Below are positions 1 through 64,000 of a stretch of 64,000 nucleotides of DNA, piece by piece. Both the position numbers and the translations under genes were made by a program. Every line of letters starts with the position of its first letter. The first letter of the stretch is position 1. The stretch comes from a virus, in the IMG/VR virus record IMGVR_UViG_3300020420_000873, positions 1 through 64,000 of that record; one strand, written 5' to 3'. The notes below the pieces were generated by a model, which ran no database searches, was not told the DNA's origin, and saw nothing but the letters and a program-made list of their open reading frames with translations.

Positions 1-206
1 CGCAGTAGGGCCGCAGTGAAGTCCTGTGATCTTCCTTTGCTGTAATCTAGAACCGCGTCTGGCACGGTGGCTTACTGTAATGGGAAAACGAATATGAAAA
101 TCACGAAGTGATTTGATGTTGAGTTTTACATTAAAATAGGACTTCCTAAAAATTTAACCGCACATACAATTATAATGCAATATTCGCCGGTCTGAATTCT
201 GGCCTG
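1..206. other. Left-edge non-coding stretch
   Basis: No convincing gene starts here. The first 90 bases are richer in GC than the rest of the window and could be the tail of a gene or structured RNA cut by the edge. One short frame runs open to a TAA near base 45. A small inverted repeat (AATCAC, loop, GTGATT) sits near 97-111. I could not fold it into a tRNA or tmRNA end. Confidence 0.3.
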
Positions 207-213
207 ATAAATA
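207..213 (+). promoter_or_regulatory. Late promoter core ATAAATA
   Basis: ATAAATA lies 31 bases before the start codon at 244. The leader carries an AGAGG ribosome site. It matches the T4-type late promoter recognised by the gp55 sigma factor. Confidence 0.65.
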
Positions 214-243
214 CTATGTAGTATTGAAAGCAGAGGATTTGAT

Positions 244-816
244 ATGAAGCAAGGAACACATTATTTTCACGTACCAGAACTTGATATAACAGAGCAAAAA
301 CGAAAAACACTTGTTGAACGTTTCAAAATATATCAAAAATTTAATAGAGGTGGGGATTGGTATGAAAATGCCAATGGTACTACATCAAAAACTTTTAACT
401 ATTATCCAAGTGGTGAATCTACATTAAAAAACATATTCGATGACAAGCAAATACGTCACATGCGAGATATATGTAAAAGTGTTCCTGGTGATCCACAAAC
501 AACCGAACCATTTGACTTCTTGCACTGTCAAGGAGAAGTTTTCAAGCACAAAGATGAATTAAGATCAGCTGTTATTACTGTGCCTTTGCTTTTAGATAAC
601 GATCACGGACTACAGTTTTGGAACGATGAAGGAACTGAAATGATCGACTATTTACAATACGACTATAAAACTTATATCTTTAATTCAAAAATATTACATG
701 GTGTAAACACTTCAGTAGAACCAAGGTTGTTTTGGCAAGGAAGTGTATTTGATCAAGTGGCAAGTTTCGAAGACATCAGAAAACAATATGAATCTGGACA
801 GTTGTTTAAAGATTAA
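244..816 (+). CDS. Putative 2OG-Fe(II) oxygenase
   Basis: A 190-residue protein with the spacing expected of a double-stranded beta-helix dioxygenase: H102-K-D104 as the first two metal ligands, H152 (LHG) as the distal histidine and R161 as a possible 2-oxoglutarate-binding residue. Enzymes of this family couple 2-oxoglutarate decarboxylation to hydroxylation of a substrate; the substrate here cannot be read from sequence. The last four bases overlap the stop of the convergent SET-domain gene. A late promoter and a good ribosome site support the start. The family is diverse, so the fold is fairly likely but the reaction is open. A structural (cupin) role without catalysis is possible. Confidence 0.6.
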   Translation: MKQGTHYFHVPELDITEQKRKTLVERFKIYQKFNRGGDWYENANGTTSKTFNYYPSGESTLKNIFDDKQIRHMRDICKSVPGDPQTTEPFDFLHCQGEVFKHKDELRSAVITVPLLLDNDHGLQFWNDEGTEMIDYLQYDYKTYIFNSKILHGVNTSVEPRLFWQGSVFDQVASFEDIRKQYESGQLFKD

Positions 817-1127
817 TCATCAACAAAATCATTGTACAAAGTGTATTTGGCTGTAAGTTCTTCTCCAGCTTTGATTGGCTTTACAGTTACCAAATAACAA
901 ACTGGTTTTTGATGCCAAAATCCTTTAATATTTTTACAATTAGGTTCGTCTGAATGATTATAAAAAGCACCTAAGGCAGTCCTAATAGCACCGTGTGGAA
1001 AGTTCTTATCCAATATATGCACAATGCCAAGCACTACATCAGCATCAAAATCTTTTGTAGCAAACAAACCCAAACCTTGTACGTTTGAATCTTTGATTGT
1101 TAATCCGTCTGGTAATGGTCTATACAT
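813..1127 (-). CDS. SET-domain protein (putative lysine methyltransferase)
   Basis: A 104-residue minimal SET domain. Visible elements are the GLGLFAT strand near residue 18, the NHS motif at 57-59 followed by PNC, the IKAGEEL turn near 85-91 and the C-terminal tyrosine Y95. These are the SAM-binding and catalytic signatures of SET methyltransferases, which methylate protein lysines. There is no pre-SET or post-SET region. A related SET gene sits at 28008, and both are next to a 2OG oxygenase gene. The target could be a phage or host protein. It converges on and overlaps the upstream oxygenase gene by four bases. Confidence 0.75.
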   Translation of the reverse strand: MYRPLPDGLTIKDSNVQGLGLFATKDFDADVVLGIVHILDKNFPHGAIRTALGAFYNHSDEPNCKNIKGFWHQKPVCYLVTVKPIKAGEELTAKYTLYNDFVDD

Positions 1128-1147
1128 AATACTAGTAGTTATTATAT

Positions 1148-1190
1148 AAAAAAAGATCTGTTAATGCAAGAAAAATGTTATTAACAGATT
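1148..1190 (-). terminator. Rho-independent terminator
   Basis: A perfect 10 bp inverted repeat (1156-1165 with 1180-1189) is followed on the minus strand by seven T residues. It sits just upstream of the SET gene, so it may isolate that gene from incoming minus-strand transcription. Confidence 0.6.
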
Positions 1191-1277
1191 TGTTAACACC
1201 ATATCTTGTGTTTTAATCTCCATGTATAGAAGCCTAAATATTATTGACTTTACTGAATCTATATAGGAGTAGTAGAC

Positions 1278-1622
1278 ATGGATAAAAACATCATTGAGCA
1301 ATTAAACGACAGAATAGACGCATTAGAAGAAAAGATCGAAAGACTAGTTGATCTTTTAGAAATGGGTCATGAATTTGAAGACCAAGATTACGATGAAGAC
1401 TACACAGATGAAGAATTAGACAACTGTGAAGAATGTTATGAAGAACCTTGCGAATGTGAAGATGAAGATGACGACAACGACTTCGAAGACGAAGGTGATG
1501 ATTTTGAAGATGAAGATGATGACTTTGAATATGACGAAGACGAAGATTGGGAAGATGACGACACAATCGAAGGCGAATATGACGAAGACGACAGCGAAGA
1601 CGACGACAGAACTTATAATTAA
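1278..1622 (+). CDS. Hyperacidic small protein
   Basis: A 114-residue protein. Residues 1-30 form a probable amphipathic helix or coiled coil (repeated I/L spacing, RIDALEEKIERLVDLLEM). The remainder is almost entirely Asp and Glu, with a short Cys cluster (CEECYEEPCEC) around 50-60. No family is recognised. Such tails can mimic DNA phosphate charge, chaperone basic proteins or bind divalent metal, but none of these is shown. The start has an AGGAG site. A strong terminator follows directly, so it is probably a single-gene transcript. Confidence 0.75.
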   Translation: MDKNIIEQLNDRIDALEEKIERLVDLLEMGHEFEDQDYDEDYTDEELDNCEECYEEPCECEDEDDDNDFEDEGDDFEDEDDDFEYDEDEDWEDDDTIEGEYDEDDSEDDDRTYN

Positions 1623-1640
1623 TCAATTCATGTATATACA

Positions 1641-1673
1641 AAGGTAGGGCATTAATTTGTCCTACCTTTTTTT
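1641..1673 (+). terminator. Rho-independent terminator
   Basis: AAGGTAGG at 1641-1648 pairs with CCTACCTT at 1661-1668 and is followed by a T run. It ends the acidic-protein transcript. The same GGTAGGGC stem recurs near 2882. Confidence 0.85.
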
Positions 1674-1678
1674 ATGAT

Positions 1679-2854
1679 TTAATACTCTCGTCTTTCGATT
1701 TTTTTCTTAGAACAAATCCTTTTGCATATACCTATATTTTCAAAATTATTCATTATCTTTTTGAAACCAGATCCACTAATTACAGTTTTATAATCATGTT
1801 TGTAAATGCTCATTGAATCAATGTCTTCTTTTGTGATACCAGCATCTTCAAACCAATCTTGTTGGTCAACTCTCATAAAACAACAAGGAAGAAACAATCC
1901 TTCACTTGATATAAAGTTTGCATAATCTTTTATATTCATACATTGTGGATAAACATTGTCTGTTTGAACTATAGGTCTTTTTTCTGCAACTTCTGGCATG
2001 ATACCATAGTTTCTTTCTTTTTTACTGCCTTCTGGTAATTTTATAATTTCTTTAGGTGTATCTTCTTTTGTTAATTCTGGGCCTTTTGGTTTATTCCAAT
2101 TGACTGTTTTATCTTTTCTTTTCTTGGTTAAGATTGCTGTCCTTGGTGTAACATCAATTTGTAATTTTGTTACGGGTGTTTTCCATATGTTTCCACCTAT
2201 AGCATCTTTTATTTGTTGTACATGCTCTTCAAGTTTATCTAAATTTGTGTTAAAAACTTTCTTGTCCACAAGTTGACCTGGTGGAGCTCTGTGTGTATCT
2301 ATAATTTGAAACTTGTAGAAACCCAAATCGTTTGCTGTGTCATATGCTGTTTTCATATCTTCAAATGAACAATTGTATTTGAACACAATGTATTTCCATA
2401 TGATAATTCTTTTTGCTTCTCCCAGGATCTTTGCTCCTGCTTCAATAGTTGGCCAATCAGCATTGACTCTGTATTGTGTAAAATTTTCTGGAGTTCCATC
2501 AAGACTGAATGTGACTGTGTCATCAAGCGTCATCATGTCACGAATCTGTTCCCAATCTTTCGGCTTTCTGTAACTTCCATTTGTGTCAAAGTGAAATGTT
2601 GCTTCAGCTTCTTTAATAGCTTTGATGGCCTTGATTAAATGTGGATGATACAATCCATCACCATATGCTCCTGTTAGTAGAACTCTTCGTATGGGCATTG
2701 TTTTTAAAAACTCGATCAGTTTGTCTGCATCTATATGACCGTTGTCCCATAGGTGTCTTTTGTCTGCTTGAAATGTACGAGGACAGTTTGGACATTTAAC
2801 TGTACATTTACTGGTAAGTTCTAACTCTAGTATTTCAGTCTCTGGAAATTGCAT
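1679..2854 (-). CDS. Radical SAM/SPASM protein
   Basis: A 391-residue radical SAM enzyme with C17-x3-C21-x2-C24 binding the [4Fe-4S] cluster that cleaves S-adenosylmethionine. The Cys-containing C terminus (CMNIKDYANF, LFLPCC, then GICKRIC) looks like a SPASM-type domain holding auxiliary clusters. SPASM proteins typically modify peptides or small molecules through radical chemistry; the substrate is unknown. The LLTGAYGDGLYHP segment corresponds to the GGEP region. It is related to the proteins at 12085 and 41394, which also begin with the radical SAM core. A late promoter lies directly upstream and leaves almost no leader. Confidence 0.85.
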   Translation of the reverse strand: MQFPETEILELELTSKCTVKCPNCPRTFQADKRHLWDNGHIDADKLIEFLKTMPIRRVLLTGAYGDGLYHPHLIKAIKAIKEAEATFHFDTNGSYRKPKDWEQIRDMMTLDDTVTFSLDGTPENFTQYRVNADWPTIEAGAKILGEAKRIIIWKYIVFKYNCSFEDMKTAYDTANDLGFYKFQIIDTHRAPPGQLVDKKVFNTNLDKLEEHVQQIKDAIGGNIWKTPVTKLQIDVTPRTAILTKKRKDKTVNWNKPKGPELTKEDTPKEIIKLPEGSKKERNYGIMPEVAEKRPIVQTDNVYPQCMNIKDYANFISSEGLFLPCCFMRVDQQDWFEDAGITKEDIDSMSIYKHDYKTVISGSGFKKIMNNFENIGICKRICSKKKIERREY

Positions 2855-2862
2855 AGCAAATG

Positions 2863-2869
2863 TATTTAT
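2863..2869 (-). promoter_or_regulatory. Late promoter core ATAAATA
   Basis: Minus-strand ATAAATA only 8 bases from the start codon at 2854, so the predicted transcript would have a very short leader or none. Confidence 0.6.
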
Positions 2870-2880
2870 TTGAAAGATGA

Positions 2881-2901
2881 AGGTAGGGCTTTGCCCTACC
2901 T
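2881..2901. terminator. Perfect hairpin between PiT and radical SAM genes
   Basis: A 9 bp perfect stem (AGGTAGGGC with GCCCTACCT, loop TTT). It lacks a long T tract on either strand, so termination is uncertain. It lies immediately before the late promoter of the radical SAM gene and shares its stem sequence with the terminator at 1641. Confidence 0.55.
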
Positions 2902-2911
2902 ATTGTATGAT

Positions 2912-3880
2912 TTATAATCCGTAAGGAATACAGATGTAATGTATGCTTAACACAATACCAACTGACACTATCAGTCCTACCATCATTTTCAAAAAGTCTC
3001 TGCCAATGATTGGAAATACATGTTTGAACTTATAGTCTTTCATTAGTGTTGATATAGCAAGTTCTCTACCACATAACAATCCAACAAACACCCAAGTTGT
3101 TGACATTGGTATATCGTTGTATTGTTTGAAGAACAATAGTATAAAAGCATAAACTAGATCAATCAGTGTGGCAGATCTAACAAATCTTGTGCCTGTTTTT
3201 TCTATCACAATCTTTTGTATCTTACCACCCTTTTCATAGAATGTGTATCCTAGGAAAGCGGCAAACACAATTGATATCATAAACATCCATTCCAACGGAA
3301 CACTTCTTGGTAAGAACACAGCAATGTTTGCCATGTCATGACTTAACCAAGTGTACCAAAGAAATGCTGTGCTACACCATTGTGCTATACGCCAACGTTT
3401 CGCAACTCGTTGATCTTTGATCTTGTCTGACTTTTCGTCTATTATTCTTTCTATCACATTCCATACAGCATAAGCAACAATCGCCGCCAGTGCATATCCT
3501 ATGATAGATTTTATCAACATCTTCTCTAACACAAATGTACTTGCAAATGCACTCAACACCAAGAAACTTGTTGATACTGGTACACCAATCCGTGTCAGCA
3601 ATAATAGTATTAATGGAGCAGTAGCATGATACCATTTGATCTCTTGGAAAGGTATTTTGTTTAACCTTCCGTATGATATGTCTCCGCCATTAGTACTCCA
3701 CCCCCACCAAAGAGTAAACCACAACACAACCGTTGCGGCTGTCCATAAGTAATACCATTTGAATTTGTTTTGATTAGATGCCATCCATGTGCCGAGGGTC
3801 TGCACACTATCATTTGCAACAACTGAGTACGCCGCAAATATGAAACCAATGAACATCCATAGTGAGTAGGTTTCTAACAT
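2912..3880 (-). CDS. PiT-family inorganic phosphate transporter
   Basis: A 322-residue polytopic inner-membrane protein with the two inverted PiT signatures: VVANDSVQTLGT near residue 20 and SHDMANIAVFLPR near 180, and the paired PVSTSF and PMSTTW segments. PiT carriers import phosphate with a cation. The protein is shorter than many bacterial PiT proteins and has about nine or ten hydrophobic spans. Phosphate limits phage DNA synthesis in oligotrophic seawater, so this is a plausible auxiliary metabolic gene. Unlike most accessory genes here it has a sigma70-like promoter, which suggests early expression. Confidence 0.88.
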   Translation of the reverse strand: MLETYSLWMFIGFIFAAYSVVANDSVQTLGTWMASNQNKFKWYYLWTAATVVLWFTLWWGWSTNGGDISYGRLNKIPFQEIKWYHATAPLILLLLTRIGVPVSTSFLVLSAFASTFVLEKMLIKSIIGYALAAIVAYAVWNVIERIIDEKSDKIKDQRVAKRWRIAQWCSTAFLWYTWLSHDMANIAVFLPRSVPLEWMFMISIVFAAFLGYTFYEKGGKIQKIVIEKTGTRFVRSATLIDLVYAFILLFFKQYNDIPMSTTWVFVGLLCGRELAISTLMKDYKFKHVFPIIGRDFLKMMVGLIVSVGIVLSIHYICIPYGL

Positions 3881-3912
3881 TTATTTTCTCTCTTGTTTAT
3901 TCAATTTACTTT

Positions 3913-3940
3913 ATTATACATTATTTACAAAATAAATCAA
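3913..3940 (-). promoter_or_regulatory. Sigma70-like promoter of PiT gene
   Basis: TTGATT (3935-3940), a 16 bp spacer and a perfect TATAAT (3913-3918) on the minus strand, about 30 bases before the start codon, with an AGAGAGAA ribosome site. Confidence 0.7.
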
Positions 3941-3992
3941 CGAGAAATGTTACAGAAAGATTAAATTTTTGTTAACAACTTGTAAAAAGATT

Positions 3993-4069
3993 TGGTGGCT
4001 CCGGCAGGATTCGAACCTGCAACCTACGGTTTAGAAGACCGTTGCTCTGTCCTGTTGAGCTACGAAGCC
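3993..4069 (-). tRNA. tRNA-Arg (TCT)
   Basis: A full cloverleaf with acceptor GGCTTCG/CGGAGCC, T loop TTCGAAT and encoded CCA. The anticodon loop CTTCTAA gives anticodon TCT, which reads AGA, the Arg codon favoured in AT-rich genes. It is the last of three clustered tRNA genes. Confidence 0.95.
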
Positions 4070-4071
4070 TT

Positions 4072-4146
4072 TGGCAGAAGTGGAAGGAATCGAACCCTCT
4101 CTTTCAGATTTGGAATCTGACGTGCAACCATTAACACTTCACTCCT
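4072..4146 (-). tRNA. tRNA-Trp (CCA)
   Basis: Acceptor AGGAGTG/CACTTCT with discriminator G and encoded CCA. The anticodon stem TCAGA/TCTGA encloses loop TTCCAAA, giving anticodon CCA for Trp. Two bases separate it from the Leu and Arg tRNA genes on either side. Confidence 0.93.
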
Positions 4147-4148
4147 AT

Positions 4149-4235
4149 TGGTGCGAGTGGAGGGACTCGAACCCACACACCATAATTGATAACGGATTTT
4201 AAGTCCGTTGCGTCTACCTATTCCGCCACACTCGC
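4149..4235 (-). tRNA. tRNA-Leu (TAA)
   Basis: A class II tRNA with a long variable arm, acceptor GCGAGTG/CACTCGC, discriminator A and encoded CCA. The anticodon loop CTTAAAA gives TAA, reading the AT-rich Leu codon TTA. Confidence 0.95.
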
Positions 4236-4242
4236 AATTCAA

Positions 4243-4527
4243 TTATGATCTAACGTTTCCCCTATCCCGTTCAATTGCCATATAGAATTCATCTATTTCA
4301 CTAGTGATATCTGGCTGGGCAGTGACTATATGATCAATCACAAACTGTTGGAATTGCCCATATGTTGGAACCGTATACGATCCCCAATCAGGAACATCTT
4401 TCCAATCCAATACATTTTTGTCTGGATCAAGAATCACATGCATATTCTTACGTGTGTCCTCATCTTCATCATATTCAAGTATGTAAGTGTACCCAAGATA
4501 GCTGTAATATTCTTTGTAGGAGTGCAT
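4243..4527 (-). CDS. Hypothetical protein upstream of tRNA cluster
   Basis: A 94-residue acidic, aromatic-rich protein (EYYSYLGYTYILEYDEDED) with no recognised domain. It starts from an ATG with an AAGAGGTGA ribosome site and lies eight bases upstream of the tRNA-Leu gene on the same strand, so gene and tRNAs are probably co-transcribed from the sigma70-like promoter upstream. Confidence 0.65.
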   Translation of the reverse strand: MHSYKEYYSYLGYTYILEYDEDEDTRKNMHVILDPDKNVLDWKDVPDWGSYTVPTYGQFQQFVIDHIVTAQPDITSEIDEFYMAIERDRGNVRS

Positions 4528-4561
4528 GACTTCACCTCTTGTTGCTCTCTAACTTTGTGTA

Positions 4562-4589
4562 GTATTACACAGGTACGTGATCCTGTCAA
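4562..4589 (-). promoter_or_regulatory. Sigma70-like promoter of hypothetical gene and tRNAs
   Basis: GGTTGACAG contains the -35 (TTGACA at 4584-4589). A 16 bp spacer leads to TAATAC. The GGCCAAAAA sequence upstream of the -35 is also seen before the VWA gene at 40284. Confidence 0.65.
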
Positions 4590-4604
4590 CCAGTTTTTGG
4601 CCAA

Positions 4605-4611
4605 ATAAATA
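4605..4611 (+). promoter_or_regulatory. Late promoter core ATAAATA
   Basis: ATAAATA six bases before the ATG at 4618, implying a near-leaderless late transcript. Confidence 0.6.
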
Positions 4612-4617
4612 ATATAA

Positions 4618-5385
4618 ATGACAAAATTAAAAAGTTTTCATAAGTTGGTTAAATCAAGGCAGATAGAAATTATAAAAGCATCTGATCCTGCTAGGAATCT
4701 TGTTGACAAAATTTTTAAAACAAATGTTGCACACATAAAAAAGTCTTATCAAAATCCAGTTTTTGTTTTTGAGGACAAAGATTACATCTACAAAGTCTTC
4801 TACAGAGATATGATGTTTAATGGAATACATTTTAAGAATGATCAACACATGGTCAACATGTATGTAAAATTTTTCCAAAACTATGATGGCGATATGCAAC
4901 TGTCAGATTATTATTTAGATGACAATTGTGCTATCTTGCAAATACACAAATTACCAGGAATCAAAATAGCTGACGTGAATAATAAAATCAATATAGATAT
5001 CATTGAAGCTGGAGAATGGTTTGCTGAACAATGCACACAAATACATTCTGCTGGTATGCGTTGCGTAGAAAAACATAAAGAATTTCAAATTGAAAGAAAT
5101 ATATTTGACACTGGATATTACTTTGTATTTTCAGATTGGAACAAAGACAATATTTTGTATGACCAAGATAAAAATAAATTATATCTTATAGACCTGCAAC
5201 CAATCAATTGGCTTCCAGCAGATTTATGGAACGGCATATTGAGATCTCAATGGAAAGAGATTTACACGTACAACTGGAAAAGGTCTCAATTAAAGAATAG
5301 TATACAAGCTGTCGAAGAAGGTTTGTTGAGTAACATTAAAGAAAGCATTGGAAAAATATATCTTCCAAATAAAGTTTATGAATAA
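4618..5385 (+). CDS. Kinase-fold protein (APH/choline-kinase-like), copy 1
   Basis: A 255-residue protein with the layout of an aminoglycoside/choline-kinase-type phosphotransferase: a lysine in IYKVF (K59) in the N-lobe, the catalytic loop SDWNKDNIL with D173 and N178, and the metal-binding aspartate in YLIDLQP (D192). The usual catalytic-loop His is replaced by Ser. These folds phosphorylate small molecules, sugars or proteins. A second copy follows and overlaps it by eight bases, so the pair was probably made by duplication. The substrate is unknown. A late promoter sits directly before the start. Confidence 0.65.
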   Translation: MTKLKSFHKLVKSRQIEIIKASDPARNLVDKIFKTNVAHIKKSYQNPVFVFEDKDYIYKVFYRDMMFNGIHFKNDQHMVNMYVKFFQNYDGDMQLSDYYLDDNCAILQIHKLPGIKIADVNNKINIDIIEAGEWFAEQCTQIHSAGMRCVEKHKEFQIERNIFDTGYYFVFSDWNKDNILYDQDKNKLYLIDLQPINWLPADLWNGILRSQWKEIYTYNWKRSQLKNSIQAVEEGLLSNIKESIGKIYLPNKVYE

Positions 5386-6046
5386 AGATTACGGAAAAAG
5401 TATTGTCCAAGATGTTTTTAAGACTGAAGTGAATTCAGTGTATAAAGACAACTTTGCCAGCAGTCGTGCTGTGTATTCAGATTCTAACTTTATATATAAA
5501 GTTTTCCGCAAAGAAGCATCTGTTGATCAGTTTAAAAAATTCTTACAAAATTACCAAGGTGACTTGAAGCTGTTAGCTACACATGAAAATAATGATCTGG
5601 TTATATTTAAAATGAACAAGCTACCTGGTGAAACTATCTTACTAAGGCATGAGAACAAAAAGAAAACTTCAATCGATTTACCTGTGCTGATGTCATGGTT
5701 TAAACAGCAGGTACACGAAATACACAATACTGGTATTAGATGCTACAACAAGTATGATGAATACAAGATTAAAAACAATCCCAATGGAGATGGATTTATA
5801 TTCACATTTTGTGATTGGACCAATGGTAATTTTTTATATAACGAGTCCGATGGCAAAATGTATCTGGTAGACTTAGAACCAGTTAACTGGATTCCAAGGA
5901 ATATATGGAGTTGCATTGTAAGAGATCATTTCAGCACTTTTATTAAAAATTTTGATATTAAAGGATTAGAGGATCCTAAATACGTATCACATTTAGAAGA
6001 TCTAATAGTAGAACAACTGTCAGAAGAAATAGCATTATTTGGGTAG
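5378..6046 (+). CDS. Kinase-fold protein (APH/choline-kinase-like), copy 2
   Basis: A 222-residue paralogue of the preceding protein. Conserved elements are IYKVF with K41, the catalytic loop FCDWTNGNFL (D146, N151) and the metal aspartate in YLVDLEPVNWIP (D165). Here Cys replaces the usual catalytic-loop His. I chose the ATG inside the stop region of copy 1 because it overlaps it and matches the family start; a start ten codons earlier is possible. The two proteins may act as a heteromer or on related substrates. No partner gene is evident downstream. Confidence 0.65.
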   Translation: MNKDYGKSIVQDVFKTEVNSVYKDNFASSRAVYSDSNFIYKVFRKEASVDQFKKFLQNYQGDLKLLATHENNDLVIFKMNKLPGETILLRHENKKKTSIDLPVLMSWFKQQVHEIHNTGIRCYNKYDEYKIKNNPNGDGFIFTFCDWTNGNFLYNESDGKMYLVDLEPVNWIPRNIWSCIVRDHFSTFIKNFDIKGLEDPKYVSHLEDLIVEQLSEEIALFG

Positions 6047-6060
6047 TATAATGCTATCTA

Positions 6061-6131
6061 AATGGTGTCTTAGTCCTGTTTTAAAGCGCCTACAAGCGTC
6101 ATATAGTGTATGAACTAGTGTTTGACGCTTA
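6061..6131 (+). repeat. Intergenic element shared with the subtilase leader, plus hairpin
   Basis: Bases 6061-6086 match, with three mismatches in 26, the segment at 54477-54502 in the leader of the subtilase gene (opposite strand). A flanking ACTATATGAC block is also shared. An inverted repeat AAGCGTCA/TGACGCTT spans about 6093-6131. The function is unknown; it may be a mobile stem-loop cassette between gene modules. Confidence 0.5.
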
Positions 6132-6185
6132 TAATATAAAAACCCTACATAAAGAGGTTTAAGATACTATAGAATTCTATTTTTA

Positions 6186-7382
6186 TTAGTTAAAATTATA
6201 GTGTTTGCTTATTTCTGGAAAATGTTTGTTAAAATTTAGATTCCTAGTTTGATCTATATTCTTTATTTTCTTCACAAACCCAGATTGATCAGTTTTGATT
6301 GTGTTGGTGGTTAGCTTTTTTATTATTTGTTTAGATTTATCTAGAAACACTTTTTTATGCTGTGTCGATAATGAATCAGCAAATGACATCAAGTTTTCAT
6401 ATGCTTCTTGTTTTAATGATTGTGGCATGTGAGCCATGTTATATGGATTGCCATCAATCATGTTGAAATCATAATCTTCTATGCCGTTGTCCAAGAAAAA
6501 TTTAATTAGTTTTGTAAAATGAATTGCATTGTATACTCCTACTGTGATTTGTGGTCCGACCCATATATTAGGATTATCTCTTAATTCAAAAAGATTTTTT
6601 TCTAGTTCATTCCAAATTGTTCCGTAACGTATATACTCTGCTTGTGATCCCATGGCATCAATACTTGGTGCCACACTTACTCTATTAAAATGCTTCCATA
6701 AATCACTTGCACTTTTGTTTTTGTGACTCAATTTTAAAATATTACTGTTGTAATGTAAGTTTACATCAGTCCTTCCTAATTCAATTAACTTTTCTAAAAT
6801 GTAATAGTGTTCGTCCATAACCAGTGGTTCGCCACCTGCAAAGTAAATAGACTTTACATTTTTTGCATGGTTGTCTATAAATTCATAAGTTCTATTTTTA
6901 TCTTCAAAGTTGTTTAATATTTTACCATTTACTGATTTCAATTCTGCCTGCCATTTGCTACTGAATTCTGGACCACACATTATACAAGCCATGTTACATA
7001 TATTACTAAAACGTACATCCCAATACTGTGCTGATACTTGTTTTAAAGTTCCATCATCTTCAGTGATATCATTTACATCATTTTTAATTTTACTTGTCCA
7101 TGGATGATGTTGTTCTAAGATTGTTCTAAAACTTTCTCCCAGTTCTTCTTCTTTTCTATAACATCTTTCACAACCTTTTGGTTCAATGTTGTTCATCATT
7201 TCCTTACGCATGGTCTTGGCTTTAGAAGAATTCATTATTTCTTCGTAACTATCAGTTTTTATATTTCCCCAAAAGTTACTCGATGACCAGTGTAAACAAC
7301 AAGGCATGACAGTACCATCTGGATTTGTACTTAATCCGATCCAAGGTAAAGGACACCACGTTTTTGATTTTTGCCTGCTCAT
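6186..7382 (-). CDS. Radical SAM protein, N-terminal twitch/SPASM type
   Basis: A 398-residue protein. An N-terminal Cys-rich segment (WCPLPW near 9-14, MPCC near 27-29, GCERC at 70-74) precedes the radical SAM motif C129-x3-C133-x2-C136, and YFAGGEPL follows. Having a SPASM/twitch-like module before the core is the arrangement also seen at 10910, 24633 and 25846, so these four are paralogues. They probably carry one or more auxiliary Fe-S clusters and act on an unknown peptide or small molecule. The late promoter abuts both the start codon and the 3' end of a tRNA gene. Confidence 0.83.
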   Translation of the reverse strand: MSRQKSKTWCPLPWIGLSTNPDGTVMPCCLHWSSSNFWGNIKTDSYEEIMNSSKAKTMRKEMMNNIEPKGCERCYRKEEELGESFRTILEQHHPWTSKIKNDVNDITEDDGTLKQVSAQYWDVRFSNICNMACIMCGPEFSSKWQAELKSVNGKILNNFEDKNRTYEFIDNHAKNVKSIYFAGGEPLVMDEHYYILEKLIELGRTDVNLHYNSNILKLSHKNKSASDLWKHFNRVSVAPSIDAMGSQAEYIRYGTIWNELEKNLFELRDNPNIWVGPQITVGVYNAIHFTKLIKFFLDNGIEDYDFNMIDGNPYNMAHMPQSLKQEAYENLMSFADSLSTQHKKVFLDKSKQIIKKLTTNTIKTDQSGFVKKIKNIDQTRNLNFNKHFPEISKHYNFN

Positions 7383-7389
7383 ATGTATG

Positions 7390-7396
7390 TATTTAT
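7390..7396 (-). promoter_or_regulatory. Late promoter core ATAAATA
   Basis: Lies between the CCA end of the upstream tRNA gene and the ATG at 7382, leaving only seven bases before the start codon. Confidence 0.6.
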
Positions 7397-7473
7397 TGGC
7401 CTGCCCGGCAAGATTCGAACTTGCGACCTTCAGTTCCGCAAACTGACGCTCTATCCAACTGAGCTACGGGCAG
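7397..7473 (-). tRNA. tRNA-Arg (GCG), unusual
   Basis: A complete cloverleaf: acceptor CTGCCCG/CGGGCAG with a C1-G72 pair, D stem GCTC/GAGC, anticodon stem TCAGT/ACTGA, T stem GCAAG/CTTGC, discriminator G and encoded CCA. The seven-base loop TTGCGGA places GCG at positions 34-36, which would read CGC/CGT (Arg). Bacteria normally use ACG here, so either this is a rare isoacceptor or its identity differs from its anticodon. Confidence 0.8.
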
Positions 7474-7479
7474 TTGTTT

Positions 7480-7554
7480 TGGCTGGGGTAGATGGATTCG
7501 AACCACCGAATGTCGGTACCAAAAACCGATGCCTTACCGCTTGGCTATACCCCA
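7480..7554 (-). tRNA. tRNA-Gln (TTG)
   Basis: Acceptor TGGGGTA/TACCCCA, discriminator G, encoded CCA. The anticodon loop TTTTGGT gives TTG, reading CAA. It is the first tRNA downstream of a sigma70-like promoter. Confidence 0.94.
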
Positions 7555-7564
7555 ATGGTTCTAT

Positions 7565-7592
7565 ATTATAAACTATTATTTTATTTTGTCAA
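7565..7592 (-). promoter_or_regulatory. Sigma70 consensus promoter of tRNA-Gln/tRNA-Arg
   Basis: Perfect TTGACA (7587-7592), 16 bp spacer, perfect TATAAT (7565-7570). It would start transcription a few bases before tRNA-Gln. Confidence 0.8.
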
Positions 7593-7600
7593 GTTGGTCA

Positions 7601-7607
7601 ATAAATA
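7601..7607 (+). promoter_or_regulatory. Late promoter core ATAAATA
   Basis: Nineteen bases before the ATG at 7627, with an AAGAGG ribosome site between. Confidence 0.6.
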
Positions 7608-7626
7608 ATTGTAAGAGGTTTTAACA

Positions 7627-8712
7627 ATGGAAACATGGTATAATAACAACACATACGATTCAATTCAACAACCTGATTTTTTTAACGAAAAAGAAATGAA
7701 TTGGGTTAAAGACATTTATTGGAATATGTTTGATGATTTTTGCAAAACATATATGCCACATCACATAAGTGAAAAGAAGTATATCAGAATTGAAGAAGCA
7801 AACTTTACTAAAAGTCCTTGGCCAATTAGTTTTTATGGTACTGCCCCTGCTAATGTTATAACTTGGGGACAGATTGTTGGTAAAGTTTATGATGTAGATG
7901 CTAATGGTGGACTATTACAACAATGTGATAAAATCACAATAGATTTCCAACCAAACAATGAAAATTGGGCGTGGTTGATAGATCAATATCAAAAACCTTT
8001 TCTTGAAATAGCAGAGTTAATGGAACATAAGTTTGCTGAATTGGAACGTCCAGCATACGTCAAAGACATAGCATTCCATAATATGGCTCATGGATTAAAA
8101 GTACACAATGACGGACAAGACATAAAAACTAAATTAAAAAATGCAGTTCCAAGACCAGACCATCATCCAAACTATGCACCTGAAGAATATACTGAAAAAG
8201 AAAGTGTGATGTATGCACATCAAGGATTAGTTAATTTGGATGCTCAAAAAGATAATGCTACAATTATTTTTGATCAATGGTTTCCTTACAGCACGTATTA
8301 TGATATAGCAAATGACATTAACAATCTTGGTGAACCAAAAAGGCCAGTTATATCATTTGCCAAAGGTGATCAGTTTGAAAGATTTGGAGAACACATTAGA
8401 GGTTTAACTAATAAACATTTCGACAAACAAGATTATATTCATATGTCTTATCCTTTGAAAAATTACAAAGACGTACAAAAATTTAGAAAACTATTTCCAA
8501 TAGATAAACTATTCGGCTTAACTTTAAACAAGATTCTATACTTTGGTCATCCAGGAACATTAATTAGTTGGGACAACAAAAGATACCATATGGCAAAACC
8601 ATTTGCTGTTATAGATCAAATCAACAATGAACACGGATTCGTTGGTTATACAGGTATTGGTACAACTAATAGATTAATGCTACAATACGAAACACAACTT
8701 CGAAACGACTAA
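7627..8712 (+). CDS. Putative 2OG-Fe(II) oxygenase-like protein, long form
   Basis: A 361-residue protein. H160-N-D162 with H321 and R349 fits the metal and 2-oxoglutarate ligands of a double-stranded beta-helix oxygenase, but the gap between first and last ligand (about 160 residues) is longer than in its relatives in this window, implying a large insert. No other domain is recognised. It stands alone between tRNA genes under a late promoter. The assignment rests on motif spacing only, so confidence in the family is moderate. A structural jelly-roll role is an alternative. Confidence 0.5.
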   Translation: METWYNNNTYDSIQQPDFFNEKEMNWVKDIYWNMFDDFCKTYMPHHISEKKYIRIEEANFTKSPWPISFYGTAPANVITWGQIVGKVYDVDANGGLLQQCDKITIDFQPNNENWAWLIDQYQKPFLEIAELMEHKFAELERPAYVKDIAFHNMAHGLKVHNDGQDIKTKLKNAVPRPDHHPNYAPEEYTEKESVMYAHQGLVNLDAQKDNATIIFDQWFPYSTYYDIANDINNLGEPKRPVISFAKGDQFERFGEHIRGLTNKHFDKQDYIHMSYPLKNYKDVQKFRKLFPIDKLFGLTLNKILYFGHPGTLISWDNKRYHMAKPFAVIDQINNEHGFVGYTGIGTTNRLMLQYETQLRND

Positions 8713-8714
8713 TA

Positions 8715-8791
8715 TGGTAGCAGTGGGTAGATTCGAACTACCGACCTTTCGAATATGAGTCGAATGCTCTAACCAACTGAGCTACACTGCC
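8715..8791 (-). tRNA. tRNA-Met (CAT)
   Basis: Acceptor GGCAGTG/CACTGCT with a G-T first pair, discriminator A, encoded CCA. The loop CTCATAT gives anticodon CAT. Whether it is elongator Met or a lysidine-modified Ile tRNA cannot be decided from sequence. The G1-T72 pair argues against an initiator. Confidence 0.9.
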
Positions 8792-8794
8792 ATG

Positions 8795-8871
8795 TGGTAG
8801 GCGATGGAAGACTCGAACTTCCGACCCCCGCGTTATCAACACGGTGCTCTAACCAACTGAGCTAATCGCCC
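8795..8871 (-). tRNA. tRNA-Ile (GAT)
   Basis: Acceptor GGGCGAT/ATCGCCT, discriminator A, encoded CCA. The loop TTGATAA gives anticodon GAT. Its first ten bases overlap the last codons and stop of the GNAT gene on the same strand. Confidence 0.94.
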
Positions 8872-9368
8872 ATGTCGTATTCAAAGTTAACAGTAGTCTT
8901 GTTAACTCTAAATTCTTTAGCACCATTTTTTATATGAAACTTTCTTGCCATTTCAGTCATTGGTGATAAAGTGACTAATCTATTTAAATGATTTGATTTC
9001 TTAATCATTTTATATACTTCATCTACTATTTTTCTTCCGCCACCACGTTTACGACTCCATACGGTATAAGCAACAGCAACTCTTCCTTGCACACCTGCTC
9101 TATGAATTGATTCCATATGAGCATCTTTACTCATACTATCTAGTTCTTCTACTGACGCTGGTACTTCATTAGTAAATGCAAAACACATCACAGCAACTAT
9201 TTCGTCGCCGTCTTTGAGTCCATAAATTTTTCTTCCATATTGTTGTCTAAACCAGTTATCTAATTCTGGTCTTACAGGATCTTCTGAAGTGTCTATTTCG
9301 TTTAATTCTATTAGCTTGACCTTTTTAAGCCAATCAAATTTATCTAAAATTCTATTTAAAACGTCCAT
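8862..9368 (-). CDS. GNAT-family N-acetyltransferase
   Basis: A 168-residue protein with the GNAT layout. A central beta-strand leads into the acetyl-CoA pyrophosphate loop RKRGGGRKIVDEVYK (near 114-128), followed by the strand LVTLSPM and the C-terminal AR-FHIKNGAKEF segment typical of motif B. Transfers an acyl group from acyl-CoA to an amine, target unknown. The stop codon lies inside the tRNA-Ile gene. The -10 box of its promoter ends about six bases before the ATG, so a leaderless mRNA is predicted. Confidence 0.72.
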   Translation of the reverse strand: MDVLNRILDKFDWLKKVKLIELNEIDTSEDPVRPELDNWFRQQYGRKIYGLKDGDEIVAVMCFAFTNEVPASVEELDSMSKDAHMESIHRAGVQGRVAVAYTVWSRKRGGGRKIVDEVYKMIKKSNHLNRLVTLSPMTEMARKFHIKNGAKEFRVNKTTVNFEYDMGD

Positions 9369-9373
9369 ACTGT

Positions 9374-9401
9374 ATAATACTTTCTTTTAAGTTTTTGTCA
9401 A
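9374..9401 (-). promoter_or_regulatory. Sigma70-like promoter, leaderless GNAT gene
   Basis: TTGACA (9396-9401), 16 bp spacer, TATTAT (9374-9379). A start site seven bases downstream falls on the ATG at 9368. Confidence 0.65.
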
Positions 9402-9424
9402 GTACATGTTTACGACTGTTGTAT

Positions 9425-10015
9425 TTATGGTATAATCGGTGAAGTATCTAATACTGTGGCCACTAAATGGACTCTGTCCTCTTCGCCACCATTAAATGCA
9501 TTATGATATCGTGTGTTGTCTGTAATCCAAACTGAGCCATCAGCAGGCATGTGTCTAACTTCTGTATCAATACACATACGAGCTCCTGGATTGGTTACAA
9601 TTGGTATATGCAATCTTGGTTCAGGATCTCTATGCCAACTCAATGTTGTTCTTGGTAATTTCCATAACAACCTAATCCTACCCAATTTATATTTGCTTGT
9701 TAGTTTTTCATACACTTCTTTAAAATATGTATCTTCAAACAATTTTACAAACTCAGAATATTGTGTTTCATCAATGGGTGCTTCTCTAGTTACTTCAACA
9801 CCTGTGTGATCTGGTCTAGTCCAAAACAATCCTCTAACATTACCACCTGTGATTGAATTTGGATCTCCTGGAATTTGAGTAAGGCAAATTGCATTTATAT
9901 CTCTTTCACCTAATGGTGATTGTCTTGCAACTCTTGTGTCAACTTCTTTTAATGCTGATTGAAGTTTTTCAATATCAAAAATAATATCTGGATCTTTATA
10001 AAAGTTTGTGTGCAT
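9425..10015 (-). CDS. 2OG-Fe(II) oxygenase, aspartyl/asparaginyl hydroxylase-like
   Basis: A 196-residue protein with a clear facial triad: H128-R-D130 (LSWHRD), H171 in the TRYHNAFNGG segment and R181 for 2-oxoglutarate binding. The RLHIPIVTNPG strand and the GSVWITDNTRYH segment are characteristic of the aspartyl/asparaginyl beta-hydroxylase branch. It should hydroxylate an amino-acid side chain or small molecule. It is similar in outline to the protein at 15235. The late promoter lies inside the end of the upstream small membrane-protein gene. Confidence 0.78.
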   Translation of the reverse strand: MHTNFYKDPDIIFDIEKLQSALKEVDTRVARQSPLGERDINAICLTQIPGDPNSITGGNVRGLFWTRPDHTGVEVTREAPIDETQYSEFVKLFEDTYFKEVYEKLTSKYKLGRIRLLWKLPRTTLSWHRDPEPRLHIPIVTNPGARMCIDTEVRHMPADGSVWITDNTRYHNAFNGGEEDRVHLVATVLDTSPIIP

Positions 10016-10016
10016 A

Positions 10017-10175
10017 TTACATATTTATTACTGTTGCAAGTAATACTCCTATTGCTCCAACTATTGTTAACAATACAATAATTTTAATCCAAAAAATACT
10101 AGTTGGGATTTCTTCCCATTTCTTTTTTTGTTCTTTACTTAAAGGAGGATTTACTTGCCACACGTTCCAACCCAT
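10017..10175 (-). CDS. Small single-span membrane protein
   Basis: A 52-residue protein: polar N terminus (MGWNVWQVNPPLSKEQKKKW) followed by one strongly hydrophobic helix (IKIIVLLTIVGAIGVLLATVI). An AAAGGAGGA-like site does not precede it; instead its ATG touches the stop region of the DsbA-like gene upstream on the same strand, which supports translational coupling. No family is recognised. Such peptides in phages often act at the host membrane, but no role can be assigned. Confidence 0.55.
   Translation of the reverse strand: MGWNVWQVNPPLSKEQKKKWEEIPTSIFWIKIIVLLTIVGAIGVLLATVINM
10022..10028 (-). promoter_or_regulatory. Late promoter core ATAAATA
   Basis: Six bases before the ATG at 10015 and inside the 3' end of the small membrane-protein gene; predicts a near-leaderless transcript. 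Confidence 0.55.
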
Positions 10176-10447
10176 TATTCTTCTTTGTACGGTCCGCCAC
10201 GTTTGATTGTATCAAGGATCATTTCCATGTCGTCAAATGCATCTCGCTCTTCTGATAAACTATTTTTGTATGCAATTTTAATTGCTTTGTTTAACACAGT
10301 AGGTTTAATATCTAATTCTTCTGCAATATGTTTTACTGTATCTCGTAGCCCTGCTCTTAAATCATCTGTTTCTTGTAGCACCTGTGTTGCTTCATCGAAC
10401 AATTTGATCAGCTTTGCTTTTTCTTCTTGGTTAATTGTTAATGCCAT
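10175..10447 (-). CDS. dsbA: DsbA-like double-stranded DNA-binding protein
   Basis: A 90-residue, highly charged, mostly helical protein resembling in size and pattern the T4 DsbA protein and its cyanophage relatives. T4 DsbA binds double-stranded DNA near late promoters and promotes late transcription. The LRDTVKHIAEELDIKPTVLNKAIKIAYKNSL region looks like a helix-turn-helix-like DNA-binding segment. The assignment rests on resemblance rather than diagnostic residues. Its presence agrees with the many late promoters found in this window. It lies in a minus-strand run of small phage genes. Confidence 0.6.
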   Translation of the reverse strand: MALTINQEEKAKLIKLFDEATQVLQETDDLRAGLRDTVKHIAEELDIKPTVLNKAIKIAYKNSLSEERDAFDDMEMILDTIKRGGPYKEE

Positions 10448-10448
10448 T

Positions 10449-10652
10449 TTATCTTCCTAATTTTTTAGATCTACCCAACGGCAGTTCTTGTTGCTTTTCA
10501 TAGACGCCGCCTTTTTTAGCTTCCCATTCAACACGTACCATTTTACTTTTTGTGTTTGCTTGAAAAGATTTTACTGCTCTTCTGTATCCTAATGCGTCTA
10601 CAGTTTTTGTTTCTTCTCCGTCATAGAACGTAAACGTTCTCATTTTTGCCAT
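10449..10652 (-). CDS. Hypothetical basic phage protein
   Basis: A 67-residue Lys/Arg-rich protein (MAKMRTFTFYDGEETKTVDALGYRRAV) with no recognised domain, one base upstream of the DsbA-like gene. An AGGAGGGTT-like ribosome site precedes its ATG. Probably a small DNA- or RNA-associated phage protein, by charge alone. Confidence 0.65.
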   Translation of the reverse strand: MAKMRTFTFYDGEETKTVDALGYRRAVKSFQANTKSKMVRVEWEAKKGGVYEKQQELPLGRSKKLGR

Positions 10653-10674
10653 AACCCTCCTTGGTTATAATTTA

Positions 10675-10851
10675 CTAGTATTTAACTTTCTGCTCTAAAT
10701 GTCTTATTTCCCAACCTTTACCTTTTTCTTTTTTCTGTAGGTCAACCCACACATTTTGAGCATCTAATTTTTGATATACTGAGTTGATGTTAGTTAAATT
10801 ATCTTTTAACTTTTTTACCAATTCAACTACTTTTGGATCTTTCATAATCAT
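10675..10851 (-). CDS. Small helical hypothetical protein
   Basis: A 58-residue Lys-rich protein beginning MIMKDPKVVELVKKLKDN and ending HLEQKVKY. Regular hydrophobic spacing in the N-terminal half predicts a helix. A GAAAGGCA ribosome site precedes the ATG. It opens the run of minus-strand small genes that includes the DsbA-like gene. No family is recognised. Confidence 0.55.
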   Translation of the reverse strand: MIMKDPKVVELVKKLKDNLTNINSVYQKLDAQNVWVDLQKKEKGKGWEIRHLEQKVKY

Positions 10852-10861
10852 TGCCTTTCAA

Positions 10862-10868
10862 ATAAATA
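10862..10868 (+). promoter_or_regulatory. Late promoter core ATAAATA
   Basis: On the plus strand, 41 bases before the ATG at 10910, and divergent from the small-gene run. Confidence 0.55.
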
Positions 10869-10909
10869 CTATAATATTGTAATATGATACAATAGTCAAG
10901 AGAAATTAT

Positions 10910-12064
10910 ATGGAAAAGAGAGAAACCCCAAACGTTAAATATTTCTGCAGTCTTCCTTTTAACGGTGCACAAATAAATGAAGAAGGAACAGTCAGGCCTT
11001 GTTGTAATTGGGATCCTGCTGATCAAAATGATTGGCCTAATATGAAAGATGGCCTAACCAATGCAGTTCAACATCCTCGTTTCCAAGAAGTTCGTGATAA
11101 TATGCTTAATGATATATACACTCCAGGATGTAGAAGATGCTTTGAAAATGAAAAAGCAAAGAAAGATAGCACAAGACTAGCTAATTTAAGTCGTGATAAA
11201 GACTGGATCAAACAAAACTTTGATAATAACTTGTTTAACAAAGACTTCTATGAATTGCATTATCTAGACACCACGTTCAGTATACTATGTAATTTGAGTT
11301 GCAGAATGTGTAGTGGTATGGTAAGCAGTACATTTGGTAAAATAATTGAAAAAGATAATATAACAGATAGTTATGATATAAGTGAAGTTGATATTGATGT
11401 TTCTAAATTAGATCGTATAAAATTTGTAGGTGGTGAACCATTAATGGAGCCAAAGCACAATTTATTTTTAGAAAAAATTGTTAGAGATGGAGTTGATTTA
11501 AAAAATTTGGATTTAGTTTATCACACAAACGCAACTAAATTACCAACAAAAGCAGTACAAGAAATTTGGAAAAAATGTAAATCTGTGTTGATAAATTTAA
11601 GTATTGATGGATACAAAGATACTAACTGGATACAAAGACCAGGTTCATACACTTGGGATGATATTGAAAGAGTTTGTAAACAATACAAAGAATGGTCACA
11701 ACAATCAGAAAATATTAGAATAAGAGTCAGTTCTGTAATAACAAAAATAAATATTTTTCATCTACACGAATTAGAAAAATGGATCGATGATTTTTGGGGA
11801 CAAGAATTCTATGAAAAGGATGACTCTTTCTTCGGAGCATATTGTATAGAATGGCCAAGGCAGTTATCTATATGTGATTGGTATCTTAATGAAGAGAAAA
11901 AGAAGAAAGTTAATGAATATATTTTTAAAATAAAAAACAACAAAATTAGGAATCATATCAAGTTTTGGATTAAAAACAATGTTGGAAGATATTATGGAAA
12001 ATTTGATTATGAACAAGAAATGTTAAACGACTATTGGAAGTACGATATTGACAAATACTTGTAA
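10910..12064 (+). CDS. Radical SAM protein, N-terminal twitch/SPASM type
   Basis: A 384-residue protein with N-terminal CSLPFNG, RPCCNWD and GCRRC cysteines (residues 13-77) forming a twitch/SPASM-like module, then the SAM-cluster motif C127-x3-C131-x2-C134 and FVGGEPLMEP. It has the same architecture as the proteins at 6186, 24633 and 25846. It is followed 20 bases downstream by a second radical SAM gene on the same strand, so two radical enzymes are made together. The substrate is unknown. No partner peptide was found nearby. Confidence 0.83.
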   Translation: MEKRETPNVKYFCSLPFNGAQINEEGTVRPCCNWDPADQNDWPNMKDGLTNAVQHPRFQEVRDNMLNDIYTPGCRRCFENEKAKKDSTRLANLSRDKDWIKQNFDNNLFNKDFYELHYLDTTFSILCNLSCRMCSGMVSSTFGKIIEKDNITDSYDISEVDIDVSKLDRIKFVGGEPLMEPKHNLFLEKIVRDGVDLKNLDLVYHTNATKLPTKAVQEIWKKCKSVLINLSIDGYKDTNWIQRPGSYTWDDIERVCKQYKEWSQQSENIRIRVSSVITKINIFHLHELEKWIDDFWGQEFYEKDDSFFGAYCIEWPRQLSICDWYLNEEKKKKVNEYIFKIKNNKIRNHIKFWIKNNVGRYYGKFDYEQEMLNDYWKYDIDKYL

Positions 12065-12084
12065 GAGGATTATAATTATAAAGT

Positions 12085-13134
12085 ATGAACTTAGATAACA
12101 TAAAACAATATGAAATTGAAATAACATCAAAATGCAATGCAAGATGTCCTGGATGTTCTCGTACACACAATGGTCAAACACATCCTGACTTAAAGATGTT
12201 AGAAATTTCACTATCTGATTTTAAAGATATCTTTCCTCCACACACAATTAAAGATAGATCATTTGGCTTTTCTGGTGTATACGGTGATCCTGGGATGGCG
12301 AAAGACATACTACCTATATGTGAATATATTTTAGATAACCATCCATCTAAAGTTTGGTTAGACACAAATGGTGGTATGCAAACTGAAAAGTTTTGGTATG
12401 ATTTATCGCAATTGAGTTTCAAACATAATCACAAGTTGACTGTTGGATTCAACATAGATGGTTACAAAGACAGCAACCATATCTATCGTGTAAATGTAAT
12501 ATGGGATAAACTTGTAAAAAATATATCAGCATACTCACAAGGACAAGGTAAAGCTACTTGGTCTTACATAGAATTTGATCATAACACTAGCGATATTGAC
12601 AATGCACGACAAATGGCAAAAGAACTTGGATTTGATTTTAGAGTCAGAAGGTCATCAAGAAATCAAATCAAAGCACCATGGAAAACTAACAAAGCAACTA
12701 TCACAACAAATAAAAAAGAAATACAACATACACAGGCACAAACAAAATTTAACATAACTAAAAAAATAGAAAGCACTCCAATAAAAAATAAAAAGTTTAA
12801 CGATATAAAATGTAGACTTATACATGAACAAAAGGCATACATATCACATGATATGAGATTATGGCCATGCTGTTGGGTTGGAGATATGTATCATGACTCT
12901 ATACGACCAAGTGTCCAAAGGCAAGGTCGACAAAAGTTATTTGACATAGAAGAACGTTATGGAAAGAACTGGAACGACCTTAAACACAATTCATTAAACA
13001 ATATTCTTAGTCATGAATATTACGATTCTGTTCTAGAAGATTCTTGGAACACAGAACACGACTTATATATTAAAAGATGTGTAATTGAATGTGGTGGGCA
13101 TGGATCAAGAGCAAAAGTAGAATACCAAAAGTAA
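12085..13134 (+). CDS. Radical SAM/SPASM protein
   Basis: A 349-residue protein with C17-x3-C21-x2-C24 (SKCNARCPGC) and a C-terminal cysteine set (CRLIHEQ, LWPCCW, then CVIEC) matching a SPASM-like domain. The GVYGDPGM and WLDTNGG segments replace GGEP and the glycine-rich strand. It is closely similar to the protein at 41394, and both share the conserved HIYRVNV sequence near the middle. It is coupled to the preceding radical SAM gene. It converges on the next gene with only one base between the stops and no visible terminator. Confidence 0.83.
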   Translation: MNLDNIKQYEIEITSKCNARCPGCSRTHNGQTHPDLKMLEISLSDFKDIFPPHTIKDRSFGFSGVYGDPGMAKDILPICEYILDNHPSKVWLDTNGGMQTEKFWYDLSQLSFKHNHKLTVGFNIDGYKDSNHIYRVNVIWDKLVKNISAYSQGQGKATWSYIEFDHNTSDIDNARQMAKELGFDFRVRRSSRNQIKAPWKTNKATITTNKKEIQHTQAQTKFNITKKIESTPIKNKKFNDIKCRLIHEQKAYISHDMRLWPCCWVGDMYHDSIRPSVQRQGRQKLFDIEERYGKNWNDLKHNSLNNILSHEYYDSVLEDSWNTEHDLYIKRCVIECGGHGSRAKVEYQK

Positions 13135-13135
13135 A

Positions 13136-13336
13136 TTAAGATTTTTTCTTAAATGTATCTGCTGTCAACCCTGCCTTAGCAAATGCATCAGCAAATGCTG
13201 TATTAATCATTTTTGATTCTTTAGTTTTAAATTGTTTAGGCTGGTTGTTCTTTGCAGGTTTTTTCTTCTGCTTTGGTTTGATAATTTTTTTCTTAGGCGT
13301 ATCTTCACCTATAATGTATGTTTGCTTCTTTTTCAT
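13136..13336 (-). CDS. Small Lys-rich protein
   Basis: A 66-residue protein dominated by Lys and Pro in the first two thirds (KKKIIKPKQKKKPAKNN), with a short Ala-rich helix at the C terminus (INTAFADAFAKAGL). It probably binds nucleic acid or acidic partners by charge. A late promoter core lies upstream, with a 20-base leader and no strong ribosome site. No family is recognised. Confidence 0.6.
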   Translation of the reverse strand: MKKKQTYIIGEDTPKKKIIKPKQKKKPAKNNQPKQFKTKESKMINTAFADAFAKAGLTADTFKKKS

Positions 13337-13357
13337 AGACTGCTCGATCGTATGTTG

Positions 13358-13364
13358 TATTTAT
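13358..13364 (-). promoter_or_regulatory. Late promoter core ATAAATA
   Basis: TATAAATA on the minus strand, 21 bases before the ATG at 13336. Confidence 0.6.
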
Positions 13365-13381
13365 ATAGATACCTTTATAAC

Positions 13382-13624
13382 CTACTTATAATGGTCTTTA
13401 TCTATGTATTTTGCCTGTTCCCTAATATACAACCACCAGTCGACAAGCAATAATTGAGATAAAGTACCAAACGGTGTTAGTATATAACCAAATAAAAAAG
13501 GAAGACCAAGTATAAAGAAAACAACTGTCATTAGATATCCTAATGGTCTTTCAGGTTGCCATTCTAGCCACTTTGGCGGTTGATGTGGTTTTTTATTTCT
13601 GAAGTCATTAAATTCGTGTTGCAT
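13382..13624 (-). CDS. Small two-span membrane protein
   Basis: An 80-residue protein. A basic, Pro/Trp-rich N terminus (KKPHQPPKWLEWQPERP) precedes two hydrophobic stretches (GYLMTVVFFILGLPFLFGYIL and LSQLLLVDWWLYI). I chose the ATG that follows the upstream gene's stop by one base; a start 11 codons earlier is possible. No family is recognised. Confidence 0.6.
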   Translation of the reverse strand: MQHEFNDFRNKKPHQPPKWLEWQPERPLGYLMTVVFFILGLPFLFGYILTPFGTLSQLLLVDWWLYIREQAKYIDKDHYK

Positions 13625-13625
13625 A

Positions 13626-13907
13626 TTACTTGTACTTATGCAAGTCTTCAAGAACACCCATTGCCATAGCAGATGTCATTCTTAAATTACCAGACGTTCT
13701 GCCAATCCTTTGCAGATGTGCTTTGGCAGTATCGTTGTATTTGATACCATAATGTTTTTTGACATATTTGGCGAACTCAAGTATTTCTCCTTCAAGTTCT
13801 TCTAACCACCAGACTTTCATGTCTACTTCCGATGCAACAGAATGCTTAACTTCTGCTGGGTCTAATTTAATATGATCGTAGTTCTTTTTTACAGATTTCC
13901 TTGCCAT
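13626..13907 (-). CDS. Hypothetical phage protein
   Basis: A 93-residue, mainly helical protein (MARKSVKKNYDHIKLDP) with no recognised domain. It sits in a tightly packed run of small minus-strand genes, overlapping the upstream coiled-coil gene by 19 bases. Confidence 0.6.
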   Translation of the reverse strand: MARKSVKKNYDHIKLDPAEVKHSVASEVDMKVWWLEELEGEILEFAKYVKKHYGIKYNDTAKAHLQRIGRTSGNLRMTSAMAMGVLEDLHKYK

Positions 13908-14071
13908 GGTTCCACCTTAGTTTTTTTTGTTTTTTTAGATAAGTTTTCTTGACCTTCTTCTAAATCACTTACCAAATCTTTAATATCATCACATAGTATT
14001 GTAAGGTCTTTTAGTTTTTCATCTAAGGTGTCTGCTTTTTTATATATTTTATCTAATAATTTTTTATTCAT
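13889..14071 (-). CDS. Small coiled-coil protein
   Basis: A 60-residue protein with regular heptads (LLDKIYKKADTLDEKLKDL) followed by a Lys-rich tail. The ATG was chosen because it overlaps the stop of the upstream gene; two further in-frame starts lie three to four codons upstream. No function is assigned. Confidence 0.55.
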   Translation of the reverse strand: MNKKLLDKIYKKADTLDEKLKDLTILCDDIKDLVSDLEEGQENLSKKTKKTKVEPWQGNL

Positions 14072-14321
14072 CTTTACCATCAATTTTTTTTAAGAATTTC
14101 TTTTTCCATATCGAGTGTAAAACATAAAACCATATACCATTTATAGAAGGCTCAATCAATGCTACTGCACCTGCTTCCCATAAACTCGCACCAGTCATCA
14201 TAGTAACAACTGTCATTGCAATAACAATATGTCCGCAAGTATAAATTAATGCAAGAACAAACGAATCTCCCTTAATGAAACTTTTTAATGCTCCAAATAT
14301 TCCTTGTGTAAATTCTGACAT
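14064..14321 (-). CDS. DUF2061-like membrane protein
   Basis: An 85-residue protein with two hydrophobic spans. The C-terminal half (TGASLWEAGAVALIEPSINGIWFYVLHSIWKKK) resembles DUF2061, a short membrane domain found in bacteria with unknown function, in which an Ala-rich second helix ends with a Tyr-x-x-His-x-x-x-Trp segment. It sits among small phage membrane proteins, and its ATG directly follows the stop of the mini-gene upstream. Confidence 0.6.
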   Translation of the reverse strand: MSEFTQGIFGALKSFIKGDSFVLALIYTCGHIVIAMTVVTMMTGASLWEAGAVALIEPSINGIWFYVLHSIWKKKFLKKIDGKDE

Positions 14322-14456
14322 TTAAAACCTCTTATCTAAGAAATATACTACAATTGGCAATGCCAATATCGCAATGATGTATGTTTCTAATGTTGTTAAT
14401 TCGTATCCGCATTGCAGAATACATTCACCCCACCAATTGTTTATAGCTTCAATCAC
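14322..14456 (-). CDS. Putative GTG-start mini membrane protein
   Basis: A possible 44-residue protein: a short polar N terminus (VIEAINNWWGECILQCGYE) and one hydrophobic helix (YIIAILALPIVVYFL). It fills the gap between two genes exactly, and its stop directly precedes the ATG of the DUF2061-like gene, which argues for it. The GTG start and poor ribosome site argue against it. Confidence 0.4.
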   Translation of the reverse strand: MIEAINNWWGECILQCGYELTTLETYIIAILALPIVVYFLDKRF

Positions 14457-14458
14457 TG

Positions 14459-14734
14459 CTACCCAACCGGTTCAAGTTTGCCATTTTTATCAGTAAACCA
14501 AGTATAACCTGCAATCTTTGCCTGCTTATCATAGCCTTTTAAGTTATAAGCAAAAAGAAGTTCTGGTTGATGTGTATTCCTAATCAATCCATATCTTGAC
14601 TGCCTATTACCCTCAAGTATATAACTGGCCTGTTTAGTTGTTGGATCTTCAACAAGCTCTACCTTAAATTTGTGTTTACCTATCTGCACTTCTGTGCTTT
14701 TCAGCAAATCACCGTGTTTTTCAACATCACTCAT
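14459..14734 (-). CDS. Hypothetical phage protein
   Basis: A 91-residue protein (MSDVEKHGDLLKSTEVQIGK), probably a small beta-rich fold. No family is recognised. It is the first gene of the minus-strand small-gene run and has its own sigma70-like promoter and an ATGAGG ribosome site. Confidence 0.6.
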   Translation of the reverse strand: MSDVEKHGDLLKSTEVQIGKHKFKVELVEDPTTKQASYILEGNRQSRYGLIRNTHQPELLFAYNLKGYDKQAKIAGYTWFTDKNGKLEPVG

Positions 14735-14772
14735 AATATTTTGTACCTCATTTATTAATTATGTATTTCTAT

Positions 14773-14800
14773 AATATAACACATTATAGATATCTGTCAA
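14773..14800 (-). promoter_or_regulatory. Sigma70-like promoter of small-gene run
   Basis: TTGACA (14795-14800), 16 bp spacer, TATATT (14773-14778). The TTGACAGAT extension is shared with the promoters of the VWA and MoxR genes. Confidence 0.6.
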
Positions 14801-14883
14801 GTGAAAAGACGCCTATACACCCAATTTTTTTGTCAATAAAATAGCGGATTTCCAACAAATTTAGATAAAATACACTATAATAG

Positions 14884-14890
14884 ATAAATA
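14884..14890 (+). promoter_or_regulatory. Late promoter core ATAAATA
   Basis: Forty-four bases before the ATG at 14935, with an AAGGAGAG ribosome site in the leader. Confidence 0.65.
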
Positions 14891-14934
14891 AAACTGTATA
14901 TACTAAAGAATAATACGTATAAGGAGAGCTCAAT

Positions 14935-15210
14935 ATGTTTATATCATGGAAAACAGATGGTTCTGCAGGTGCTGTAGATTTAATGAAGGGTCGTTTAGAA
15001 AACAACGATTTCAGCGATTATATCACGTGGGCATCAGTAAACGGCAGAATTAACTTCAAATATGAAATGGTTGGCGACGATTTAGTAATCACAGAAGAGT
15101 GGAATATCGATAGAGCGGCTTATGACGCACTTGACATTGATAACTCAGACGGTGAAGGCAATCCATTACCAATGGAAGAAACTACTGATCATTTATCATT
15201 TGATGAATAA
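14935..15210 (+). CDS. Hypothetical acidic phage protein
   Basis: A 91-residue protein (MFISWKTDGSAGAVDLMKGR) with a negatively charged C terminus and no recognised domain. It has a late promoter, a strong ribosome site and its own terminator, so it is a single-gene late transcript. It could be a small virion or assembly protein, by expression class only. Confidence 0.65.
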   Translation: MFISWKTDGSAGAVDLMKGRLENNDFSDYITWASVNGRINFKYEMVGDDLVITEEWNIDRAAYDALDIDNSDGEGNPLPMEETTDHLSFDE

Positions 15211-15228
15211 TTTTAATAATTAATTATT

Positions 15229-15264
15229 AAAGGCTCACTGTTGTAAAAACGATGGTGAGCTTTT
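15229..15264 (+). terminator. Rho-independent terminator inside the next gene's 3' end
   Basis: GCTCAC (15233-15238) pairs with GTGAGC (15255-15260), extended by A/T pairs and a T run. It terminates the 14935 transcript and lies within the last codons of the convergent oxygenase gene. Confidence 0.7.
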
Positions 15265-15825
15265 ATAATACTCATACACATCATTTATAGTCATACCATA
15301 ATCAAAATCAAGCTGAAAACCATAACGGGTCATAGTTTCACCACCTTTGGCACTGTGTAATTGTCCTGTGTTAACTACAACAGGATGACTGTAATATAGT
15401 GTTTTGGTTTCTTCTCTTTTATTATTATACCAAGTAATTGAACCACCTGCGGGTTTAAACTCTACAAGTAATGCTACCATTCTTTGCACATCTCTGTGAA
15501 TATTTAAAAACCAACCAGGAGACATTTTTGTGTATTGTTTCCTAACAATAAGGCTTGTTGGCATGTTTAAAACTTTACAGGTATCTTTTACTATTTGTTC
15601 AACTAGCGGATTACTATTAAATTCTGCTCCATGATCAACATCTTGATAATAAACCCATTCGTTATCATTTTGATCTTCTTCAATACCTTCTTCATACGTT
15701 ACTTGATGTCCTGCATAAGCTACGTCAACTTTTTGAAACTTGTCACGTAGACTATCAATTGCATTTATGTTTGCTTCGTTATCTATTTTTAATTGTGGTA
15801 GTTCAAAATATTCAAAGTGCTTCAT
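15235..15825 (-). CDS. 2OG-Fe(II) oxygenase, last gene of operon B
   Basis: A 196-residue protein with H110-R-D112 (FLNIHRD), H157 (QLHSAKGG) and R167 (TRYGFQLDF), the metal triad and 2-oxoglutarate arginine of an aspartyl/asparaginyl-hydroxylase-like dioxygenase. Last of 13 minus-strand genes; its start overlaps the stop of the preceding oxygenase gene by four bases. It is one of four 2OG oxygenases in this operon, and they are too different in sequence to be simple copies, which suggests several successive hydroxylations or desaturations in one pathway. Confidence 0.8.
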   Translation of the reverse strand: MKHFEYFELPQLKIDNEANINAIDSLRDKFQKVDVAYAGHQVTYEEGIEEDQNDNEWVYYQDVDHGAEFNSNPLVEQIVKDTCKVLNMPTSLIVRKQYTKMSPGWFLNIHRDVQRMVALLVEFKPAGGSITWYNNKREETKTLYYSHPVVVNTGQLHSAKGGETMTRYGFQLDFDYGMTINDVYEYYKSSPSFLQQ

Positions 15826-16583
15826 TTTCTGTCTCCGAACTCTATTGCGTAATCTTTATATTTTTCCCAACTACGTGTTAATGTTTCTAAATGCTTATCT
15901 GGATCAATTGACCCTGTAGTTGTAACTACAAATTTTTGTTGTTCAATTTTTTTAGCACCATGCGGACGATCTAATTCATTTAATACAAATGTGTTTGTAT
16001 CCATTGGTAGTTCCATAAATTTATAATCTTTTGGATCTTGCTGTTCTAAACTTTCTGTCCAAAATAAACTAGGATCACGTACATCATTTATCAATAATCT
16101 ATAACCAGAAGGTTCCAAAGGTCTCAATGTAGAATGATCTGATTGAGATAGTCCTGGTACATCCATGTGTAAAGGTACATCTCTACGTTGTCTAATTAAT
16201 TCTGCATGATTACATTGTATTGGTAGTTGTTCTATTAGTTTTACTATACCATAAAGCTCTTTTGGTAATGCAGGATTAACATTTACTTTTCTTTTTCTAG
16301 TTAATCTGTTCAACCAACTTTCTCTAACTTTATCTGCTTTACCAAAATCATCTTCATCAAGCTGTCCTAATATACAAACTATTCGCCAAAGTTCATGTGG
16401 TGCTGTTTCTACATAAGGTGCATTTTCTAATTTATCAGCTGAATATGATTCTGTAACTACATCTGGTGGCCACATGTAATTTCTATCGTGGAACACTTCA
16501 AGTTCATCTAAATCAATTTTTTGATAAGGCAAATCAATTGGTAGGAAACATACGTTACGAAAATCTTTATATTCTTTTTTCAT
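15822..16583 (-). CDS. 2OG-Fe(II) oxygenase
   Basis: A 253-residue protein with H139-M-D141 (VPLHMDVP), the distal H208 in NELDRPHGA, and basic residues after it that may bind 2-oxoglutarate (no Arg at the usual spacing; K217 or R161 could serve). The DTNTFVLNELDRPHGAKK strand is very like the protein at 17309 (ETDAFLINNCTQPHGVD), so these two are paralogues. Its start overlaps the 3' end of the desaturase gene by 17 bases. The substrate is probably the product of a neighbouring enzyme. Confidence 0.75.
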   Translation of the reverse strand: MKKEYKDFRNVCFLPIDLPYQKIDLDELEVFHDRNYMWPPDVVTESYSADKLENAPYVETAPHELWRIVCILGQLDEDDFGKADKVRESWLNRLTRKRKVNVNPALPKELYGIVKLIEQLPIQCNHAELIRQRRDVPLHMDVPGLSQSDHSTLRPLEPSGYRLLINDVRDPSLFWTESLEQQDPKDYKFMELPMDTNTFVLNELDRPHGAKKIEQQKFVVTTTGSIDPDKHLETLTRSWEKYKDYAIEFGDRK

Positions 16584-17325
16584 CCTTGTGCCTCTTATCT
16601 AATAAAAAAGTTTTTATAATCCATGCTGGTAAATCTATTTCCCACCACTTCTCTTTGTTGTTCCAACTTTGTGGTTTTTGGTGGTGTGTGTTATGTAGCC
16701 CACTACCAAGTGTGATTAAATTTACCCATGTATTATTTGTACTTCCATCTGGTGTATTAAACAATCTGTAACCCCATTTATGACATAATACATTTACAGC
16801 ACCAGCACTATGAAATGTTATTACTGCTGGTATTGATATTAAAAATACTGCTATACGCCAATCAATTAAAGCAACGATTCCATATACACCTAATAGTAAT
16901 TTTAAATAATGTTGATGTATAAATTTAATCCATTTATCTTTAATTAAATCTTTTACAAATCTTGTTTCAATTGTAAAAGGCTCCCAGAATGTTGTCCATA
17001 TTCTCCATGCTGATTGACCACCATGTGGATCTTCTTTAGTTTCAGGCACTGCGTGATGTTTTCTATGTACTCCACACCATGCAATTGGTGAACCAAAACA
17101 GTTAAACATGCTTAACACAATTAACATTCTTGATTTCCAATATGACGTTTCAAAACTTTTGTGTGATAGATACCTATGTAAAGCAATTTCGCCACCAACT
17201 TTACCAAACATAATCCAGCCAATAAGAGATAGCCATAACCAACTTAGATCTGCATACATCAAACCTACTATAAGCAGTAAGTGGTTAGCTAATAAAATTA
17301 GTTTTAATTTATATTCGTAGCTCAT
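16567..17325 (-). CDS. Membrane fatty-acid desaturase (delta-9 type)
   Basis: A 252-residue integral membrane di-iron desaturase with all three histidine boxes: HRYLSH (50-55), HRKHH (87-91) and HNTHH (211-215), separated by hydrophobic spans. These enzymes introduce a double bond into an acyl chain on a lipid or thioester, using two electrons delivered by a reductase. A ferredoxin-NADP reductase homologue is encoded two genes upstream in the same operon and could supply electrons. The GVHRKHHAVPETKEDPH segment is typical of the acyl-CoA/acyl-lipid branch. A second desaturase is encoded at 32799. Confidence 0.88.
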   Translation of the reverse strand: MSYEYKLKLILLANHLLLIVGLMYADLSWLWLSLIGWIMFGKVGGEIALHRYLSHKSFETSYWKSRMLIVLSMFNCFGSPIAWCGVHRKHHAVPETKEDPHGGQSAWRIWTTFWEPFTIETRFVKDLIKDKWIKFIHQHYLKLLLGVYGIVALIDWRIAVFLISIPAVITFHSAGAVNVLCHKWGYRLFNTPDGSTNNTWVNLITLGSGLHNTHHQKPQSWNNKEKWWEIDLPAWIIKTFLLDKRHKDEKRI

Positions 17326-17974
17326 TCTTTTTTATAACCTGTGTATTGTATTTATTCGCACTTCGCTCTATCAACTTTTGATGTGCAGATTTAATTACCT
17401 TTCCTAATATAAAACCAACTATACGATCGTCATCAACACCTTCTTTAACATCAACTCCATGTGGTTGTGTGCAATTGTTAATTAAAAAAGCATCTGTTTC
17501 TTCAGGAATAGTACAAAAATGTTTAGGTTGATTGCTCATATCTTTGCTATAGTCGTAGTCTTTACACATGTATAAGCTATCGCGTGATCCACTTACTACA
17601 AATCTATAACCTATAGGTTCATTTTCTCGTTGATGATCGAACATTTCTTGCGTAATTGTCATGTGATGTGGGTGCGGTGCTTTAACATAATTACCATCCA
17701 CATGTGGAGCAACATTTCCTGTTGACCTTGCTATCCTTACGTAAAATTTATATTCAAAAGGAAAATATGTATCTATCCAATGTAATAGTTCTGGATACTT
17801 TTGTTTAGCAAAATCATTCCAAGGTTTCATTTCACCAAATGGAACTGATAGATCTTTCACTCCTAATAATGTTTCTTCTTTCCACCATGCAAACTTTTCT
17901 CCACCGATAAAATTATCTAGTATTGATTGTTTGTTTGGAATTGGTGGTATGTCTAAAGGGGTGAATACTATCAT
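17309..17974 (-). CDS. 2OG-Fe(II) oxygenase
   Basis: A 221-residue protein with H91-V-D93 (APHVDG), H172 (QPHGVD) and R184 (DDRIVGF), the full ligand set of a 2-oxoglutarate dioxygenase. It resembles the protein at 15822 in the C-terminal half. It overlaps the upstream reductase gene by four bases (ATGA-type) and the downstream desaturase gene by 17. It probably hydroxylates an intermediate of the operon's product. Confidence 0.8.
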   Translation of the reverse strand: MIVFTPLDIPPIPNKQSILDNFIGGEKFAWWKEETLLGVKDLSVPFGEMKPWNDFAKQKYPELLHWIDTYFPFEYKFYVRIARSTGNVAPHVDGNYVKAPHPHHMTITQEMFDHQRENEPIGYRFVVSGSRDSLYMCKDYDYSKDMSNQPKHFCTIPEETDAFLINNCTQPHGVDVKEGVDDDRIVGFILGKVIKSAHQKLIERSANKYNTQVIKKNELRI

Positions 17975-18732
17975 CTTTGTACAAATGCTTTCTCTACTAC
18001 AAATTGTCCCGGTATAGAAGTATTTCCTTCTTGCATACCCAATGACTCAAAGTGTTCTATTAAATCTTTATTAAGACCTTGTGATCCACATATCATAAAT
18101 CTATCATCTTTTGTGTCTAAACTTTGTCCTACAGTATCTGAAAACAGTCTACCATTTTTTATCCATTCAGTAATTCTTCCCTTGCGTGGCCAATCTTGTT
18201 GTGTTAATGTATTAAAGTATCTAAAGTTGCCTTGTGTAAGTGCTTTCCATTCTTCATTAAACCAATTAAGTGGCTCATGGTATGCTAATTCATTTTCATA
18301 TTGTACTGTGTGAGTAAGTATAACTTTTTCAAAGCGTTCATAGGTTGCAGGATCTTTTATTATTCCTAAGAAAGGTGCAAGTCCTGTGCCTGTTGATATC
18401 AAGTATAGATTGCGTCCAGGCATTAAATAATCAATCACAAGTGTGCCTGTTGACCTAGGATTAACTAACACTTCATCTCCTACCTTAAGATGTTGTAATT
18501 TAGAAGTTAATGGACCATCATCAATTTTAATTGATAGAAATTCTAAATAGTCTTCATGATTAGCAGAAGCAATCGAATATGCTCTCATTATTTTCTTGCC
18601 TTCATGCTCCATGCCAATCATTGCAAATTCACCATTGTTAAATTTATTTGGATAGTTTCTCGTAGTTTTAAAAGAAAAAGTTTTATCACTCCAATGTTTT
18701 ACCCAAGTTACTGTTTCTTTATTAACTGCCAT
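17971..18732 (-). CDS. Ferredoxin/flavodoxin-NADP(+) reductase
   Basis: A 253-residue flavoprotein: RAYSIAS (50-56) is the FAD-binding motif, GDEVLV (85-90) the edge strand, STGTGLAPF (113-121) the NADP-binding loop and FMICGS near 212 the nicotinamide-site cysteine motif. The C terminus ends VEKAFVQR, as in bacterial Fpr enzymes. It moves electrons between NADPH and ferredoxin or flavodoxin. Its place amid radical SAM enzymes and a desaturase, all of which need low-potential electrons, strongly suggests a dedicated electron supply. The one-base overlap with the dehydrogenase gene upstream shows co-translation. Confidence 0.9.
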   Translation of the reverse strand: MAVNKETVTWVKHWSDKTFSFKTTRNYPNKFNNGEFAMIGMEHEGKKIMRAYSIASANHEDYLEFLSIKIDDGPLTSKLQHLKVGDEVLVNPRSTGTLVIDYLMPGRNLYLISTGTGLAPFLGIIKDPATYERFEKVILTHTVQYENELAYHEPLNWFNEEWKALTQGNFRYFNTLTQQDWPRKGRITEWIKNGRLFSDTVGQSLDTKDDRFMICGSQGLNKDLIEHFESLGMQEGNTSIPGQFVVEKAFVQR

Positions 18733-19946
18733 TAAACGTTCCTCGTGTTACCATATTCAACAACTGTACAATTTTCTATTTGTGGACATTGTCTCCAAGG
18801 GTCAACAATAATTGATCCTTTTGGAAAATCATATTTGGCTTTATCATCTGTGCCATATGTTACCTTTGGATTGTGTGCTAATAGATAAACTGCTGTGCCT
18901 AAATCTTTAGGAGGTGTATCACCTGTGTGTTCATCTTTGTAATACAATGTTCTACCTGCTTTTTCAATGTAGTGTCCAATAAGCAAACTGTATGATCCGT
19001 TAGTGTAAGGCACGTGAGGTTTATATGCTTTACCTACAATTACAATTGGCAAATTGTATGACATTAATTTTTTAGCAAGATTTTCTGCTTGTACTTCTCT
19101 AGCACCCATGATAGCATCAAACAAATCATAACCTAAGCCTAAATGGTCTGCCATCCAACGTAATGCAATATTATCTCTTGGGTGACAAGCACCACCATCT
19201 CCCATACCTGCTGTCATATATTTTGGTCCCATGATACGCATGTCTGAATATGCAAGTGCAGAAGTTACCACATCAACATTGATGTTACCTTGTTTTTCTG
19301 CTACATCTTGAATCATGTTTACCAAACCAATCTTTGCTGAAATAAATGTGTTGTAAAATATTTTAATTGATTCACATTCATCCCAAGTACCAACTACATA
19401 CCTTGGACTGTTTTGCATCATTGGTTTGTAAAAATCAATAAGTTCTTTGGCATCACCTGTCTTTGATCCATCTTCTGTTCCAATCATAATCATTTCAGGA
19501 TTAACCATATCCCATTTTACTGAACCCATGGCAATCAAATAAGGATTGTATACAAAACGTGCATTAGTAATTAATGGCTCTAGTTCACGTCTTGTTGTGC
19601 CTGGTAGTACAGTTGATATAAGAACCACTAGTTGTTTTTTATTCACAAACTGATTAACTTCTTGCAAAATATTTTTTACAATTGTGTAATCAAAATCTTT
19701 TGGTTCTAAATGTGCTGTTGGTGTCGAACCATCATAACGTGGATCATGTGGTGTTGGTGCCGCAATAAAAACAATGTCTTTGTCTTTTACTGCTTCAGCA
19801 ATAGATCCTTTCATTGCAAAATTTTCTGGCTTTCTTGGCTCTACGTCATAACCTTCAACCATATATTGTTGTGCCATTACTTCTGCACAATCTTGTCCAA
19901 GTTTACCGCAACCTATCATTGCGACTTTTGTATTTTTTAATTTCAT
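18732..19946 (-). CDS. UDP-glucose/GDP-mannose dehydrogenase family protein
   Basis: A 404-residue protein. The N-terminal Rossmann fold carries IGCGKLG (11-17); conserved K205 lies in the central helix, and the catalytic cysteine C254 is in GMGDGGACHPRDN, the family signature. Enzymes of this group oxidise the C6 alcohol of a nucleotide sugar to a carboxylate with two NAD. The C-terminal third is short and divergent, so the substrate may not be UDP-glucose. Together with the aminotransferase-like and carbamoyl-transfer genes upstream it suggests an unusual sugar acid, though no glycosyltransferase is present. Confidence 0.85.
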   Translation of the reverse strand: MKLKNTKVAMIGCGKLGQDCAEVMAQQYMVEGYDVEPRKPENFAMKGSIAEAVKDKDIVFIAAPTPHDPRYDGSTPTAHLEPKDFDYTIVKNILQEVNQFVNKKQLVVLISTVLPGTTRRELEPLITNARFVYNPYLIAMGSVKWDMVNPEMIMIGTEDGSKTGDAKELIDFYKPMMQNSPRYVVGTWDECESIKIFYNTFISAKIGLVNMIQDVAEKQGNINVDVVTSALAYSDMRIMGPKYMTAGMGDGGACHPRDNIALRWMADHLGLGYDLFDAIMGAREVQAENLAKKLMSYNLPIVIVGKAYKPHVPYTNGSYSLLIGHYIEKAGRTLYYKDEHTGDTPPKDLGTAVYLLAHNPKVTYGTDDKAKYDFPKGSIIVDPWRQCPQIENCTVVEYGNTRNV

Positions 19947-21427
19947 GAATATACCCTCACTTTGTGTTTTTGTTCAAATGCATCTGCATGTTGTCTTGTA
20001 TTTACTAACGGCTCACCTTTGATATTAAGACTGGTGTTTAGTAACATTGGACAACCTGTTTCATCATAGAACTTTTTAATTAAATTATAAAATCCTGGTG
20101 CCTCTTTTTGTGTAACAGTTTGTACACGTGAAGTACCATCAGCATGTATTATTGCTGGAAACTCTTGTGGCTTTCTACATATAGCAACTGCCTGCATGTA
20201 TGGAGACTCTGTAATACCGCCAGGCATTGTAAAATACTCATGTACATGTTCTTCAAGTATGGCAGGAGCAAAAGGTCTAAACTTTTGTCGTTTTTTAATA
20301 TCGTTTACTCTGTCTTTGATTTCACCTCCCCTTGGGTCTGCTAATAAACTTCTATTACCTAATGCCCTTGGCCCAAACTCTGCTTTACCACTTGCTACTC
20401 CTATGATGTTTCCATTTATAAGAGCTTCACAGGCAGAATCCACAGGATAATTACCTTCTATGTTTGTACCTAAAAAAGGACCTTGCCAATTTACTTTGTC
20501 ACCATAACCTAATGCGGCCGCTCCTAACGAGTTACCTGCATCACCTGGATTAGGCATGATCCATATGTTTTTGTTTTTATTATACAGCAATGAGTTAGCT
20601 ACACAATTAAGTGCTACTCCTCCCATCCACACAATATTTTTTTGTGAACTGTAAGTACTTGCTATCTCAAATAATTTAAGAATTTTCTTTTCAATAACCT
20701 GTTGTATTGATGCCGCAGTATCATATTTAAATTGTTCATCAATCATAGGTATATGAGGCATCCAATCTTGTATACCAGCATGAACGTTTTGAGTTAACTT
20801 CAATGGATCACGTTTATCAAAAAAATGATCTTCAATTTGTTTTGCATACTTTGGTTCACCATACGCCGCCATACCCATTAAAATATATTCTTCTTCATTT
20901 GCTTTTAGTCCGACTCTTTGAGTAAATGCTGAATACAATAAACCTAGTGAATGTGGGTACTGATACGTTTTTAATCTTTTTAAATTATTTGGTGCTGTGT
21001 ATTCCCATATTGATATAGTATCAAACTCTCCAATAGCATCAGCAACAATAACACAGGCACTGTTGTAAGGTGATGTGTATGCTCCGGCGGCCGCATGTGC
21101 TTTGTGATGTTCTACATATTCTAACTTATGTGGTATCATATGTTGAAACTGTTTCATATACATTTTTGGTAGATTGCAAGATTGAAATACCTCACCCCAT
21201 TGACCTGCAACCATTTGTCTGCGTTTTTTTAGCCACGGTCTTTCATGCCATATAACACGATCTGGATCACCATATTCCAATGCTTCATTTATCATTTCAT
21301 TACATAAGTCAGAGTCATTTTTAATTCTTGTGTATCTTTCTGTGTGTCCGGCAAATACTATTTCGCCATCTTTAACTACAGATAAAGATCCATCATGGCC
21401 CAATCCACATATACCCCAAATTATCAT
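19943..21427 (-). CDS. NodU/TobZ-type carbamoyltransferase
   Basis: A 494-residue protein. HHKAHAAAGAY (107-117) is the metal- and carbamoyl-binding motif of the N-terminal domain, GGVALNC and FGPRALGNRS mark the ATP-binding region, and RPFAPAIL begins the C-terminal YrdC-like part. The family makes carbamoyl-adenylate from carbamoyl phosphate and ATP and transfers it to a hydroxyl group on an antibiotic, sugar or, in some phages, a hydroxymethylated DNA base. It is shorter than many family members. Its position after hydroxylases in the operon fits O-carbamoylation of a newly made hydroxyl. Confidence 0.9.
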   Translation of the reverse strand: MIIWGICGLGHDGSLSVVKDGEIVFAGHTERYTRIKNDSDLCNEMINEALEYGDPDRVIWHERPWLKKRRQMVAGQWGEVFQSCNLPKMYMKQFQHMIPHKLEYVEHHKAHAAAGAYTSPYNSACVIVADAIGEFDTISIWEYTAPNNLKRLKTYQYPHSLGLLYSAFTQRVGLKANEEEYILMGMAAYGEPKYAKQIEDHFFDKRDPLKLTQNVHAGIQDWMPHIPMIDEQFKYDTAASIQQVIEKKILKLFEIASTYSSQKNIVWMGGVALNCVANSLLYNKNKNIWIMPNPGDAGNSLGAAALGYGDKVNWQGPFLGTNIEGNYPVDSACEALINGNIIGVASGKAEFGPRALGNRSLLADPRGGEIKDRVNDIKKRQKFRPFAPAILEEHVHEYFTMPGGITESPYMQAVAICRKPQEFPAIIHADGTSRVQTVTQKEAPGFYNLIKKFYDETGCPMLLNTSLNIKGEPLVNTRQHADAFEQKHKVRVYS

Positions 21428-21945
21428 TTTGCACTCACCATCATTTGTTTTATTTCAAAAGGTTGATCTATAATCCATTTTATAGTATCAATTATATTTT
21501 CATATGATAATTTTGCACCATCATATTCTTTATTAAATTCTGTGTCGACATATCCCAAACCCAACGTTGTAACTTTACATTTCCTTTTTTGATTGTGTAA
21601 TAATTCTGCTTGTGAATGTAAAGCAACTTTTTCTACAGGATATTGATTATGTACTACTTGCCAATTATTGTAAGGAACAGTATCAACACCTATATTAATT
21701 ATTAGCTTATCTTGATTCTGCCATGCTTCAAAAACATCATTAAGCAATTCAACTTGTCCAAATCCTTCATGTGCATTGTTTACAAAAATATCACAATCGC
21801 TTATAGCTTGAACTATTTTAGCTCTTGAATCTTTATTGTTTATATCATAGCCTGTTGATTTGCTGAATCCAAGACTGTTTGGAAATGCATCATAAATTGC
21901 TTTGCCAATTCTTTTTGTGTGTCCTGATACTGCTACTGTCTTCAT
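21424..21945 (-). CDS. Short-chain dehydrogenase/reductase-like protein
   Basis: A 173-residue minimal SDR. GHTKRIGKAI (8-17) replaces TGxxxGIG, NNAHEG (56-61) corresponds to NNAG, and Y102-x3-K106 (YPVEK) gives the catalytic pair. The usual catalytic Ser is unclear (GVDTV in place of GSxS). Shorter than the usual 240-250 residues. It resembles the SDR at 32174, including the unusual NNAH motif, so they are paralogues specific to this phage. Probably interconverts an alcohol and a ketone with NAD(P). Confidence 0.75.
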   Translation of the reverse strand: MKTVAVSGHTKRIGKAIYDAFPNSLGFSKSTGYDINNKDSRAKIVQAISDCDIFVNNAHEGFGQVELLNDVFEAWQNQDKLIINIGVDTVPYNNWQVVHNQYPVEKVALHSQAELLHNQKRKCKVTTLGLGYVDTEFNKEYDGAKLSYENIIDTIKWIIDQPFEIKQMMVSAK

Positions 21946-22815
21946 TTAAATTCTCTCATATGCTTGTGTTAAACACACACGGTTTATACCATTTTCTCTT
22001 TTAAATCTATCCCATTCTTTGTCATCTGTTGTTCCAATCAAATAAGAATCACTTGGTGTTAAATTAAAATGTTTACAAATTAAGTTTTGTTTCTCACTAT
22101 ACTCTTCTTTTTTCGCAAACACACTACTGTTCATTGTTACTGCTCTAAACACATCGATAATTGCATGATTAAAATAACCAACACCTTGAAGCTCTTGTTG
22201 TATCAATTCAGCTTCTCTAACAAAACGCACTCCAGCTCTCAACAATCCAAGTCCATAAGGTTTTGAACAACTCCAAAAAATTTCTTTAACGTTCTCATAC
22301 AAATTTAATCTGTACTGACCAGTAGTACCAACAAATGCTAAATCTAGATAAATTGGACATATTTGTCTTGATCCAACTTCATCATACCTTCTATCAAAAT
22401 TTCCTGTTGCACTAAATGGATTACTCATATACAGAGGTACACCTATTTGTAAGTCATTCACTGACCTAGCAACATGTACAGGTTTTTTCATAAACGTTGG
22501 ATATCTGTATTCACCTTCAAATACTTGATACTTTTTAACCTTAGTACACATCCAGTCAATGCTTTCATGTATACCATTTGTAGGATAAGCCCATCTCATT
22601 TCAGATAAATCAATCAATGGTTCTAAATAATTCCTAATTTGGTTTTGACAATTTTCCCAACGAACCCTTCTTCTTACTGAAGGTGTTTTATCATTCTCAT
22701 CAGTGCTTTCAATGTAAGATCCATAACTACTGGTTAGCATATTCTTAATTGTCATATCTGTTGGCGAATGTATTGCTTTACTTTTACCAAATGTTTCGTT
22801 TGTTATATTTTTCAT
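21946..22815 (-). CDS. Divergent PLP-dependent aminotransferase-like protein
   Basis: A 289-residue protein with motifs of fold-type I aminotransferases: TNGIHESIDW near 79-88, SNPFSATG (131-138) in place of NPxNPTG, an aspartate in IYLDLAF (D158) to bind the pyridine nitrogen, and SCSKPYGLGLLRAG (182-195) with K185 as the probable PLP Schiff-base lysine and R193 for phosphate. The protein lacks much of the usual C-terminal domain (family length is about 400). Likely transfers an amino group to a keto-intermediate. Because of its divergence, altered chemistry such as decarboxylation is possible. Confidence 0.62.
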   Translation of the reverse strand: MKNITNETFGKSKAIHSPTDMTIKNMLTSSYGSYIESTDENDKTPSVRRRVRWENCQNQIRNYLEPLIDLSEMRWAYPTNGIHESIDWMCTKVKKYQVFEGEYRYPTFMKKPVHVARSVNDLQIGVPLYMSNPFSATGNFDRRYDEVGSRQICPIYLDLAFVGTTGQYRLNLYENVKEIFWSCSKPYGLGLLRAGVRFVREAELIQQELQGVGYFNHAIIDVFRAVTMNSSVFAKKEEYSEKQNLICKHFNLTPSDSYLIGTTDDKEWDRFKRENGINRVCLTQAYERI

Positions 22816-22816
22816 A

Positions 22817-23479
22817 TTACCTTTGCTTCATGTGTTTACATACTCCTGCAAGTGTTTGATCGTTGACATCAACGTTTACAACCAACCAATATGCAGGGTC
22901 TGGTGTTGTATTAAACAAGTAATGTACTTTTGCTGTATCAACAAAGTATAAAAGACCTTGTTGCCATTGTAATACTTTATCTTCAAGTATAAAAGTCATG
23001 CCGGGAGTATCACAGTTTTTTAATGGCATTATTAATCTAAAAGTATCAAATACTAATTTGTTTGATTGATGAAAGTCATATTCATCTGGATGATCTCTAT
23101 GTGGTGGAAAAAATCCTCCAGTGTTTAATTTTAATATGTGTGTTCTAAATATATGTCCTTCAAAAGGTTGTAGACATTCTTTCAGAGACTCCCATTCATA
23201 AACTGGTGTCGGAACTTTAAAATCTCGTTCTGTCCATTCAGTACCATTTTCTTTATTATACTCATACACACTATCCAGATCTGGTCTTCCTGACAACCCT
23301 CCATCTAAACTTGTAATACTTAATCCTTGCCTTGGATAATCTTTTCTTGGATTGTATTGTACATATTTAAATTGTTCTTCTGTCCAGTCAATGAACTTAG
23401 AAGAATCCTTCATACGTAAACGCAAAGGATACTGTGATCCAAACGTTGTTAAATCTCTGTATAAGCTATTCTTGTTCAT
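22817..23479 (-). CDS. 2OG-Fe(II) oxygenase
   Basis: A protein of about 220 residues with HRD (in FPPHRDHP) as the first ligand pair and the distal histidine in VDTAKVHYLFN about 59 residues later. The start chosen is the ATG overlapping the stop of the upstream radical SAM gene (ATGA type); another ATG lies eight codons earlier. The family hydroxylates or desaturates small molecules or residues. It lies between the radical SAM block and the aminotransferase-like gene of operon B. Confidence 0.72.
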   Translation of the reverse strand: MNKNSLYRDLTTFGSQYPLRLRMKDSSKFIDWTEEQFKYVQYNPRKDYPRQGLSITSLDGGLSGRPDLDSVYEYNKENGTEWTERDFKVPTPVYEWESLKECLQPFEGHIFRTHILKLNTGGFFPPHRDHPDEYDFHQSNKLVFDTFRLIMPLKNCDTPGMTFILEDKVLQWQQGLLYFVDTAKVHYLFNTTPDPAYWLVVNVDVNDQTLAGVCKHMKQR

Positions 23480-24636
23480 TCGTATGTTCTGTCTCCTGGC
23501 CATAAGGGTAATTTAGTTCCTTCAGCTCTTTTTGGTATCTTTGAATCAGCACTTGATACACAACTTTGTGAAATACATTTTTTTGGCTTGTCAAATAATT
23601 TAAATCCTGTTTCAATATTTCCAAGCGGTTCATCATGACAACTATAACTCCTTTTTATGCTACCATCTGGTTCTCTAATAATAATTGATCTGTATCCTGA
23701 AGAACATTCCCATCCTTCAAATTTATTAAAATTAAATGCGTTAAATCTTTCTGCTTGATCCATAAAGTATGGATTGTTTTCTTTATCTCTAAATTCAACT
23801 TGAAAATGCTGTGGCACTCCTTGTGAATATGTTTGCTTTTGCATTGTTCGATCATCATCTATTTTAAATGTTGGTTTTGGTCTTTGTACATGTTTATTTT
23901 TTTCTTCAGTGAATCCACGTTGTGGCATTCCGTTGTATAACTTGTCAAGCATTTCTTTCGAGTAGCCTTCAACGACCGTTGACGCTGTAGGATCTGATTG
24001 AGGTTTGAGCGTAACGTTAATACCTCTATTGTGGAAGTATAATGATTCCTCATATAGTTCATCGAACCATTCTGGAACCATAACTTGGTTGATTGTGACT
24101 TGGACATCGTGTTCTTGGACAAAGCATAACTTGTCTGCGAACTGTTCTCTTTTCTCTTGTGAGTTAACGTGTTCCCTGTGGTATGAAGCCGTGATACTGG
24201 CTCTATGGAACGGTGCGACTGCTTTAACATATTGTTCAAACCATTTCATGTTTCTACTGCAATTACTTGTCATGTGTACAGAAGTATAGTTAGTGTTTGG
24301 AGTATCATCAGCCAGATGCTGAAGAATATCAAGATAACCAGGATGAAACGTAGGCTCGCCTCCAGAAAGACTGAAGTGGAAACTATTAAATCCTCTATCT
24401 CTTGCTTGTCTTTTGATCTCATCAATGGTGGCAAGACAAAGCTCAGTAGGCCTATGATCTTTTCTGTCACTCCTAGCATACGGCCAACAGTAGCTACACC
24501 TATAGTTACAAAACCTACCAAGAAGCCAACTGACTGTAAAAAGATCCCTATACAGCATAGTACGTTGTCCCACACGTACAAGCTCAGGGTACGGAATTTT
24601 TGTAAAATCATATTCACTCCATTTTAAATCATTCAT
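23476..24636 (-). CDS. Radical SAM protein with C-terminal Cys domain
   Basis: A 386-residue protein. The SAM-cluster motif is CNYRCSYC (residues 43-50 from this start), followed by SLSGGEPTFHPGY and MTSNCSRN, as in classic radical SAM enzymes. The C terminus has scattered cysteines (CSSGYR, YSCHDE, CISQSC) that could bind an auxiliary cluster. It belongs to a different subgroup from the twitch-type neighbours. The N-terminal two thirds (about 23960-24600) is richer in GC and uses different codons from the rest of the gene and its neighbours, suggesting recombination or recent acquisition. The start was chosen by overlap with the upstream stop. Confidence 0.82.
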   Translation of the reverse strand: MNDLKWSEYDFTKIPYPELVRVGQRTMLYRDLFTVSWLLGRFCNYRCSYCWPYARSDRKDHRPTELCLATIDEIKRQARDRGFNSFHFSLSGGEPTFHPGYLDILQHLADDTPNTNYTSVHMTSNCSRNMKWFEQYVKAVAPFHRASITASYHREHVNSQEKREQFADKLCFVQEHDVQVTINQVMVPEWFDELYEESLYFHNRGINVTLKPQSDPTASTVVEGYSKEMLDKLYNGMPQRGFTEEKNKHVQRPKPTFKIDDDRTMQKQTYSQGVPQHFQVEFRDKENNPYFMDQAERFNAFNFNKFEGWECSSGYRSIIIREPDGSIKRSYSCHDEPLGNIETGFKLFDKPKKCISQSCVSSADSKIPKRAEGTKLPLWPGDRTYE

Positions 24637-25853
24637 TGCCAATACTCCTTAAACTCTGGATATACTTCTAAAAAATCAGTGTTGTTTAATCTATCCATAG
24701 TTTCAATGTATTCCTTTGTCGAACTTGGCAACATATTGTTTTCAATGTCAGTATTGTTCATATAATCCAATACATAGTTTGACCATTTAACTATTTTGGC
24801 CAAACGGTTCTCCTTCAAGTTTTTTAAATTATCTATTTTATTATAAACTCTTTTTGTTACAATGTCTTTCATTTTCTTTGGTATATGCTGAATATTTAAA
24901 GCTTCAGGATATTGTACCAGACTGCAATGAAAAGGACAATCTAACGATTGATAATAATCAATTATATCATCAAATCTAGAAATGTTATACAATGAAACTG
25001 TACATGTTGTTGTTAAATTAAAAACTTCCGATGGTAATTTGGATTTCAATGTTTTTATATTATTTTCAACAGCCTTCAAATCACTTCCTGTTCTTAAATA
25101 GCCATGTATTTTTTTATCACCATCTAAACTTACACGACAGTTTATGCGTTTAAATTTGCTCCAAAGATCACTAATATGCCTATCTTTTAGTACTATGTTG
25201 TTTAAATTTGTATTGTACTCTAACGTAATGTTATTTGCATATGGTAATAGTTTTTCTAACGCATCATAATGCTGAGGTTGGATCAATGGTTCTCCTCCTG
25301 CTATAACTATTTCTTCTACTCTTGGCCCTATATCATTAACAACTTGATTAAAAGTTTCTAATGGTAATTTTGCTATGCCACGCCATGTACTTGTTTCAGT
25401 CAATTGGTATTTGTCAAATAAACGTTTTACTTCGTCATGCTTGTTTACTGCAACTGCCCACGTTGAACTATATATTGACGAGCAGTGTCTACATCTCAAA
25501 TCACACACATTACCAAAACGTAACTCGATTGTTTTAACGTTCATTGGCAACTCACCATCGTTTACTTGTTTTAAAACATCCGGTATATACTTTTCATAAT
25601 CTTGATTACACTGTTGCCTAGTTGATACAACATTTGCTTTTTCCATATCCCAACAACTTTTACAACCTTCATGCTGTATTCCATTCATTAGATTGTTACG
25701 TATTTTTTTATAATTTTCGTTGTTCCATATTTCTTTTAATGTTTTGTCTCCATAGTGTCCTAACGAATCATGATTACGCCAACAAGCACTAACAAATCCT
25801 TTTGGCTTTAAGTTCATATGAATAAACGGCATTATGCAGAATGTTTTAGACAT
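24633..25853 (-). CDS. Radical SAM protein, N-terminal twitch/SPASM type
   Basis: A 406-residue protein with N-terminal CIMPF, ACWRN and GCKSC cysteines, then C117-x3-C121-x2-C124 and IAGGEPLIQPQ. Same family as the proteins at 6186, 10910 and 25846, and its start overlaps the stop of the last of these. Two twitch-type enzymes next to each other in one operon suggest either sequential reactions or a complex. The function is unknown. Confidence 0.83.
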   Translation of the reverse strand: MSKTFCIMPFIHMNLKPKGFVSACWRNHDSLGHYGDKTLKEIWNNENYKKIRNNLMNGIQHEGCKSCWDMEKANVVSTRQQCNQDYEKYIPDVLKQVNDGELPMNVKTIELRFGNVCDLRCRHCSSIYSSTWAVAVNKHDEVKRLFDKYQLTETSTWRGIAKLPLETFNQVVNDIGPRVEEIVIAGGEPLIQPQHYDALEKLLPYANNITLEYNTNLNNIVLKDRHISDLWSKFKRINCRVSLDGDKKIHGYLRTGSDLKAVENNIKTLKSKLPSEVFNLTTTCTVSLYNISRFDDIIDYYQSLDCPFHCSLVQYPEALNIQHIPKKMKDIVTKRVYNKIDNLKNLKENRLAKIVKWSNYVLDYMNNTDIENNMLPSSTKEYIETMDRLNNTDFLEVYPEFKEYWQ

Positions 25854-27096
25854 GTATCACCTCTGCTAGTTCTGGAAATGTTGTACGCCAATTTTCACTT
25901 CGAACATCATCAATTAGATTTGCTTTTTCTAGAAATTCATTTGAGAGATCGTTTGAAATATAGTTCAATCCTTTTGATACTTTACTGTAACTTTTTTCTA
26001 CAATAGATAATATTACTTCATTATTATTGTGTGTTGATATTAATTGTTTTTTATGTTGCTGTACTATTTCTTTTATCTTAGACTGATTGTTAGAACTAAA
26101 ATTTGACAATGAAAGATACTGTGGTGTTTGCGCCAGATGTAGATCTAAAAAGTCTTTAGTTATAATTTCTTTCGGAAAATGATCAGCTATCCAATTTATA
26201 AATTCTTTTAGATACAGAACATTGTATATGGTTAAAGTATGTCCTATCACAACCGATACATTCAAATGTTGTTGACTTACTTTTACCCATTCTGTAGCTG
26301 AATCCATAACTTTTTTCCATTGCGATCCTTTTCTTAAAAATTCTGCTCTTTCGCCGATTGCATCAAGACTTAAATCTATTTTAGCACTTTTAAATTGTGG
26401 TATTAACTTTCTGTATTGTTCTTTTGGAAAGAATGAACAATTTGTAAAAACTTCTAAATGTATGTTTTTTGCTAGATCCCATTTAACTAAATTAGATAAA
26501 AATGTTTGAAATTGATCATTTAAAAAAGGCTCACCTCCTGTTGCTTTTACATTTTTTAAATGCTTTACAGTATCATATTTTATTGATGACAACGACTCAT
26601 TTGTTTTTGGCAGTTGTTTTATAGTGATGTATTCGTGATGTTCATTGCCAAAAAAGTTTTTTATAAGACTTTCATTTTTATCTAAATCTTCATCCCATGT
26701 TGTTGACAATTTAGGTCCACATGATCTACATTTTAAATTACAAAATCTTCCTGTTTGAATTTCAAGAAACTCTAATTCTGTTTCTGAATATTTAGGATCC
26801 TTATTATAGTCATAGCTTATCTCACTGTTTGTATCAATTGCACTTTCACGCATTGATTTAATGCCTGCTTCTTCATCTTGATAGCATCTCCAACATCCTT
26901 TTATTTTTTTACCATTTAATGATTTGTTTCTTATTGTTTCCCATATTTTTTTATAACCTTTATCAAACGATTTAGGATAAACTTGTCCATCATCTTTGTA
27001 TCTACAGCATGGTACAATCGATCCGTCTGGAACTTGCATTACCGCACCGCGGAACAAATATGGGCAATAGGTTTTGTTGTTTTTCAAATCAATCAT
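25846..27096 (-). CDS. Radical SAM protein, first gene of operon B
   Basis: A protein of about 416 residues with N-terminal YCPYLF, VPCCRY and GCWRC cysteines, the SAM-cluster motif FCNLKCRSC and TGGEPFLN. It is the first gene of the 13-gene minus-strand operon and follows a late promoter. I chose the ATG at 27096; a TTG six codons upstream is possible. It is a member of the same paralogous group as three other proteins in this window. The high copy number suggests the twitch-type enzyme is central to the pathway. Confidence 0.83.
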   Translation of the reverse strand: MIDLKNNKTYCPYLFRGAVMQVPDGSIVPCCRYKDDGQVYPKSFDKGYKKIWETIRNKSLNGKKIKGCWRCYQDEEAGIKSMRESAIDTNSEISYDYNKDPKYSETELEFLEIQTGRFCNLKCRSCGPKLSTTWDEDLDKNESLIKNFFGNEHHEYITIKQLPKTNESLSSIKYDTVKHLKNVKATGGEPFLNDQFQTFLSNLVKWDLAKNIHLEVFTNCSFFPKEQYRKLIPQFKSAKIDLSLDAIGERAEFLRKGSQWKKVMDSATEWVKVSQQHLNVSVVIGHTLTIYNVLYLKEFINWIADHFPKEIITKDFLDLHLAQTPQYLSLSNFSSNNQSKIKEIVQQHKKQLISTHNNNEVILSIVEKSYSKVSKGLNYISNDLSNEFLEKANLIDDVRSENWRTTFPELAEVIHV

Positions 27097-27151
27097 TTTA
27101 TAAGTATACAGCAAAATTCCAATTAATTCAATATAAAATACGTACTTTATA

Positions 27152-27158
27152 TATTTAT
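27152..27158 (-). promoter_or_regulatory. Late promoter core of operon B
   Basis: TCATAAATATATA on the minus strand, about 56 bases before the ATG at 27096. With the plus-strand copy at 27174 it forms a divergent pair. Confidence 0.65.
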
Positions 27159-27173
27159 GACTTGCACAATATG

Positions 27174-27180
27174 ATAAATA
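27174..27180 (+). promoter_or_regulatory. Late promoter core of oxygenase-SET pair
   Basis: GATAAATATG on the plus strand, with an AGGAGA ribosome site before the ATG at 27215. Confidence 0.68.
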
Positions 27181-27214
27181 TGTGTATAATAATGTTTATT
27201 AGGAGAACAAATCA

Positions 27215-28030
27215 ATGTTAATAAGGAAAAAATATCAATTGCCAACTATGTGGAAATTCCAAAACCACAAGTTTGATATTAAAAAATTACAACAAGAAGC
27301 ATTAAAATTAGCAAATGATTATGGCAATGTAATGGACACAAATAAAGCATTGTGTTCTAACAATCACGAATTAGTAATGAGTGTCTATAAACATTTTAAA
27401 CAAATTAATCTTACAGAGTTTGATCCACAAGGCGAAGCACCAACTGTTGAGTCATGTGAAGCTATGGGTAAAACTGCTGGTACTGGTGATGAGTCAATTA
27501 GTAAGATTGCCAAATATAGATTAAAAGCAAGACGTGGAGAAAATTTAGATCCGGCACTTAATGAACATAATTATAATACTCCAACAGAAAAATACAAAGG
27601 TACTTACTTTGAAGAAGTAGTGAATTCATTTAAAGCAGATGCAATTAGAGTAAGACTTGTAAGATTAGACCCAGGTAAAACATTAACTCCACATATTGAT
27701 TATGATCCAACTTATGCTGTAAGAGTTATTATCCCTATTTTTGCAGAAGAAGAAGCAACAAATTACTTTTGGAGAAAAAGTAAACAAGAAGCATATCATT
27801 TAAAAGCTGATGGTTCAGCATACTTTTTGAATATTGGATTTACACACACAGTAGTAAATTCTGGTAACACACCAAGAATTAGTTTGATGTTTAGTTTAAA
27901 AAATCAATCAGATTTACAAGAAATTCCAGAAGACGATTGGAACGAAAAAAACAATATGGGTGATTTACAAATTGAAAAAGAATACAAAGAACACAAGGCG
28001 GAAGCAGATGCCCAACCAGTGGCTGTTTAA
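27215..28030 (+). CDS. 2OG-Fe(II) oxygenase, aspartyl hydroxylase-like
   Basis: A 271-residue protein with H160-I-D162 (LTPHIDYDP), H211 (GFTHTVVNSG) and R221 (PRISLMF). RVIIPIF corresponds to the RLHIPL strand of aspartyl/asparaginyl hydroxylases. The N-terminal 100 residues are unassigned. It overlaps the downstream SET-domain gene by 23 bases, so the two are co-translated. The pairing with a SET protein, also seen at 244/813, hints that both may act on the same protein target. Confidence 0.8.
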   Translation: MLIRKKYQLPTMWKFQNHKFDIKKLQQEALKLANDYGNVMDTNKALCSNNHELVMSVYKHFKQINLTEFDPQGEAPTVESCEAMGKTAGTGDESISKIAKYRLKARRGENLDPALNEHNYNTPTEKYKGTYFEEVVNSFKADAIRVRLVRLDPGKTLTPHIDYDPTYAVRVIIPIFAEEEATNYFWRKSKQEAYHLKADGSAYFLNIGFTHTVVNSGNTPRISLMFSLKNQSDLQEIPEDDWNEKNNMGDLQIEKEYKEHKAEADAQPVAV

Positions 28031-28334
28031 AACAGAAATAAAAGAATCAAAAATACACGGACAAGGAAGGTTTGCTTTAGAAAACATTCCGATCGGCAGA
28101 AGAGTAGTTGAGCTCAAAGGTGCAATTGTTCCTAAAGAAGAAGCTCCTGGAAAATTTCCGGTTAGTTTAACACATAACATGAACTGTGATGATAGCTACG
28201 TTAATCATAGTGAAGATTCAAATCTTGCTTACCTAGGTGGTACTAGTTTTATTGCTTGTAAAAATATTAAAAAAGGCGATGAACTTACTATGGACTACAG
28301 CCAATTTGCTGGCGATAGAAAATTTTTGTTTTAA
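28008..28334 (+). CDS. SET-domain protein (putative lysine methyltransferase)
   Basis: A 108-residue SET domain: HGQGRFALENI near residue 17, the catalytic-site motif VNHSEDSNLAY in place of NHS-x-x-PN, IKKGDELTMDY with the terminal tyrosine. The ATG was chosen for its AAGGCGG ribosome site and overlap with the oxygenase gene. It could methylate a lysine in a host or phage protein. It converges on and overlaps the next minus-strand gene by four bases. Confidence 0.76.
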   Translation: MPNQWLFKTEIKESKIHGQGRFALENIPIGRRVVELKGAIVPKEEAPGKFPVSLTHNMNCDDSYVNHSEDSNLAYLGGTSFIACKNIKKGDELTMDYSQFAGDRKFLF

Positions 28335-29020
28335 TTTTTAAACTTATCTTTCCAATTCATATTGGCATATGGCCATCCTGTTATAACAACACGACATCCT
28401 GGTTTGCCATTTCTTACTGGATCTACATAATGAGCTGATCCTACTCTCATCAATACACAGGTATTTCTTTTTGGTTTTATTGCTAAAGGTCCTACTAGGT
28501 ATGGATCTTGTTTTGATTCTTTAGACATTTTTGTTACAAACTTTTCCCAATTTGCACGTTCTCTCGGATGACTTTGAAAATGATCCTCTAACATAATCTC
28601 GTTTGGAAACACTAACTCTCCGCCATCTTCTGTTGTTAAATAATTTACAAAAACAAATTCACCATATATGTCTTTACGTTCTGTGTGTACATTGTAGATA
28701 CTGTTTGGATTAAAAGTTTTTGTTGTAAACTGTAAAACATTTTTTTCATTAATGTCTTGTATTAATATTGGTTTGTAAACATCTGCAAGTACTTGATTTA
28801 ATTTTTCAATAACTGCCACAACCACTTCTTTATCTTTGTGTACATTATATTTTACATGATTATAATTATAATATGACTCACTTATAATATGGGGTTGTTC
28901 ATCACCATCTAACTCTTTAGTTTCTGATTGCTGTATTTTTTCAAGTGTTTGATCAACTAGACTTTCACTAATAAAGTTTTCTGTATACCAAACTTCATCT
29001 TTAACTAATTCGGTCCACAT
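28331..29020 (-). CDS. Prolyl-4-hydroxylase-like 2OG oxygenase, copy 1
   Basis: A 229-residue protein. The first ligand pair is H-T-E (NVHTERKD), the distal histidine is in GSAHYVDPV and a basic residue follows in CRVVITGWPY. TTEDGGELVFPNE is the family strand before the insert. Closely related to the upstream gene product; both begin MW-ELVK, which supports the TAATG-overlap start chosen here over one three codons earlier. The HxE variant is seen in other members of the superfamily. Last gene of operon A. Confidence 0.75.
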   Translation of the reverse strand: MWTELVKDEVWYTENFISESLVDQTLEKIQQSETKELDGDEQPHIISESYYNYNHVKYNVHKDKEVVVAVIEKLNQVLADVYKPILIQDINEKNVLQFTTKTFNPNSIYNVHTERKDIYGEFVFVNYLTTEDGGELVFPNEIMLEDHFQSHPRERANWEKFVTKMSKESKQDPYLVGPLAIKPKRNTCVLMRVGSAHYVDPVRNGKPGCRVVITGWPYANMNWKDKFKN

Positions 29021-29787
29021 TAGTGACATGCCTCTGGTTTTGGTTCAGAATGTCTTTTGGCATCAAAGTAATAATTAAAATTACAATGTCTATCTAATCC
29101 ATTTATTAAATCTTTAGTAGCATATGGCCATCCTGTTACAACTTGTCTTGAATCTGTTGCTACTTCTCCTTTTAATGGATTTACGTAATGAGCTGACCCA
29201 ATAGCAAAAACCACGCATTTGTTATAGACTGGCTTTACAACTACATCATTTAAGTAACGCATCGGAAATCCTTTTGATTCAACCAACTCGATGTTTTCTT
29301 GCCATCTAGACTTTTGCTTTGGAAATTTTTGTAAATGTTTTTCTACACCTTCACGACTAGGAAATACTAATTCTCCTCCATCTTCTGTAGAAAGAAAATG
29401 CATGAAAGCATATGGACCATACTTGTCAATTGGCTCTGTGTGTAAATCATACCACCCACGTTTTGAAAAACTTTTTGTAAACAATTGCAAACCTTCTAAG
29501 TTGTCCATTGGTACAGATGTTTCAGTTAATGGTTGCATTAGCTCATTTACTTTGCCCATGTATAAATCAATTAGTACTCTATCTTTGTGTATATCAGTTC
29601 TATGGACTGTGTAATTATATGTCGTTGCATTAACTCCAGAATTTCTAAAGTTTGGTAATATTGCTTCGCCGGGCTCTAATTCAGTTTTACCTGCTGTTGA
29701 CATATTTTGTTTTATTTGACTGATGGTATTATCGTCAAGGAAGTTATCATATTCCCATAATTCGTTTTTTACTAGTTCTTTCCACAT
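29020..29787 (-). CDS. Prolyl-4-hydroxylase-like 2OG oxygenase, copy 2
   Basis: A 255-residue paralogue of the downstream gene: DLHTEPIDKYG (H116, E118), STEDGGELVFPSRE, GSAHYVNPL and a final RQVVTGWPYA. The C terminus has an extra 30 residues. It may act on the same substrate as copy 1 at another position. Its start overlaps the stop of the B12-binding radical SAM gene by one base, so the two are probably coupled. Confidence 0.75.
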   Translation of the reverse strand: MWKELVKNELWEYDNFLDDNTISQIKQNMSTAGKTELEPGEAILPNFRNSGVNATTYNYTVHRTDIHKDRVLIDLYMGKVNELMQPLTETSVPMDNLEGLQLFTKSFSKRGWYDLHTEPIDKYGPYAFMHFLSTEDGGELVFPSREGVEKHLQKFPKQKSRWQENIELVESKGFPMRYLNDVVVKPVYNKCVVFAIGSAHYVNPLKGEVATDSRQVVTGWPYATKDLINGLDRHCNFNYYFDAKRHSEPKPEACH

Positions 29788-31568
29788 TATCTTTCACTCC
29801 CTATAGCAACTGCTTCAGTTGGTTTAATACGAGCGTCTGTACCATACATGCTCATATCAAATTCTTTTTTCCATTGTGCTACATCATATTTAACCAATTT
29901 TTCCGGAAACACTTTTGATAAGTCTTCTACAAACTGATCTTGATTATGCCAGAATTGATATATTTCATCAGCTCTTAAACATCTTGAAAAATACAAATAA
30001 GTCGCTAAATCTTTTACTTCTGTTCTTGGTTCGTCTTTAAATATGTTTCTAATTATTTGTCTGTTCTTTTCTACTAATTTAATCATTAAAGGCATTTTAT
30101 CTAAATGTTTATAAAACCATTTAGCCTGAAACTGTATATCATGCTGTGTGTCAAATAGATCTTTCATTGTATGACTTAATGCTCTTGAGTTGTGAAAATT
30201 ATGATAGAACCACCAATAGTCAAACATACGAACTACTTCATCTTCGTCGTATGAAAAACATCTGTGCATGATTTCTATTTCTTCAAACTCATACGTGCTA
30301 CGTTCATCTCTGTACTCTGGATGTTTATGTAATTGTTTATAACCAAGTCCTGAAAAAGAATATGGAAAAGCAAGTATTTTAGATTTGACTTTGTGTTCTT
30401 TTTGAAATTTGTCTGTGTACAATTCTGTGTTTGGTACTAAATTTAAAAAGTACGAACGCATAAAATCAATACCAAGTTCATAATCTTTGTTCAATGAATA
30501 CAACCAACTATCTGCTGTTTCACCTGGTAATGCAATAATCATTTCACTTGTTACTGGTAATCCTTTTGATTTAAAACTATCAATTAAAGGTACAAGTTTA
30601 TCATTGTTAATGTTTGCTCTGTTAATAACTTTAAGTGTATCTTTTGCATGTGTTTGAAAACTTACTTTTAAATTACGTTGATCAGCATCTAAGTTATTGT
30701 GTATGATATCTATAATTTCTGGTAACCATTTGCTACCATTCTTTGCAAGTCCGCTGTAAGATATTTTAGGATTATTGCCTGTTGCTTCTTTGTTTGCTTT
30801 CATTTTTTTAACAACATCTAAATCTCTTGGTAACATACCAAAGTTAGCATCAAGTATTTCTACTTCTGCTATGTTTGTGTGTTTGTATATAAAATCTAAT
30901 TGTTCATTGACAGGATCCATATCAAACTTTGTAACTTTGGATCTTGCTTGTCCTCCCCAATCACAAAACGCACATTTAAAAGGACATCCACGATTGGTTT
31001 CAAATGATGCTTTTACTCTTTTTTCTTCTGCTAGTATAGAATCAAACACTCCGTCTAAATATGGTGTAGGCATTTCGTCAGTTCCAATTTGATAAAGTTT
31101 ACGTCCTACTTCTACATTATTCCAGCCTAATCCAAAACTACCATCATGTGTACTCATAGGAGCATCTATATTTTGTAAAAACTTGCTAACTAACTTTTCA
31201 CCAGGACCGACCCAAAATATATCTATGTAAGGATGATCTTTTGCAAACTGTTCTGCAAGTTTAGGATCTTCAGGTACATTGGGTCCACCATACATTGTGA
31301 TTCCATTTGGATTAATATCTTTATAGTGACTCATCATTTGATCATTGTATGCCTGATTCCAAACGTAACACGTCAAACCAAATACATCTATGTTTTTAAA
31401 TTGTTCTGTGTATTCTTCTATAGGTTTGTATTTGTATAAAGGTTCATTAAACTTGTACTTTGATTTTATTTCAGGTATCTTGTTACAGTAACTTATAAGG
31501 CACGCCGCGGCATATGGCAACCATGTTTCATGAATAACTGAAATTGTACCTAGTTGGACCGTCTTCAT
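29787..31568 (-). CDS. B12-binding-domain radical SAM protein
   Basis: A 593-residue protein. Residues 1-150 form a probable cobalamin-binding domain (FGLTCYVWN, MYGGPNVPED and FWVGPGEK are the usual strands and loops), followed by the radical SAM core with C195-x3-C199-x2-C202 (GCPFKCAFC) and EMIIALPGET. The C-terminal 200 residues are unassigned. Family members methylate unactivated carbon or perform ring or lipid chemistry with cobalamin and SAM. This is the only gene in the window predicted to need B12, and the next genes upstream could import B12 (see 33625 and 35477). Confidence 0.86.
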   Translation of the reverse strand: MKTVQLGTISVIHETWLPYAAACLISYCNKIPEIKSKYKFNEPLYKYKPIEEYTEQFKNIDVFGLTCYVWNQAYNDQMMSHYKDINPNGITMYGGPNVPEDPKLAEQFAKDHPYIDIFWVGPGEKLVSKFLQNIDAPMSTHDGSFGLGWNNVEVGRKLYQIGTDEMPTPYLDGVFDSILAEEKRVKASFETNRGCPFKCAFCDWGGQARSKVTKFDMDPVNEQLDFIYKHTNIAEVEILDANFGMLPRDLDVVKKMKANKEATGNNPKISYSGLAKNGSKWLPEIIDIIHNNLDADQRNLKVSFQTHAKDTLKVINRANINNDKLVPLIDSFKSKGLPVTSEMIIALPGETADSWLYSLNKDYELGIDFMRSYFLNLVPNTELYTDKFQKEHKVKSKILAFPYSFSGLGYKQLHKHPEYRDERSTYEFEEIEIMHRCFSYDEDEVVRMFDYWWFYHNFHNSRALSHTMKDLFDTQHDIQFQAKWFYKHLDKMPLMIKLVEKNRQIIRNIFKDEPRTEVKDLATYLYFSRCLRADEIYQFWHNQDQFVEDLSKVFPEKLVKYDVAQWKKEFDMSMYGTDARIKPTEAVAIGSER

Positions 31569-32173
31569 ATTACCTCTGCAACATTATCTATAACACCATC
31601 GTGCTTGTATTTTATAATTGATTTAGTTGGTTCCCATTTATAATTTGGATCTATGTAGTAGCTATATACAAATTGTATCATATCCGACTTAGGCGAATCA
31701 TGAAACACAAAGTCTTTTTCTAATGTTAATTTTTTATAATCTTCATCGTCAAACCAACTGTTATCACCACCCACATATTTTTTCTTATGTTGAAACAGTT
31801 CATTAATTGCTTTGTCATTGACATCATGCGTCCAATAGTAATGTTTGAATCCATTTTCTTTTGCCCAAGCAATTTGATGTTTCATCATTTTAAATCCATA
31901 ACGTCCATGCCTATATTTTTTTAAAATATGATATCTGCATTTTCTAATTGATTCAGGTGTTCCTGTAATAAAACTTCTTTCAGCATAACTTATACTAGCA
32001 ACTGTACCTTCGACTATTGCTAACCATAAACTGCTTTGATCATCTAGATCATCTATATCAAATTTGTTTTCCGCATAAGTTCCTGCACTTCCTTCTTGTT
32101 TTGCTTTGGCAAGAAAGTCTTTTACCATATGTTTGTGTGATAGATTGTATTGTACAATTTCTTCCATGTTCAT
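31565..32173 (-). CDS. GNAT-like acyltransferase
   Basis: A 202-residue protein resembling GNAT enzymes: an N-terminal helical part, the strand SLWLAIVEG, then CRYHILKKYRHGRYGFKMMKHQI (acyl-CoA loop with basic residues in place of RGxG) and YYWTHDVNDKAINELF (motif B). It would acylate an amine made in the pathway. It overlaps the B12 radical SAM gene by four bases. Divergent; an inactive binding role is possible. Confidence 0.6.
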   Translation of the reverse strand: MNMEEIVQYNLSHKHMVKDFLAKAKQEGSAGTYAENKFDIDDLDDQSSLWLAIVEGTVASISYAERSFITGTPESIRKCRYHILKKYRHGRYGFKMMKHQIAWAKENGFKHYYWTHDVNDKAINELFQHKKKYVGGDNSWFDDEDYKKLTLEKDFVFHDSPKSDMIQFVYSYYIDPNYKWEPTKSIIKYKHDGVIDNVAEVI

Positions 32174-32821
32174 TTACTTGTACCATGATTCAACGGATAT
32201 ATTTTTTATATGAACGTTGCTTGGTTGATTGATTATATAAAATACTGATTCAGCCAACTTCTCTGATGATATTGGATTTATTCCCATTGGTATAGTCCTT
32301 TTATATTCTGGTACTTTATCAAATAGTCCTGTATCAACCCATCCTGGTCTTACTATAGAAACTTTACATTTGCCCCTGCCATAAACACCAAAGTTATCAA
32401 CTATTGATTCTAAAGCAACTTTCTGATGATAGTAACTTTTATCTTTTTCAATTTTTTCATTGTGATCTTTTGCTGTTGATCCTATGTTGATTATTAGTTT
32501 ATTTTTCTTTTGCCACAAATTATAAACTGCATATAAAAGATCTATTTGAGCCCATTGCAAATGAGCATTATTAATGAATACATCATAATCTTTTATTTCT
32601 TTTAAAAATCTTTGTGTATCTTCTGACCATTCAAATTGTTGTTTATCATCAACTTTATCATCTGATGTATATACTTTTCCAATGTTTTTTAAATTAAATC
32701 CAGTTACACGACTAAAGCCTACCATATCGTGGCCATAGCTTTCTCCCATTTCATAAATGGCTTTACCAATTCCTGAAGTGTGTCCTGTTATTGCAATTTT
32801 ATACTTTGACTTTGGATCCAT
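32174..32821 (-). CDS. Short-chain dehydrogenase/reductase
   Basis: A 215-residue SDR with TGHTSGIG (12-19), NNAH (84-87), S115 (INIGSTA) and Y130-x3-K134, followed by RPGWVDTG. All catalytic residues are present, unlike the shorter paralogue at 21424. Reversibly oxidises an alcohol with NAD(P). It overlaps the desaturase gene by 23 bases and directly precedes the GNAT-like gene. Confidence 0.83.
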   Translation of the reverse strand: MDPKSKYKIAITGHTSGIGKAIYEMGESYGHDMVGFSRVTGFNLKNIGKVYTSDDKVDDKQQFEWSEDTQRFLKEIKDYDVFINNAHLQWAQIDLLYAVYNLWQKKNKLIINIGSTAKDHNEKIEKDKSYYHQKVALESIVDNFGVYGRGKCKVSIVRPGWVDTGLFDKVPEYKRTIPMGINPISSEKLAESVFYIINQPSNVHIKNISVESWYK

Positions 32822-33572
32822 TTTTTACCTCTAATAATTTTATAAACCAGCCGCCTACATCAATTTCCCACCACTTGTATTTAAAACTCGCATTGTTAGG
32901 ATTTGCATGATGATTGTTGTGCCAGCCTTCTCCCCACATTAATATTCCTAGTAAAGGAATATTAGTTGAGTTATCAGAAGTTTGGTGATTTCTATATCCA
33001 ATCATGTGTGTAAGAGTGTTAATAAATGATCCTGCATTCCACAGTATCATTGCTGGAAACAAATAAGCTGACACTAACAACATTGGATCAATCATATACC
33101 ATGTTCCTGCAATTGCTAGATGTATTAAGAAATAATATCTGTGTGTGAATAGATGAAATTTATTTCTAATAAGTTTAACAACATACCTTGGATTAGGTGT
33201 GTCAAACATGCTTAACCATTGTACTTTTAAAAAACCTTTGTAGGTCGGCGAGTGCGGATCATCTTCACTATCAGTGTGTACATGATGTTCTCTATGAATA
33301 GCTACCCATCCTATAGTTGACCCAGTTAGACCATATGTGCCTGCTAAAGATCCAAAATAATGAAACCACTTAGGTGCTTTCCAACTTGCATGACTTAACA
33401 ATCTATGATATGTCATAGTCATACCAAAGCATCCTGTGATAAAATATACAAAAAATGCTATCGCCCAATGATACCAAGAACCATACATAATCATTGGTAT
33501 GATACTTAGATGTGCGATCAATTGAGCAATGAACAAAAAGTATTGATCTTTAGTTGTTTTCTGCGTTTTCAT
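32799..33572 (-). CDS. Membrane fatty-acid desaturase, first gene of operon A
   Basis: A 257-residue integral membrane desaturase with HRLLSH (56-61), HREHH (93-97) and HNNHH (218-222) and four or more hydrophobic spans. It shares the layout of the operon B desaturase but is not a near copy. The two may desaturate different positions or act as partners. An acyl chain is thus a likely part of the pathway's substrate, or the phage remodels host membrane lipids. A late promoter precedes the start. Confidence 0.88.
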   Translation of the reverse strand: MKTQKTTKDQYFLFIAQLIAHLSIIPMIMYGSWYHWAIAFFVYFITGCFGMTMTYHRLLSHASWKAPKWFHYFGSLAGTYGLTGSTIGWVAIHREHHVHTDSEDDPHSPTYKGFLKVQWLSMFDTPNPRYVVKLIRNKFHLFTHRYYFLIHLAIAGTWYMIDPMLLVSAYLFPAMILWNAGSFINTLTHMIGYRNHQTSDNSTNIPLLGILMWGEGWHNNHHANPNNASFKYKWWEIDVGGWFIKLLEVKNGSKVKV

Positions 33573-33602
33573 GGTTTTCCTTTATTAACACAATTATAAC
33601 AA

Positions 33603-33609
33603 TATTTAT
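33603..33609 (-). promoter_or_regulatory. Late promoter core of operon A
   Basis: GGATAAATATTG on the minus strand, 31 bases before the ATG at 33572, with an AAAGGAAAA ribosome site. Confidence 0.65.
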
Positions 33610-33624
33610 CCTATTTCACAAGTG

Positions 33625-35487
33625 TTAAAATTTCATTTTCCAGCCAATAGTAATATTTCTACCACCTTGGTTATAACCATCTGGACGCTCATAATGATCA
33701 TCTGTTATGTTTTTTACATTTAAAACAATTTCAGAATCCTGTGTTAAATAGTAACCTGCTGTAAGATCTCCAGTAGTTCTTTCTTTAACTGTAATTGTTG
33801 ACCAATTGCCAGAATCAATATCTCTATGATCACCATAGTACAATATGCTAGGGCTAATATAGTAGTTGTCTTTAGCATAAGTTATACCAGATCTGATAAT
33901 TGTATGAGGTCTACGTTTTAACCAAGTACCCGATGAATCTTCAGCTGATGATAATGCAATATTGTTAACAAAACTAAAGTTACCTACATAATAATTAAAG
34001 TCAATGTCGGCACCTTTCATAGTAGATACACCATTGCTATCATTACTATAAGTTGAATTAGAATATGTAATCATATCTTCTACATCTGTTGAGTAAAGAG
34101 CTATGTCAAACATGTGTGACTTACCTTTGTTATTGTATCCTATTTCTCTACTTACTGACGTTTCTGGTTTAAGATTTGGATTACCTGTATAACCATAGTT
34201 GTCTGCTCCATACATTTCATATAGTGTTGGTGATTTATAACCAGTTGATTGACTTATACGAAATCCATTGTATGAAGTACCAATTGAATATGTCGACTGA
34301 CCATTTGCAATCGAGTGTTCGTCATATCTTACACCACCTGAAATGATAAAGTTGTTTTCAAATGAGTAATCAAAACTATGATAAGTTCCTATTACAGATG
34401 CTGACTTGTCAACCGTTGAATTATAACTGCCTGTGTTGTTAAAGTCTACATCAAATCCTGTTGCATCTACACCTGTTTTTGTTGACAACTTATCTGAACT
34501 TGTTATCCAATCAAGTGATCCATGTGTAGCAACAGAATCGTAACTATCTATTTCAGTTCCGTTGACATATTCTCTATCCCACATTGTATGATCAACAACT
34601 GTTTTTATTTTTCCATACTTTACATCAGTTGATGTTTGCATTTGTCCAAAATAAAATTTAGTTTCATTTGTGTAATCTAAATCATCTGCACCTGAGGCAT
34701 CAATATCTGCGTTGGTTGTATTTGTTACTCCTGTAAATTTTATTTGAGTATCATCAAGAGTTACAATATGTCCAAAGTTGAACCCTAACACGTCATAGCC
34801 ATCTGGTTCAGTACCTTTTGGATAGACTGATATTCCATCTGATCCTTCTGCATATATACCAAAATTAAAATAATCTTTTCCATATGTGTAAGACATTGTA
34901 TTAGTATCATGCGAACCATGTGATAATGATATCTCATTTCTTTTGTAATCAGAAGTTTGAATATCAATTACTCCACCAACTGCATTAGGTCCATAGTTAG
35001 TACTCATTGGTCCTGTGTATAGATGTAATCCATCTGCAAAGTGTATGTTAATATTATTTAAATCTGTAGCACCATTGGTTGTTGAGTAATCAGTTATTGC
35101 TGATCCATTAATTGTTACAAGTGTGTGATTTGAATTGGTTCCTCTTGTAAACAAAGATGTTTGTTGTCCAGCTGGACCTGATCTAACTGCATTAAAACTT
35201 GGTGCATCTTCTAATGCTTCTGATAATATACTTGATCCTTCTTTCTTTTCGTCATCTAACCAAATAAAAGTATCTGTATAAATTTGGTCTGCTTTCTGTG
35301 ATGATGTCATTGTATGAAAAACTGGAATATCAATCACTAGTGCATCACACACGATTGTTTCATCTTTCATTTCTTCCCAGTAACATAAACGTTCATCTGC
35401 CTGTGCAGGCTTTATTAAAAATGCTACAAGTAGGATGGCCAGTACGATCACACCTCTACCTATATGCCTTTGATTTTCACTGTTCAT
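33625..35487 (-). CDS. TonB-dependent outer-membrane receptor, BtuB-like size
   Basis: A 620-residue protein. A signal peptide (hydrophobic 13-27, cut after AQA at 30) is followed by a TonB-box-like DALVIDI (48-54, compare DTLVVTA of BtuB), a plug domain with LFTRGTNSNHTLVTING and YGPNAVGGVIDI (to about 176), then an aromatic beta-barrel ending in a terminal Phe (GWKMKF). Receptors of this length are typically for cobalamin rather than siderophores. It would sit in the host outer membrane and import a scarce nutrient. It overlaps the permease gene upstream by 11 bases, so the two form a unit. A whole TonB receptor in a phage is unusual. Confidence 0.85.
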   Translation of the reverse strand: MNSENQRHIGRGVIVLAILLVAFLIKPAQADERLCYWEEMKDETIVCDALVIDIPVFHTMTSSQKADQIYTDTFIWLDDEKKEGSSILSEALEDAPSFNAVRSGPAGQQTSLFTRGTNSNHTLVTINGSAITDYSTTNGATDLNNINIHFADGLHLYTGPMSTNYGPNAVGGVIDIQTSDYKRNEISLSHGSHDTNTMSYTYGKDYFNFGIYAEGSDGISVYPKGTEPDGYDVLGFNFGHIVTLDDTQIKFTGVTNTTNADIDASGADDLDYTNETKFYFGQMQTSTDVKYGKIKTVVDHTMWDREYVNGTEIDSYDSVATHGSLDWITSSDKLSTKTGVDATGFDVDFNNTGSYNSTVDKSASVIGTYHSFDYSFENNFIISGGVRYDEHSIANGQSTYSIGTSYNGFRISQSTGYKSPTLYEMYGADNYGYTGNPNLKPETSVSREIGYNNKGKSHMFDIALYSTDVEDMITYSNSTYSNDSNGVSTMKGADIDFNYYVGNFSFVNNIALSSAEDSSGTWLKRRPHTIIRSGITYAKDNYYISPSILYYGDHRDIDSGNWSTITVKERTTGDLTAGYYLTQDSEIVLNVKNITDDHYERPDGYNQGGRNITIGWKMKF

Positions 35488-36016
35488 ATATGCCTTTCCT
35501 ATTAACTATCATTAGATAGATATTGTTGAAAGGTCGAGATAACGCCACTGTTAAAGATACCATCAAAGCAGTATACACCACTGTACCTAAAATTGTATTT
35601 TGGAAAAATGGTATTGCCATTGTATAACACATTATCAATCCTTCTAATGTATTAGGATAGTAATCCCACATAATCCAAACAGCAAAATTTGTTACTATGT
35701 AAAATAACACAGATGATAATAGCGTCATTATCGCTAATGATACATATTTTCTTCCAAACTGCATAGCCCATTTACTAATCACAGTTGACATTGCTATTGC
35801 TCCGTACACCCATAACATATAGGAATGAAATCCAATAAACACATCTCCAATGAACATTGCCATTAATGGTACTGCCATTGCCATCCAACGATCATTAATG
35901 ATGTATGGTGCAAATATAGCCGCGGCCAATATGGGTGTAAAATTTGGAGGATGTGGTATGAGTCTACCTAAGGCAAGAATGCCAGAAATATATAAAAACG
36001 ATAATATAATCTTCAT
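35477..36016 (-). CDS. ECF S-component-like membrane protein (DUF6580-like)
   Basis: A 179-residue protein with five or six hydrophobic spans. The N-terminal segment LGRLIPHPPNFTPILAAAIFAPYI is characteristic of small substrate-binding membrane proteins akin to ECF transporter S components (DUF6580-type). Such proteins bind vitamins or cofactors at the inner membrane. Paired with an overlapping BtuB-like receptor gene it suggests vitamin uptake, B12 being the best guess. No ECF ATPase or T component is in the window, so host partners or solitary function would be needed. Confidence 0.65.
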   Translation of the reverse strand: MKIILSFLYISGILALGRLIPHPPNFTPILAAAIFAPYIINDRWMAMAVPLMAMFIGDVFIGFHSYMLWVYGAIAMSTVISKWAMQFGRKYVSLAIMTLLSSVLFYIVTNFAVWIMWDYYPNTLEGLIMCYTMAIPFFQNTILGTVVYTALMVSLTVALSRPFNNIYLMIVNRKGIYEQ

Positions 36017-36064
36017 AATAGTATTACCCCAACCTCTATTGTTAAATACGGTAATTTGTAATAC

Positions 36065-36095
36065 TATTTATAACACAATTTCCTAAATCTGTCAA
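36065..36095 (-). promoter_or_regulatory. Overlapping late and sigma70-like promoters
   Basis: A perfect TATAAATA late core (36065-36072) overlaps the -10 position of a sigma70-type promoter (TTGACA at 36090-36095, 16 bp spacer, TTATAA). The transport pair may be transcribed both early and late. No cobalamin riboswitch is visible in the leader. Confidence 0.65.
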
Positions 36096-36109
36096 TATGT
36101 TATGTTTTA

Positions 36110-36451
36110 CTAGTTTTTCTTTCGAAAAGCAGAATTAAACATTCGATGAACATTCTCGTGTACTGTGTTTTCTAAAGAACTCATATCAATGTAAATTTCC
36201 ATGTTAACTATGTCGTGATAGTTTTCAGCAACCTTTTCCCAGTCAACTTGGCCACGAACTGGTATTGTGTTATAGATGTCATCTTTAGTCATTAGGCTTG
36301 TTGTGCCATCTTTATGGAATAATTTTATTTTATCAACAAAATGTGCTGGTATTTTTTTTGGATGTATTTCGTGCATGATCCGATCAAACTCGCTATGATC
36401 TTGTGCACCTTGTGATGGTATAAATTTTCTATTTGGATTTTGTTCTGTCAT
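36110..36451 (-). CDS. Hypothetical phage protein
   Basis: A 113-residue protein (MTEQNPNRKFIPSQGAQDHS) with no recognised domain. Transcribed from a late promoter lying in the loop of a terminator hairpin. Its leader would be under 20 bases. It is in a minus-strand run of conserved-looking phage genes. Confidence 0.6.
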   Translation of the reverse strand: MTEQNPNRKFIPSQGAQDHSEFDRIMHEIHPKKIPAHFVDKIKLFHKDGTTSLMTKDDIYNTIPVRGQVDWEKVAENYHDIVNMEIYIDMSSLENTVHENVHRMFNSAFRKKN

Positions 36452-36454
36452 AAA

Positions 36455-36497
36455 AAACCTGCCTACGTACTAGTATTTATCATAGGCAGGTTTTTAT
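36455..36497. terminator. Bidirectional terminator with a late promoter in its loop
   Basis: CCTGCCTA and TAGGCAGG form an 8 bp stem with T runs on both sides; the loop holds the minus-strand ATAAATA at 36474-36480. It should end the transcript from 36502 and start the next one. Confidence 0.75.
36474..36480 (-). promoter_or_regulatory. Late promoter core ATAAATA (nested)
   Basis: Minus-strand GATAAATACTAG inside the terminator loop, 23 bases before the ATG at 36451. Confidence 0.62.
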
Positions 36498-36501
36498 AAA
36501 C

Positions 36502-37128
36502 TTATGCAGGTGATTCTGCGGCAGTTTCTTTTTTAGGTCTGCCTCTTGGTCTTTTTGGTTCAGCATAAGCTAATTCTTTTCCTAGCTTTTTCTGTATACC
36601 TGGAGACACTGATTCTGCTTCATGACGCTTTTTTAAAGCATCTGCTTCTAGCATTTCTGCTTGAATTAACAAATTCCTTGCTATACCATCTTGATCATTT
36701 TCATCAGCTGGCTGTGTCATTGCACCTGCCTTAGTTGATGAATCTGGTGTTTGTGGTATTGCTGGATCTTGTTTAGTTTCATTCACCATTTGTTGATATG
36801 CATTAAATTCTTTCAAAGGTAAAGTATCTGTAGGTGACGGAATTAAAGTCACTGTGTCTACTGGAACTCTTCTTAGAAATCCTTTTTCATGCAAAGTATT
36901 CAATATATTCTTACCGTCCCAAAACAATTTTCTGCCAAGTACTTCATATAGTTTATTAGTTTCTTGACCTTCTGGTGATTCAACTGCCTGCATTAATCCA
37001 TCATGATATTTTGGATCTAACGCATCAACATCTACTACCAAGCAATTGTCTTGATCTTCTGGTATTGATGGAAATACAACTACGACACGTCTGCCTGTTG
37101 AGTCCACTTTCCCTGTATGCTTTATCAT
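36502..37128 (-). CDS. Hypothetical phage protein with AT-hook
   Basis: A 208-residue protein. The N-terminal 110 residues look globular; a Gln/Pro/Thr-rich linker follows, and the C terminus holds KRPRGRPKK, a classic AT-hook that binds the minor groove of AT-rich DNA. This would suit binding to the phage's own genome. The globular domain is not recognised. An AATAATTATTCTCC-type gap with an AGGAG ribosome site precedes the start. Confidence 0.65.
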   Translation of the reverse strand: MIKHTGKVDSTGRRVVVVFPSIPEDQDNCLVVDVDALDPKYHDGLMQAVESPEGQETNKLYEVLGRKLFWDGKNILNTLHEKGFLRRVPVDTVTLIPSPTDTLPLKEFNAYQQMVNETKQDPAIPQTPDSSTKAGAMTQPADENDQDGIARNLLIQAEMLEADALKKRHEAESVSPGIQKKLGKELAYAEPKRPRGRPKKETAAESPA

Positions 37129-37157
37129 TATTATTCTCCTAATTGCAATTATTATTT

Positions 37158-37478
37158 TTATTCAGGTTTTGCCTGAGTTGTTTGTGCATCGCCAATCTTA
37201 CCTTCATCTACTGCTCCACTATCAGCATCAGCTTTTTTCTGTGCATCTTGTTGAGCTTTTTGTTGATCTGCGACATGCTGTAAAAACTTTGTAAGTTTGT
37301 CTGCAATACCGCCAACATTAGTAAGTTCATTGGCTCTGAACGCACCTCTTGAACTTGCCACATCAATTACATTTAACAAAGCCTGTAAATCAGCAATTGA
37401 CAATTGTGGTGCCTCTGCCGATGGAGCTTGGTTAGGTGCTTCTTGAGTAGCCTGTGTTTGTGCTTGTTCTTCAGCCAT
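37158..37478 (-). CDS. Small Ala/Gln-rich phage protein
   Basis: A 106-residue protein: low-complexity Ala/Gln/Glu N terminus, a central conserved-looking block (IDVASSRGAFRANELTNVGGIADKLTKFL) and a charged tail. I recall similar small proteins in T4-type cyanophages, without known function. It has both a TATAAT-type and a late promoter upstream, and an AAGGAGAAT ribosome site. Confidence 0.65.
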   Translation of the reverse strand: MAEEQAQTQATQEAPNQAPSAEAPQLSIADLQALLNVIDVASSRGAFRANELTNVGGIADKLTKFLQHVADQQKAQQDAQKKADADSGAVDEGKIGDAQTTQAKPE

Positions 37479-37506
37479 AATTTATTCTCCTTAATTAAGT
37501 TCTTTT

Positions 37507-37536
37507 ATTATAGTATACTTTAATATTTATCGTCAA
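37507..37536 (-). promoter_or_regulatory. Dual promoter (TTGACG/TATAAT and ATAAATA)
   Basis: TTGACG (37531-37536) and TATAAT (37507-37512) are 18 bp apart, and the late core ATAAATA (37524-37530) lies between them. AAAAAAGAGG upstream of the -35 matches the VWA gene promoter. Confidence 0.5.
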
Positions 37537-37544
37537 CCTCTTTT

Positions 37545-38090
37545 TTAAGCGACTTTAATTAAATTATCATCCCATTTCAAATAGGATTTCCAACTATGGT
37601 GAGGAATCATCAAAGGAAATTGTGATCTTTTACTGGCCAATTCCCAATAGTCTGGTTTGTACGGCATTTGTTTTGGCCTGATATCTCTACTACCTTTTTC
37701 AACATTACAAGTGGTACATGAAGTTACAATGTTTTCCCAATGTGCATGACCTCCTGCAGATCTTGGAATAACATGGTCAAGTGTGAGATCTTTCCAGTTT
37801 GAATCATTGTATTCACAACCACAATATTGACATGTGAACAAATCTCTTAGATAAACATTGTTTCTAGAAAATCTCGGATGCCTTGCCAAATTTAAATATT
37901 GTTTTGATATCAACACACTCGGAACGTGCATTTCTGTGGAAGGGCTGTGGATAATCCAATCGTCATAGTATTCTAATACTTTGAACTTATCAAGCCAAAT
38001 TAATTTAATTGAAAGATGCCAATTGACCGCACTAATGGGCAATAAACTTAACGGAGACCCGTCTGCATTTAGAATTAATGTATCACTCAT
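37545..38090 (-). CDS. HNH endonuclease
   Basis: A 181-residue protein. The nuclease domain spans about 88-140: CQYCGC and CTTC zinc-binding cysteine pairs flank LDHVIPRSAGG (metal-binding D-H) and HWENIVTSC (the HNH asparagine). It belongs to the zinc-ribbon HNH group common in phages. It may be a free-standing homing-type nuclease, a packaging or recombination nuclease, or a weapon against other phages; context does not decide. No intron or terminase is nearby. Confidence 0.88.
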   Translation of the reverse strand: MSDTLILNADGSPLSLLPISAVNWHLSIKLIWLDKFKVLEYYDDWIIHSPSTEMHVPSVLISKQYLNLARHPRFSRNNVYLRDLFTCQYCGCEYNDSNWKDLTLDHVIPRSAGGHAHWENIVTSCTTCNVEKGSRDIRPKQMPYKPDYWELASKRSQFPLMIPHHSWKSYLKWDDNLIKVA

Positions 38091-38174
38091 TGTCTTAATC
38101 GCTTATATTTAGCTTTATTAACATTATATATAAAGCACCATGTTATAGACCATCTTCCATGGTTAAATAATAGT

Positions 38175-38672
38175 ATGGCACGTTTATTTTTTATATTTGT
38201 ATTTTTATTTACATTTTTAAATACTGCAAGTGCAAACCAGCCAGGTTCTAGCACTGATGCAAAATATCAATTTCTAGCTGAAGACTTTAGAACATATTCA
38301 GTATGTCAATCTATTCATCAAAACCTTTCAATGTTTATTGCTATTAACTATGGTGTTGGTGCAAACTTAAATTTTCCTCCTGAATGGCTAGAACAACAAC
38401 GTGGACTTATACAAAACATTATTTCACAAGAAAGACAATTTGGTGAAAAATTAGAAGTAGTAATTAATAAACTTCACGAAGAATATGGTTTTCCTATACA
38501 AGGATTAAACGAACAAAAAAGATTAAATCAATCAAACACTACTCAAGGAATTATTTTTTCAATCTCTTCATCTATAGGTGATCCAGATAAAGCGGCAATC
38601 ATTATTAAAAATATGCTTATGGAATCACAAACATGTAGAGCTTACGAATCTAAGTTTAATTACGAGGATTAG
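38175..38672 (+). CDS. Secreted or periplasmic protein of unknown function
   Basis: A 165-residue protein with a clear signal peptide (hydrophobic 3-15, cleavage after ASA at about 20). The mature part is helical with two cysteines (in SVCQSI and QTCRAY) that may form a disulphide bond in the periplasm. No family is recognised. It is followed two bases later by a DUF6356-like gene. It could modify the host envelope or superinfection behaviour. Confidence 0.7.
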   Translation: MARLFFIFVFLFTFLNTASANQPGSSTDAKYQFLAEDFRTYSVCQSIHQNLSMFIAINYGVGANLNFPPEWLEQQRGLIQNIISQERQFGEKLEVVINKLHEEYGFPIQGLNEQKRLNQSNTTQGIIFSISSSIGDPDKAAIIIKNMLMESQTCRAYESKFNYED

Positions 38673-38674
38673 AA

Positions 38675-38890
38675 ATGAAAAACATATTCACTGAACACCC
38701 TCACAGTGTTGATGAAAATTATTTTACTCATATGCGTCATTCATTATCGTATAGTGTAAAATTTATTTGGTTGGCTTTCATGACTTTGGTACATGCATTT
38801 TTTCCTTTTCTTTTTACTAATTCAAGTAGCAAGTTGGTTAAAAAGATTAATGATCATTTAGATGATCGCTTAACCAAAAGCAACCAGTAA
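38675..38890 (+). CDS. DUF6356-like small membrane protein
   Basis: A 71-residue protein with the pattern of DUF6356 proteins: FTEHPHSVDENYFTHM at the N terminus, one hydrophobic span (FIWLAFMTLVHAFFPFLF) containing the VHAFFPFLF signature, then a basic tail. I associate the family with alphaproteobacterial chromosomes, where its function is unknown. Probably taken from the host lineage. Its end overlaps a convergent mini-gene by 21 bases. Confidence 0.72.
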   Translation: MKNIFTEHPHSVDENYFTHMRHSLSYSVKFIWLAFMTLVHAFFPFLFTNSSSKLVKKINDHLDDRLTKSNQ

Positions 38891-38998
38891 AGATAGGAAA
38901 ACAAAAAGACTCAATCCAGTAAGTAAGATAATTTTTACCGTTCCTTTAAGACCAAAAGCCCAAAGAAACAATACAAGAATAAGTAAGAACCAAAACAT
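38870..38998 (-). CDS. Mini membrane protein coupled to VWA gene
   Basis: A 42-residue, almost wholly hydrophobic protein (starts MFWFLLILVLFLWAFG) with two short spans separated by LKGTVK. Its ATG overlaps the stop of the upstream VWA-metallopeptidase gene (TAATG), a strong sign of coupling and of a real gene. It converges on the DUF6356-like gene. No family is recognised. Confidence 0.55.
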   Translation of the reverse strand: MFWFLLILVLFLWAFGLKGTVKIILLTGLSLFVFLSLLVAFG

Positions 38999-40227
38999 TA
39001 GATGTTCTCATAATGAGTTGTTACACCAAATGGTGCTTCAAGTTCTTTATCATGATTTGAATGTATTACCCAAAGTGTATCACAATAATTTTCATCACCC
39101 CAAGAACCCCAAGGATAACCATCTGTGAACACAATCAACTTCTTAGGTTGTACACCATTTTCTTTCATCCAAGTCCAATTGGCTTCAAATTCTGTACCAC
39201 CAAAGCCACCTGGTTGATAATCTGTGATATCTTTGTCTGGCGTAAATATTTCCGGATTGTGTACTTCTGTATCAAAACTCCATACATGAACTTTGTAATC
39301 TTGAAACGAATCCATAATACCTTTCACTTCACCTAAGAATATTTTTAGTTGTTTGTCACTGATTGATCCTGACGTATCAATTGCAACACACACATCAACT
39401 GCTGGTTCAGGTTGTAGTCCAGGCAATATAGCATCTACTGACCAACCTTTTCTTGAAGGTCTCATAAATGAATAGTCTGATTTTACAACTGACGTTATAT
39501 GTTGATCTAACAACGAACGCCAATCCATTTTAGGCTCAGTCATATTTTTAATCAAACGTTCAACACCTTTAGGTATGTTACCTGCGCCTGCCGCCTGTGC
39601 CGCCTGTAGTACTGCATTTTTAATTTCGTCTTTTAACTTATCTTTTTCTGCTTTAGACATAGCAGGTTGTTTGCCATCTTTGCCTTTTCCGTCTTTGCCA
39701 TTACCATCTTTATCTTTGTCACCTGGTTTTCCTTCACCATCTAAATGCATATCAAGAGTTAATTTAATTTCAACTTGATTTTTCTTAAGTTCAGAATAAA
39801 TTTCATCTGAGTTTTTATCATAATATTTAGGATCATGTAAACCTTCTTTAGGCATTTTACCCAATCCTTCACGTACCAATTGACCATTAATAACATAGTC
39901 AGTTGCCATGTTCCAAATCTGTGGCTGTCTACCTTCTCTACGTTCCATGTGATCATATACGCAATGCATCACTTCATGACCAATAAGAAAGTCTAGCTCA
40001 TCTGATGTCAAAGGAGTAATAAATTCTCTGTTGTAAAATAAATGCATACCATCGGTTGCCGCGGTTGGACACCAATCGTCAGCATTTTTAAGTTTTAATC
40101 TTGTTGCAAGATTGCCAAAAAACGGATGTTTCAATAAAAGACGTACTCTACTTTGTACAATTCTTTCACGAATTTCGTGATCTTCTTGTATGTTTATCTT
40201 TTTCTTTAGTGCAGTTTTCTTTGCCAT
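38998..40227 (-). CDS. VWA-domain putative metallopeptidase (DUF2201-like)
   Basis: A 409-residue protein. The N-terminal half has a zinc-protease-like HEVMH (84-88) within an alpha-helix; residues 165-190 are a Gly/Lys/Asp linker; the C-terminal von Willebrand A domain has the MIDAS motif DTSGS (284-288) and later TDGYPWG. Such proteins usually work with a MoxR-type AAA ATPase, here encoded at 43347, and the two genes share an identical 33 bp promoter. Bacterial MoxR/VWA pairs act as chaperones that mature metalloenzymes or complexes. The role in phages is unknown. Confidence 0.83.
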   Translation of the reverse strand: MAKKTALKKKINIQEDHEIRERIVQSRVRLLLKHPFFGNLATRLKLKNADDWCPTAATDGMHLFYNREFITPLTSDELDFLIGHEVMHCVYDHMERREGRQPQIWNMATDYVINGQLVREGLGKMPKEGLHDPKYYDKNSDEIYSELKKNQVEIKLTLDMHLDGEGKPGDKDKDGNGKDGKGKDGKQPAMSKAEKDKLKDEIKNAVLQAAQAAGAGNIPKGVERLIKNMTEPKMDWRSLLDQHITSVVKSDYSFMRPSRKGWSVDAILPGLQPEPAVDVCVAIDTSGSISDKQLKIFLGEVKGIMDSFQDYKVHVWSFDTEVHNPEIFTPDKDITDYQPGGFGGTEFEANWTWMKENGVQPKKLIVFTDGYPWGSWGDENYCDTLWVIHSNHDKELEAPFGVTTHYENI

Positions 40228-40250
40228 TTTGTTTCTCTCTGTTTATATTA

Positions 40251-40283
40251 TATATAATAGCATCATATAGGTATCTGTCAACC
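40251..40283 (-). promoter_or_regulatory. Promoter identical to that of the MoxR gene
   Basis: TTGACA (40276-40281), 16 bp spacer, TATTAT (40254-40259). All 33 bases are repeated exactly at 44470-44502. Confidence 0.8.
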
Positions 40284-40323
40284 TCTTTTTGGCCAGAAAA
40301 AAGTCAATAATATCAACAATTTA

Positions 40324-40641
40324 TTACACGCCACCATAGTAATAACTGATTAATCCTGATAAAAATATAAATGTAGCCACACTATTAATGAAGATTAATG
40401 CTCTATCGTGCCATAAAAAGCCAACAATTCCCCAACCTATCACTCCAGTTAAGTGAAACCATAGATTAAATGGCTGTACATCAGCTGACGTGAATGCCAT
40501 TCCTATTAAAATAATAAAACTTGATGCCCATTTGATGTACCAAGACAGATCGTATTTAGGTGTCACTTTTTTAAATACCCTTGATGAATTTAACTTTTTT
40601 ATTTTATCGTTAAGTTTTTCGTTAATTGGTTCTATTGTCAT
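40324..40641 (-). CDS. Small membrane protein, three spans
   Basis: A 105-residue protein with a soluble basic N terminus and three hydrophobic spans (WASSFIILIGMAFT, WFHLTGVIGWGIVGFL, ALIFINSVATFIFLSGLI). No confident family. It ends a minus-strand run of seven overlapping small genes that includes a radical SAM gene. Confidence 0.6.
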   Translation of the reverse strand: MTIEPINEKLNDKIKKLNSSRVFKKVTPKYDLSWYIKWASSFIILIGMAFTSADVQPFNLWFHLTGVIGWGIVGFLWHDRALIFINSVATFIFLSGLISYYYGGV

Positions 40642-40822
40642 ACTCTTTTTTTGTTATCATTTCTAATTCTACTGCATCTACTTTAGCATATTTGTATAAA
40701 AAGTCAACCGATTCCATTAAGCTGGCATAAGTTTTCTCCCACCAATAAACTGATGAAGACAACTCTCCTCTTGTCACGGTTACTTTGTAATACACGTCAC
40801 TCACGATGCTATTTTCTCCCAT
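40622..40822 (-). CDS. Hypothetical phage protein
   Basis: A 66-residue aromatic-rich protein (MGENSIVSDVYYKVTVTRGE), predicted beta-rich N terminus and helical C terminus. Overlaps both neighbours by about 20 bases. Function unknown. Confidence 0.55.
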   Translation of the reverse strand: MGENSIVSDVYYKVTVTRGELSSSVYWWEKTYASLMESVDFLYKYAKVDAVELEMITKKEYDNRTN

Positions 40823-41031
40823 GCTAAAAATCCTTTAACAATATCTTTGTCTTTAGCTTTTTTAAATGCAAAATAACTTCCGCCTGCTATGTAATACCAA
40901 CCTGTGGCATTTCTCCTAACTGTTACTGCAAGTTCTTTCTCTACTTGTTTATCAAGTATAGGAAGATCAATCACATAGTATTCACCTTTGTAATTCATGA
41001 ATTCTTTTCTTGTTAGTTTCCTAGACTTCAT
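40801..41031 (-). CDS. Hypothetical phage protein
   Basis: A 76-residue basic protein (MKSRKLTRKEFMNYKGEYYV), predicted beta-rich. Overlaps both neighbours. No family is recognised. Confidence 0.55.
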   Translation of the reverse strand: MKSRKLTRKEFMNYKGEYYVIDLPILDKQVEKELAVTVRRNATGWYYIAGGSYFAFKKAKDKDIVKGFLAWEKIAS

Positions 41032-41401
41032 TGATTGCTTTCTCTATTTTTTTATAATAGTCATCAAACGTTTCTGCTTCTTCTCTGGTCAGGTATGCTA
41101 CAGAACCAAAACAAGGATAGCCATTTACACCACTTGGAAACCGATCTTTCATATTTGCATAAAACATACAAGGCTTGTCTTGATGCATTCCTTGACCCAT
41201 ATCAGGTGACATCAGCATCAATGGCATGAACACACTTGGTATATCGTTGGGATCATGTATTTGAAAACTAGTAAACACTTCTCCACGATATACTTGTTGT
41301 GCCAACTCTTTTAAAAACTCCTTTGACTTTGAAGGACGTTTCTTACGACTTTTTTTATTAACTTTATATTCTTTTATATCTTCTTTTTTTATTTCAAGCA
41401 T
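41021..41401 (-). CDS. Hypothetical phage protein
   Basis: A protein of 126 residues from the ATG chosen here (MLEIKKEDIKEYKVNKKSRK); a GTG start eight codons upstream would overlap the radical SAM gene. A Lys/Arg-rich N terminus precedes a compact domain with conserved-looking FMPLMLMSPDMG and FPSGVNGYPCFG. Function unknown. Confidence 0.6.
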   Translation of the reverse strand: MLEIKKEDIKEYKVNKKSRKKRPSKSKEFLKELAQQVYRGEVFTSFQIHDPNDIPSVFMPLMLMSPDMGQGMHQDKPCMFYANMKDRFPSGVNGYPCFGSVAYLTREEAETFDDYYKKIEKAINEV

Positions 41402-42392
41402 ATTCTTTCTTATTTTTGTAGACACCTTTTAAGGCACAACTTTTGATACATCTAGGTAAATGATTATCGTGAGATGCATACCATCTTTCTTTTAAAGATG
41501 TATAAAAACTATTTTGTAATATTTCACTAATAGTATTTTTTGTAAGATCATTAAAATCTTTATCATCAGACATTACCACGTCGTTATATGATTTTTTAGA
41601 TTGATCATACAAATAGCAACAAGGCCACATTGTCATATCAGCACCAATGTAAACTTCTGGTTCATTATAGTGTTGACATGTGATTGTTTTTACAATGTCA
41701 TTTATTGTCTTTACACTTTTTTCTTTTATTACTTTCTGTAACTTTGTCAAGTCATTGTGTGGTAATTTCTTTGACGCAGTTAATTTTACTTCGGTATCCA
41801 TTTTTTTAGTTTTATGAACTTTTTTTGCAAGAACATTACGACCACTTGTTCTTTTAATAAATCTAAAACCAAGTTCGTTTGATAGTTGTTTTGCCTTTTC
41901 GTATTCATGTTCATTGTGAGCAAATGGAATAAACACCCATGCACCTTTTCCTCCTGCTTGAGAAAATGCTTTCATGTTCCTTAAAAGAATATCCCATTTA
42001 ACATTTACTCGATAAATGTGATTAGTTTCTTCAAATCCGTCTACACTGAAGTCAACTTTTAAATTTTTAACTTTGGCAAGTTTGCTCCACCACTCTGGTG
42101 TATTGTAACCACCGTTGGTACTAATGATTACATTACCACCTTTATTGCCCAACCATTCACATATTTCTAAACATTGTGAATGGACTATTGGATCTCCTAA
42201 TACTCCACATAATTTAAATTCTTTACCTTTTACTGATTCTTCAGTTTTAAAAAGATTCATAATATTTTCTAATGATATTTCTGAATTCCCTCTCAATGGC
42301 ATACCCATTTCTGTTCTGGCACATAAAGGACATTGTGCGTTACAATTGGCACTGATTTCTAATTCATATTTTTTTATGTCAGCTTCAATCAT
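41394..42392 (-). CDS. Radical SAM/SPASM protein
   Basis: A 332-residue protein. CNAQCPLC is the SAM-cluster motif, GVLGDPIVH and ISTNGG follow, and the C terminus has CQHYNEPEVYIGADMTMWPCC and CIKSC, matching a SPASM-like domain. It is a close paralogue of the protein at 12085. The ATG chosen overlaps the zinc-finger gene's stop and has an AAGGA ribosome site. It lies among early-type small genes, away from the late operons, so its paralogue group may serve more than one process. Confidence 0.82.
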   Translation of the reverse strand: MIEADIKKYELEISANCNAQCPLCARTEMGMPLRGNSEISLENIMNLFKTEESVKGKEFKLCGVLGDPIVHSQCLEICEWLGNKGGNVIISTNGGYNTPEWWSKLAKVKNLKVDFSVDGFEETNHIYRVNVKWDILLRNMKAFSQAGGKGAWVFIPFAHNEHEYEKAKQLSNELGFRFIKRTSGRNVLAKKVHKTKKMDTEVKLTASKKLPHNDLTKLQKVIKEKSVKTINDIVKTITCQHYNEPEVYIGADMTMWPCCYLYDQSKKSYNDVVMSDDKDFNDLTKNTISEILQNSFYTSLKERWYASHDNHLPRCIKSCALKGVYKNKKEYA

Positions 42393-42669
42393 CTTTGTCC
42401 TTGTCATATCCATCACTCATTGATTCATTAATATCATTTAAGTATCCAGCGAAACAATTTGGTGGATTAGTGTACTCAGGTGAAAGAGTAGGATCATATA
42501 CAAATTTTGTGTAACAATAAGTGCAATGTTTGTGATCATCATCTCCCATAGTATAATAAGTGTGTGGATGATCGTTAGGTGGTTCACAGCCAATGCAAAT
42601 AAAACCTTTGGTACCAATCTTTATTTCAGATACTCCAATGTCATTTTTATAAAAATATTTTCCTGCCAT
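42385..42669 (-). CDS. CHCC-type zinc-finger protein
   Basis: A 94-residue protein with C28, H34/H36 and C49-x2-C52 arranged as in the zf-CHCC domain (ICIGC, DHPHTYYTM, HCTYCYTKFVYDP), known from mitochondrial complex I subunits and small bacterial proteins. The acidic C terminus (SDGYDKDKDD) is unassigned. It overlaps the radical SAM gene and may be its partner or a metal carrier; this is inference. Confidence 0.7.
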   Translation of the reverse strand: MAGKYFYKNDIGVSEIKIGTKGFICIGCEPPNDHPHTYYTMGDDDHKHCTYCYTKFVYDPTLSPEYTNPPNCFAGYLNDINESMSDGYDKDKDD

Positions 42670-42851
42670 TAATGAACTGTTTTGCTACCTTTAAGTAAAC
42701 CCATCTCACTCATATTTTCATATAGTTTATTTTTTGTAGATTTCCAAAAATTAAGAGACCAATCATCGCAAGAATTTTCAATAGCGATATCACAATTTTT
42801 TAATAATCTATTATACATTCTTTGTAGATCTTCTTTTGTTGCTATTATCAT
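42669..42851 (-). CDS. Small helical hypothetical protein
   Basis: A 60-residue, mainly helical protein (MIIATKEDLQRMYNRLLKNC). Single-base overlaps with both neighbours indicate an operon. Function unknown. Confidence 0.58.
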   Translation of the reverse strand: MIIATKEDLQRMYNRLLKNCDIAIENSCDDWSLNFWKSTKNKLYENMSEMGLLKGSKTVH

Positions 42852-43264
42852 TATTTTTTCTCCTGGTTTGATTCTATTCCATATTTTGCAAGTAGCATAC
42901 TAAAATACTTTTCTGTTTTTCTTATAGCCTGTGCAAGTTTAGGACTGATGTCTGTACTGAACAATTCAGTGTATTCCCATATACCTTTTTCATTGTGAGG
43001 TTTAAAATAACCATTTACTGCTTGGTCATGTAGCTCTTGTGTATATGATTGAATCTTATACAATTCGTTATTGTGTATGTAATTAAAAATACATCCATTG
43101 CATTCGACATATTTTTCGTACCATCTTGATTCAGCAAGATTTGGTTTTTCTAGTTTAGTTATTTCTCTATCTTCATTAAAATATAAAAAATGAGATACGT
43201 TATCCCACTTTGTGTCAGGATGTTTTAAACTTTTTAATTTAAAAATGAATATTTTGTTTTGCAT
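42851..43264 (-). CDS. Hypothetical phage protein
   Basis: A 137-residue protein (MQNKIFIFKLKSLKHPDTKW) with two central cysteines (ECNGC). No family is recognised. First gene of the small-gene run, just downstream of a large hairpin. Confidence 0.58.
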   Translation of the reverse strand: MQNKIFIFKLKSLKHPDTKWDNVSHFLYFNEDREITKLEKPNLAESRWYEKYVECNGCIFNYIHNNELYKIQSYTQELHDQAVNGYFKPHNEKGIWEYTELFSTDISPKLAQAIRKTEKYFSMLLAKYGIESNQEKK

Positions 43265-43286
43265 ACTATTACTTATCTTATAGGGC

Positions 43287-43336
43287 GGGGAACTGATCTA
43301 CGTTTTAAGAGCAGAGAGAGGCAGATCTAGTTCCCC
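43287..43336. other. Large intergenic hairpin
   Basis: GGGGAACT (43287-43294) pairs with AGTTCCCC (43329-43336), and GATCT with AGATC, giving about 13 pairs with one bulge and a loop rich in AG/CT repeats. It lacks a T tract on either strand. It may be an RNA processing or stability element between the MoxR gene and the small-gene run. Confidence 0.55.
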
Positions 43337-43346
43337 TAACGGCATT

Positions 43347-44438
43347 CTAAACGTCTACGATTAGTTTGCCGTATCTCTTATAAAACTCCTTAAAGCTCTT
43401 AAGCTCTTTAGGGGAAAACGGTAGTTGATGATTTTTTAGTGCTATTCTGGCACCTAATACTACCATTTCAGTTTCAAAATTGTCCATCATGTATTGCAAG
43501 AAACAATCTGCCATTGAATGCCAAGGAGCCATTTTCTTATTCTTCTGCGCCTTTTCACATTCGTCTTTAAGTTCATAACACAATGAAGTAATCAACGAGT
43601 ACATAGCACTCACTTCATTTGTGTCAAGTTTCTTAACCTTACCACTCAAAATATCACTTGGGTTTGGTAATTTACCAGCAACCTCTCTATGTGCATTAAA
43701 TTTAACTGCAAGGCCTTCGCCTACTGCACCTGTGATAATATCTGTAAGTTGTGAACCTTGTAAACCACTTGACTCTAACATGTCACTTACAAATGACCAA
43801 GATCTTGGAGTAGCAAATGCTCTAGAAGAACTTCTTGGATCAAAGTCATACAAGTCATTTTTAGCAAATGTTAAGTAACCAACTACATCTGGATGGATGC
43901 CATTGTTAGTTGCCCAATTTTGCCAGTCTTCAAAGTTAACTGCCATTTCAATATGCAACATTCTGTTAGCAAGTGGTGAAGGCATTCTATAAGTAACACC
44001 TCTATCACTTTCTCTGTTACCAGCCGCCACAATTGACACACCAGCTGGCAATTTATAAGTACCAATCCTTCTATTAAGAATTAGCTGATAAGCCGCCGCC
44101 TGTACACTCTGTGGTGCCGCATTAATTTCATCCAAGAATAAGATGTCCGTTGCTTTCGGATCACTTGGAAGATCAACTGGTGGTGCCCAATCCATTTTGT
44201 TTTCTTTAGAATTAAAGTATGGAATACCACGCAAGTCTGTTGGTTCTAAAAGAAGCAATCTCAAATCAATGACATTTCTTTTGCTGTCTTTACCAATTTG
44301 TTCAATAATTTCTGATTTACCTATTCCTGGAGGACCCCATATCATCACAGGACGTTGTGCGTTAATACAAGCAATAATCTCAGCTTTTACGTCTGCTGGT
44401 CTTACTGTTCTGCTGTCTGTTGTAGTTGTTTTTACCAT
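43347..44438 (-). CDS. MoxR-family AAA ATPase
   Basis: A 363-residue AAA+ protein. Walker A is GPPGIGKSE (35-43), Walker B ILFLDEIN (99-106), and sensor motifs are in SIVAAGNRESDRG. MoxR ATPases act as chaperones with VWA-domain partners; here the partner at 38998 has the same promoter. The pair resembles MoxR/VWA sets that I recall in T4-type marine phages. It may remodel or activate a metal-containing or multi-subunit target. Confidence 0.86.
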   Translation of the reverse strand: MVKTTTTDSRTVRPADVKAEIIACINAQRPVMIWGPPGIGKSEIIEQIGKDSKRNVIDLRLLLLEPTDLRGIPYFNSKENKMDWAPPVDLPSDPKATDILFLDEINAAPQSVQAAAYQLILNRRIGTYKLPAGVSIVAAGNRESDRGVTYRMPSPLANRMLHIEMAVNFEDWQNWATNNGIHPDVVGYLTFAKNDLYDFDPRSSSRAFATPRSWSFVSDMLESSGLQGSQLTDIITGAVGEGLAVKFNAHREVAGKLPNPSDILSGKVKKLDTNEVSAMYSLITSLCYELKDECEKAQKNKKMAPWHSMADCFLQYMMDNFETEMVVLGARIALKNHQLPFSPKELKSFKEFYKRYGKLIVDV

Positions 44439-44469
44439 TTTATCTCTCTCTGTTTAAATGTTTATTAAG

Positions 44470-44502
44470 TATATAATAGCATCATATAGGTATCTGTCAA
44501 CC
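44470..44502 (-). promoter_or_regulatory. Promoter identical to that of the VWA gene
   Basis: TTGACA (44495-44500), 16 bp spacer, TATTAT (44473-44478). Exact copy of 40251-40283. Confidence 0.8.
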
Positions 44503-44568
44503 AGAAAAATGCATTTTGTTGGTTAAAAAAAGCCAATAAAATCAATGGTTTAAAAGAAAGTTAAAAAA

Positions 44569-44952
44569 TTAATCAAAATTTGGTGAATAATCTTGGTTAT
44601 TTACTGTGCAATTTCTTGACCAAAGTTCAACATCACCATCGATTAGTTTAAGATCTACGGCATCTTTTTCGTTGAAAACTACAATCTTCTTATTATCAAT
44701 GTAGTATGGAAGAAGCATTTCTTTTTCAAGATTATGTATGTGAATTGTCTTCACACTAAATGGTTGTTTAATTTTGATTACATATGAAGGAAAATGTTCT
44801 TCTAAAATTTGTATGCCTATTTTTGTTAGCCGTAAGGAATTATCACTTAATCTGCTCACAAACATATTAAGTATTTGTGCTTCGGTTATGCCTTTAGATT
44901 TGACATAATCGATCACAATTTTTTTATTATGGTTGATTAATTGGTGTGACAT
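44569..44952 (-). CDS. Hypothetical phage protein
   Basis: A 127-residue protein (MSHQLINHNKKIVIDYVKSK). The first 55 residues resemble a helix-turn-helix layout (GITEAQILNMFVSRLSDNSLRLTKIG), so a DNA-binding role is possible but unproven. Overlaps the upstream gene by 26 bases. Confidence 0.55.
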   Translation of the reverse strand: MSHQLINHNKKIVIDYVKSKGITEAQILNMFVSRLSDNSLRLTKIGIQILEEHFPSYVIKIKQPFSVKTIHIHNLEKEMLLPYYIDNKKIVVFNEKDAVDLKLIDGDVELWSRNCTVNNQDYSPNFD

Positions 44953-45232
44953 TCAACTTCTTTCCAGCTGTTAAAACATGCACTGAAAAGTCGTTACATT
45001 TGAACAGTGCATTCAATTTTTCTGCTAAATTAATTGCGTGTCCTGAATTTGAAAATGATACTTTCTTATATTTTGGTCCTGGATAATTCACAAGTGTGTT
45101 CAAAGACCTAAGGTTCACTGGAGCATCTTTATAGAAAACCGCATAGATGGCTTCTGCCTTAAGAACTTGCTCACTCTTATAGTTCTTAGGATTTGTAAAT
45201 TCTAGTAATATTTCCGGTTTTGGTCTACTCAT
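44927..45232 (-). CDS. Hypothetical phage protein
   Basis: A 101-residue basic protein (MSRPKPEILLEFTNPKNYKS), probably alpha/beta. It has a late promoter and a GGAGC ribosome site. No family is recognised. Confidence 0.6.
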   Translation of the reverse strand: MSRPKPEILLEFTNPKNYKSEQVLKAEAIYAVFYKDAPVNLRSLNTLVNYPGPKYKKVSFSNSGHAINLAEKLNALFKCNDFSVHVLTAGKKLNVTPINQP

Positions 45233-45253
45233 TTTTGCTCCATTATATACATA

Positions 45254-45260
45254 TATTTAT
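45254..45260 (-). promoter_or_regulatory. Late promoter core ATAAATA
   Basis: GGATAAATATATG, 21 bases before the ATG at 45232. Confidence 0.62.
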
Positions 45261-45277
45261 CCTTGTATGTAAGAAAA

Positions 45278-47257
45278 TTACATATAACTTACTAAAACCT
45301 TGGCACTTCCTTGTGATGATGAACCAATGTTTAAATAAGCATTAATAGTTGCGTCTGAGCCGGTAGTGTATTGATATGCTGGCTGTATAGCATAGGTACC
45401 TGTTGATGTTAAGTCTATGTCGTTGTTTGTTACAAGTCTATCTGCGTCTCCTGAATCACCTACTGTAAGTGTTGCGTTGGCATCATCAAATGCCTGTGTA
45501 ACTTCAATTGACACTAGTGTAACTCTTGAACCATCTGAAACTGTTCCAACTGCGGTAGTACCTGAACCGCCGGCTTGTGTTACAGTTGCTGAAAGTGTGT
45601 TTGCGTCTGTGTTCGCAGAATCTTCGTCTGCAAGTAACTGCCATTGTCCGCCACTGTAAACAAAGAAACCATATTCGCCATTGCCGGTATCTATCACAAA
45701 TACTGTGTCACCGACTGTAGCCGATAGAGCATTTCTGGCAGTTATGTCTGCCACAACTGTTGTTCCACCACCTCCTGCAACAATACCTTGTTCTACTGTT
45801 ACTGCTAATGGTGGTCGACCGTTGTGTACTGAATATATTCCTAAATCATTTAATGGTGTTCCTGTTGTTTCATCTAACAATATTTCTCCACCATCTGTTC
45901 TTGTTAATTTTATAAAAGCACCAGATGACGCACCTGTTGATAAAGGCCAACCTGATCCTGATGATGCACCTGCTACAGGATTACCTTGTCCGTCATTACC
46001 TGTGTTGACGATTGTAATTGCACCACCTGATGAATTTGTTAATACAACGTTTGTTCCTGATTTACTTGCTGTAATGTTTGTCGGACCTGCCGCATTAACA
46101 TCTGCAATAATATCATCAGCAATACCAACTGCAATACCATAAGTCGCTTGACCTGATGTTGTTGTTGAGAAAGTCACTGCCGTTCCATTGATTGTAATTG
46201 AACCACCTGGATATATACCAACTAGTCCGTATGCTAAACTTTCTGTTGCTGTAGTTGCCGTCGATGGTGACGGTGAACTTGATGCTGTTACACCATGTGT
46301 TGATGTACTACCATTGATATCTGATATTGTTTGTGTTAAATTACCACCAGTAAATGTAACTGCTGTTTCATTAATTTCTAATACATCACTTGCTGTTGTT
46401 GTAGGATCTACTTGAGTTCCTGTGATTGATGAAGGAACAGCATCTGCTATTTTTAAAAACTGCACCTTGCCTGAAGATGAATTAGTTGTTAATCCACCTG
46501 CTGTTGAATTATCTGTGTAAATAAAATCTCCCACTGATCCAGGTATAGCAGGATTAAAGTCAATAATTCTTGTGTTTGGTCTCATCATAAATTGGTTTGG
46601 TCCTGGACCTGGATTAGTTACAGTACCAATTGTTTTATTTGCTGATGCTGTTGTTGTTTTTGCAAAACCTGATGCTGTAATTGATATAACATCTCCCACA
46701 CTAAATCCATGTGATGTTTGATCTAATACATAATGCATTTGTGGATTCAAATATTGAAATCTTGAGTTAATGTTTTGATAAAATGTGCTACTTGTAATTG
46801 ATGCAGGTACTGGATCAATCATTGGGTGACCGTTTTCATTAAGTTGAAATATCACTGACGGACCTGTACTAAAAATACCGTTACCTGATGTTGATCTAAA
46901 TGTATTGTATCTTAACCAATCTTCGACAACCATTGTTACTGATGTTGTTGATTTCGCTGATATAGAAATAACTCTACAGCATATACCTGTTGTTGCTTCT
47001 GCGATCCAATCGCCAACTTGCACGTCAAGTCCATTATATTCAAAATCTTTTCTTGTTAAGTGTGAACCATGGTTCTGTGTTGTAACTGTTACAGTAACAT
47101 TCCATCTGTAATATTTTGGGTTCGAACCACTTGACCACCATTTGTCACCTAGTCCATCATTGTGTGGCCATTGTGCGTTGTTACTGATCGAATCAGTTGT
47201 GCAACTTAAAACTTTTGCTGGTTTGTTTACGTCTATAAAATTGGTTTTGTAGGCCAT
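45278..47257 (-). CDS. Large virion structural or tail-fibre protein
   Basis: A 659-residue, Thr/Ser/Gly-rich, beta-strand-rich protein. The N-terminal 200 residues contain aromatic and Cys-bearing segments (KWWSSGSNPKYYRW, GICCRV), the middle has Ala/Thr/Ser-rich repeats typical of fibres, and residues 500-659 form a probable C-terminal trimeric domain (DGSRVTLVSIEVTQAF). It follows the long tail-fibre gene by three bases on the same strand. Likely an adhesin, fibre or baseplate-associated protein. No specific T4 counterpart can be named. Confidence 0.7.
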   Translation of the reverse strand: MAYKTNFIDVNKPAKVLSCTTDSISNNAQWPHNDGLGDKWWSSGSNPKYYRWNVTVTVTTQNHGSHLTRKDFEYNGLDVQVGDWIAEATTGICCRVISISAKSTTSVTMVVEDWLRYNTFRSTSGNGIFSTGPSVIFQLNENGHPMIDPVPASITSSTFYQNINSRFQYLNPQMHYVLDQTSHGFSVGDVISITASGFAKTTTASANKTIGTVTNPGPGPNQFMMRPNTRIIDFNPAIPGSVGDFIYTDNSTAGGLTTNSSSGKVQFLKIADAVPSSITGTQVDPTTTASDVLEINETAVTFTGGNLTQTISDINGSTSTHGVTASSSPSPSTATTATESLAYGLVGIYPGGSITINGTAVTFSTTTSGQATYGIAVGIADDIIADVNAAGPTNITASKSGTNVVLTNSSGGAITIVNTGNDGQGNPVAGASSGSGWPLSTGASSGAFIKLTRTDGGEILLDETTGTPLNDLGIYSVHNGRPPLAVTVEQGIVAGGGGTTVVADITARNALSATVGDTVFVIDTGNGEYGFFVYSGGQWQLLADEDSANTDANTLSATVTQAGGSGTTAVGTVSDGSRVTLVSIEVTQAFDDANATLTVGDSGDADRLVTNNDIDLTSTGTYAIQPAYQYTTGSDATINAYLNIGSSSQGSAKVLVSYM

Positions 47258-47260
47258 CTA

Positions 47261-50200
47261 TTAGCCTCCCATAACCAAGTGTACCCATGTATGAGTAACC
47301 GTACCAAATGATCTTGATGCACCTGCATCACCTTCTGCCGCTTTGATCTTCATTGAACTAAAAGATCCAAATGCAGTTGGTGATCCTGATGATCCTCCAC
47401 CTGGTATTTCTCTCAACGTAATATCTTTGTTTAATGGTGTAACATTATATTTGTTTGCTGAATAGTTGTAACCATATAATGTAACACTTCCTGGTGGATA
47501 ATTATAACCTGTAAAGTTAATTGTTATGTCACCGCCTGCCGCTGAATCAATTGATACACTTGATATACCTGATGTTTTGTCTGTTATGCTTGATAATTGA
47601 CCATTTGTTGCATAGTTAATTTTAAATCTTTGGATATCAGTTCCACCACCACCTGATATAGTTGTAAACGATAACTGTCCTGAACCATTTGTTACAAGTG
47701 CTTGACCGTTTGTACCATCTGTGATTGCCGCCGGCGATGCCGTAGCAAATACTGGTAAGTGTCCTGAAGCATCTGGTAAGTTGATTGTGTTGTCTGCTGT
47801 TGGATCAACTGCTTGAAGTTTTGTTTCATTTGTATCTGCTGTTGAACCTTCAAAAGCAATACTTGTGATACTGTTGATGTTTGGATCTAAACTTAATGAT
47901 AATGCAAATGACGCCGCGTCAACATTAATCTGTCCTGATGTACCTAATACTTGTAATGTTTCTGAAGCAAGTGTAACACTACCTGTACCTGTGTTACCTG
48001 CTGTGTTAAGTGTGCCACCACCTGTTGCATCTGTTTTCCATTTGAATGAAGTTGATGAATGATCGTAGTATAATACCTTGCCATCATCTGATGCCGCAAC
48101 TGCGTCTACATTTGATAATGATGTTAAACTTTGTCCTGTTATGTTTGTTAGGTATCCCGCTGATGCATGGTTACCCCAACCATATGCTGTATCCCAATTT
48201 GATGAGTTTGCAAGTTGACTGTTGTTTGCTAGTTTAATCCAGTTACCGCCATGTGCAAAATATCCTGCTCCAGTGCCGTGTACGTGAGCAAACATACCAT
48301 GGTATGTTGATGCATTTGGTAAGTCACCTTCTGCACTGTAAACATTTGAGTATAAAATTTTTCCTGTTGTAGTAATGTTGTTACTACCCATGTTAAGGTT
48401 GGTACCTTGTACGGCACTAATTGCTCTTGCATTTGTAAAGTATTCATTTGATCCTTCAGCAACATCATCTGTTGTTAATGAATCCCAACTTAACTGTCCA
48501 GCACCATTTGTTTTTAAATATTGATTTGCTGAACCATCTGCTTGTGGCCATTTTTGACCATCAAGTATGATATCACCTGTGTTGTGTGGAGTAATTGTGA
48601 TGTTACCATTTGATGCTGTAGTTGTTATACCTAAGTTACCTGCCGCTGATAAGTTTGGTGATGAACCTGTTGTTGTTACTGATCCAACTGTTAACTCATC
48701 AGTTGTTTTGTTGTATGTAAATCCTGAGTCACCAGCAAATGAACCACCATCATTAAATTGAACTTGTGTATTTGATCCACCTGGTGTTCCGCCGCCACCT
48801 GACTGTGCCACCCAAGCATAGTCTGAGCCATTCCAACTTAACACATATCCTGATGTTGGATTTGATTGATTCAAGTGTGAATCAATTGCACCATTTAATC
48901 CTGCTGTTGTTTGATAACCAGCACTGCCATGATCACCCCAACCATATGCTGTATCCCATTGACCAACTTTTGTGTCAGTGATAACATTTGTACCCATGTC
49001 AATTGTGTTACCATTGGCATCTAATGTGCCGCCTAACTGTGGAGTAGTGTCTTCTACAACATTGTTGATTGATACTGCTTGTACTCTTGCGTCAGTGTAG
49101 TATAAATTAGTTGAACCTTCTGACAATGCATCTGTGTCTGCTGGAGAAGTATCATTGCCTGGTACCCAAGCACTACCGCTCCATTTTAAAACCTGTCCTG
49201 ATGATACACCTGATGTATTAACATCTGATAGTGCATTGATACTTGCCGCGGCAATACGTGCATCTGCTCTTGCATTTGTGAAGTATAAGTTTGTTACTTC
49301 TGGTATGTCTGCTGTATTAACTTGTCCGCCACCTGTACCAAAATCAATCATTGTGTCTGTGATTGAATCTGCCGCTGGTGTAAATGAAATATTAGTTATC
49401 TGTGAACCATCCACTGCTGGTATTTTTGCTGAACCATCTAATTGTAAAATTTTGTTTGCTGTTGTTCCAACATCAACGTTTAGTGTTTGTGTGTGGTCAC
49501 CTGCTGTTGTATCTTGTGTTCCTGTTAAACCTGTGCCTGCTGTGATGTTAACTCTTGTAATATCACCTGAGCCTGCCGCTGATGGAATAAACGCCGAACC
49601 ATCCCATGCCAACACTTGTCCTATTGCGACACCTGACGTGCTAACATCTGTTAATGCATCGATCGATGACGCACCAATACGTGCATCTGCTCTGGCATCT
49701 GCTCTTGCATTTGTAAAGTATAAGTTTGTTCCTTCTGCTAAATTTGTTGTTGATTTAGTTCCTAGTCTTGTATCGAAATCTGAATTGAAAGTTGAATAAA
49801 CTGTATCTGTATCATTTGCTGGTGCCCATGCACTGCCGTTCCATTTTAAAACCTGTCCTGATGTAGCACCTGTGTTAACATCAGATATATCAGTTAATGA
49901 TGCCGCACCAATACGTGCATCTGCTCTTGCATTTGTAAAGTATAGGTTTGATCCTTCTGATACATCACCTGTGTCTTTACTTGCTAATCTTGTATCAAAG
50001 TCTGTGTTATCAAATGCATCTGTGATTCCGTAACCAGCTATTGTAGTTGGCTTGCCTGTTAGTGAAGCAAATGATTGTGCCGGTACTGATGTCAAGTAAC
50101 CTGGATCTGCAACAAATTCTAATGCGTTAGAACCTGCGTTAACTTTTACGAATCTACTTGCCGCACCTGAGAAGTTTGCTGGTGTATCTGATAAACCTGT

Positions 50201-52147
50201 GAACGTTGCCGATCCACCTCCACCTGAAGCATCATCTGCCATTTCCCAGTTACCAGATGAACTGTTGTATTTTAGAATCTTGTCATTTGCTATACCTGTT
50301 GTGTCAACGTCTGTCAAAGCACCAATACTTGCCGCCGCTATTCTGGCATCTGCTCTCGCATTTGTGAAGTATAAGTTTGTTTGTTCTGGTATGTCTGCTG
50401 TTGATACTTGATCAGCACCTGTACCAAAATCAATCATTGTGTCTTTGATCGAATCTGCCGCAATTGATGTTAAGTATCCTGCCGCACCATGGTCTCCCCA
50501 ACCATATGCTGTATCCCAGTTTGCTTTGCCTAATGCGTTTACCCTAGCATTGACTCTTGCATCTGTATAATATAAGTTTGTGCCTTCTGCTAAATTTGTT
50601 GTTGATTTAGTTGCTAATCTATTATCAAAATCTGTATCTGTATAACCTGCGTTAGTTACCCAAGCATAATCTGAACCATTCCAACTTAATACATAACCTG
50701 CTGTTGGATTTGATTGATTTAAATGTGTGTCTACATCTGAATTTGTGTAACCAGCTGGCATGTTTGTAAGTGCCGAACCATCTACTGCTGGTAGTTTTGC
50801 TGAACCATCTAGCTGTACAATTTTACCTGCACTTGTTCCAACATCAACGTTTAGTGTTGCTGAACCTGATGTTGCACCGCCTGTTAAACCTGTGCCGGCA
50901 ACAACTGCTGTAATGTCTCCTGCACCTGTGCTTGATGGTGCCCAATATGAATTTGCATTATCCCATGCAAGTACTTGTCCATCTGTTGGAGCCGCTGTGT
51001 GTACGTTTGATAAAGCACTTAACTGTGCCGCACTAATACGTCCATCTGCTCTTGCATTTGTGAAATATAAATTTGTACCTTCTGGTAAGTTGGTTGTTGA
51101 TTTTGTTGCCAACCTATTATCAAATGTGGTATTGAAATCTGCTGTTGCTAGTTTTGTTGCAATTGAATTTGTTATTGTTGTTGAAAAGTTTGCATCATCA
51201 CCTAGCGCCGCCGCTAATTCGTTTAATGTATCTAATGCTCCTGGAGCCGAATCAACAAGTGCATCAATTTTTAATTGTGCTCTTGCATCTGCTCTAGCAT
51301 CTGTATAATATAAATTTGTTCCTTCAGCAACGTCTGTTGTATTTAAAACATCAAACTCAACTGCACTTTCACCTGAATTAACTCTTAAGTATTTTCCTGC
51401 GTCACCTGTGAAGTTTGCTGGAGTATCTGATAAGCCAACGAATGTTGCAGAACCACCTCCGCCTCCACCGCTGTTATCTGTACCAACTTCCCAATTTGTT
51501 GTTGATGAATTATATTTTAAAACTGATCCATTTACTGCACCTGAAGTATCTACATCACCAATATTTGCAATTGAATCAATTGCTCCTGCCACTGATGCTC
51601 TACCATAAAAATAATCTGCATAAATGTTTAACCATTTGTATGAGTTTGAACCTAATGAATATGTGCTGTCTGTATCTGGTAAAACGTTAGCATTATTTTT
51701 AACTGTGAACGAATCAATTTCTGCTTTTGAATAAACTGATAGATTTGATCTTGCTGTTGCTAATGATGTTACTGATGCTAAATTATCTGACTTTCTTAAA
51801 AAGTCTGATGCCGCAACACCACCTAATTTACCTGCATCAACATTTGCTGAAACTAGTTGAAAAGTTAAATCGTTTGTGTTTGCTGTTACACTAATACCAC
51901 TTGCCGCATTGGCTATTAATGATTTTAGCTGTAGGTTATCGCCTGATTTTGACGTAAATAAACCAGAACCTGTACCTAGATTTAATGCTGTTGTATCGTT
52001 TGATGCTGTGATTGTAATGTTATTAGCATCTGCTGTTAATGTTACATTTGTACCGCCTACAAGTGATTTAAACTGTAGATCATCACCTACTTTTTGTGCA
52101 AAAATCCCTTGCCCTGTACCTAAATTTGACGCCGTGTTATCAGACAT
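47261..52147 (-). CDS. Giant repetitive tail-fibre protein
   Basis: A 1628-residue protein with at least nine copies of a motif like EGTNLYFTNARADARI, several followed by a companion block with GQVLKWNGSAW. These repeats recur in phage fibre shafts. The N-terminal 60 residues contain two further short repeats (GTGSGLFTSKSGDNLQLKSL). The C terminus (SFGTVTHTWVHLVMGG) is unlike the shaft and probably forms the tip. It should trimerise and bind the host surface. A late promoter precedes it. The repeats could allow length changes by recombination. Confidence 0.88.
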   Translation of the reverse strand: MSDNTASNLGTGQGIFAQKVGDDLQFKSLVGGTNVTLTADANNITITASNDTTALNLGTGSGLFTSKSGDNLQLKSLIANAASGISVTANTNDLTFQLVSANVDAGKLGGVAASDFLRKSDNLASVTSLATARSNLSVYSKAEIDSFTVKNNANVLPDTDSTYSLGSNSYKWLNIYADYFYGRASVAGAIDSIANIGDVDTSGAVNGSVLKYNSSTTNWEVGTDNSGGGGGGSATFVGLSDTPANFTGDAGKYLRVNSGESAVEFDVLNTTDVAEGTNLYYTDARADARAQLKIDALVDSAPGALDTLNELAAALGDDANFSTTITNSIATKLATADFNTTFDNRLATKSTTNLPEGTNLYFTNARADGRISAAQLSALSNVHTAAPTDGQVLAWDNANSYWAPSSTGAGDITAVVAGTGLTGGATSGSATLNVDVGTSAGKIVQLDGSAKLPAVDGSALTNMPAGYTNSDVDTHLNQSNPTAGYVLSWNGSDYAWVTNAGYTDTDFDNRLATKSTTNLAEGTNLYYTDARVNARVNALGKANWDTAYGWGDHGAAGYLTSIAADSIKDTMIDFGTGADQVSTADIPEQTNLYFTNARADARIAAASIGALTDVDTTGIANDKILKYNSSSGNWEMADDASGGGGSATFTGLSDTPANFSGAASRFVKVNAGSNALEFVADPGYLTSVPAQSFASLTGKPTTIAGYGITDAFDNTDFDTRLASKDTGDVSEGSNLYFTNARADARIGAASLTDISDVNTGATSGQVLKWNGSAWAPANDTDTVYSTFNSDFDTRLGTKSTTNLAEGTNLYFTNARADARADARIGASSIDALTDVSTSGVAIGQVLAWDGSAFIPSAAGSGDITRVNITAGTGLTGTQDTTAGDHTQTLNVDVGTTANKILQLDGSAKIPAVDGSQITNISFTPAADSITDTMIDFGTGGGQVNTADIPEVTNLYFTNARADARIAAASINALSDVNTSGVSSGQVLKWSGSAWVPGNDTSPADTDALSEGSTNLYYTDARVQAVSINNVVEDTTPQLGGTLDANGNTIDMGTNVITDTKVGQWDTAYGWGDHGSAGYQTTAGLNGAIDSHLNQSNPTSGYVLSWNGSDYAWVAQSGGGGTPGGSNTQVQFNDGGSFAGDSGFTYNKTTDELTVGSVTTTGSSPNLSAAGNLGITTTASNGNITITPHNTGDIILDGQKWPQADGSANQYLKTNGAGQLSWDSLTTDDVAEGSNEYFTNARAISAVQGTNLNMGSNNITTTGKILYSNVYSAEGDLPNASTYHGMFAHVHGTGAGYFAHGGNWIKLANNSQLANSSNWDTAYGWGNHASAGYLTNITGQSLTSLSNVDAVAASDDGKVLYYDHSSTSFKWKTDATGGGTLNTAGNTGTGSVTLASETLQVLGTSGQINVDAASFALSLSLDPNINSITSIAFEGSTADTNETKLQAVDPTADNTINLPDASGHLPVFATASPAAITDGTNGQALVTNGSGQLSFTTISGGGGTDIQRFKINYATNGQLSSITDKTSGISSVSIDSAAGGDITINFTGYNYPPGSVTLYGYNYSANKYNVTPLNKDITLREIPGGGSSGSPTAFGSFSSMKIKAAEGDAGASRSFGTVTHTWVHLVMGG
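47600..51700 (-). repeat. Tandem coding repeats in the tail fibre
   Basis: Degenerate repeats of about 100-200 bases encoding NLYFTNARADARI-like units, with near-identical DNA cores. These are protein-coding repeats, not CRISPR. Confidence 0.75.
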
Positions 52148-52184
52148 ATTTTATCATACCCTTTACAAATATTTGTATTATATG

Positions 52185-52191
52185 TATTTAT
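52185..52191 (-). promoter_or_regulatory. Late promoter core ATAAATA
   Basis: Thirty-seven bases before the tail-fibre ATG at 52147, on the minus strand. Confidence 0.65.
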
Positions 52192-52204
52192 TATCAAACT
52201 GGAA

Positions 52205-52582
52205 TTAGTGGTTCAAAAGAATTGAAGCAACTGCACCAGCTGAGGCATTAAAAACTAATGCTTTAATATAAACATAGTTGCCAGTAAATGTGTATGCTGT
52301 AGTGCCTGTGTATGTAGTAAATGATTGTGCATTTGATCCATTTAATGGTATTCTAAACCAATCATTTGCTGTAGGTGTTGTTGCTAACGTGGCTTCAAGT
52401 GCAAATGACCCTGTAAATCCACTACCTTTAAAAGCAACTGTATGTAATCCATCAGCAAAACCATAATATGAGTCTGCTGGTATATTCGCTGAAGTTATAC
52501 TTGTTCCTGTATAACTCCATGGCAAGGAAATTGAATTTCCTGCACTATCTTTTGTTAACATTTGTATACTGGTTCTCGACAT
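52205..52582 (-). CDS. Small virion-associated protein
   Basis: A 125-residue protein of mostly beta-strands (MSRTSIQMLTKDSAGNSISL) in the tail gene cluster. Probably a baseplate, neck or fibre-linked structural protein. No closer family is recognised. A late promoter lies eight bases before the ATG. Confidence 0.6.
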   Translation of the reverse strand: MSRTSIQMLTKDSAGNSISLPWSYTGTSITSANIPADSYYGFADGLHTVAFKGSGFTGSFALEATLATTPTANDWFRIPLNGSNAQSFTTYTGTTAYTFTGNYVYIKALVFNASAGAVASILLNH

Positions 52583-52590
52583 AATAAACT

Positions 52591-52597
52591 TATTTAT
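52591..52597 (-). promoter_or_regulatory. Late promoter core ATAAATA
   Basis: GGATAAATAAG, eight bases before the ATG at 52582, and between two tail-region genes. Confidence 0.6.
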
Positions 52598-54453
52598 CCA
52601 AAGGTTATACCACTGTCCACAATAACACCACCTTCTATTGTTATCAAAGCTGATGCATCATTGACTGTTAGTGCGAATGATCTGTCTTCATATTCAAAGC
52701 TGTTTGTTGATCTAACAACAAAATTATATGTGCCACTTGCATTTGAATCAGGAGTACCAGATAATATTCCGCCACTGTTTAAAGACATCGTTCCAGGTAT
52801 ACTGCCAGACTGAATCGCGTGTGAAACAGAATGTAATTGTTCAGTTGCTCCATTTCTAAATGTAGCTGACAAATCAAAACTACCACTCACTTCTTCATTC
52901 AATGGTGCAAGAGAACCACTGGCAGTTGCCCAAGTAATTGTATAATCTTGATATGGTTGATACGCACGATTACGATTAGTTAATCCTGCTCCCCAGTCAG
53001 TGATTGCATTGTCAATGTCTCCATCACCTAGAAGAAATGTTTGTGCCGAAATTTGATTTGCTTTTGTTGTTACTGCACCATATGTTGATGCATCTCTATC
53101 AAAATAACATGCAACTTGACCTGCCACCTGTGGTGACGCCATAGATGTGCCTTGCAATTTTCTCAAATAATATCCAGTTGATCCTATTTGCACTGCTGAA
53201 CCAGAATTAATATATGCACTCTGTATTGCCACCCCTGGTGCCCATATTGTTAATGGTTCACCATAGTTTGAAAAAGATGCTTTTGCTAAACTAGAGTCGT
53301 GTGCTTGTACTGAAATGTCATGCCTTGTTGTTGTGCCTGATTCTATCCAAGCATTTGATGGAGATTGCCCATTGTTGGTTGCTTGAAAATACATTGTTCT
53401 GTTGAAACTTCCGCCCGGAGGTGCACCCGGTGTTCCTGATCTTGGTCCTGTGCCATGAACATTTGGATCATGTGCTGAAGCATCTTCTTTGTAAATTTTT
53501 TCACCACCACCATATCCCATGTCATTGCCACTATCATAAAAATACCAATAACCTGAATTCCATCCTGTTTCAGTAGAATCATAAACTCTTTCATTATCAT
53601 TACCAGCAGATGCAACAACCACTATACCTGCATTGTTCATATTTTTAATCAGTGTGTCGTATGAACTTGATCTTGTCATGTGATATTGACTGCTTGGAAT
53701 ATTACTTGGATCCCATGCCGCTGTAGTAATAAAGTATGATGGATGGTTTGGTGGATAATAAGTTGATGTTGCCCAACTCATGTTTACCACTGTTGGTCTA
53801 CCTGTGCCTTTTGAATTGTGCCACGATGTGATGTATCCCATCGAACTTGCTGAGTATCCATAACTTACACTACCTAAGTTTGTTGTGAAAACATAAATTT
53901 GTGCATCTCTGGCCCATCCTTGTGTTCTACCTGCCACTGTGCCTGCAACATGTGTGCCGTGTCCATTTGAATCTGTGTAAAAACTTGCTCCTTGTGTTCC
54001 ACCCCAATTTATTTGATTTATTCTCGATGATGAATTTGAAGCAAGATCATTAAACTCGGGGTGTCCTACAACAATACCTGTGTCCATTATAACACAATCA
54101 ACATTTGCCCCTGTGTTTGAATATGTAAAGTTTGTTGACAATGTAGTACTGCTCTGTGTCATTTGTGCAAGACCCCAATTATGATGTGATGCATTGTTTG
54201 TCCAGGAAGTGTTTGGATCAATTGTAGCTGTGCCTTGCTCTTTGAATCTTAATTTCTTTTCATACTCTTCACTGTTTGCTCCGGCCACTTTTTCTGATTT
54301 CAACCACTTGTCAAACACATCTCTTGATTCCATTTCTACCCAAATAATTTCAGGAATAGAAGCGTCAGTGATTGTGACTCCATCAGCTTCAAGTTCAATG
54401 ATTAGCTGTTCTTTTGTAATAATATCTAAGTTAGGTACAATTAGTGCTTTCAT
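52594..54453 (-). CDS. Subtilisin-like serine protease with C-terminal Ig-like domain
   Basis: A 619-residue S8 peptidase with the full catalytic triad: D124 (VIMDTG), H165 (GHGTHVAG) and S437 (GTSMASP), and oxyanion N285 (SAGN). Residues 1-90 are a possible propeptide. Residues 500-619 form a putative Ig-type domain (FDLSATF, GILSGTPDSNASGTYNFVVRS). It sits in the tail gene cluster, so it may be a virion enzyme that processes fibres or digests host surface protein. It has no signal peptide. Its leader holds a structured element also seen near 6061. Confidence 0.88.
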   Translation of the reverse strand: MKALIVPNLDIITKEQLIIELEADGVTITDASIPEIIWVEMESRDVFDKWLKSEKVAGANSEEYEKKLRFKEQGTATIDPNTSWTNNASHHNWGLAQMTQSSTTLSTNFTYSNTGANVDCVIMDTGIVVGHPEFNDLASNSSSRINQINWGGTQGASFYTDSNGHGTHVAGTVAGRTQGWARDAQIYVFTTNLGSVSYGYSASSMGYITSWHNSKGTGRPTVVNMSWATSTYYPPNHPSYFITTAAWDPSNIPSSQYHMTRSSSYDTLIKNMNNAGIVVVASAGNDNERVYDSTETGWNSGYWYFYDSGNDMGYGGGEKIYKEDASAHDPNVHGTGPRSGTPGAPPGGSFNRTMYFQATNNGQSPSNAWIESGTTTRHDISVQAHDSSLAKASFSNYGEPLTIWAPGVAIQSAYINSGSAVQIGSTGYYLRKLQGTSMASPQVAGQVACYFDRDASTYGAVTTKANQISAQTFLLGDGDIDNAITDWGAGLTNRNRAYQPYQDYTITWATASGSLAPLNEEVSGSFDLSATFRNGATEQLHSVSHAIQSGSIPGTMSLNSGGILSGTPDSNASGTYNFVVRSTNSFEYEDRSFALTVNDASALITIEGGVIVDSGITFG

Positions 54454-54456
54454 GTG

Positions 54457-54511
54457 TTAATCCTACTATATGACACCTTAAAACAGGATTAAGACGCCAT
54501 TATATAGTAGT
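54457..54511 (-). promoter_or_regulatory. Structured leader of subtilase gene
   Basis: Two inverted repeats overlap: TTAATCCT with AGGATTAA (54457-54464 and 54486-54493) and CTACTATAT with ATATAGTAG (54463-54471 and 54503-54511). They cannot form together, so the leader could switch. The core is repeated near 6061-6086. Confidence 0.5.
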
Positions 54512-54518
54512 ATTTATA
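54512..54518 (-). promoter_or_regulatory. Late promoter core ATAAATA
   Basis: TATAAATAC on the minus strand, upstream of the structured subtilase leader. Confidence 0.65.
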
Positions 54519-54532
54519 AATTAATTCAGTCA

Positions 54533-54563
54533 TAAAAAAAGGGCGACATAAAGCCGCCCTTTT
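54533..54563 (-). terminator. Rho-independent terminator
   Basis: GGGCG/CGCCC stem, loop of about five bases, and seven T residues on the minus strand. It ends the transcript of the gene at 54597. Confidence 0.85.
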
Positions 54564-54596
54564 ATGTATTTTGTATTCTAGCTAATCAATTAATGA

Positions 54597-54905
54597 TTAC
54601 GCTCTTGTTTGATCAAAGTCTGCTAAGATAGTTGTTGCCGCACCTGTTACGCCTAATGCGTTTGATGAATCTGCAACGTATGTAATTGTGCTTTGTAAAG
54701 CAACTTGTACGTTATCTGCTTGATCGTCTGAAGTATAACCATCTACAGCCGCTACTGTGTGACCTTCTGTTTTAAGAGCTTGGATCATAGTAGTTAATTC
54801 TGCACGAGTGATGTTTGTTTTCGCAATGTTAATGATCTGTGTTCTTGGACCTAGACCATTACCGTTATCACCTGTTGGTTTACCTGAAGTTGGACCGAAT
54901 GACAT
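54597..54905 (-). CDS. Small late phage protein
   Basis: A 102-residue protein (MSFGPTSGKPTGDNGNGLGP) with a Gly-rich N terminus and an Ala/Thr-rich, mostly alpha/beta body. The strong AAGGAGAC ribosome site, late promoter, structured leader and dedicated terminator suggest high expression, as for an abundant virion protein. No family is recognised. Confidence 0.68.
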   Translation of the reverse strand: MSFGPTSGKPTGDNGNGLGPRTQIINIAKTNITRAELTTMIQALKTEGHTVAAVDGYTSDDQADNVQVALQSTITYVADSSNALGVTGAATTILADFDQTRA

Positions 54906-54924
54906 AATATTGTCTCCTTAAATT

Positions 54925-54977
54925 TTTTTAAAACTGCAATATGACCCATATTGTTCATATCGCAATCATTACAGTTT
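54925..54977 (-). promoter_or_regulatory. Stem-loop leader of small late gene
   Basis: AAACTG pairs with CAGTTT and ATATGA with TCATAT, forming a long interrupted hairpin between the late promoter and the ribosome site. It may protect the mRNA from decay. Confidence 0.45.
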
Positions 54978-54984
54978 TATTTAT
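54978..54984 (-). promoter_or_regulatory. Late promoter core ATAAATA
   Basis: GGATAAATAAAAC on the minus strand, about 73 bases before the ATG at 54905. Confidence 0.65.
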
Positions 54985-55024
54985 CCTAAAGAGGCCTGTA
55001 TTATGTAATAATATATAGAATTCT

Positions 55025-55477
55025 TTAAATTAAGCCTGAAAAAGTACCTTGTTTATTAATTGTAAGGCACTGATTACGATTTTCTTCTTTTGATTTGTAC
55101 GACACATGAACCCAACCACTTCTTGGATCTTTGCCATTATAAAACTCTAATATGAGTTGGTCGAAGTCTAAATTGTTTTTGATCCATTCAGCTAGATCTC
55201 TATTGCTGATCGTTGGTACTTCAATGTCTGCGGCTTCACCAAAACAATGCTGTGATTTTTTAGAACCACCAATTGCTGTGTTTAATTTTTTACATCTGTA
55301 TCCAGAATTGATCACTGTGGGACCAAATTTATCTCTAACAGGTTGCAATACTTGTTCTGCCAATGTTTGCATTTTTGCAACAATGTCAGGATCTTTTGGT
55401 AAATTATCTATTCCTTTTCTTAATGCTGTTTGACTTTTGCAGAGTTCTGCGAGTGAAAAATTATCAGTGAGTTTCAT
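55025..55477 (-). CDS. M15 peptidase, probable endolysin
   Basis: A 150-residue protein with the zinc ligands of M15A D-Ala-D-Ala peptidases: H77 (SQHCFGEAADIE), D84 and H124 (GWVHVSY), plus the SGYR motif near 58-61. Such enzymes cut peptidoglycan cross-links; T4-type marine phages use them as lysins. No signal peptide, so release would need a holin. The upstream overlapping gene encodes a membrane protein that could be that holin. Confidence 0.88.
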   Translation of the reverse strand: MKLTDNFSLAELCKSQTALRKGIDNLPKDPDIVAKMQTLAEQVLQPVRDKFGPTVINSGYRCKKLNTAIGGSKKSQHCFGEAADIEVPTISNRDLAEWIKNNLDFDQLILEFYNGKDPRSGWVHVSYKSKEENRNQCLTINKQGTFSGLI

Positions 55478-55769
55478 GAACGTGCTCCTTACTATCTAAC
55501 TCATACTTCGATTTAAAGTAATCGTGTGTTACATATGATGCTGTAACAAATCCTGCCGCAAATATTAAAATATAAATTATTGTGTTTTTTATATTCTTTG
55601 CAAAACCACCTTTGCCTTTGTTTTTCTTGTATGCTCTCCACATCCACCAAAAACCTGCAATGGTTAATATAATGCTGATAGCAATTACCCATGGATTGTT
55701 TGCAACTGTGGCGCCTGCGGCACCAAATATCAAGAACAATAATCCGTTAATATAACAGGCTGGACACAT
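55464..55769 (-). CDS. Membrane protein, holin candidate
   Basis: A 101-residue protein with three hydrophobic spans (LLFLIFGAAGATVA, WVIAISIILTIAGFWW, TIIYILIFAAGFVTASYV), an N-terminal CPAC motif and a charged His-rich tail. Overlaps the endolysin gene by 14 bases. Position, size and topology suit a holin or another lysis factor. The CPAC motif, unusual in holins, could instead bind a metal. Confidence 0.5.
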   Translation of the reverse strand: MCPACYINGLLFLIFGAAGATVANNPWVIAISIILTIAGFWWMWRAYKKNKGKGGFAKNIKNTIIYILIFAAGFVTASYVTHDYFKSKYELDSKEHVHETH

Positions 55770-56218
55770 TAGTTTGGCCTATTGCCTAAGTCGGCAATTC
55801 CTTCTTCCATTTCGGCGTATGTTTTGTAACCTGTTTTTACACTATCTTGTTTTGGATAAAATATCTCACAACCATTTTCACCATCTTCTGATACTTCTAT
55901 TCTAACATCACGTTTTGGATATTTTTGTTTAATTTGTTGATAGATATCATCTGCCATCATTTCACATGATCTATAATCAAGTTGAATTGTACCTTTTTCA
56001 TACAAACTTTCCAACCATCTTTTAAATTGTATAAATTCAATATCTCTATCATTATGGAAAACTTCAATAGCAACTTTAAAATGAAAAATATGCCTGTGTG
56101 GATATCCTAAAAATGATACATCATCATCTCCACCTGTTGCTAGATTAGGATCATCAAGTGCCGCTGGATACTTATGTATTCCTTCTTTTCTAAATGTTAC
56201 CCATATTAATTTTTTCAT
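55769..56218 (-). CDS. QueD/PTPS-fold (T-fold) protein
   Basis: A 149-residue protein whose layout matches 6-pyruvoyl-tetrahydropterin synthase/QueD: H15 (GIHKYP) and H41-x-H43 (PHRHIFHFKV) are the three zinc ligands, DIEFIQFKRWLESLY is the following strand-helix and E111 (VSEDGENGC) the pterin-binding glutamate. The catalytic Cys before the HxH is missing and the catalytic His of LDH is Tyr, so activity may differ from QueD. With a DpdA-like gene nearby it hints at deazaguanine chemistry. The TAATG-overlap start was chosen over one five codons earlier. Confidence 0.6.
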   Translation of the reverse strand: MKKLIWVTFRKEGIHKYPAALDDPNLATGGDDDVSFLGYPHRHIFHFKVAIEVFHNDRDIEFIQFKRWLESLYEKGTIQLDYRSCEMMADDIYQQIKQKYPKRDVRIEVSEDGENGCEIFYPKQDSVKTGYKTYAEMEEGIADLGNRPN

Positions 56219-56292
56219 TATGCTACCGTCCATATCATTATTAATGCTATTAATGTTATTCCTACCAAATCATATATCCATTCATTCTTCAT
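56218..56292 (-). CDS. Putative 24-residue membrane peptide
   Basis: Starts MKNEWIYDLVGITLIALIMI and is followed by four more residues, making one transmembrane helix. Its stop overlaps the ATG of the QueD-fold gene (TAATG). The upstream promoter places the transcript start almost at its ATG. Small, but its coupling makes it plausible as a leader peptide. Confidence 0.4.
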   Translation of the reverse strand: MKNEWIYDLVGITLIALIMIWTVA

Positions 56293-56300
56293 ATAATATA

Positions 56301-56328
56301 ATATAATGCCTTATAGTTATTTTGTCAA
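56301..56328 (-). promoter_or_regulatory. Sigma70-like promoter
   Basis: TTGACA (56323-56328), 16 bp spacer, TTATAT (56301-56306). It overlaps the end of the upstream gene and drives the peptide, QueD-fold, membrane and endolysin genes. Confidence 0.55.
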
Positions 56329-56549
56329 TCAAAGTCTGTTCTAACAATGTGCTTTCTTAATGCCCTAACAAGTTCTTCAATTTTATCAATTACAGAAATT
56401 AAACTTTTATCTGTTATATAAGATTGTCTTGAACGTAATTTATCATATTCTTTAAGTGGAATAGTTACTGTACCACCTTCATTTTCATAAGACATATCTT
56501 CGCCATATTCTTTATGATCATCATACATTCTTTTATCTTCTTCTGTCAT
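56325..56549 (-). CDS. Hypothetical charged protein
   Basis: A 74-residue protein with acidic N terminus and basic helical C terminus (MTEEDKRMYDDHKEYGEDMS). ATGA overlap with the upstream gene. Function unknown. Confidence 0.58.
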   Translation of the reverse strand: MTEEDKRMYDDHKEYGEDMSYENEGGTVTIPLKEYDKLRSRQSYITDKSLISVIDKIEELVRALRKHIVRTDFD

Positions 56550-56716
56550 ACACCTCCATTTTTTAGTTTATCTTTTGCTATCAGTTTTTCTTTTTTTAAA
56601 TTTAATAATTCTTCTTTGGTCGACCAATCCCTAGCATGTTTTCTTAATTGTTCTGCTTCATTAACTTTTCTTTTTAGTTCCTTGTGCTTTTGTCTTAGTT
56701 CTTGTGCTGTTACCAT
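56546..56716 (-). CDS. DUF465-like small helical protein
   Basis: A 56-residue protein (starts MVTAQELRQKHKELKRKVNE) resembling DUF465/YdcH proteins: an H-x-x-L helix, then LLNLKKEKLIAKDKL. In bacteria these form short helical hairpins of unknown function. ATG and stop overlap both neighbours, which supports a real gene. Confidence 0.6.
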   Translation of the reverse strand: MVTAQELRQKHKELKRKVNEAEQLRKHARDWSTKEELLNLKKEKLIAKDKLKNGGV

Positions 56717-56886
56717 TTTTCCTCCTTGCCTCTCAAAACATCTAAAACTCTACGTGATCCAATCTTATCTAATTTTTTGTTCACTTTTTCAATTTCTTTG
56801 TTTATCAAAGCCTGTGTTTTTATTAAACCTAATTTTTGACCTAGTAAGGACATTTCTTCAGAATGAATTTCTATTTTACTTTTCAT
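56710..56886 (-). CDS. Small charged helical protein
   Basis: A 58-residue protein (starts MKSKIEIHSEEMSLLGQKLG) with predicted helices and a basic C-terminal part (KIGSRRVLDVLRGKEEKW). Overlaps both neighbours by ATGA- or ATGG-type junctions. No family is recognised. Confidence 0.55.
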   Translation of the reverse strand: MKSKIEIHSEEMSLLGQKLGLIKTQALINKEIEKVNKKLDKIGSRRVLDVLRGKEEKW

Positions 56887-57140
56887 GTTTTCAGTATCAC
56901 TGGATACGATTTTGCTTTTTTAGTTTTTGGTTTTGTTGTTTTCTTTTTTAATAAATCTTTTGCTTTAGGAGCCAGTTTGTTTAATCTAAAAGATAGCATT
57001 TTTCTTGATCCACTAGATGTAACAACAACTGGTTGTCCATTTTCATCTTTTTTAATATCTGTAATTTTAGTTGCAACGTTTCTAAAACGACCAACTTCAA
57101 TAGTGTCGCCAACATTTATTTTTAGTGTCAATGACCTCAT
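56883..57140 (-). CDS. Hypothetical basic phage protein
   Basis: An 85-residue protein with a predicted small beta-barrel (LKINVGDTIEVGRFRNVATKI) like a KOW/Tudor-type fold, and a Lys-rich C terminus. The ATG was chosen for its ATGA overlap with the upstream stop; a longer frame lies upstream. May bind nucleic acid. Confidence 0.55.
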   Translation of the reverse strand: MRSLTLKINVGDTIEVGRFRNVATKITDIKKDENGQPVVVTSSGSRKMLSFRLNKLAPKAKDLLKKKTTKPKTKKAKSYPVILKT

Positions 57141-57661
57141 ACTGGCTTGTCCTTTTTGTACTGATTCCAATCTGTGTAATTGTTTGGCACTTTGATTGTT
57201 TCTATAGTGGTTGACCAAACGCCTGAATTTGTTGCTTCAAAATCTTCATCATCTAATTTTATATTAATTGTGCCTTTTATCTTATCAATGTTAGGAACAA
57301 CAATTGCATAAGTTAAACTGAATCTAGAATTTGAAAGAAAACTTTTAAGTTCTTGTGGCACTGTTACAGGATCAACGTCAACAGTTACATGGAATTTTGC
57401 ATTTAAGCATTCTTTGATTAAATGTATCATTGGTGCTGTCCACTTGTCCTTCCAATTTTTGAAAGAATGATTTGCACCAAAATAAATTTGCTCAACATCG
57501 CCGTGTTTTAAGACTTTGTTGATAAAATGTACTGGTTCTTCTTTTGGAACACCAACTACAAAATATGTCAACATACCATGACATGGTGTTCTTTCTACTT
57601 CTATACCAACAAAGTCTGTAACATTCTCTTTGATCTCTTTATTATCGTATTCTCGCTTCAT
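57137..57661 (-). CDS. Hypothetical phage protein, leaderless
   Basis: A 174-residue alpha/beta protein (MKREYDNKEIKENVTDFVGI) with no confident family. YDNKEIKENVTDFVGIEVERTPCHGMLTYF and LTYAIVVPNIDKIKG look like core strands. I recall similar conserved proteins in T4-type marine phages. The -10 box of its promoter ends seven bases before this ATG, so the transcript should begin at the start codon. Confidence 0.6.
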   Translation of the reverse strand: MKREYDNKEIKENVTDFVGIEVERTPCHGMLTYFVVGVPKEEPVHFINKVLKHGDVEQIYFGANHSFKNWKDKWTAPMIHLIKECLNAKFHVTVDVDPVTVPQELKSFLSNSRFSLTYAIVVPNIDKIKGTINIKLDDEDFEATNSGVWSTTIETIKVPNNYTDWNQYKKDKPV

Positions 57662-57667
57662 TGTACA

Positions 57668-57695
57668 ATAATAACACACATACAGATTTTGTCAA
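57668..57695 (-). promoter_or_regulatory. Sigma70-like promoter, leaderless gene
   Basis: TTGACA (57690-57695), 16 bp spacer, TATTAT (57668-57673). Predicted +1 coincides with the ATG at 57661. Confidence 0.65.
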
Positions 57696-57696
57696 T

Positions 57697-58098
57697 CTAT
57701 ATGTCGCCTTCTTTTCGGTTTTCGCTTTTGGCCACATCAAATTCACCGGATGGATATCTGGCCAACAATTTTTCTTTATTTTTATTAATTACTTCATTTG
57801 GTTCAATACCCAATGCCATGCAACCTTGTGTCCAATACCACATCACATCGCCAAGTTCTTTAATCATATGAGTCTTGGTCTCATCTGTTAATGGTTTTCC
57901 TTGGAATACTAGTTTTTTAACAATTTCTGTAAACTCTCCTGATTCAGCTGAAAGGCCAAGTGCCGCTGTTAATAATCTTGGAACATCCCCATTTCCTAAA
58001 TCATCTAATCTTTGCCTAAATGCAGTTGAATCTTTAGACTCACTACTAGTAACCTTATCCACGAATTGTGAATATTCTTTTAAATCAATCTCTGACAT
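57697..58098 (-). CDS. mazG: MazG-like nucleotide pyrophosphohydrolase
   Basis: A 133-residue protein with the metal-binding helices of MazG: GLSAESGEF (E52, E55) and MIKELGDVMWY (E81, D84). Hydrolyses nucleoside triphosphates, or in marine phages possibly nucleotide monophosphate or signal nucleotides, to support phage replication. It is the last gene of the clamp/DpdA operon. Confidence 0.88.
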   Translation of the reverse strand: MSEIDLKEYSQFVDKVTSSESKDSTAFRQRLDDLGNGDVPRLLTAALGLSAESGEFTEIVKKLVFQGKPLTDETKTHMIKELGDVMWYWTQGCMALGIEPNEVINKNKEKLLARYPSGEFDVAKSENRKEGDI

Positions 58099-58315
58099 CG
58101 TGTTTCTCCATTTGCTCTTCTACTTCATCTACAAGATCTTTTACATCTTGGTGCCACAATATTCTATCTTGTGGTATTGCTTGAATTAATTTTTTTACTG
58201 TTTTCTTTAATTGGTTGTATTTGTATTTCATGTTAGCGGCTTCATTACGATATTCATTAGCCATGTATTCTGCTGTCCATCTAGCACCTTGATCTGGTGG
58301 ATAGTTATCACTCAT
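58085..58315 (-). CDS. Small helical hypothetical protein
   Basis: A 76-residue protein (MSDNYPPDQGARWTAEYMAN) with a long amphipathic helix and acidic C terminus. Overlaps mazG by 14 bases and touches the dpdA-like gene. Function unknown. Confidence 0.6.
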   Translation of the reverse strand: MSDNYPPDQGARWTAEYMANEYRNEAANMKYKYNQLKKTVKKLIQAIPQDRILWHQDVKDLVDEVEEQMEKHDVRD

Positions 58316-59841
58316 TATACTGTTTCTAACACTTTCTCTAGTTGTTCTAACTTTTCATCATTTGGATCACCTAGTTCTTCATCTCCCATTGAACTTTGTG
58401 TTTCTACATCAAATAAATTGCTAAAGTTATTACCAGATTGACCAGTCCACCTTACACCTCTAATATCATGTAAGAATGCTTGGTTATCTTCTAACATCTG
58501 CATAGGCGTTTCTGATTTAAAGAAATCTTCAACAAAGGCATTAAAATATAATACGTTTCTCGGACACCAATCACTAAATTCAACTGATGTTTCTTTTTGT
58601 TTTGCTTTACGCCAATGTCTATAATCTGGCTTATGTATAGATGATTCAATATCAGTAATTTGATTTGCTTTCTGTACAATCTTAATGTGCTGATTAACAT
58701 TATGACCCATCATTAATGCATAAGCAAATGAATCCCAAGATGTTTTTCCTTCTTTACCTACTTTGTTCAAATCACCAGGTCCATACCAACATATATCACC
58801 GATAGTAAGTCTTTTACCAATCTCCGACTCCCATGGAAACGGAATAGTAGAAAGTTTTAATGCTTTACTATCAGTTGCTTTGTCCATAATATATGACCAT
58901 CGCTTGTTAGTGTGAACCGGTGAAGTGTACACCAAACCATGTGCTGTTGCCACAAATGCACTAGCACTATCATACGATACTGTAAGGTTTGGATTTACAT
59001 GCTCTCTTAATTGTCTTTGAATTGATGTTAAGAAACAAGCCCAGTCTAGTTTACTGGTACCAAGAAAGTGTATCCAGTCTCGATTATCGAGCAACTTAGA
59101 ATCTCGCAATATGATTAAGCGTCGGAGAGCCATAGTCATATCACACATGTTGTTTCCTCCAAATGCCCAACCTTCAAATGGAAAATGCTTTACAGCATCA
59201 TACCATACATCTCCAGTTGGAATATCAAAGCCTTGGAGCACGTTTAAGAACTTGGTTTGACCAAGCCTATTCTTTAAAAAATATTCATTGTTATGTACTG
59301 TACCTGCAATACAATCACCATACGATTTTAATCCTGTTTTTGGACTATGTGTGGCATCACTTGCCCAACTAGGAATATCTAACACCATTGACCAATCTGC
59401 TGTAAGTTCTAACCAATGTAAAATCTTATCACGCATTTTGTTTGCTGATTGTCCTTTAAAGTTTTGCCAATCAAACTTCAATACACCTTTACCAATTTGA
59501 TAACCACCAGAGTCACCTACAATAATTGTGTCTTTCTTATCTCTTGTGTGGAACATTGATTCGTTCACAATAGATTTTTCAACATCTAAATGTGCATGAC
59601 CGGCTGAATACAAACCATATTTGTAATTGAAGTAACCTTTGTCTTTGTTGAAAAAATTTAATCCTTCAATGCCGTTTTCAAATCCTTTTGGAATCCTATC
59701 ATTTGGCACAAACTGTTTATCAGTGCCAATTGTTTGTTGTTGCTTACTTACATAAGTCTGATAAAAACCACTGACCGCTGGCAAAAATACTGCATAGTCC
59801 TTATGGCTGGCTGTTAGATCTTCTCCGTATGGTTTAGACAC
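58315..59841 (-). CDS. dpdA: TGT-like DNA transglycosylase, DpdA-type
   Basis: A 508-residue protein with signatures of the tRNA-guanine transglycosylase fold: GDSGGYQIGKG (D110, compare TDSGGFQ), VLDIPSWA (D155), GWAFGGN (224-230) and the second aspartate region SYDSASAF (D291). The TGT zinc motif CxCxxC is not evident. In phages and islands, TGT paralogues called DpdA insert 7-deazaguanine bases into DNA instead of tRNA and so block restriction. It lies between the sliding clamp and mazG genes in a replication-type operon, which suits a DNA-modifying role. A tRNA-acting enzyme is the alternative. Confidence 0.7.
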   Translation of the reverse strand: MSKPYGEDLTASHKDYAVFLPAVSGFYQTYVSKQQQTIGTDKQFVPNDRIPKGFENGIEGLNFFNKDKGYFNYKYGLYSAGHAHLDVEKSIVNESMFHTRDKKDTIIVGDSGGYQIGKGVLKFDWQNFKGQSANKMRDKILHWLELTADWSMVLDIPSWASDATHSPKTGLKSYGDCIAGTVHNNEYFLKNRLGQTKFLNVLQGFDIPTGDVWYDAVKHFPFEGWAFGGNNMCDMTMALRRLIILRDSKLLDNRDWIHFLGTSKLDWACFLTSIQRQLREHVNPNLTVSYDSASAFVATAHGLVYTSPVHTNKRWSYIMDKATDSKALKLSTIPFPWESEIGKRLTIGDICWYGPGDLNKVGKEGKTSWDSFAYALMMGHNVNQHIKIVQKANQITDIESSIHKPDYRHWRKAKQKETSVEFSDWCPRNVLYFNAFVEDFFKSETPMQMLEDNQAFLHDIRGVRWTGQSGNNFSNLFDVETQSSMGDEELGDPNDEKLEQLEKVLETV

Positions 59842-60584
59842 TATTGACTCCTAGCAGGAAGTATGTAATCATAAGTGGCTGTACCAGAATCAACTGATAT
59901 CTGCATAGCACCTTGATCACTAAATGACATACTTGCTTGTGAAGTATCACTTAATTTTAAAATGCTTAATACCTGTGATAACGGCCATGCCCATCCTTTT
60001 GATAATTTGCCTTTCACGTTTTGAGCAAATGGAATTTCAACTCTGTCGTTTGCTCCGTCGCCAATATAAAACTTTAATGTGTCACCATCTGTCTTTGCAA
60101 CAAACGTTGGCTCAAAGCCACCCATAATACCATTAAAGTAAGTCAAGTCTTTAATATTTTGTTGTGTTGGCTGTACTGTAATATCCCATTCAACACCTTT
60201 AAACTTGATTGTTTTTAATTGTTCTTCAATTAAAGAACTAACCATGAATCTATAGTTTGCAGTATAACCACCTGGTGATGTAAATTTAAGCTCTTCTGCT
60301 GTTTCAACACCATCTCTTGTGTTTGTTATAACTTCGATGTTTGCACCATCTTTGCCATATGCTTCATAATTCAAGTAACCTGATAATACACCAAGTCTAC
60401 CCATTCCAATTAATCCAGGAACATTGTCTAATTTATTTTTTAGTTTACCTTTTAGGACAACTGTTCTATCATCATCCATTGCTTCAACACTTGTGCCTTC
60501 ATCTGTGCTTTCAAGTTTCACTGCTTGAATAAAGCCTAACGAATGTGTGTGTTTTACAATATCTAGTAATACATCTCTTAACAT
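59841..60584 (-). CDS. gp45: Sliding clamp (T4 gp45-like)
   Basis: A 247-residue protein with the two-domain beta-rich layout of T4-type clamps: FLNYEAYGK-like strands in the first half and SQVLSILKLSDTSQASMSF and MQISVDSGTATYDYILPA in the second. It trimerises around DNA as processivity factor of the gp43 polymerase, encoded close by, and in T4 also activates late transcription. Sequence is divergent from T4; context supports the call. Confidence 0.78.
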   Translation of the reverse strand: MLRDVLLDIVKHTHSLGFIQAVKLESTDEGTSVEAMDDDRTVVLKGKLKNKLDNVPGLIGMGRLGVLSGYLNYEAYGKDGANIEVITNTRDGVETAEELKFTSPGGYTANYRFMVSSLIEEQLKTIKFKGVEWDITVQPTQQNIKDLTYFNGIMGGFEPTFVAKTDGDTLKFYIGDGANDRVEIPFAQNVKGKLSKGWAWPLSQVLSILKLSDTSQASMSFSDQGAMQISVDSGTATYDYILPARSQ

Positions 60585-60618
60585 TTTGTTTTACCTCCGA
60601 CTTTCTTTATTTTTACTA

Positions 60619-60646
60619 TATTAACATTACTGACTGTCATTGTCAA
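60619..60646 (-). promoter_or_regulatory. Probable sigma70-like promoter of clamp operon
   Basis: TTGACA (60641-60646), 16 bp spacer, weak -10 TTAATA. Lies within the end of the DUF4170-like gene. Confidence 0.45.
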
Positions 60647-60830
60647 TATCTTTTTTGTGTTTTATCCACGCCCTATGATGATGAAAATCAATTGATTGCA
60701 TGGCCACTGATTTCCATATTTTATTGGCCTCTTCTTCAGTTTCAAAAGGTCCGTGAATCATTCTTGTTTTTAAATCCATAGTTGTATAGTCATTCGGATC
60801 TGTATGCATTCCTTCCACTACGTAATACAT
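60627..60830 (-). CDS. DUF4170-like protein
   Basis: A 67-residue protein (MYYVVEGMHTDPNDYTTMDL) matching the short DUF4170 pattern: YYVVEG at the start, GPFETEEEA in the middle and SVAMQSIDFHHHRAWI near the end. I associate the family with Alphaproteobacteria, function unknown. Probably acquired from the host lineage, so a host hint. Confidence 0.65.
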   Translation of the reverse strand: MYYVVEGMHTDPNDYTTMDLKTRMIHGPFETEEEANKIWKSVAMQSIDFHHHRAWIKHKKDIDNDSQ

Positions 60831-60831
60831 A

Positions 60832-61611
60832 TTATTTTGTTCCGGCTATGGATTTTGTGTAATCTGCGGCTATTTTTATATCAATCCATTCTTTTGGAGA
60901 CATAGTTGGTTGCCATCCTAATTTTCTTAATTCTGTATTATCTGCTGTATTATCATCAGCTTCTGCATCTTGGCCTTCTTGAATTGGCACATCAAATCCT
61001 GCATATCTTACTATATCTGATACCCTATATCCTTCGCCTGTTCCTACTTCATAAGTAGGATTTTTATCTTTGGTTCCATTTTGAATAAAAATCATTATTG
61101 CTGATACAACATCTTCTACGTAAATTAAATCTCTTACATGTTCTGTAGCAAACTTAACTGTTCCATTTGCTATTCTTGACATCAGCATTGTATCTCTTGC
61201 ACCTTTGCCAAAAACTGTGGTGAATCTTAATCCTACTTGCCCAGGATGTGCTATAGCCTCCATGGCTTTTTTGCTTGTACCATATGGAGACTTCCACCAT
61301 GCATGTACACAGGATGATGACGCATACACTACTGGTATATCATTCCTATGACAAAGATCAAATATCTTTTTACTATATTCCACATTGGTTTTCCAATACA
61401 ATTGTGGTTCTTTTAAACTACGCCTTACATCAGCAATTGCGGCTAAATGCACAACCATATCAACACCAGATGGTATCCCTGCTAAAGAAAAATCTTTAAT
61501 GTCTTTGCCATGAGCTCTATCCCATTCAACTACTTCATGCTTTGCTACTTTTAATCTTTGTACCAAATGTTTTCCAATAAAACCTGTACTACCTGTTACA
61601 ATTATCTTCAT
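60832..61611 (-). CDS. NAD-dependent epimerase/dehydratase (extended SDR)
   Basis: A 259-residue protein with GSTGFIG (7-13), HLAAIADVRRS, a YGTSK catalytic Y-x3-K pair and VRDLIYVEDV. Acts on nucleotide sugars as epimerase or dehydratase. It is shorter than the usual 310-330 residues. Its start overlaps the DNA polymerase stop by four bases, an unexpected partner. It could provide a sugar for the nucleotide-sugar dehydrogenase pathway in operon B. Confidence 0.85.
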   Translation of the reverse strand: MKIIVTGSTGFIGKHLVQRLKVAKHEVVEWDRAHGKDIKDFSLAGIPSGVDMVVHLAAIADVRRSLKEPQLYWKTNVEYSKKIFDLCHRNDIPVVYASSSCVHAWWKSPYGTSKKAMEAIAHPGQVGLRFTTVFGKGARDTMLMSRIANGTVKFATEHVRDLIYVEDVVSAIMIFIQNGTKDKNPTYEVGTGEGYRVSDIVRYAGFDVPIQEGQDAEADDNTADNTELRKLGWQPTMSPKEWIDIKIAADYTKSIAGTK

Positions 61612-64000
61612 GCTGATTCAAATAAACTTTCAAATACTGTTGATGTTTTCGTTGATTCTAAGTCCCAACCAAGTTCACTCATTAAGTTACTAACTTTTTG
61701 ATCGATAATTGATTGTTCCATGCCATCATGATCAAATGGCAATTCTTTAAACCATTTCGGAATATTTAATTCATCAATTGGATAGGCTATAGATGTAAAG
61801 TTCATTGGATTTGATTTTAGTTTACATACAATAACTTTTTGTCCATCCATAATTGGCAATGAATATAAATCTTTATATGCATCACGCATTGTGTTCCAAT
61901 TAATACTTGCCCTCACATGACCTGGCATCACTGGCTTTTTAATTTTACCATTTCCAGCACCACTAGCCATGCGTGATGTTGCACGTTTGTATCTTTCAAT
62001 ATCTTGTACATATTTGGTTAAGTTATTGACACGTTTCGGAGTGCCTTTTTCCCAACCAGGTCTGTCTGCAAACTTACGTTTAAAATTTTGTATTTCTGTA
62101 AGTATATCTTTTTTATCAACTCCAGTTAAAATTTGTGTTAAGATATCTGATAAAAAGTTTTGTACAAAATCTGGTGTATCTGATCTTTTCAAATCAAGAC
62201 CCATTGCTTTTAACTTACCAGGCTTGTCAACATCTTGTCTGTTACCTTCTAAATCATATATTAGTGCCGCATATCTTTTCTTTGTGATAAACAAACCTTT
62301 CGATGCAACCATTTCTCTACCACCAACAATTATTTGACCATTTTCACGTGGCACATTTGTTGCTTTCTGCATAAATGTTGGAAAAGATTTGTTTACTTCT
62401 TCTGCAACACTGTCATACAATTCAATAACACTATCTTTCGTCCAAGGAATCTTACCATCTTTGACATCTTGCTTAACCATTGGATATGCTGAAAAATAAA
62501 CTGAATCTGTATCACCATACACAATTGCTTTACCTCTATGATCATATTCACCTGTCATGATTTGATTTGTTATAGCCGCCATATGTTTTGTGATTGTTCT
62601 ACCTGTAAGTGTAACTGATTGTCCAATACGTTGATCAAAAAACCTACAACCTGGATTTAAAATTGCACCATATAAACTATTCAAATTAATTTTTTTAACT
62701 AGCTGTCTTTTATCCCAAAACTCTATTTGTTCTTTATCACCATTTGAGATTGCTTCACGCATTTTACCTTGTAATACTTTTCTTTCTGCGAACCATGTTT
62801 CTAATAGCCCAGGAATAATTGCTTTAGTGGATGTATTAAATATTGTACCATTTGCTGACAAACACCAACCTTGATTCTGTTGAAATATAATCGCATAAAC
62901 TTCTGCACCACTCATTTCTTCTGTTGTTCCATCTTCAAAGTCAACAATTATGTTCACTCCTCGATCTTGTTCCATTACTGCCGTGTACTCAATTGTACCA
63001 AACATTCCTTCCCAAGCGTCTGCGGCCGACTTCTTTTCTTTATGGATTTTATCATTAATATATTTTTCTGTGTGCGTTGGTCTTAATTGTCCAACAATAG
63101 TTTCAGGACCCATGTTCAAACATCTAATCACTGACGGATATAGCGAATTAATATCGATTGACGCAATCCAGTCATGTAAACCTTTTTTAGGCGTTGCCAC
63201 ATAAGCACCAACAGCCGCACCAGACGAGTGTGGTTCTCGATAAGGTCTATTTGGAATAATAAATCCGCGTTTGTGTGCTTCATTTACAATTGCTTGTTCT
63301 GTAACTGCAACTGCACCCATTGTTGTTTGTAACAAAACTGTATTTGCATGTGCCAATACGTTTGCTAAATCAATAAATTTTAATTTGTTATCAAGTTTTG
63401 CCAATAGTGCAACGTCTTGTCTATTATAAGCAATAAATTTTTCAAAGTCTTCGTTGTATAATTGATCAAGTGTACCTTCATATGGAATCTTTTTCTCACC
63501 AATTTCATATTCACCAATTGCATCAAGTCTATATGAGTGCATTTCATGATAAGTATATTTTCTATACAGTTCTAGATAATCTAAATGCACACGACCAAAG
63601 AAATCAAAAGTTTGTTGCTCGTTGCCAAACTTTGTAAATGTTCTTTCACGTGGATATAAATCCCATAAACTAAAACGTCTAACATCATCTTTGCTTAATA
63701 TCATTTCAGTTCTGTTTACAATATATGGAATATCAAAACCTTCACTGTTCCAACCACTTAATATATCTGCGTCTTCAATTAGATGTAAAAATGTATTAAG
63801 AAGTTGTGCTTCTGTTTCACATAATACAGTATTGTCAAACTTTTTAGCAATTGAATCTGCCATTTCAAAAGGCATATCTTTCGGAGCAAGACACAATGTT
63901 ATTAAACTGTCAAGCCAATTTAGATGTAGTGTAATTGCTGTGATACGTTGATGAGGATCATCTGGCTTTGCGAAACCACGATCTTTATCAAAGTCTACTT
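61608..64000 (-). CDS. gp43: Family B DNA polymerase (T4 gp43-like), N terminus cut off
   Basis: The reading frame stays open to the right edge, so the N terminus is missing; about 797 residues are present. Exonuclease motifs GWNSEGFDIPYIVNR and YNRQDVALLAKLD are followed by polymerase motif A (SIDINSLYPSVIR), motif B (KINLNSLYGAI) and motif C (YGDTDSVY). These define a replicative polymerase with proofreading. The C terminus should bind the sliding clamp encoded about 1 kb downstream. This is the strongest single marker that the window is a T4-type phage. Confidence 0.95.
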   Translation of the reverse strand, partial: VDFDKDRGFAKPDDPHQRITAITLHLNWLDSLITLCLAPKDMPFEMADSIAKKFDNTVLCETEAQLLNTFLHLIEDADILSGWNSEGFDIPYIVNRTEMILSKDDVRRFSLWDLYPRERTFTKFGNEQQTFDFFGRVHLDYLELYRKYTYHEMHSYRLDAIGEYEIGEKKIPYEGTLDQLYNEDFEKFIAYNRQDVALLAKLDNKLKFIDLANVLAHANTVLLQTTMGAVAVTEQAIVNEAHKRGFIIPNRPYREPHSSGAAVGAYVATPKKGLHDWIASIDINSLYPSVIRCLNMGPETIVGQLRPTHTEKYINDKIHKEKKSAADAWEGMFGTIEYTAVMEQDRGVNIIVDFEDGTTEEMSGAEVYAIIFQQNQGWCLSANGTIFNTSTKAIIPGLLETWFAERKVLQGKMREAISNGDKEQIEFWDKRQLVKKINLNSLYGAILNPGCRFFDQRIGQSVTLTGRTITKHMAAITNQIMTGEYDHRGKAIVYGDTDSVYFSAYPMVKQDVKDGKIPWTKDSVIELYDSVAEEVNKSFPTFMQKATNVPRENGQIIVGGREMVASKGLFITKKRYAALIYDLEGNRQDVDKPGKLKAMGLDLKRSDTPDFVQNFLSDILTQILTGVDKKDILTEIQNFKRKFADRPGWEKGTPKRVNNLTKYVQDIERYKRATSRMASGAGNGKIKKPVMPGHVRASINWNTMRDAYKDLYSLPIMDGQKVIVCKLKSNPMNFTSIAYPIDELNIPKWFKELPFDHDGMEQSIIDQKVSNLMSELGWDLESTKTSTVFESLFESA

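What the first reader, a model, noticed from the sequence alone, without database searches (positions are those of the whole stretch)
15235..27096. Thirteen-gene overlapping operon for an unknown oxidative tailoring pathway in a phage
Thirteen minus-strand genes with stop/start overlaps or gaps of one base encode three radical SAM enzymes, four 2OG oxygenases, a PLP aminotransferase-like protein, an SDR, a NodU-type carbamoyltransferase, a nucleotide-sugar dehydrogenase, an Fpr-type reductase and a desaturase. I know no described phage pathway with this content. Candidate products are a modified nucleobase, an unusual carbamoylated sugar or lipid, or a small metabolite. No glycosyltransferase, scaffold-building enzyme or precursor peptide is visible, so the starting substrate must come from the host or from genes outside the window.
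Basis: partly seen in the sequence, partly recalled or inferred. Interest (0 to 1): 0.93.

Follow-up and report, generated by a model that had tools for sequence, protein, structure and literature searches.

The report
Phage operon for unknown tailoring chemistry
A large ocean virus of bacteria carries a tightly packed, conserved set of 13 enzyme genes that looks like a small biosynthetic factory, probably for an unusually decorated sugar or related small molecule whose identity nobody has determined, and a cultured phage with a similar set would make it testable.

Summary
Thirteen minus-strand genes at 15,235-27,096 are packed with gaps of -17 to +1 bases, keep their catalytic motifs, and are under strong purifying selection (dN/dS 0.04-0.12 against a relative). 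Three radical SAM enzymes, four HxD...H (2OG-type) oxygenases, a HisC-like PLP enzyme, an SDR, a NodU/TobZ-type carbamoyltransferase, a UDP-glucose-type dehydrogenase, a ferredoxin/flavodoxin-NADP reductase and an acyl-CoA-desaturase-type protein are there. A conserved core recurs in five other marine contigs of this T4-like phage group; one spans 328 kb and has SufB/C/D genes inside the extended island. The island reaches at least 33,572 and has two separable modules. A (UGD, carbamoyltransferase, radical SAM) resembles cyanophage and pelagiphage glycan clusters. B (PLP, SDR, 2OG, desaturase) occurs without A elsewhere. The cultured Pelagibacter phage Mosig has a related set beside tail-fibre genes. 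No thymidylate synthase, TGT, AMP-binding or classical glycosyltransferase above cut-off was found, so known DNA modifications and NRPS-type scaffolds are unlikely. Best reading: a mosaic island making an oxidised, aminated, carbamoylated sugar-derived group for a surface glycan; a diffusible metabolite is the main rival. The substrate is unproven.

The parts
15235..15825 (-). g1, putative 2OG-type oxygenase (196 aa), in the variable end of the operon
   Evidence: HxD (110), H157, R167 invariant in 4 sequences; no family hit
15822..16583 (-). g2, 2OG-type oxygenase, distant paralog of g4 (253 aa)
   Evidence: Alignment A6, ~24% identity to g4 with shared EPxGYR and PHG motifs
16567..17325 (-). 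g3, membrane di-iron acyl-CoA-desaturase-type protein (252 aa)
   Evidence: PF00487 6e-15; acyl-CoA desaturase 4zyo 3e-13; three His boxes invariant
17309..17974 (-). g4, core 2OG-type oxygenase (221 aa); four tandem copies in relative L010
   Evidence: HxD...H...R invariant; Foldseek top hits ABH2/PHD2, E 6e-3
17971..18732 (-). g5, ferredoxin/flavodoxin-NADP reductase (253 aa)
   Evidence: E 1e-76 to solved FNRs
18732..19946 (-). g6, UDP-glucose/GDP-mannose dehydrogenase family (404 aa)
   Evidence: PF00984, PF03721; PHROG 9148 6e-102; GMGDGGACHPRD active-site segment; 72% to Bellamy UGD
19943..21427 (-). g7, NodU/TobZ-type O-carbamoyltransferase (494 aa)
   Evidence: PF02543 and PF16861; GdmN/TobZ solved relatives
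21424..21945 (-). g8, short SDR-like oxidoreductase (173 aa)
   Evidence: YxxxK (Y102, K106) invariant in 7 homologs; similar to sdr2, PF00106 1e-5
21946..22815 (-). g9, HisC-like PLP aminotransferase-fold enzyme (289 aa)
   Evidence: Invariant D158, S182, K185, R193, R197 in 14 sequences; Foldseek HisC 7e-8
22817..23479 (-). g10, 2OG oxygenase, Asp/Arg-hydroxylase-like (220 aa from ATG 23479)
   Evidence: Weak PF05118; H127, D129, H186 invariant; 44% to Mosig homolog
23476..24636 (-). g11, radical SAM enzyme (386 aa); 58-65% identical homologs in Bdellovibrionota
   Evidence: PF04055 1e-12; CxxxCxxC
24633..25853 (-). g12, radical SAM enzyme with N-terminal twitch domain (406 aa)
   Evidence: NF033640 2e-95; cluster cysteines invariant
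25846..27096 (-). g13, radical SAM enzyme with N-terminal twitch domain (416 aa)
   Evidence: NF033640 1e-76
27215..28030 (+). 2OG oxygenase (Asp_Arg_Hydrox), extended island
   Evidence: PF05118 8e-6; recurs with g4/PLP homologs in L119, L121, L163, L165 and Mosig
27960..28334 (+). SET-domain protein
   Evidence: PF00856 4e-8
28331..29029 (-). 2OG oxygenase (2OG-FeII_Oxy_3)
   Evidence: PF13640 4e-7
29020..29787 (-). 2OG-type oxygenase
   Evidence: PHROG 61 2e-6
29787..31568 (-). B12-type radical SAM, KedN5 C-methyltransferase-like
   Evidence: NF033712 5e-45, below the curated cut-off
31565..32173 (-). GNAT acetyltransferase
   Evidence: PF00583 1e-5
32174..32821 (-). SDR-type oxidoreductase
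   Evidence: PF00106 1e-5, just below cut-off
32799..33572 (-). second desaturase-type protein
   Evidence: Shares PHROG 35201 with g3; 75% homologs beside PLP in L119-L129
10910..13134 (+). two adjacent radical SAM genes, same families as elsewhere in the island

Best explanation
A phage-encoded, mosaic biosynthetic island that makes and decorates a sugar-derived group, most likely for a glycan on the host surface or the virion. Module A starts from host nucleotide sugar: g6 oxidises it to a uronic acid, radical SAM enzymes g11-g13 carry out C-H chemistry on it, and g7 caps a hydroxyl with carbamoyl. Module B (PLP enzyme g9, SDR g8, 2OG enzymes g4/g2/g10/g1, desaturase g3) introduces amino, hydroxyl and possibly unsaturated or acyl features. 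The phage flavodoxin (65,352-65,792 of the record) and reductase g5 would supply low-potential electrons to the radical SAM enzymes. The tail end of the operon is a swap zone where different oxygenases change the final decoration, as expected for a trait under diversifying pressure such as superinfection exclusion or receptor evasion. Shown: gene content, families, catalytic motifs, purifying selection, non-random linkage, modularity, swap zone. Inferred: substrate, step order, electron route, acceptor and benefit.
For: UGD 72% identical to the one in cultured cyanophage Bellamy, where it sits with two glycosyltransferases, carbamoyltransferase, NadE-like protein, methyltransferase and epimerases; same grouping in HTVC008M. 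Related contigs add sulfotransferases; Mosig adds a gene annotated as an ArnB-type aminotransferase and its module lies directly beside tail-fibre genes; G002 has tail-fibre-like genes about 22 kb from the operon end. Outside the window clade, deduplicated PLP loci carry carbamoyltransferase 10/19, desaturase 10/19, radical SAM 18/19, UGD 9/19 against 0/25, 0/25, 5/25, 1/25 in DNA-polymerase control loci (Fisher 4e-5, 4e-5, 5e-7, 1e-3). dN/dS 0.04-0.12. Pelagimyophage host-recognition clusters with UGD, glycosyltransferases and radical SAM cassettes are described (PMC7029224). SufB/C/D lie inside the island in G004.
Against: No GT2, GT8 or above-cut-off GT1 family protein in G000, G002, G004, G005, G006 or G007; the glycosyltransferase-like protein family near other radical SAM genes has no Pfam, PHROG or PDB match, so its identity is only by eye. 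Desaturase and multiple 2OG oxygenases are not usual sugar enzymes. Module B occurs without UGD or carbamoyltransferase (L120, L119, L127), so B's substrate may be unrelated to A's. The SDR and g1 assignments rest on motifs.
Confidence: 0.42

Rival explanations
1. A phage-encoded natural-product pathway: module B (with A as optional glycosyl/carbamoyl tailoring) converts a host metabolite such as an amino acid into a diffusible small molecule that inhibits competitors or a host target.
For: Swap zone of oxygenases, tandem duplication of g4 (four copies in L010), PLP+GNAT+methyltransferase+TauD+FMN reductase combinations in L119, L127 and Mosig, ALDH and class III aminotransferase in L119; the combination is typical of secondary metabolism by general knowledge of these families.
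Against: No AMP-binding (NRPS-type) protein in six records; no exporter or resistance gene identified; close location to tail fibres in Mosig favours a surface role.
Confidence: 0.27
2. Post-translational modification of a phage virion protein or a peptide (RiPP-like): radical SAM twitch enzymes, protein-hydroxylase-like 2OG enzymes, SET and GNAT act on a structural protein.
For: NF033640 twitch radical SAM, Asp/Arg-hydroxylase-like 2OG, SET and GNAT in the extended island; tail fibres nearby in relatives.
Against: No precursor-sized free ORF inside the operon (genes overlap); the small flanking protein 14935-15210 is absent in L012/L114 and has a second copy far away in G004; UGD and carbamoyltransferase do not fit.
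Confidence: 0.13
3. Lipid or glycolipid remodelling of the host membrane: desaturase, SDR, PLP and oxygenases act on an acyl chain, UGD supplies a glucuronosyl head group.
For: g3 is nearest to stearoyl/acyl-CoA desaturases with intact His boxes; g5 could feed electrons to it.
Against: g9 is nearest by fold to HisC-like enzymes rather than to alpha-oxoamine synthases, although serine palmitoyltransferase also appears lower in the list; no acyltransferase or ketosynthase recognised in the operon.
Confidence: 0.1
4. DNA hypermodification, for example a carbamoylated base as in 5-carbamoyloxymethylcytosine.
For: Related carbamoyltransferases act on 5-hydroxymethylcytosine (PMC8670742).
Against: In that study the enzyme co-occurs with thymidylate synthase homologs; none in G000-G004, including a 328-kb record; no TGT/DpdA homolog.
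Confidence: 0.05

Closest known systems
Host-recognition/LPS-type cluster of pelagimyophages and cyanomyophages (PMC7029224; Bellamy, HTVC008M)
   Same: T4-like marine phages, UGD, carbamoyltransferase, methyltransferase, NadE-like protein, radical SAM cassettes, tail fibres near
   Different: Those described are dominated by glycosyltransferases; here classical GT families are missing and 2OG oxygenases, PLP enzyme, desaturase and FNR dominate
Pelagibacter phage Mosig EXVC030M genes 00072-00093 (MT647606)
   Same: Homologs of g10 (44%), x27215 (39%), GNAT (38%), g3 (29%), g9 (28%), g7 (41% over half its length), plus radical SAM and TauD, beside tail-fibre genes
   Different: This record is not among the best UGD hits, no FNR in the stretch read, order different, low identity; its announcement does not discuss the module (PMC7892664)
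5-hydroxymethylcytosine carbamoyltransferase system (PMC8670742)
   Same: Carbam_trans N and C domains in viral DNA
   Different: No linked thymidylate synthase homolog; neighbours are sugar and oxidative enzymes
Fe-S rich T4-like marine viral genomes (PMC5332604, 12 radical SAM genes in one genome)
   Same: Many radical SAM genes plus Fe-S assembly genes
   Different: The passages read list Fe-S genes; they do not describe a linked oxidative tailoring operon
Radical SAM sets of Bdellovibrionota chromosomes (L248, L250, L259)
   Same: g11 at 58-65%, with twitch radical SAM and rs12085-like radical SAM neighbours
   Different: No UGD, carbamoyltransferase, 2OG or PLP partner recognised in the stretches read

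Membership tests
NodU/TobZ O-carbamoyltransferase | Carbam_trans_N and Carbam_trans_C domains | tested here: met
   1e-38 and 2e-54
NodU/TobZ O-carbamoyltransferase | Conserved active-site segments (HHxAHA, EFGPRALGxRS, KKR..FRPFAP, LLNTS) | tested here: met
   Alignment to GdmN
NodU/TobZ O-carbamoyltransferase | Carbamoylation of a hydroxyl acceptor | not testable with these tools
   Needs assay
UDP-glucose/GDP-mannose dehydrogenase | N-terminal and central domains with catalytic Cys segment | tested here: met
   PF03721, PF00984; GGACHPRD aligned to GGSCFPKD
UDP-glucose/GDP-mannose dehydrogenase | C-terminal UDP-binding domain (PF03720) | tested here: inconclusive
   No PF03720 hit up to E 0.01, though the alignment runs on past residue 300
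Twitch-domain radical SAM (NF033640) | Score above curated cut-off, CxxxCxxC and N-terminal cluster cysteines | tested here: met
   g12 320 and g13 258 bits vs cut-off 170; cysteines invariant
Phage 5cmdC DNA modification | Linked thymidylate synthase / dCMP hydroxymethylase homolog | tested here: not met
   None in G000-G004
7-deazaguanine DNA modification | TGT/DpdA-type transglycosylase | tested here: not met
   None in 8 records
RiPP cluster | Precursor peptide linked to the radical SAM genes | tested here: inconclusive
   No free ORF inside operon; flanking small protein not consistently linked
NRPS-type cluster | AMP-binding adenylation domain | tested here: not met
   None in six records
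T4-like phage glycan / host-recognition cluster | UGD and carbamoyltransferase linked | tested here: met
   Operon itself; Bellamy and HTVC008M
T4-like phage glycan / host-recognition cluster | Glycosyltransferases in the cluster | tested here: not met
   No GT2, GT8, GT1 above cut-off in the clade's records
T4-like phage glycan / host-recognition cluster | Located with tail-fibre genes | tested here: met
   Mosig; G002 tail-fibre-like ORFs; window 47261-52147, about 20 kb away

The most novel reading that the evidence does not exclude
Large marine T4-like phages carry a dedicated, combinatorially varied secondary-metabolite pathway (PLP, SDR, stacked 2OG oxygenases, di-iron desaturase, radical SAM and carbamoyl capping, with phage-encoded electron supply and Fe-S assembly) that makes a diffusible or surface-displayed compound with no counterpart in known phage biology.
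Probability: 0.3. Interest if true: 0.9.

Novelty: new variant of a known kind. Interest (0 to 1): 0.64.

Why it matters
Phage accessory genes are usually single host-like enzymes or glycosyltransferase sets. Here a conserved multi-enzyme oxidative pathway, on a 71-kb record with about eight 2OG-type and nine radical SAM enzymes, is maintained by selection and reshuffled between phages. If its product is found it would give a new kind of phage-made molecule and several uncharacterised enzyme families. Because a cultured pelagiphage (Mosig) carries a related module, the question can be put to experiment now.

Tried and rejected
DNA hypermodification: searched thymidylate synthase and TGT families, none. 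NRPS scaffold: AMP-binding, none. Classical glycosyltransferases: GT2, GT8, GT1, none above cut-off, which weakens but does not exclude the glycan reading. Bacterial source of the PLP enzyme: genome-contig scan found none. Profile search of g9, g4 and the glycosyltransferase-like protein against PDB sequences gave nothing useful. Near-identity search in deposited phages: no match; g11: no match in deposited phages. Flanking small protein as a RiPP precursor: not consistently linked. A loose resemblance of the enzyme mix (carbamoyltransferase, desaturase, SDR, 2OG, reductase) to known alkaloid pathways was considered from memory only and dropped: no condensing or amidinotransferase enzyme is in the operon. 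PLP hits in two control loci (L175, L189) may be other aminotransferases.
Full report
What is there. The window is 64 kb of a 70,981-bp IMG/VR record. Beyond its right end lie a T4-type DNA polymerase-like gene, ClpA, peptide deformylase, DnaJ (by eye) and a flavodoxin; the window itself has tail-fibre PHROG hits. At 15,235-27,096 thirteen minus-strand ORFs follow each other with spacings from -17 to +1 bases; ten of the twelve junctions overlap, six of them by 4 bases. Catalytic motifs are intact: CxxxCxxC in all nine radical SAM proteins of the window, HxD in the four 2OG-type proteins, three His boxes in the desaturase, YxxxK in the SDR, and aminotransferase Asp/Lys/Arg residues in the PLP enzyme. 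dN/dS between the window and L011 is 0.035-0.124 for all thirteen genes, so they make selected proteins.

How sure each label is. Desaturase, FNR, UGD-type dehydrogenase, carbamoyltransferase and radical SAM are secure. The PLP enzyme is secure at fold level: a remote homolog reaches Pfam Aminotran_1_2 at 8e-8 and the model (pLDDT 69) finds HisC-type aminotransferases at 7e-8. g4 is probably a 2OG oxygenase: every leading structural match is one, though the best E is 6e-3 and the model is moderate. g2 is a distant paralog of g4. g10 has a sub-threshold Asp/Arg-hydroxylase match. g1 and g8 rest mainly on motifs.

Conservation. Relatives with the cluster are L010, L011, L012, L013 and L114 (L012 and L114 look like one population). 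L011 is collinear throughout, and so is the 328-kb record G004 that holds L013. The constant core is g12, g11, g9, g8, g7, g6, g5, g4; g3 is missing in L012/L114; g10 is replaced by another 2OG-type protein in L013; g13 varies (41-82%). The block after g3 is a swap zone: g2/g1 in the window and L011, but other 2OG-type and TauD-like genes in L010 and L013. In L010 g4 is present in four tandem copies. Extra small genes (PP-loop ATPase-like, ABM-like, nucleotidylyltransferase-like, by eye) are inserted between core genes in relatives.

Limits of the island. Genes at 27,215-33,572 re-assort with homologs of g4 and g9 in L163, L165, L119-L129 and Mosig: further 2OG enzymes, SET, a KedN5-like B12 radical SAM protein, GNAT, SDR and a second desaturase-type protein. 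In G004 SufB, SufC and a SufD-like gene lie inside this stretch and SufS elsewhere in the record. With the flavodoxin and g5 this is a coherent supply for Fe-S enzymes; that they serve them is inference.

Two modules. In L120 (a 242-kb record) g9, g8, g4 and g3 homologs occur with a glutaredoxin-like gene but without UGD, carbamoyltransferase or FNR near by. Conversely UGD and carbamoyltransferase occur without them in Bellamy and HTVC008M, beside glycosyltransferases. So the operon joins module A (UGD, carbamoyltransferase, radical SAM) and module B (PLP, SDR, 2OG, desaturase). The join is not accidental: in deduplicated PLP loci outside the window clade, carbamoyltransferase is near in 10/19, desaturase 10/19, radical SAM 18/19, UGD 9/19, compared with 0/25, 0/25, 5/25 and 1/25 in loci centred on the phage DNA polymerase. 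These loci were found by PLP homology, so they are independent of the other genes; residual relatedness means the p-values are guides. FNR (g5) is confined to the window clade in these data.

Beyond phages. g11 has 58-65% identical homologs on long Bdellovibrionota contigs, there with a twitch radical SAM, an rs12085-like radical SAM and a protein of a recurrent family that I take by eye for a glycosyltransferase but could not confirm. The higher matches in the MED657, MED685 and SP335 assemblies may be phage contigs binned into MAGs.

Mechanism. The best-supported reading is a surface-glycan decoration pathway: oxidation to a uronic nucleotide sugar, radical C-H chemistry, amination or imine chemistry by the PLP enzyme with SDR, hydroxylation by several 2OG enzymes, and carbamoyl capping. 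In support are the family of the dehydrogenase and carbamoyltransferase, their neighbours in cultured phages, sulfotransferases in related islands, and the position beside tail fibres in Mosig. Against it are the missing GT1/2/8 families in the clade's own records and the chemistry of module B. A free small molecule is the main rival. DNA modification is disfavoured. Substrate, order of steps and acceptor are all inferred.

Relation to what is known. Host-recognition clusters with UGD, glycosyltransferases and radical SAM cassettes are published for pelagimyophages (PMC7029224), radical SAM richness for T4-like marine genomes (PMC5332604), radical SAM and UGD for Campylobacter T4-like phages (PMC3322345), and base carbamoylation by a related enzyme (PMC8670742). 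I found no description of the oxidative module or of its conserved linkage; the library lacks most subscription journals, so absence there is weak. Mosig (MT647606) has homologs annotated gene by gene; its announcement does not mention the desaturase or glycosyl genes searched for. I therefore class the finding as a new variant of a known kind, with real interest because the pathway is conserved, chemically unusual and now has a cultured representative.

Noticed in passing
33625-36016: A TonB-dependent receptor gene (PF00593 1.5e-24, PF07715) followed by a DUF6580 membrane protein (4e-44) in a T4-like phage; conserved in G002 and G004, and in L114.
   Followed up: partly
2912-3880: PHO4-like phosphate-transporter-type protein (E 3e-5, below cut-off), 88% homolog in G004.
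   Followed up: no
L248, L250, L259: Chromosomal sets of radical SAM genes in Bdellovibrionota MAGs with g11 homologs at 58-65% identity and a recurrent glycosyltransferase-like protein of no known family.
   Followed up: partly
L093:5019-6485, L093:10847-12095, L090:125-1333: SufB, SufC, SufD-like and SufS genes in the 328-kb phage record G004, three of them inside the tailoring island.
   Followed up: partly
14935-15210: 91-aa small protein on the opposite strand at the operon end; present in L010, L011, L013, absent in L012/L114 which also lack g1-g3; second copy in G004 at about 143.8 kb.
   Followed up: partly
3993-8871: Seven tRNA genes in three groups (Arg x2, Trp, Leu, Gln, Met, Ile).
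   Followed up: no
L009:4319-5347: Saccharopine-dehydrogenase-like ORF (by eye) between DNA polymerase and flavodoxin; 80% homolog in G004.
   Followed up: no
L119:3109-5804: Aldehyde dehydrogenase and class III aminotransferase genes directly before the desaturase/2OG/PLP module in another phage contig.
   Followed up: partly

What the first reader, a model, noticed from the sequence alone, without database searches (positions are those of the whole stretch)
40251..44502. Identical 33 bp promoters on the VWA-metallopeptidase and MoxR genes
Bases 40251-40283 and 44470-44502 are identical while surrounding sequence differs. Two proteins expected to act together keep exactly the same promoter 4 kb apart, suggesting stoichiometric co-expression or a recent duplication of the promoter cassette.
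Basis: seen in the sequence. Interest (0 to 1): 0.6.

Follow-up and report, generated by a model that had tools for sequence, protein, structure and literature searches.

The report
Matched host-type promoters on split genes
Two phage genes that probably work as a pair each carry a copy of the phage's own strong promoter, so they would be switched on together and probably early in infection; the promoters are not unique to the pair, but similar environmental phages treat the pair the same way, which bears on a published idea that it acts in building the virus particle.

Summary
The 33-bp repeat is real (40251-40283 and 44470-44502, minus strand, 0 mismatches; 0 of 100 shuffles match). It is a near-consensus sigma70-type promoter: TTGACA, 16 bp, TGC-TATTAT. 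It is not special to the pair. It belongs to a dispersed promoter family of this jumbo-phage group, with a weaker third copy at 14771-14800 and five close copies in a 328-kb relative. All three close relatives carry the family promoter on both moxR and vwa, so the arrangement is old. Exact identity holds in 2 of 4 genomes.

Across distinct IMG/VR loci, a host-type promoter precedes 76 of 91 moxR and 62 of 82 vwa genes, against 126 of 1101 other ORFs; the T4-type late motif precedes 0 of 91 and 2 of 82. Portal and capsid genes show 1 of 12 and 0 of 12 host-type promoters. This suggests pre-late expression of a pair that PMC7824862 proposed for virion assembly; N4 gp24/gp25 are likewise middle genes (PMC4193335). 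Eight cultured phages do not follow the strict pattern (2 of 16 regions), and no transcription data exist. A spacer element in two registers hints at a regulator, but the pattern-free symmetry test failed.

The parts
40251..40283 (-). Promoter copy upstream of the VWA-metallopeptidase gene; -35 TTGACA at 40276-40281, extended -10 TGC-TATTAT with the hexamer at 40254-40259
   Evidence: conserved at the same gene in G001, G002, G003
44470..44502 (-). Promoter copy upstream of the MoxR gene; -35 TTGACA at 44495-44500, -10 hexamer at 44473-44478
   Evidence: conserved at the same gene in G001, G002, G003 and G004
14771..14800 (-). Third, diverged member of the promoter family (TTGACAGATATCTATAATGTGTTATATTAT)
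   Evidence: the orthologous 90-92 aa gene has a family promoter in G001, G002 and G003 and in contig G005
40292..40322 (-). Upstream element TTGATATTATTGAC + T tract (possible weak terminator of the preceding gene), vwa copy
   Evidence: predicted fold only -1.0 kcal/mol
44520..44551 (-). Upstream element TTGATTTTATTGGC + T tract, moxR copy
   Evidence: predicted fold only -1.2 kcal/mol
43347..44438 (-). MoxR-type AAA+ ATPase, 363 aa (Walker A GPPGIGKS at 35, Walker B ILFLDE at 99)
   Evidence: PF07726; phrog_1297, 1.3e-101
38998..40227 (-). DUF2201 metallopeptidase + VWA protein, 409 aa (HEVMH at 84, DTSGS at 284)
   Evidence: PF13203 1.9e-43, PF09967 9.6e-20; phrog_1314
14459..14734 (-). 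91-aa ORF of unknown function served by the third family member
   Evidence: no Pfam match
40324..43264 (-). Genes that separate moxR from vwa: 137-aa ORF, zf-CHCC protein, radical SAM/SPASM protein, 134-aa ORF, DUF6552 protein

Best explanation
The two 33-bp sites are copies of one phage-wide, host-type promoter. The host's main RNA polymerase would read GG-TTGACA, a 16-bp spacer and the extended -10 TGC-TATTAT at both genes. This puts moxR and vwa, which are neighbours in most related phages but stand about 3.1 kb apart here, in the same pre-late expression class, each gene with its own promoter. The copies are held by selection over the life of this phage group; near-identity inside one genome probably also reflects occasional local sequence exchange. 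Shown: the repeat, the family, its conservation at both genes, and the contrast with late-type motifs at other genes. Inferred: that the sites start transcription, that they fire early, and that the two proteins act together.
For: Exact repeat with a perfect TTGACA and extended -10 close upstream of both starts. Family promoter at both genes in all 3 close relatives; 13 matches within 3 mismatches in 4 records, 2 to 5 each; at moxR of a further contig too. Gene order moxR then vwa on one strand in 149 of 149 loci that hold both, of 163 examined. Host-type promoter before moxR 76 of 91, vwa 62 of 82, other ORFs 126 of 1101; late-type motif 0 of 91, 2 of 82, 109 of 1101. After clustering moxR at 90% identity, cluster-averaged 27.8 of 36 and 28.0 of 34; false-positive rate on shuffled upstreams 0.7%. 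Portal 1 of 12 and capsid 0 of 12 host-type. A second lineage (G006) carries near-identical promoters of a different sequence at moxR and vwa, 5.9 kb apart.
Against: No transcription data. In 8 cultured phages the strict host-type criterion is met in 2 of 16 upstream regions (0 of 8 moxR), one of these probably part of a hairpin. A strong match of the two promoters inside one genome is found in only 6 of 21 distant pairs and 3 of 76 close pairs. MoxR-type ATPases may be virion-associated: the PA5oct ATPase carries an ESI-MS/MS note, and phAPEC6 lists an ATPase among virion proteins. That would fit a role in assembly, though it does not require late transcription. The loci are not independent.
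Confidence: 0.7

Rival explanations
1. A recent duplication or gene conversion copied the promoter from one gene to the other, with no functional meaning.
For: In the window the vwa core carries the moxR-type triplet (TAC) although vwa cores of the relatives do not. In G003 the two 137-bp upstream regions are 74% identical to each other, more than to any other copy (at most 69%). The core is identical within 2 of 4 genomes.
Against: Both genes carry the family promoter in all four genomes, so the arrangement is older than their split. For G000, G001 and G002 the moxR upstreams resemble each other (0.77-0.90) more than they resemble the vwa upstreams of the same genomes (0.60-0.61).
Confidence: 0.25
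2. The copies are operators as well as promoters: a phage or host regulator reads a spacer element AGRNNYCTAT that lies in one of two registers.
For: The motif (9 or 10 of 10 positions) occurs in 25 of 48 extended -10 promoters against 0.16 in spacer shuffles. In G003 16 of 26 and in G002 10 of 16 genome-wide occurrences of AYAGRNNYCTAT, counted over both strands so that perfect palindromes count twice, lie at such promoters. One gene, judged orthologous by eye, has the motif in different registers in G003 (131737) and G002 (72688).
Against: The motif was derived from the same data. A pattern-free symmetry test gave 92 of 200 shuffles at or above the observed value in G003, 11 of 200 in G002, 140 of 200 in G000 and 179 of 200 in G001. 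The column test for the class near the -35 box gave p 0.12; the other class gave 0.0004 but was chosen by the motif. No regulator was identified.
Confidence: 0.3
3. It is a mobile promoter-terminator cassette like the PeSLs of T4-type phages.
For: A T-tract element lies 34-46 bp upstream of the -35 box at moxR and vwa in all four genomes except at G001 vwa, and at moxR of G004. Some family members sit behind strong hairpins: G003 186010, -15.8; the G001 moxR site, -11.9 kcal/mol.
Against: The window's two copies fold weakly (-1.2 and -1.0 kcal/mol). Host-type promoters at moxR and vwa occur with unrelated flanks in many loci.
Confidence: 0.15

Closest known systems
Host-like (sigma70-type) early promoters of T4-like phages
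   Same: TTGACA / TATAAT-type promoters read by host polymerase, distinct from TATAAATA-type late promoters (general knowledge, recalled). Both classes are visible here. PMC4503421 mentions a host-like early promoter in S-PM2 (passage).
   Different: Here the spacer is partly conserved across a phage-wide family; timing not measured.
PeSL promoter/stem-loop cassettes of T4-type phages
   Same: Dispersed near-identical promoters, some behind stem-loops.
   Different: No strong stem-loop at the window's copies; mobility not shown. Known to me only through a passage of PMC4503421 and recall.
MoxR-vWA metallopeptidase pair of group 2.2 jumbo phages (PMC7824862)
   Same: Same two-gene pair with the N-terminal metallopeptidase domain on the vWA protein; passage read.
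   Different: That paper proposes a role in virion assembly and processing. The promoters here suggest pre-late expression, which fits such a role less directly.
N4 gp24/gp25 (N4-like core genes)
   Same: AAA ATPase plus vWFA protein; described as middle transcripts in N4 (passage of PMC4193335; table of PMC2784036).
   Different: N4 middle genes use a phage RNA polymerase (PMC2784036); here the promoter is of host type. Homology of the pairs was not tested here; the RaK2 record itself calls its ATPase similar to N4 Gp24.
RavA-ViaA of E. coli
   Same: MoxR ATPase with a vWA partner (abstracts).
   Different: Cellular; no sequence test against it was made here.

Membership tests
sigma70-type promoter | -35 TTGACA, 16-18 bp spacer, -10 close to TATAAT, upstream of a gene | tested here: met
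   TTGACA, 16 bp, TGC-TATTAT, the -10 ending 26 and 34 bp from the starts
sigma70-type promoter | Mapped transcription start | not testable with these tools
   No RNA data
T4-type late promoter | TATAAATA-like -10 upstream | tested here: not met
   No NATAAATA within 90 nt upstream of moxR or vwa in the window
PeSL cassette | Promoter plus stem-loop as one conserved unit | tested here: not met
   Weak folds for both window copies (-1.2, -1.0 kcal/mol); stronger only at some relatives' sites
PeSL cassette | Mediates gene shuffling | not tested
   Needs many close strains
Dispersed repressor operator (stoperator-like) | Recurring binding site with a cognate regulator | tested here: inconclusive
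   Recurring spacer motif, but the pattern-free symmetry test failed and no regulator is known
MoxR-vWA metallopeptidase pair | MoxR AAA+ ATPase with Walker motifs; partner with zincin HExxH and VWA MIDAS | tested here: met
   PF07726/PF00004; PF13203 + PF09967; GPPGIGKS, ILFLDE, HEVMH, DTSGS
MoxR-vWA metallopeptidase pair | Conserved gene linkage | tested here: met
   Same order and strand in 149 of 149 loci holding both genes, of 163 examined

The most novel reading that the evidence does not exclude
Each jumbo-phage lineage has its own promoter family with a lineage-specific spacer element read by a regulator, and moxR and vwa are constant members of that regulon even when the genes drift apart. 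In the window's group the element is AGRNNYCTAT in two registers. In a second group (G006-G008, G010, G011) it is a GANTC site next to the -10 whose common form fits the GcrA extended motif. If so, the MoxR-vWA-metallopeptidase machine is an early, regulated takeover or preparation factor and not a purely late assembly chaperone.
Probability: 0.25. Interest if true: 0.7.

Novelty: new member of a known kind. Interest (0 to 1): 0.45.

Why it matters
The MoxR-vWA-metallopeptidase pair is widespread in large phages (821 and 759 phage records match the two proteins) and its job is unknown. The promoters give a cheap, testable clue about when it is made: probably with or before replication, not with the capsid. 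That bears directly on the published proposal of a virion-assembly role and lines up with the middle-gene status of the N4 pair.

Tried and rejected
Chance repeat: rejected. A promoter private to the pair: rejected, the family is phage-wide. Recent duplication only: weakened. Palindromic operator: not established. The motif-based counts are striking, but a pattern-free dyad test gave 140, 179, 11, 92 and 18 of 200 shuffles at or above the observed value for G000, G001, G002, G003 and G008. The significant column test used sequences chosen by the motif. Host mimicry of GcrA-type promoters by the second lineage: a strict pattern found 6 stretches in the genome collection, none titled as Alphaproteobacteria (one title says only 'bacterium'), against 85 in viral contigs for a slightly stricter form. 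No GcrA match in 4 records; one sub-threshold methyltransferase match in 7 records. Tail sheath as a late control: only 2 of 16 records, both under the cut-off, not used. A third contig with one site of the other register (L361) has no close copy of the window's promoter. Literature: searches. for PeSL found none; the PeSL papers themselves were not looked up by id. The PA5oct paper, by the DOI I recalled, is not held. Of the 97 distinct loci, the 3 GenBank loci were dropped and looked at apart, with five more cultured phages. ORFs too near a locus edge were dropped, which is why it counts 91 and 82. In one search the capsid control used 12 of the 16 loci fetched; the other four were second pieces or a fragment. 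Starts of vwa were misplaced for some loci of the second lineage (L137, L127), so the count of 6 of 21 there is a lower bound.
Full report
Observation. The window holds two identical 33-bp sites, 40251-40283 and 44470-44502, both on the minus strand. Allowing 3 mismatches gives the same two sites and no other; the mean over 100 shuffles is 0.00. Read on the minus strand, each is GG-TTGACA, a 16-bp spacer and TGC-TATTAT: a near-consensus sigma70-type promoter with an extended -10, the repeat ending 23 bp before the vwa start and 31 bp before the moxR start. The flanks are not unrelated: both share AAACAGAGAGA before the start codon and a TTGA..TTATTGRC-T6 element 35-45 bp upstream of the -35 box.

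The genes. ORF 43347-44438 is a MoxR-type AAA+ ATPase and ORF 38998-40227 a DUF2201 metallopeptidase with a VWA domain. The window is part of a 70,981-base virus record. It also carries a DNA polymerase and several metabolic genes and 7 tRNA genes. The nearest annotated homologues are mostly in jumbo phages.

Not a private promoter. A third, diverged member lies at 14771-14800 before a 91-aa gene. Three close relatives exist in IMG/VR: G001 (69.6 kb), G002 (75.4 kb) and G003 (328 kb). In all three, moxR and vwa carry the family promoter, and so does the 91-aa gene. Within 3 mismatches, G000, G001, G002 and G003 hold 2, 3, 3 and 5 copies. A wider scan shows more members in dense clusters of small genes, at 127-139 kb in G003 and 69-75 kb in G002. 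Products of family members include a cell-wall hydrolase, a polysaccharide lyase and a glycine-zipper lipoprotein. A further contig, G004, has the promoter at a more distant moxR; by position its vwa side would lie beyond the contig end.

Age and copying. Since both genes carry the family promoter in all four genomes, the arrangement is older than their split. The 28-bp cores are identical within G000 and within G001. They differ by 5 positions in G002 and 3 in G003, by my count. Over 137 bp the moxR upstreams of G000, G001 and G002 resemble each other (0.77-0.90) more than the vwa upstreams of their own genomes (0.60-0.61). In G003 the two sites resemble each other most (0.74). I read this as long-term selection with occasional local exchange; four genomes cannot prove exchange.

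Linkage. In 149 of 163 loci both genes were found, always moxR then vwa on one strand, mostly 36-400 bp apart. The search favours linked genes, since loci reach 8 kb around one gene, and some loci are the same contig. Of 97 distinct upstream pairs, strong within-genome similarity (score 12 or more) occurs in 6 of 21 pairs over 1 kb apart and 3 of 76 nearer pairs (Fisher p 0.003, threshold chosen afterwards). An independent case is G006 (locus L099): moxR and vwa, 5.9 kb apart, share a promoter of different sequence.

Which class of promoter. In G003, TATAAATA, the T4 late core (recalled), is rare overall (29 against 84 expected), yet 19 of the 29 lie just upstream of ORFs; TTGACAGA and GGTTGACA are also enriched upstream of ORFs. 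In the window, late-like and TTGACW motifs fall mostly on different genes, and moxR and vwa have only the latter. Across the IMG/VR loci a host-type promoter precedes moxR in 76 of 91, vwa in 62 of 82 and other ORFs in 126 of 1101; the late-type motif precedes 0 of 91, 2 of 82 and 109 of 1101. When the genes are more than 500 bp apart, 23 of 24 vwa genes have a host-type promoter, against 39 of 58 when nearer. Clustering moxR at 90, 80 and 70% identity leaves 27.8 of 36, 14.4 of 19 and 8.1 of 11 clusters for moxR and 28.0 of 34, 15.0 of 19 and 8.7 of 11 for vwa; shuffled upstreams score 0.7%. As virion controls, 12 portal genes give 1 host-type and 4 late-type, and 12 capsid genes give 0 and 0; the capsid gene may sit inside an operon, so its zero for both says little about timing.

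Result against. In eight cultured phages (121Q, GAP32, RaK2, Atu_ph07, S-TIM5, PA5oct, Vibrio 2.275.O, Phosso) the strict criterion is met in 2 of 16 upstream regions, neither at moxR; a relaxed one is met at 4 of 8 moxR genes; the late motif is in 0 of 16. The rule is therefore shown for the environmental group around the window, not for all jumbo phages. The ATPase of PA5oct carries an ESI-MS/MS note and phAPEC6 lists an ATPase among virion proteins (passage; identity with MoxR not checked).

What is known. Iyer and colleagues (authors recalled; PMC7824862, passage) described the MoxR-vWA-metallopeptidase pair in group 2.2 jumbo phages and proposed a role in virion assembly and processing. 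The N4 gp24/gp25 pair is described as middle transcripts, near a second structural module in roseophage RPP1 (PMC4193335, passages; PMC2784036, table). A Bacillus phage paper notes a clustered MoxR pair (PMC2147016, passages). The promoter evidence here favours pre-late expression. That does not exclude a product later needed for assembly.

Spacer element. The family shares AGRNNYCTAT in two registers, 5 bp apart; 25 of 48 extended -10 promoters match at 9 or 10 of 10 positions, against 0.16 after spacer shuffling. A gene that I judge orthologous by eye has it in different registers in G003 and G002. This could be an operator. But a symmetry test that does not use the motif fails in three of the four genomes of this group and is borderline in G002, so I hold it as a hint.

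A side line. The second lineage (G008, 342.6 kb, and G006) has GANTC in the spacer of 16 of 22 and 3 of 3 extended -10 promoters, while GANTC is depleted genome-wide (615 against 1020; 118 against 198). The common form CGAATCG is, reversed, CGATTCG, which fits the GcrA extended motif YGAKTCG quoted in PMC7987155 (passage). The window's group shows no such signal: 0 of 4 promoters in G000, 174 GANTC against 152. The pattern is frequent in viral contigs (85 stretches) but nearly absent from bacterial genomes (6 stretches), so direct mimicry of a host promoter is not shown.

Verdict. The repeat is real, old and functional-looking: two members of a phage-wide host-type promoter family. Co-expression is the likely purpose. 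The part that specialists may find new is the general tie between the MoxR-vWA pair and pre-late promoters in this group.

Noticed in passing
G008 (contig of L137, 342,607 bases) and G006 (contig of L099); pattern in 85 IMG/VR stretches: Host-type promoters with a GANTC site next to the extended -10 (16 of 22 and 3 of 3) although GANTC is depleted genome-wide; the common form fits the GcrA motif YGAKTCG. Possible use of the host's methylation-dependent regulator.
   Followed up: partly
window 38998-40227 and homologues (GAP32, RaK2, Atu_ph07, S-TIM5, PA5oct): PHROG 1314 and several GenBank records call this protein an HNH endonuclease, but it is a DUF2201 metallopeptidase + VWA protein with HEVMH and DTSGS: a spreading misannotation.
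   Followed up: yes
window, upstream of e.g. 35477-36016, 47261-52147 and 52594-54453; G003: T4-type late promoter cores (NATAAATA) lie upstream of many genes and mostly not where TTGACW promoters lie.
   Followed up: partly
G008 and G006: AGATCT is absent (0 against 102 and 0 against 24 expected) and GATC strongly depleted: likely avoidance of a restriction system.
   Followed up: no
G003 127-139 kb; G002 69-75 kb: Dense clusters of small genes, several with their own family promoter; products include a polysaccharide lyase, a cell-wall hydrolase and an Api92-like protein.
   Followed up: partly
window 41394-42416 and 24633-27114: Three radical SAM proteins, one of them between moxR and vwa.
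   Followed up: no
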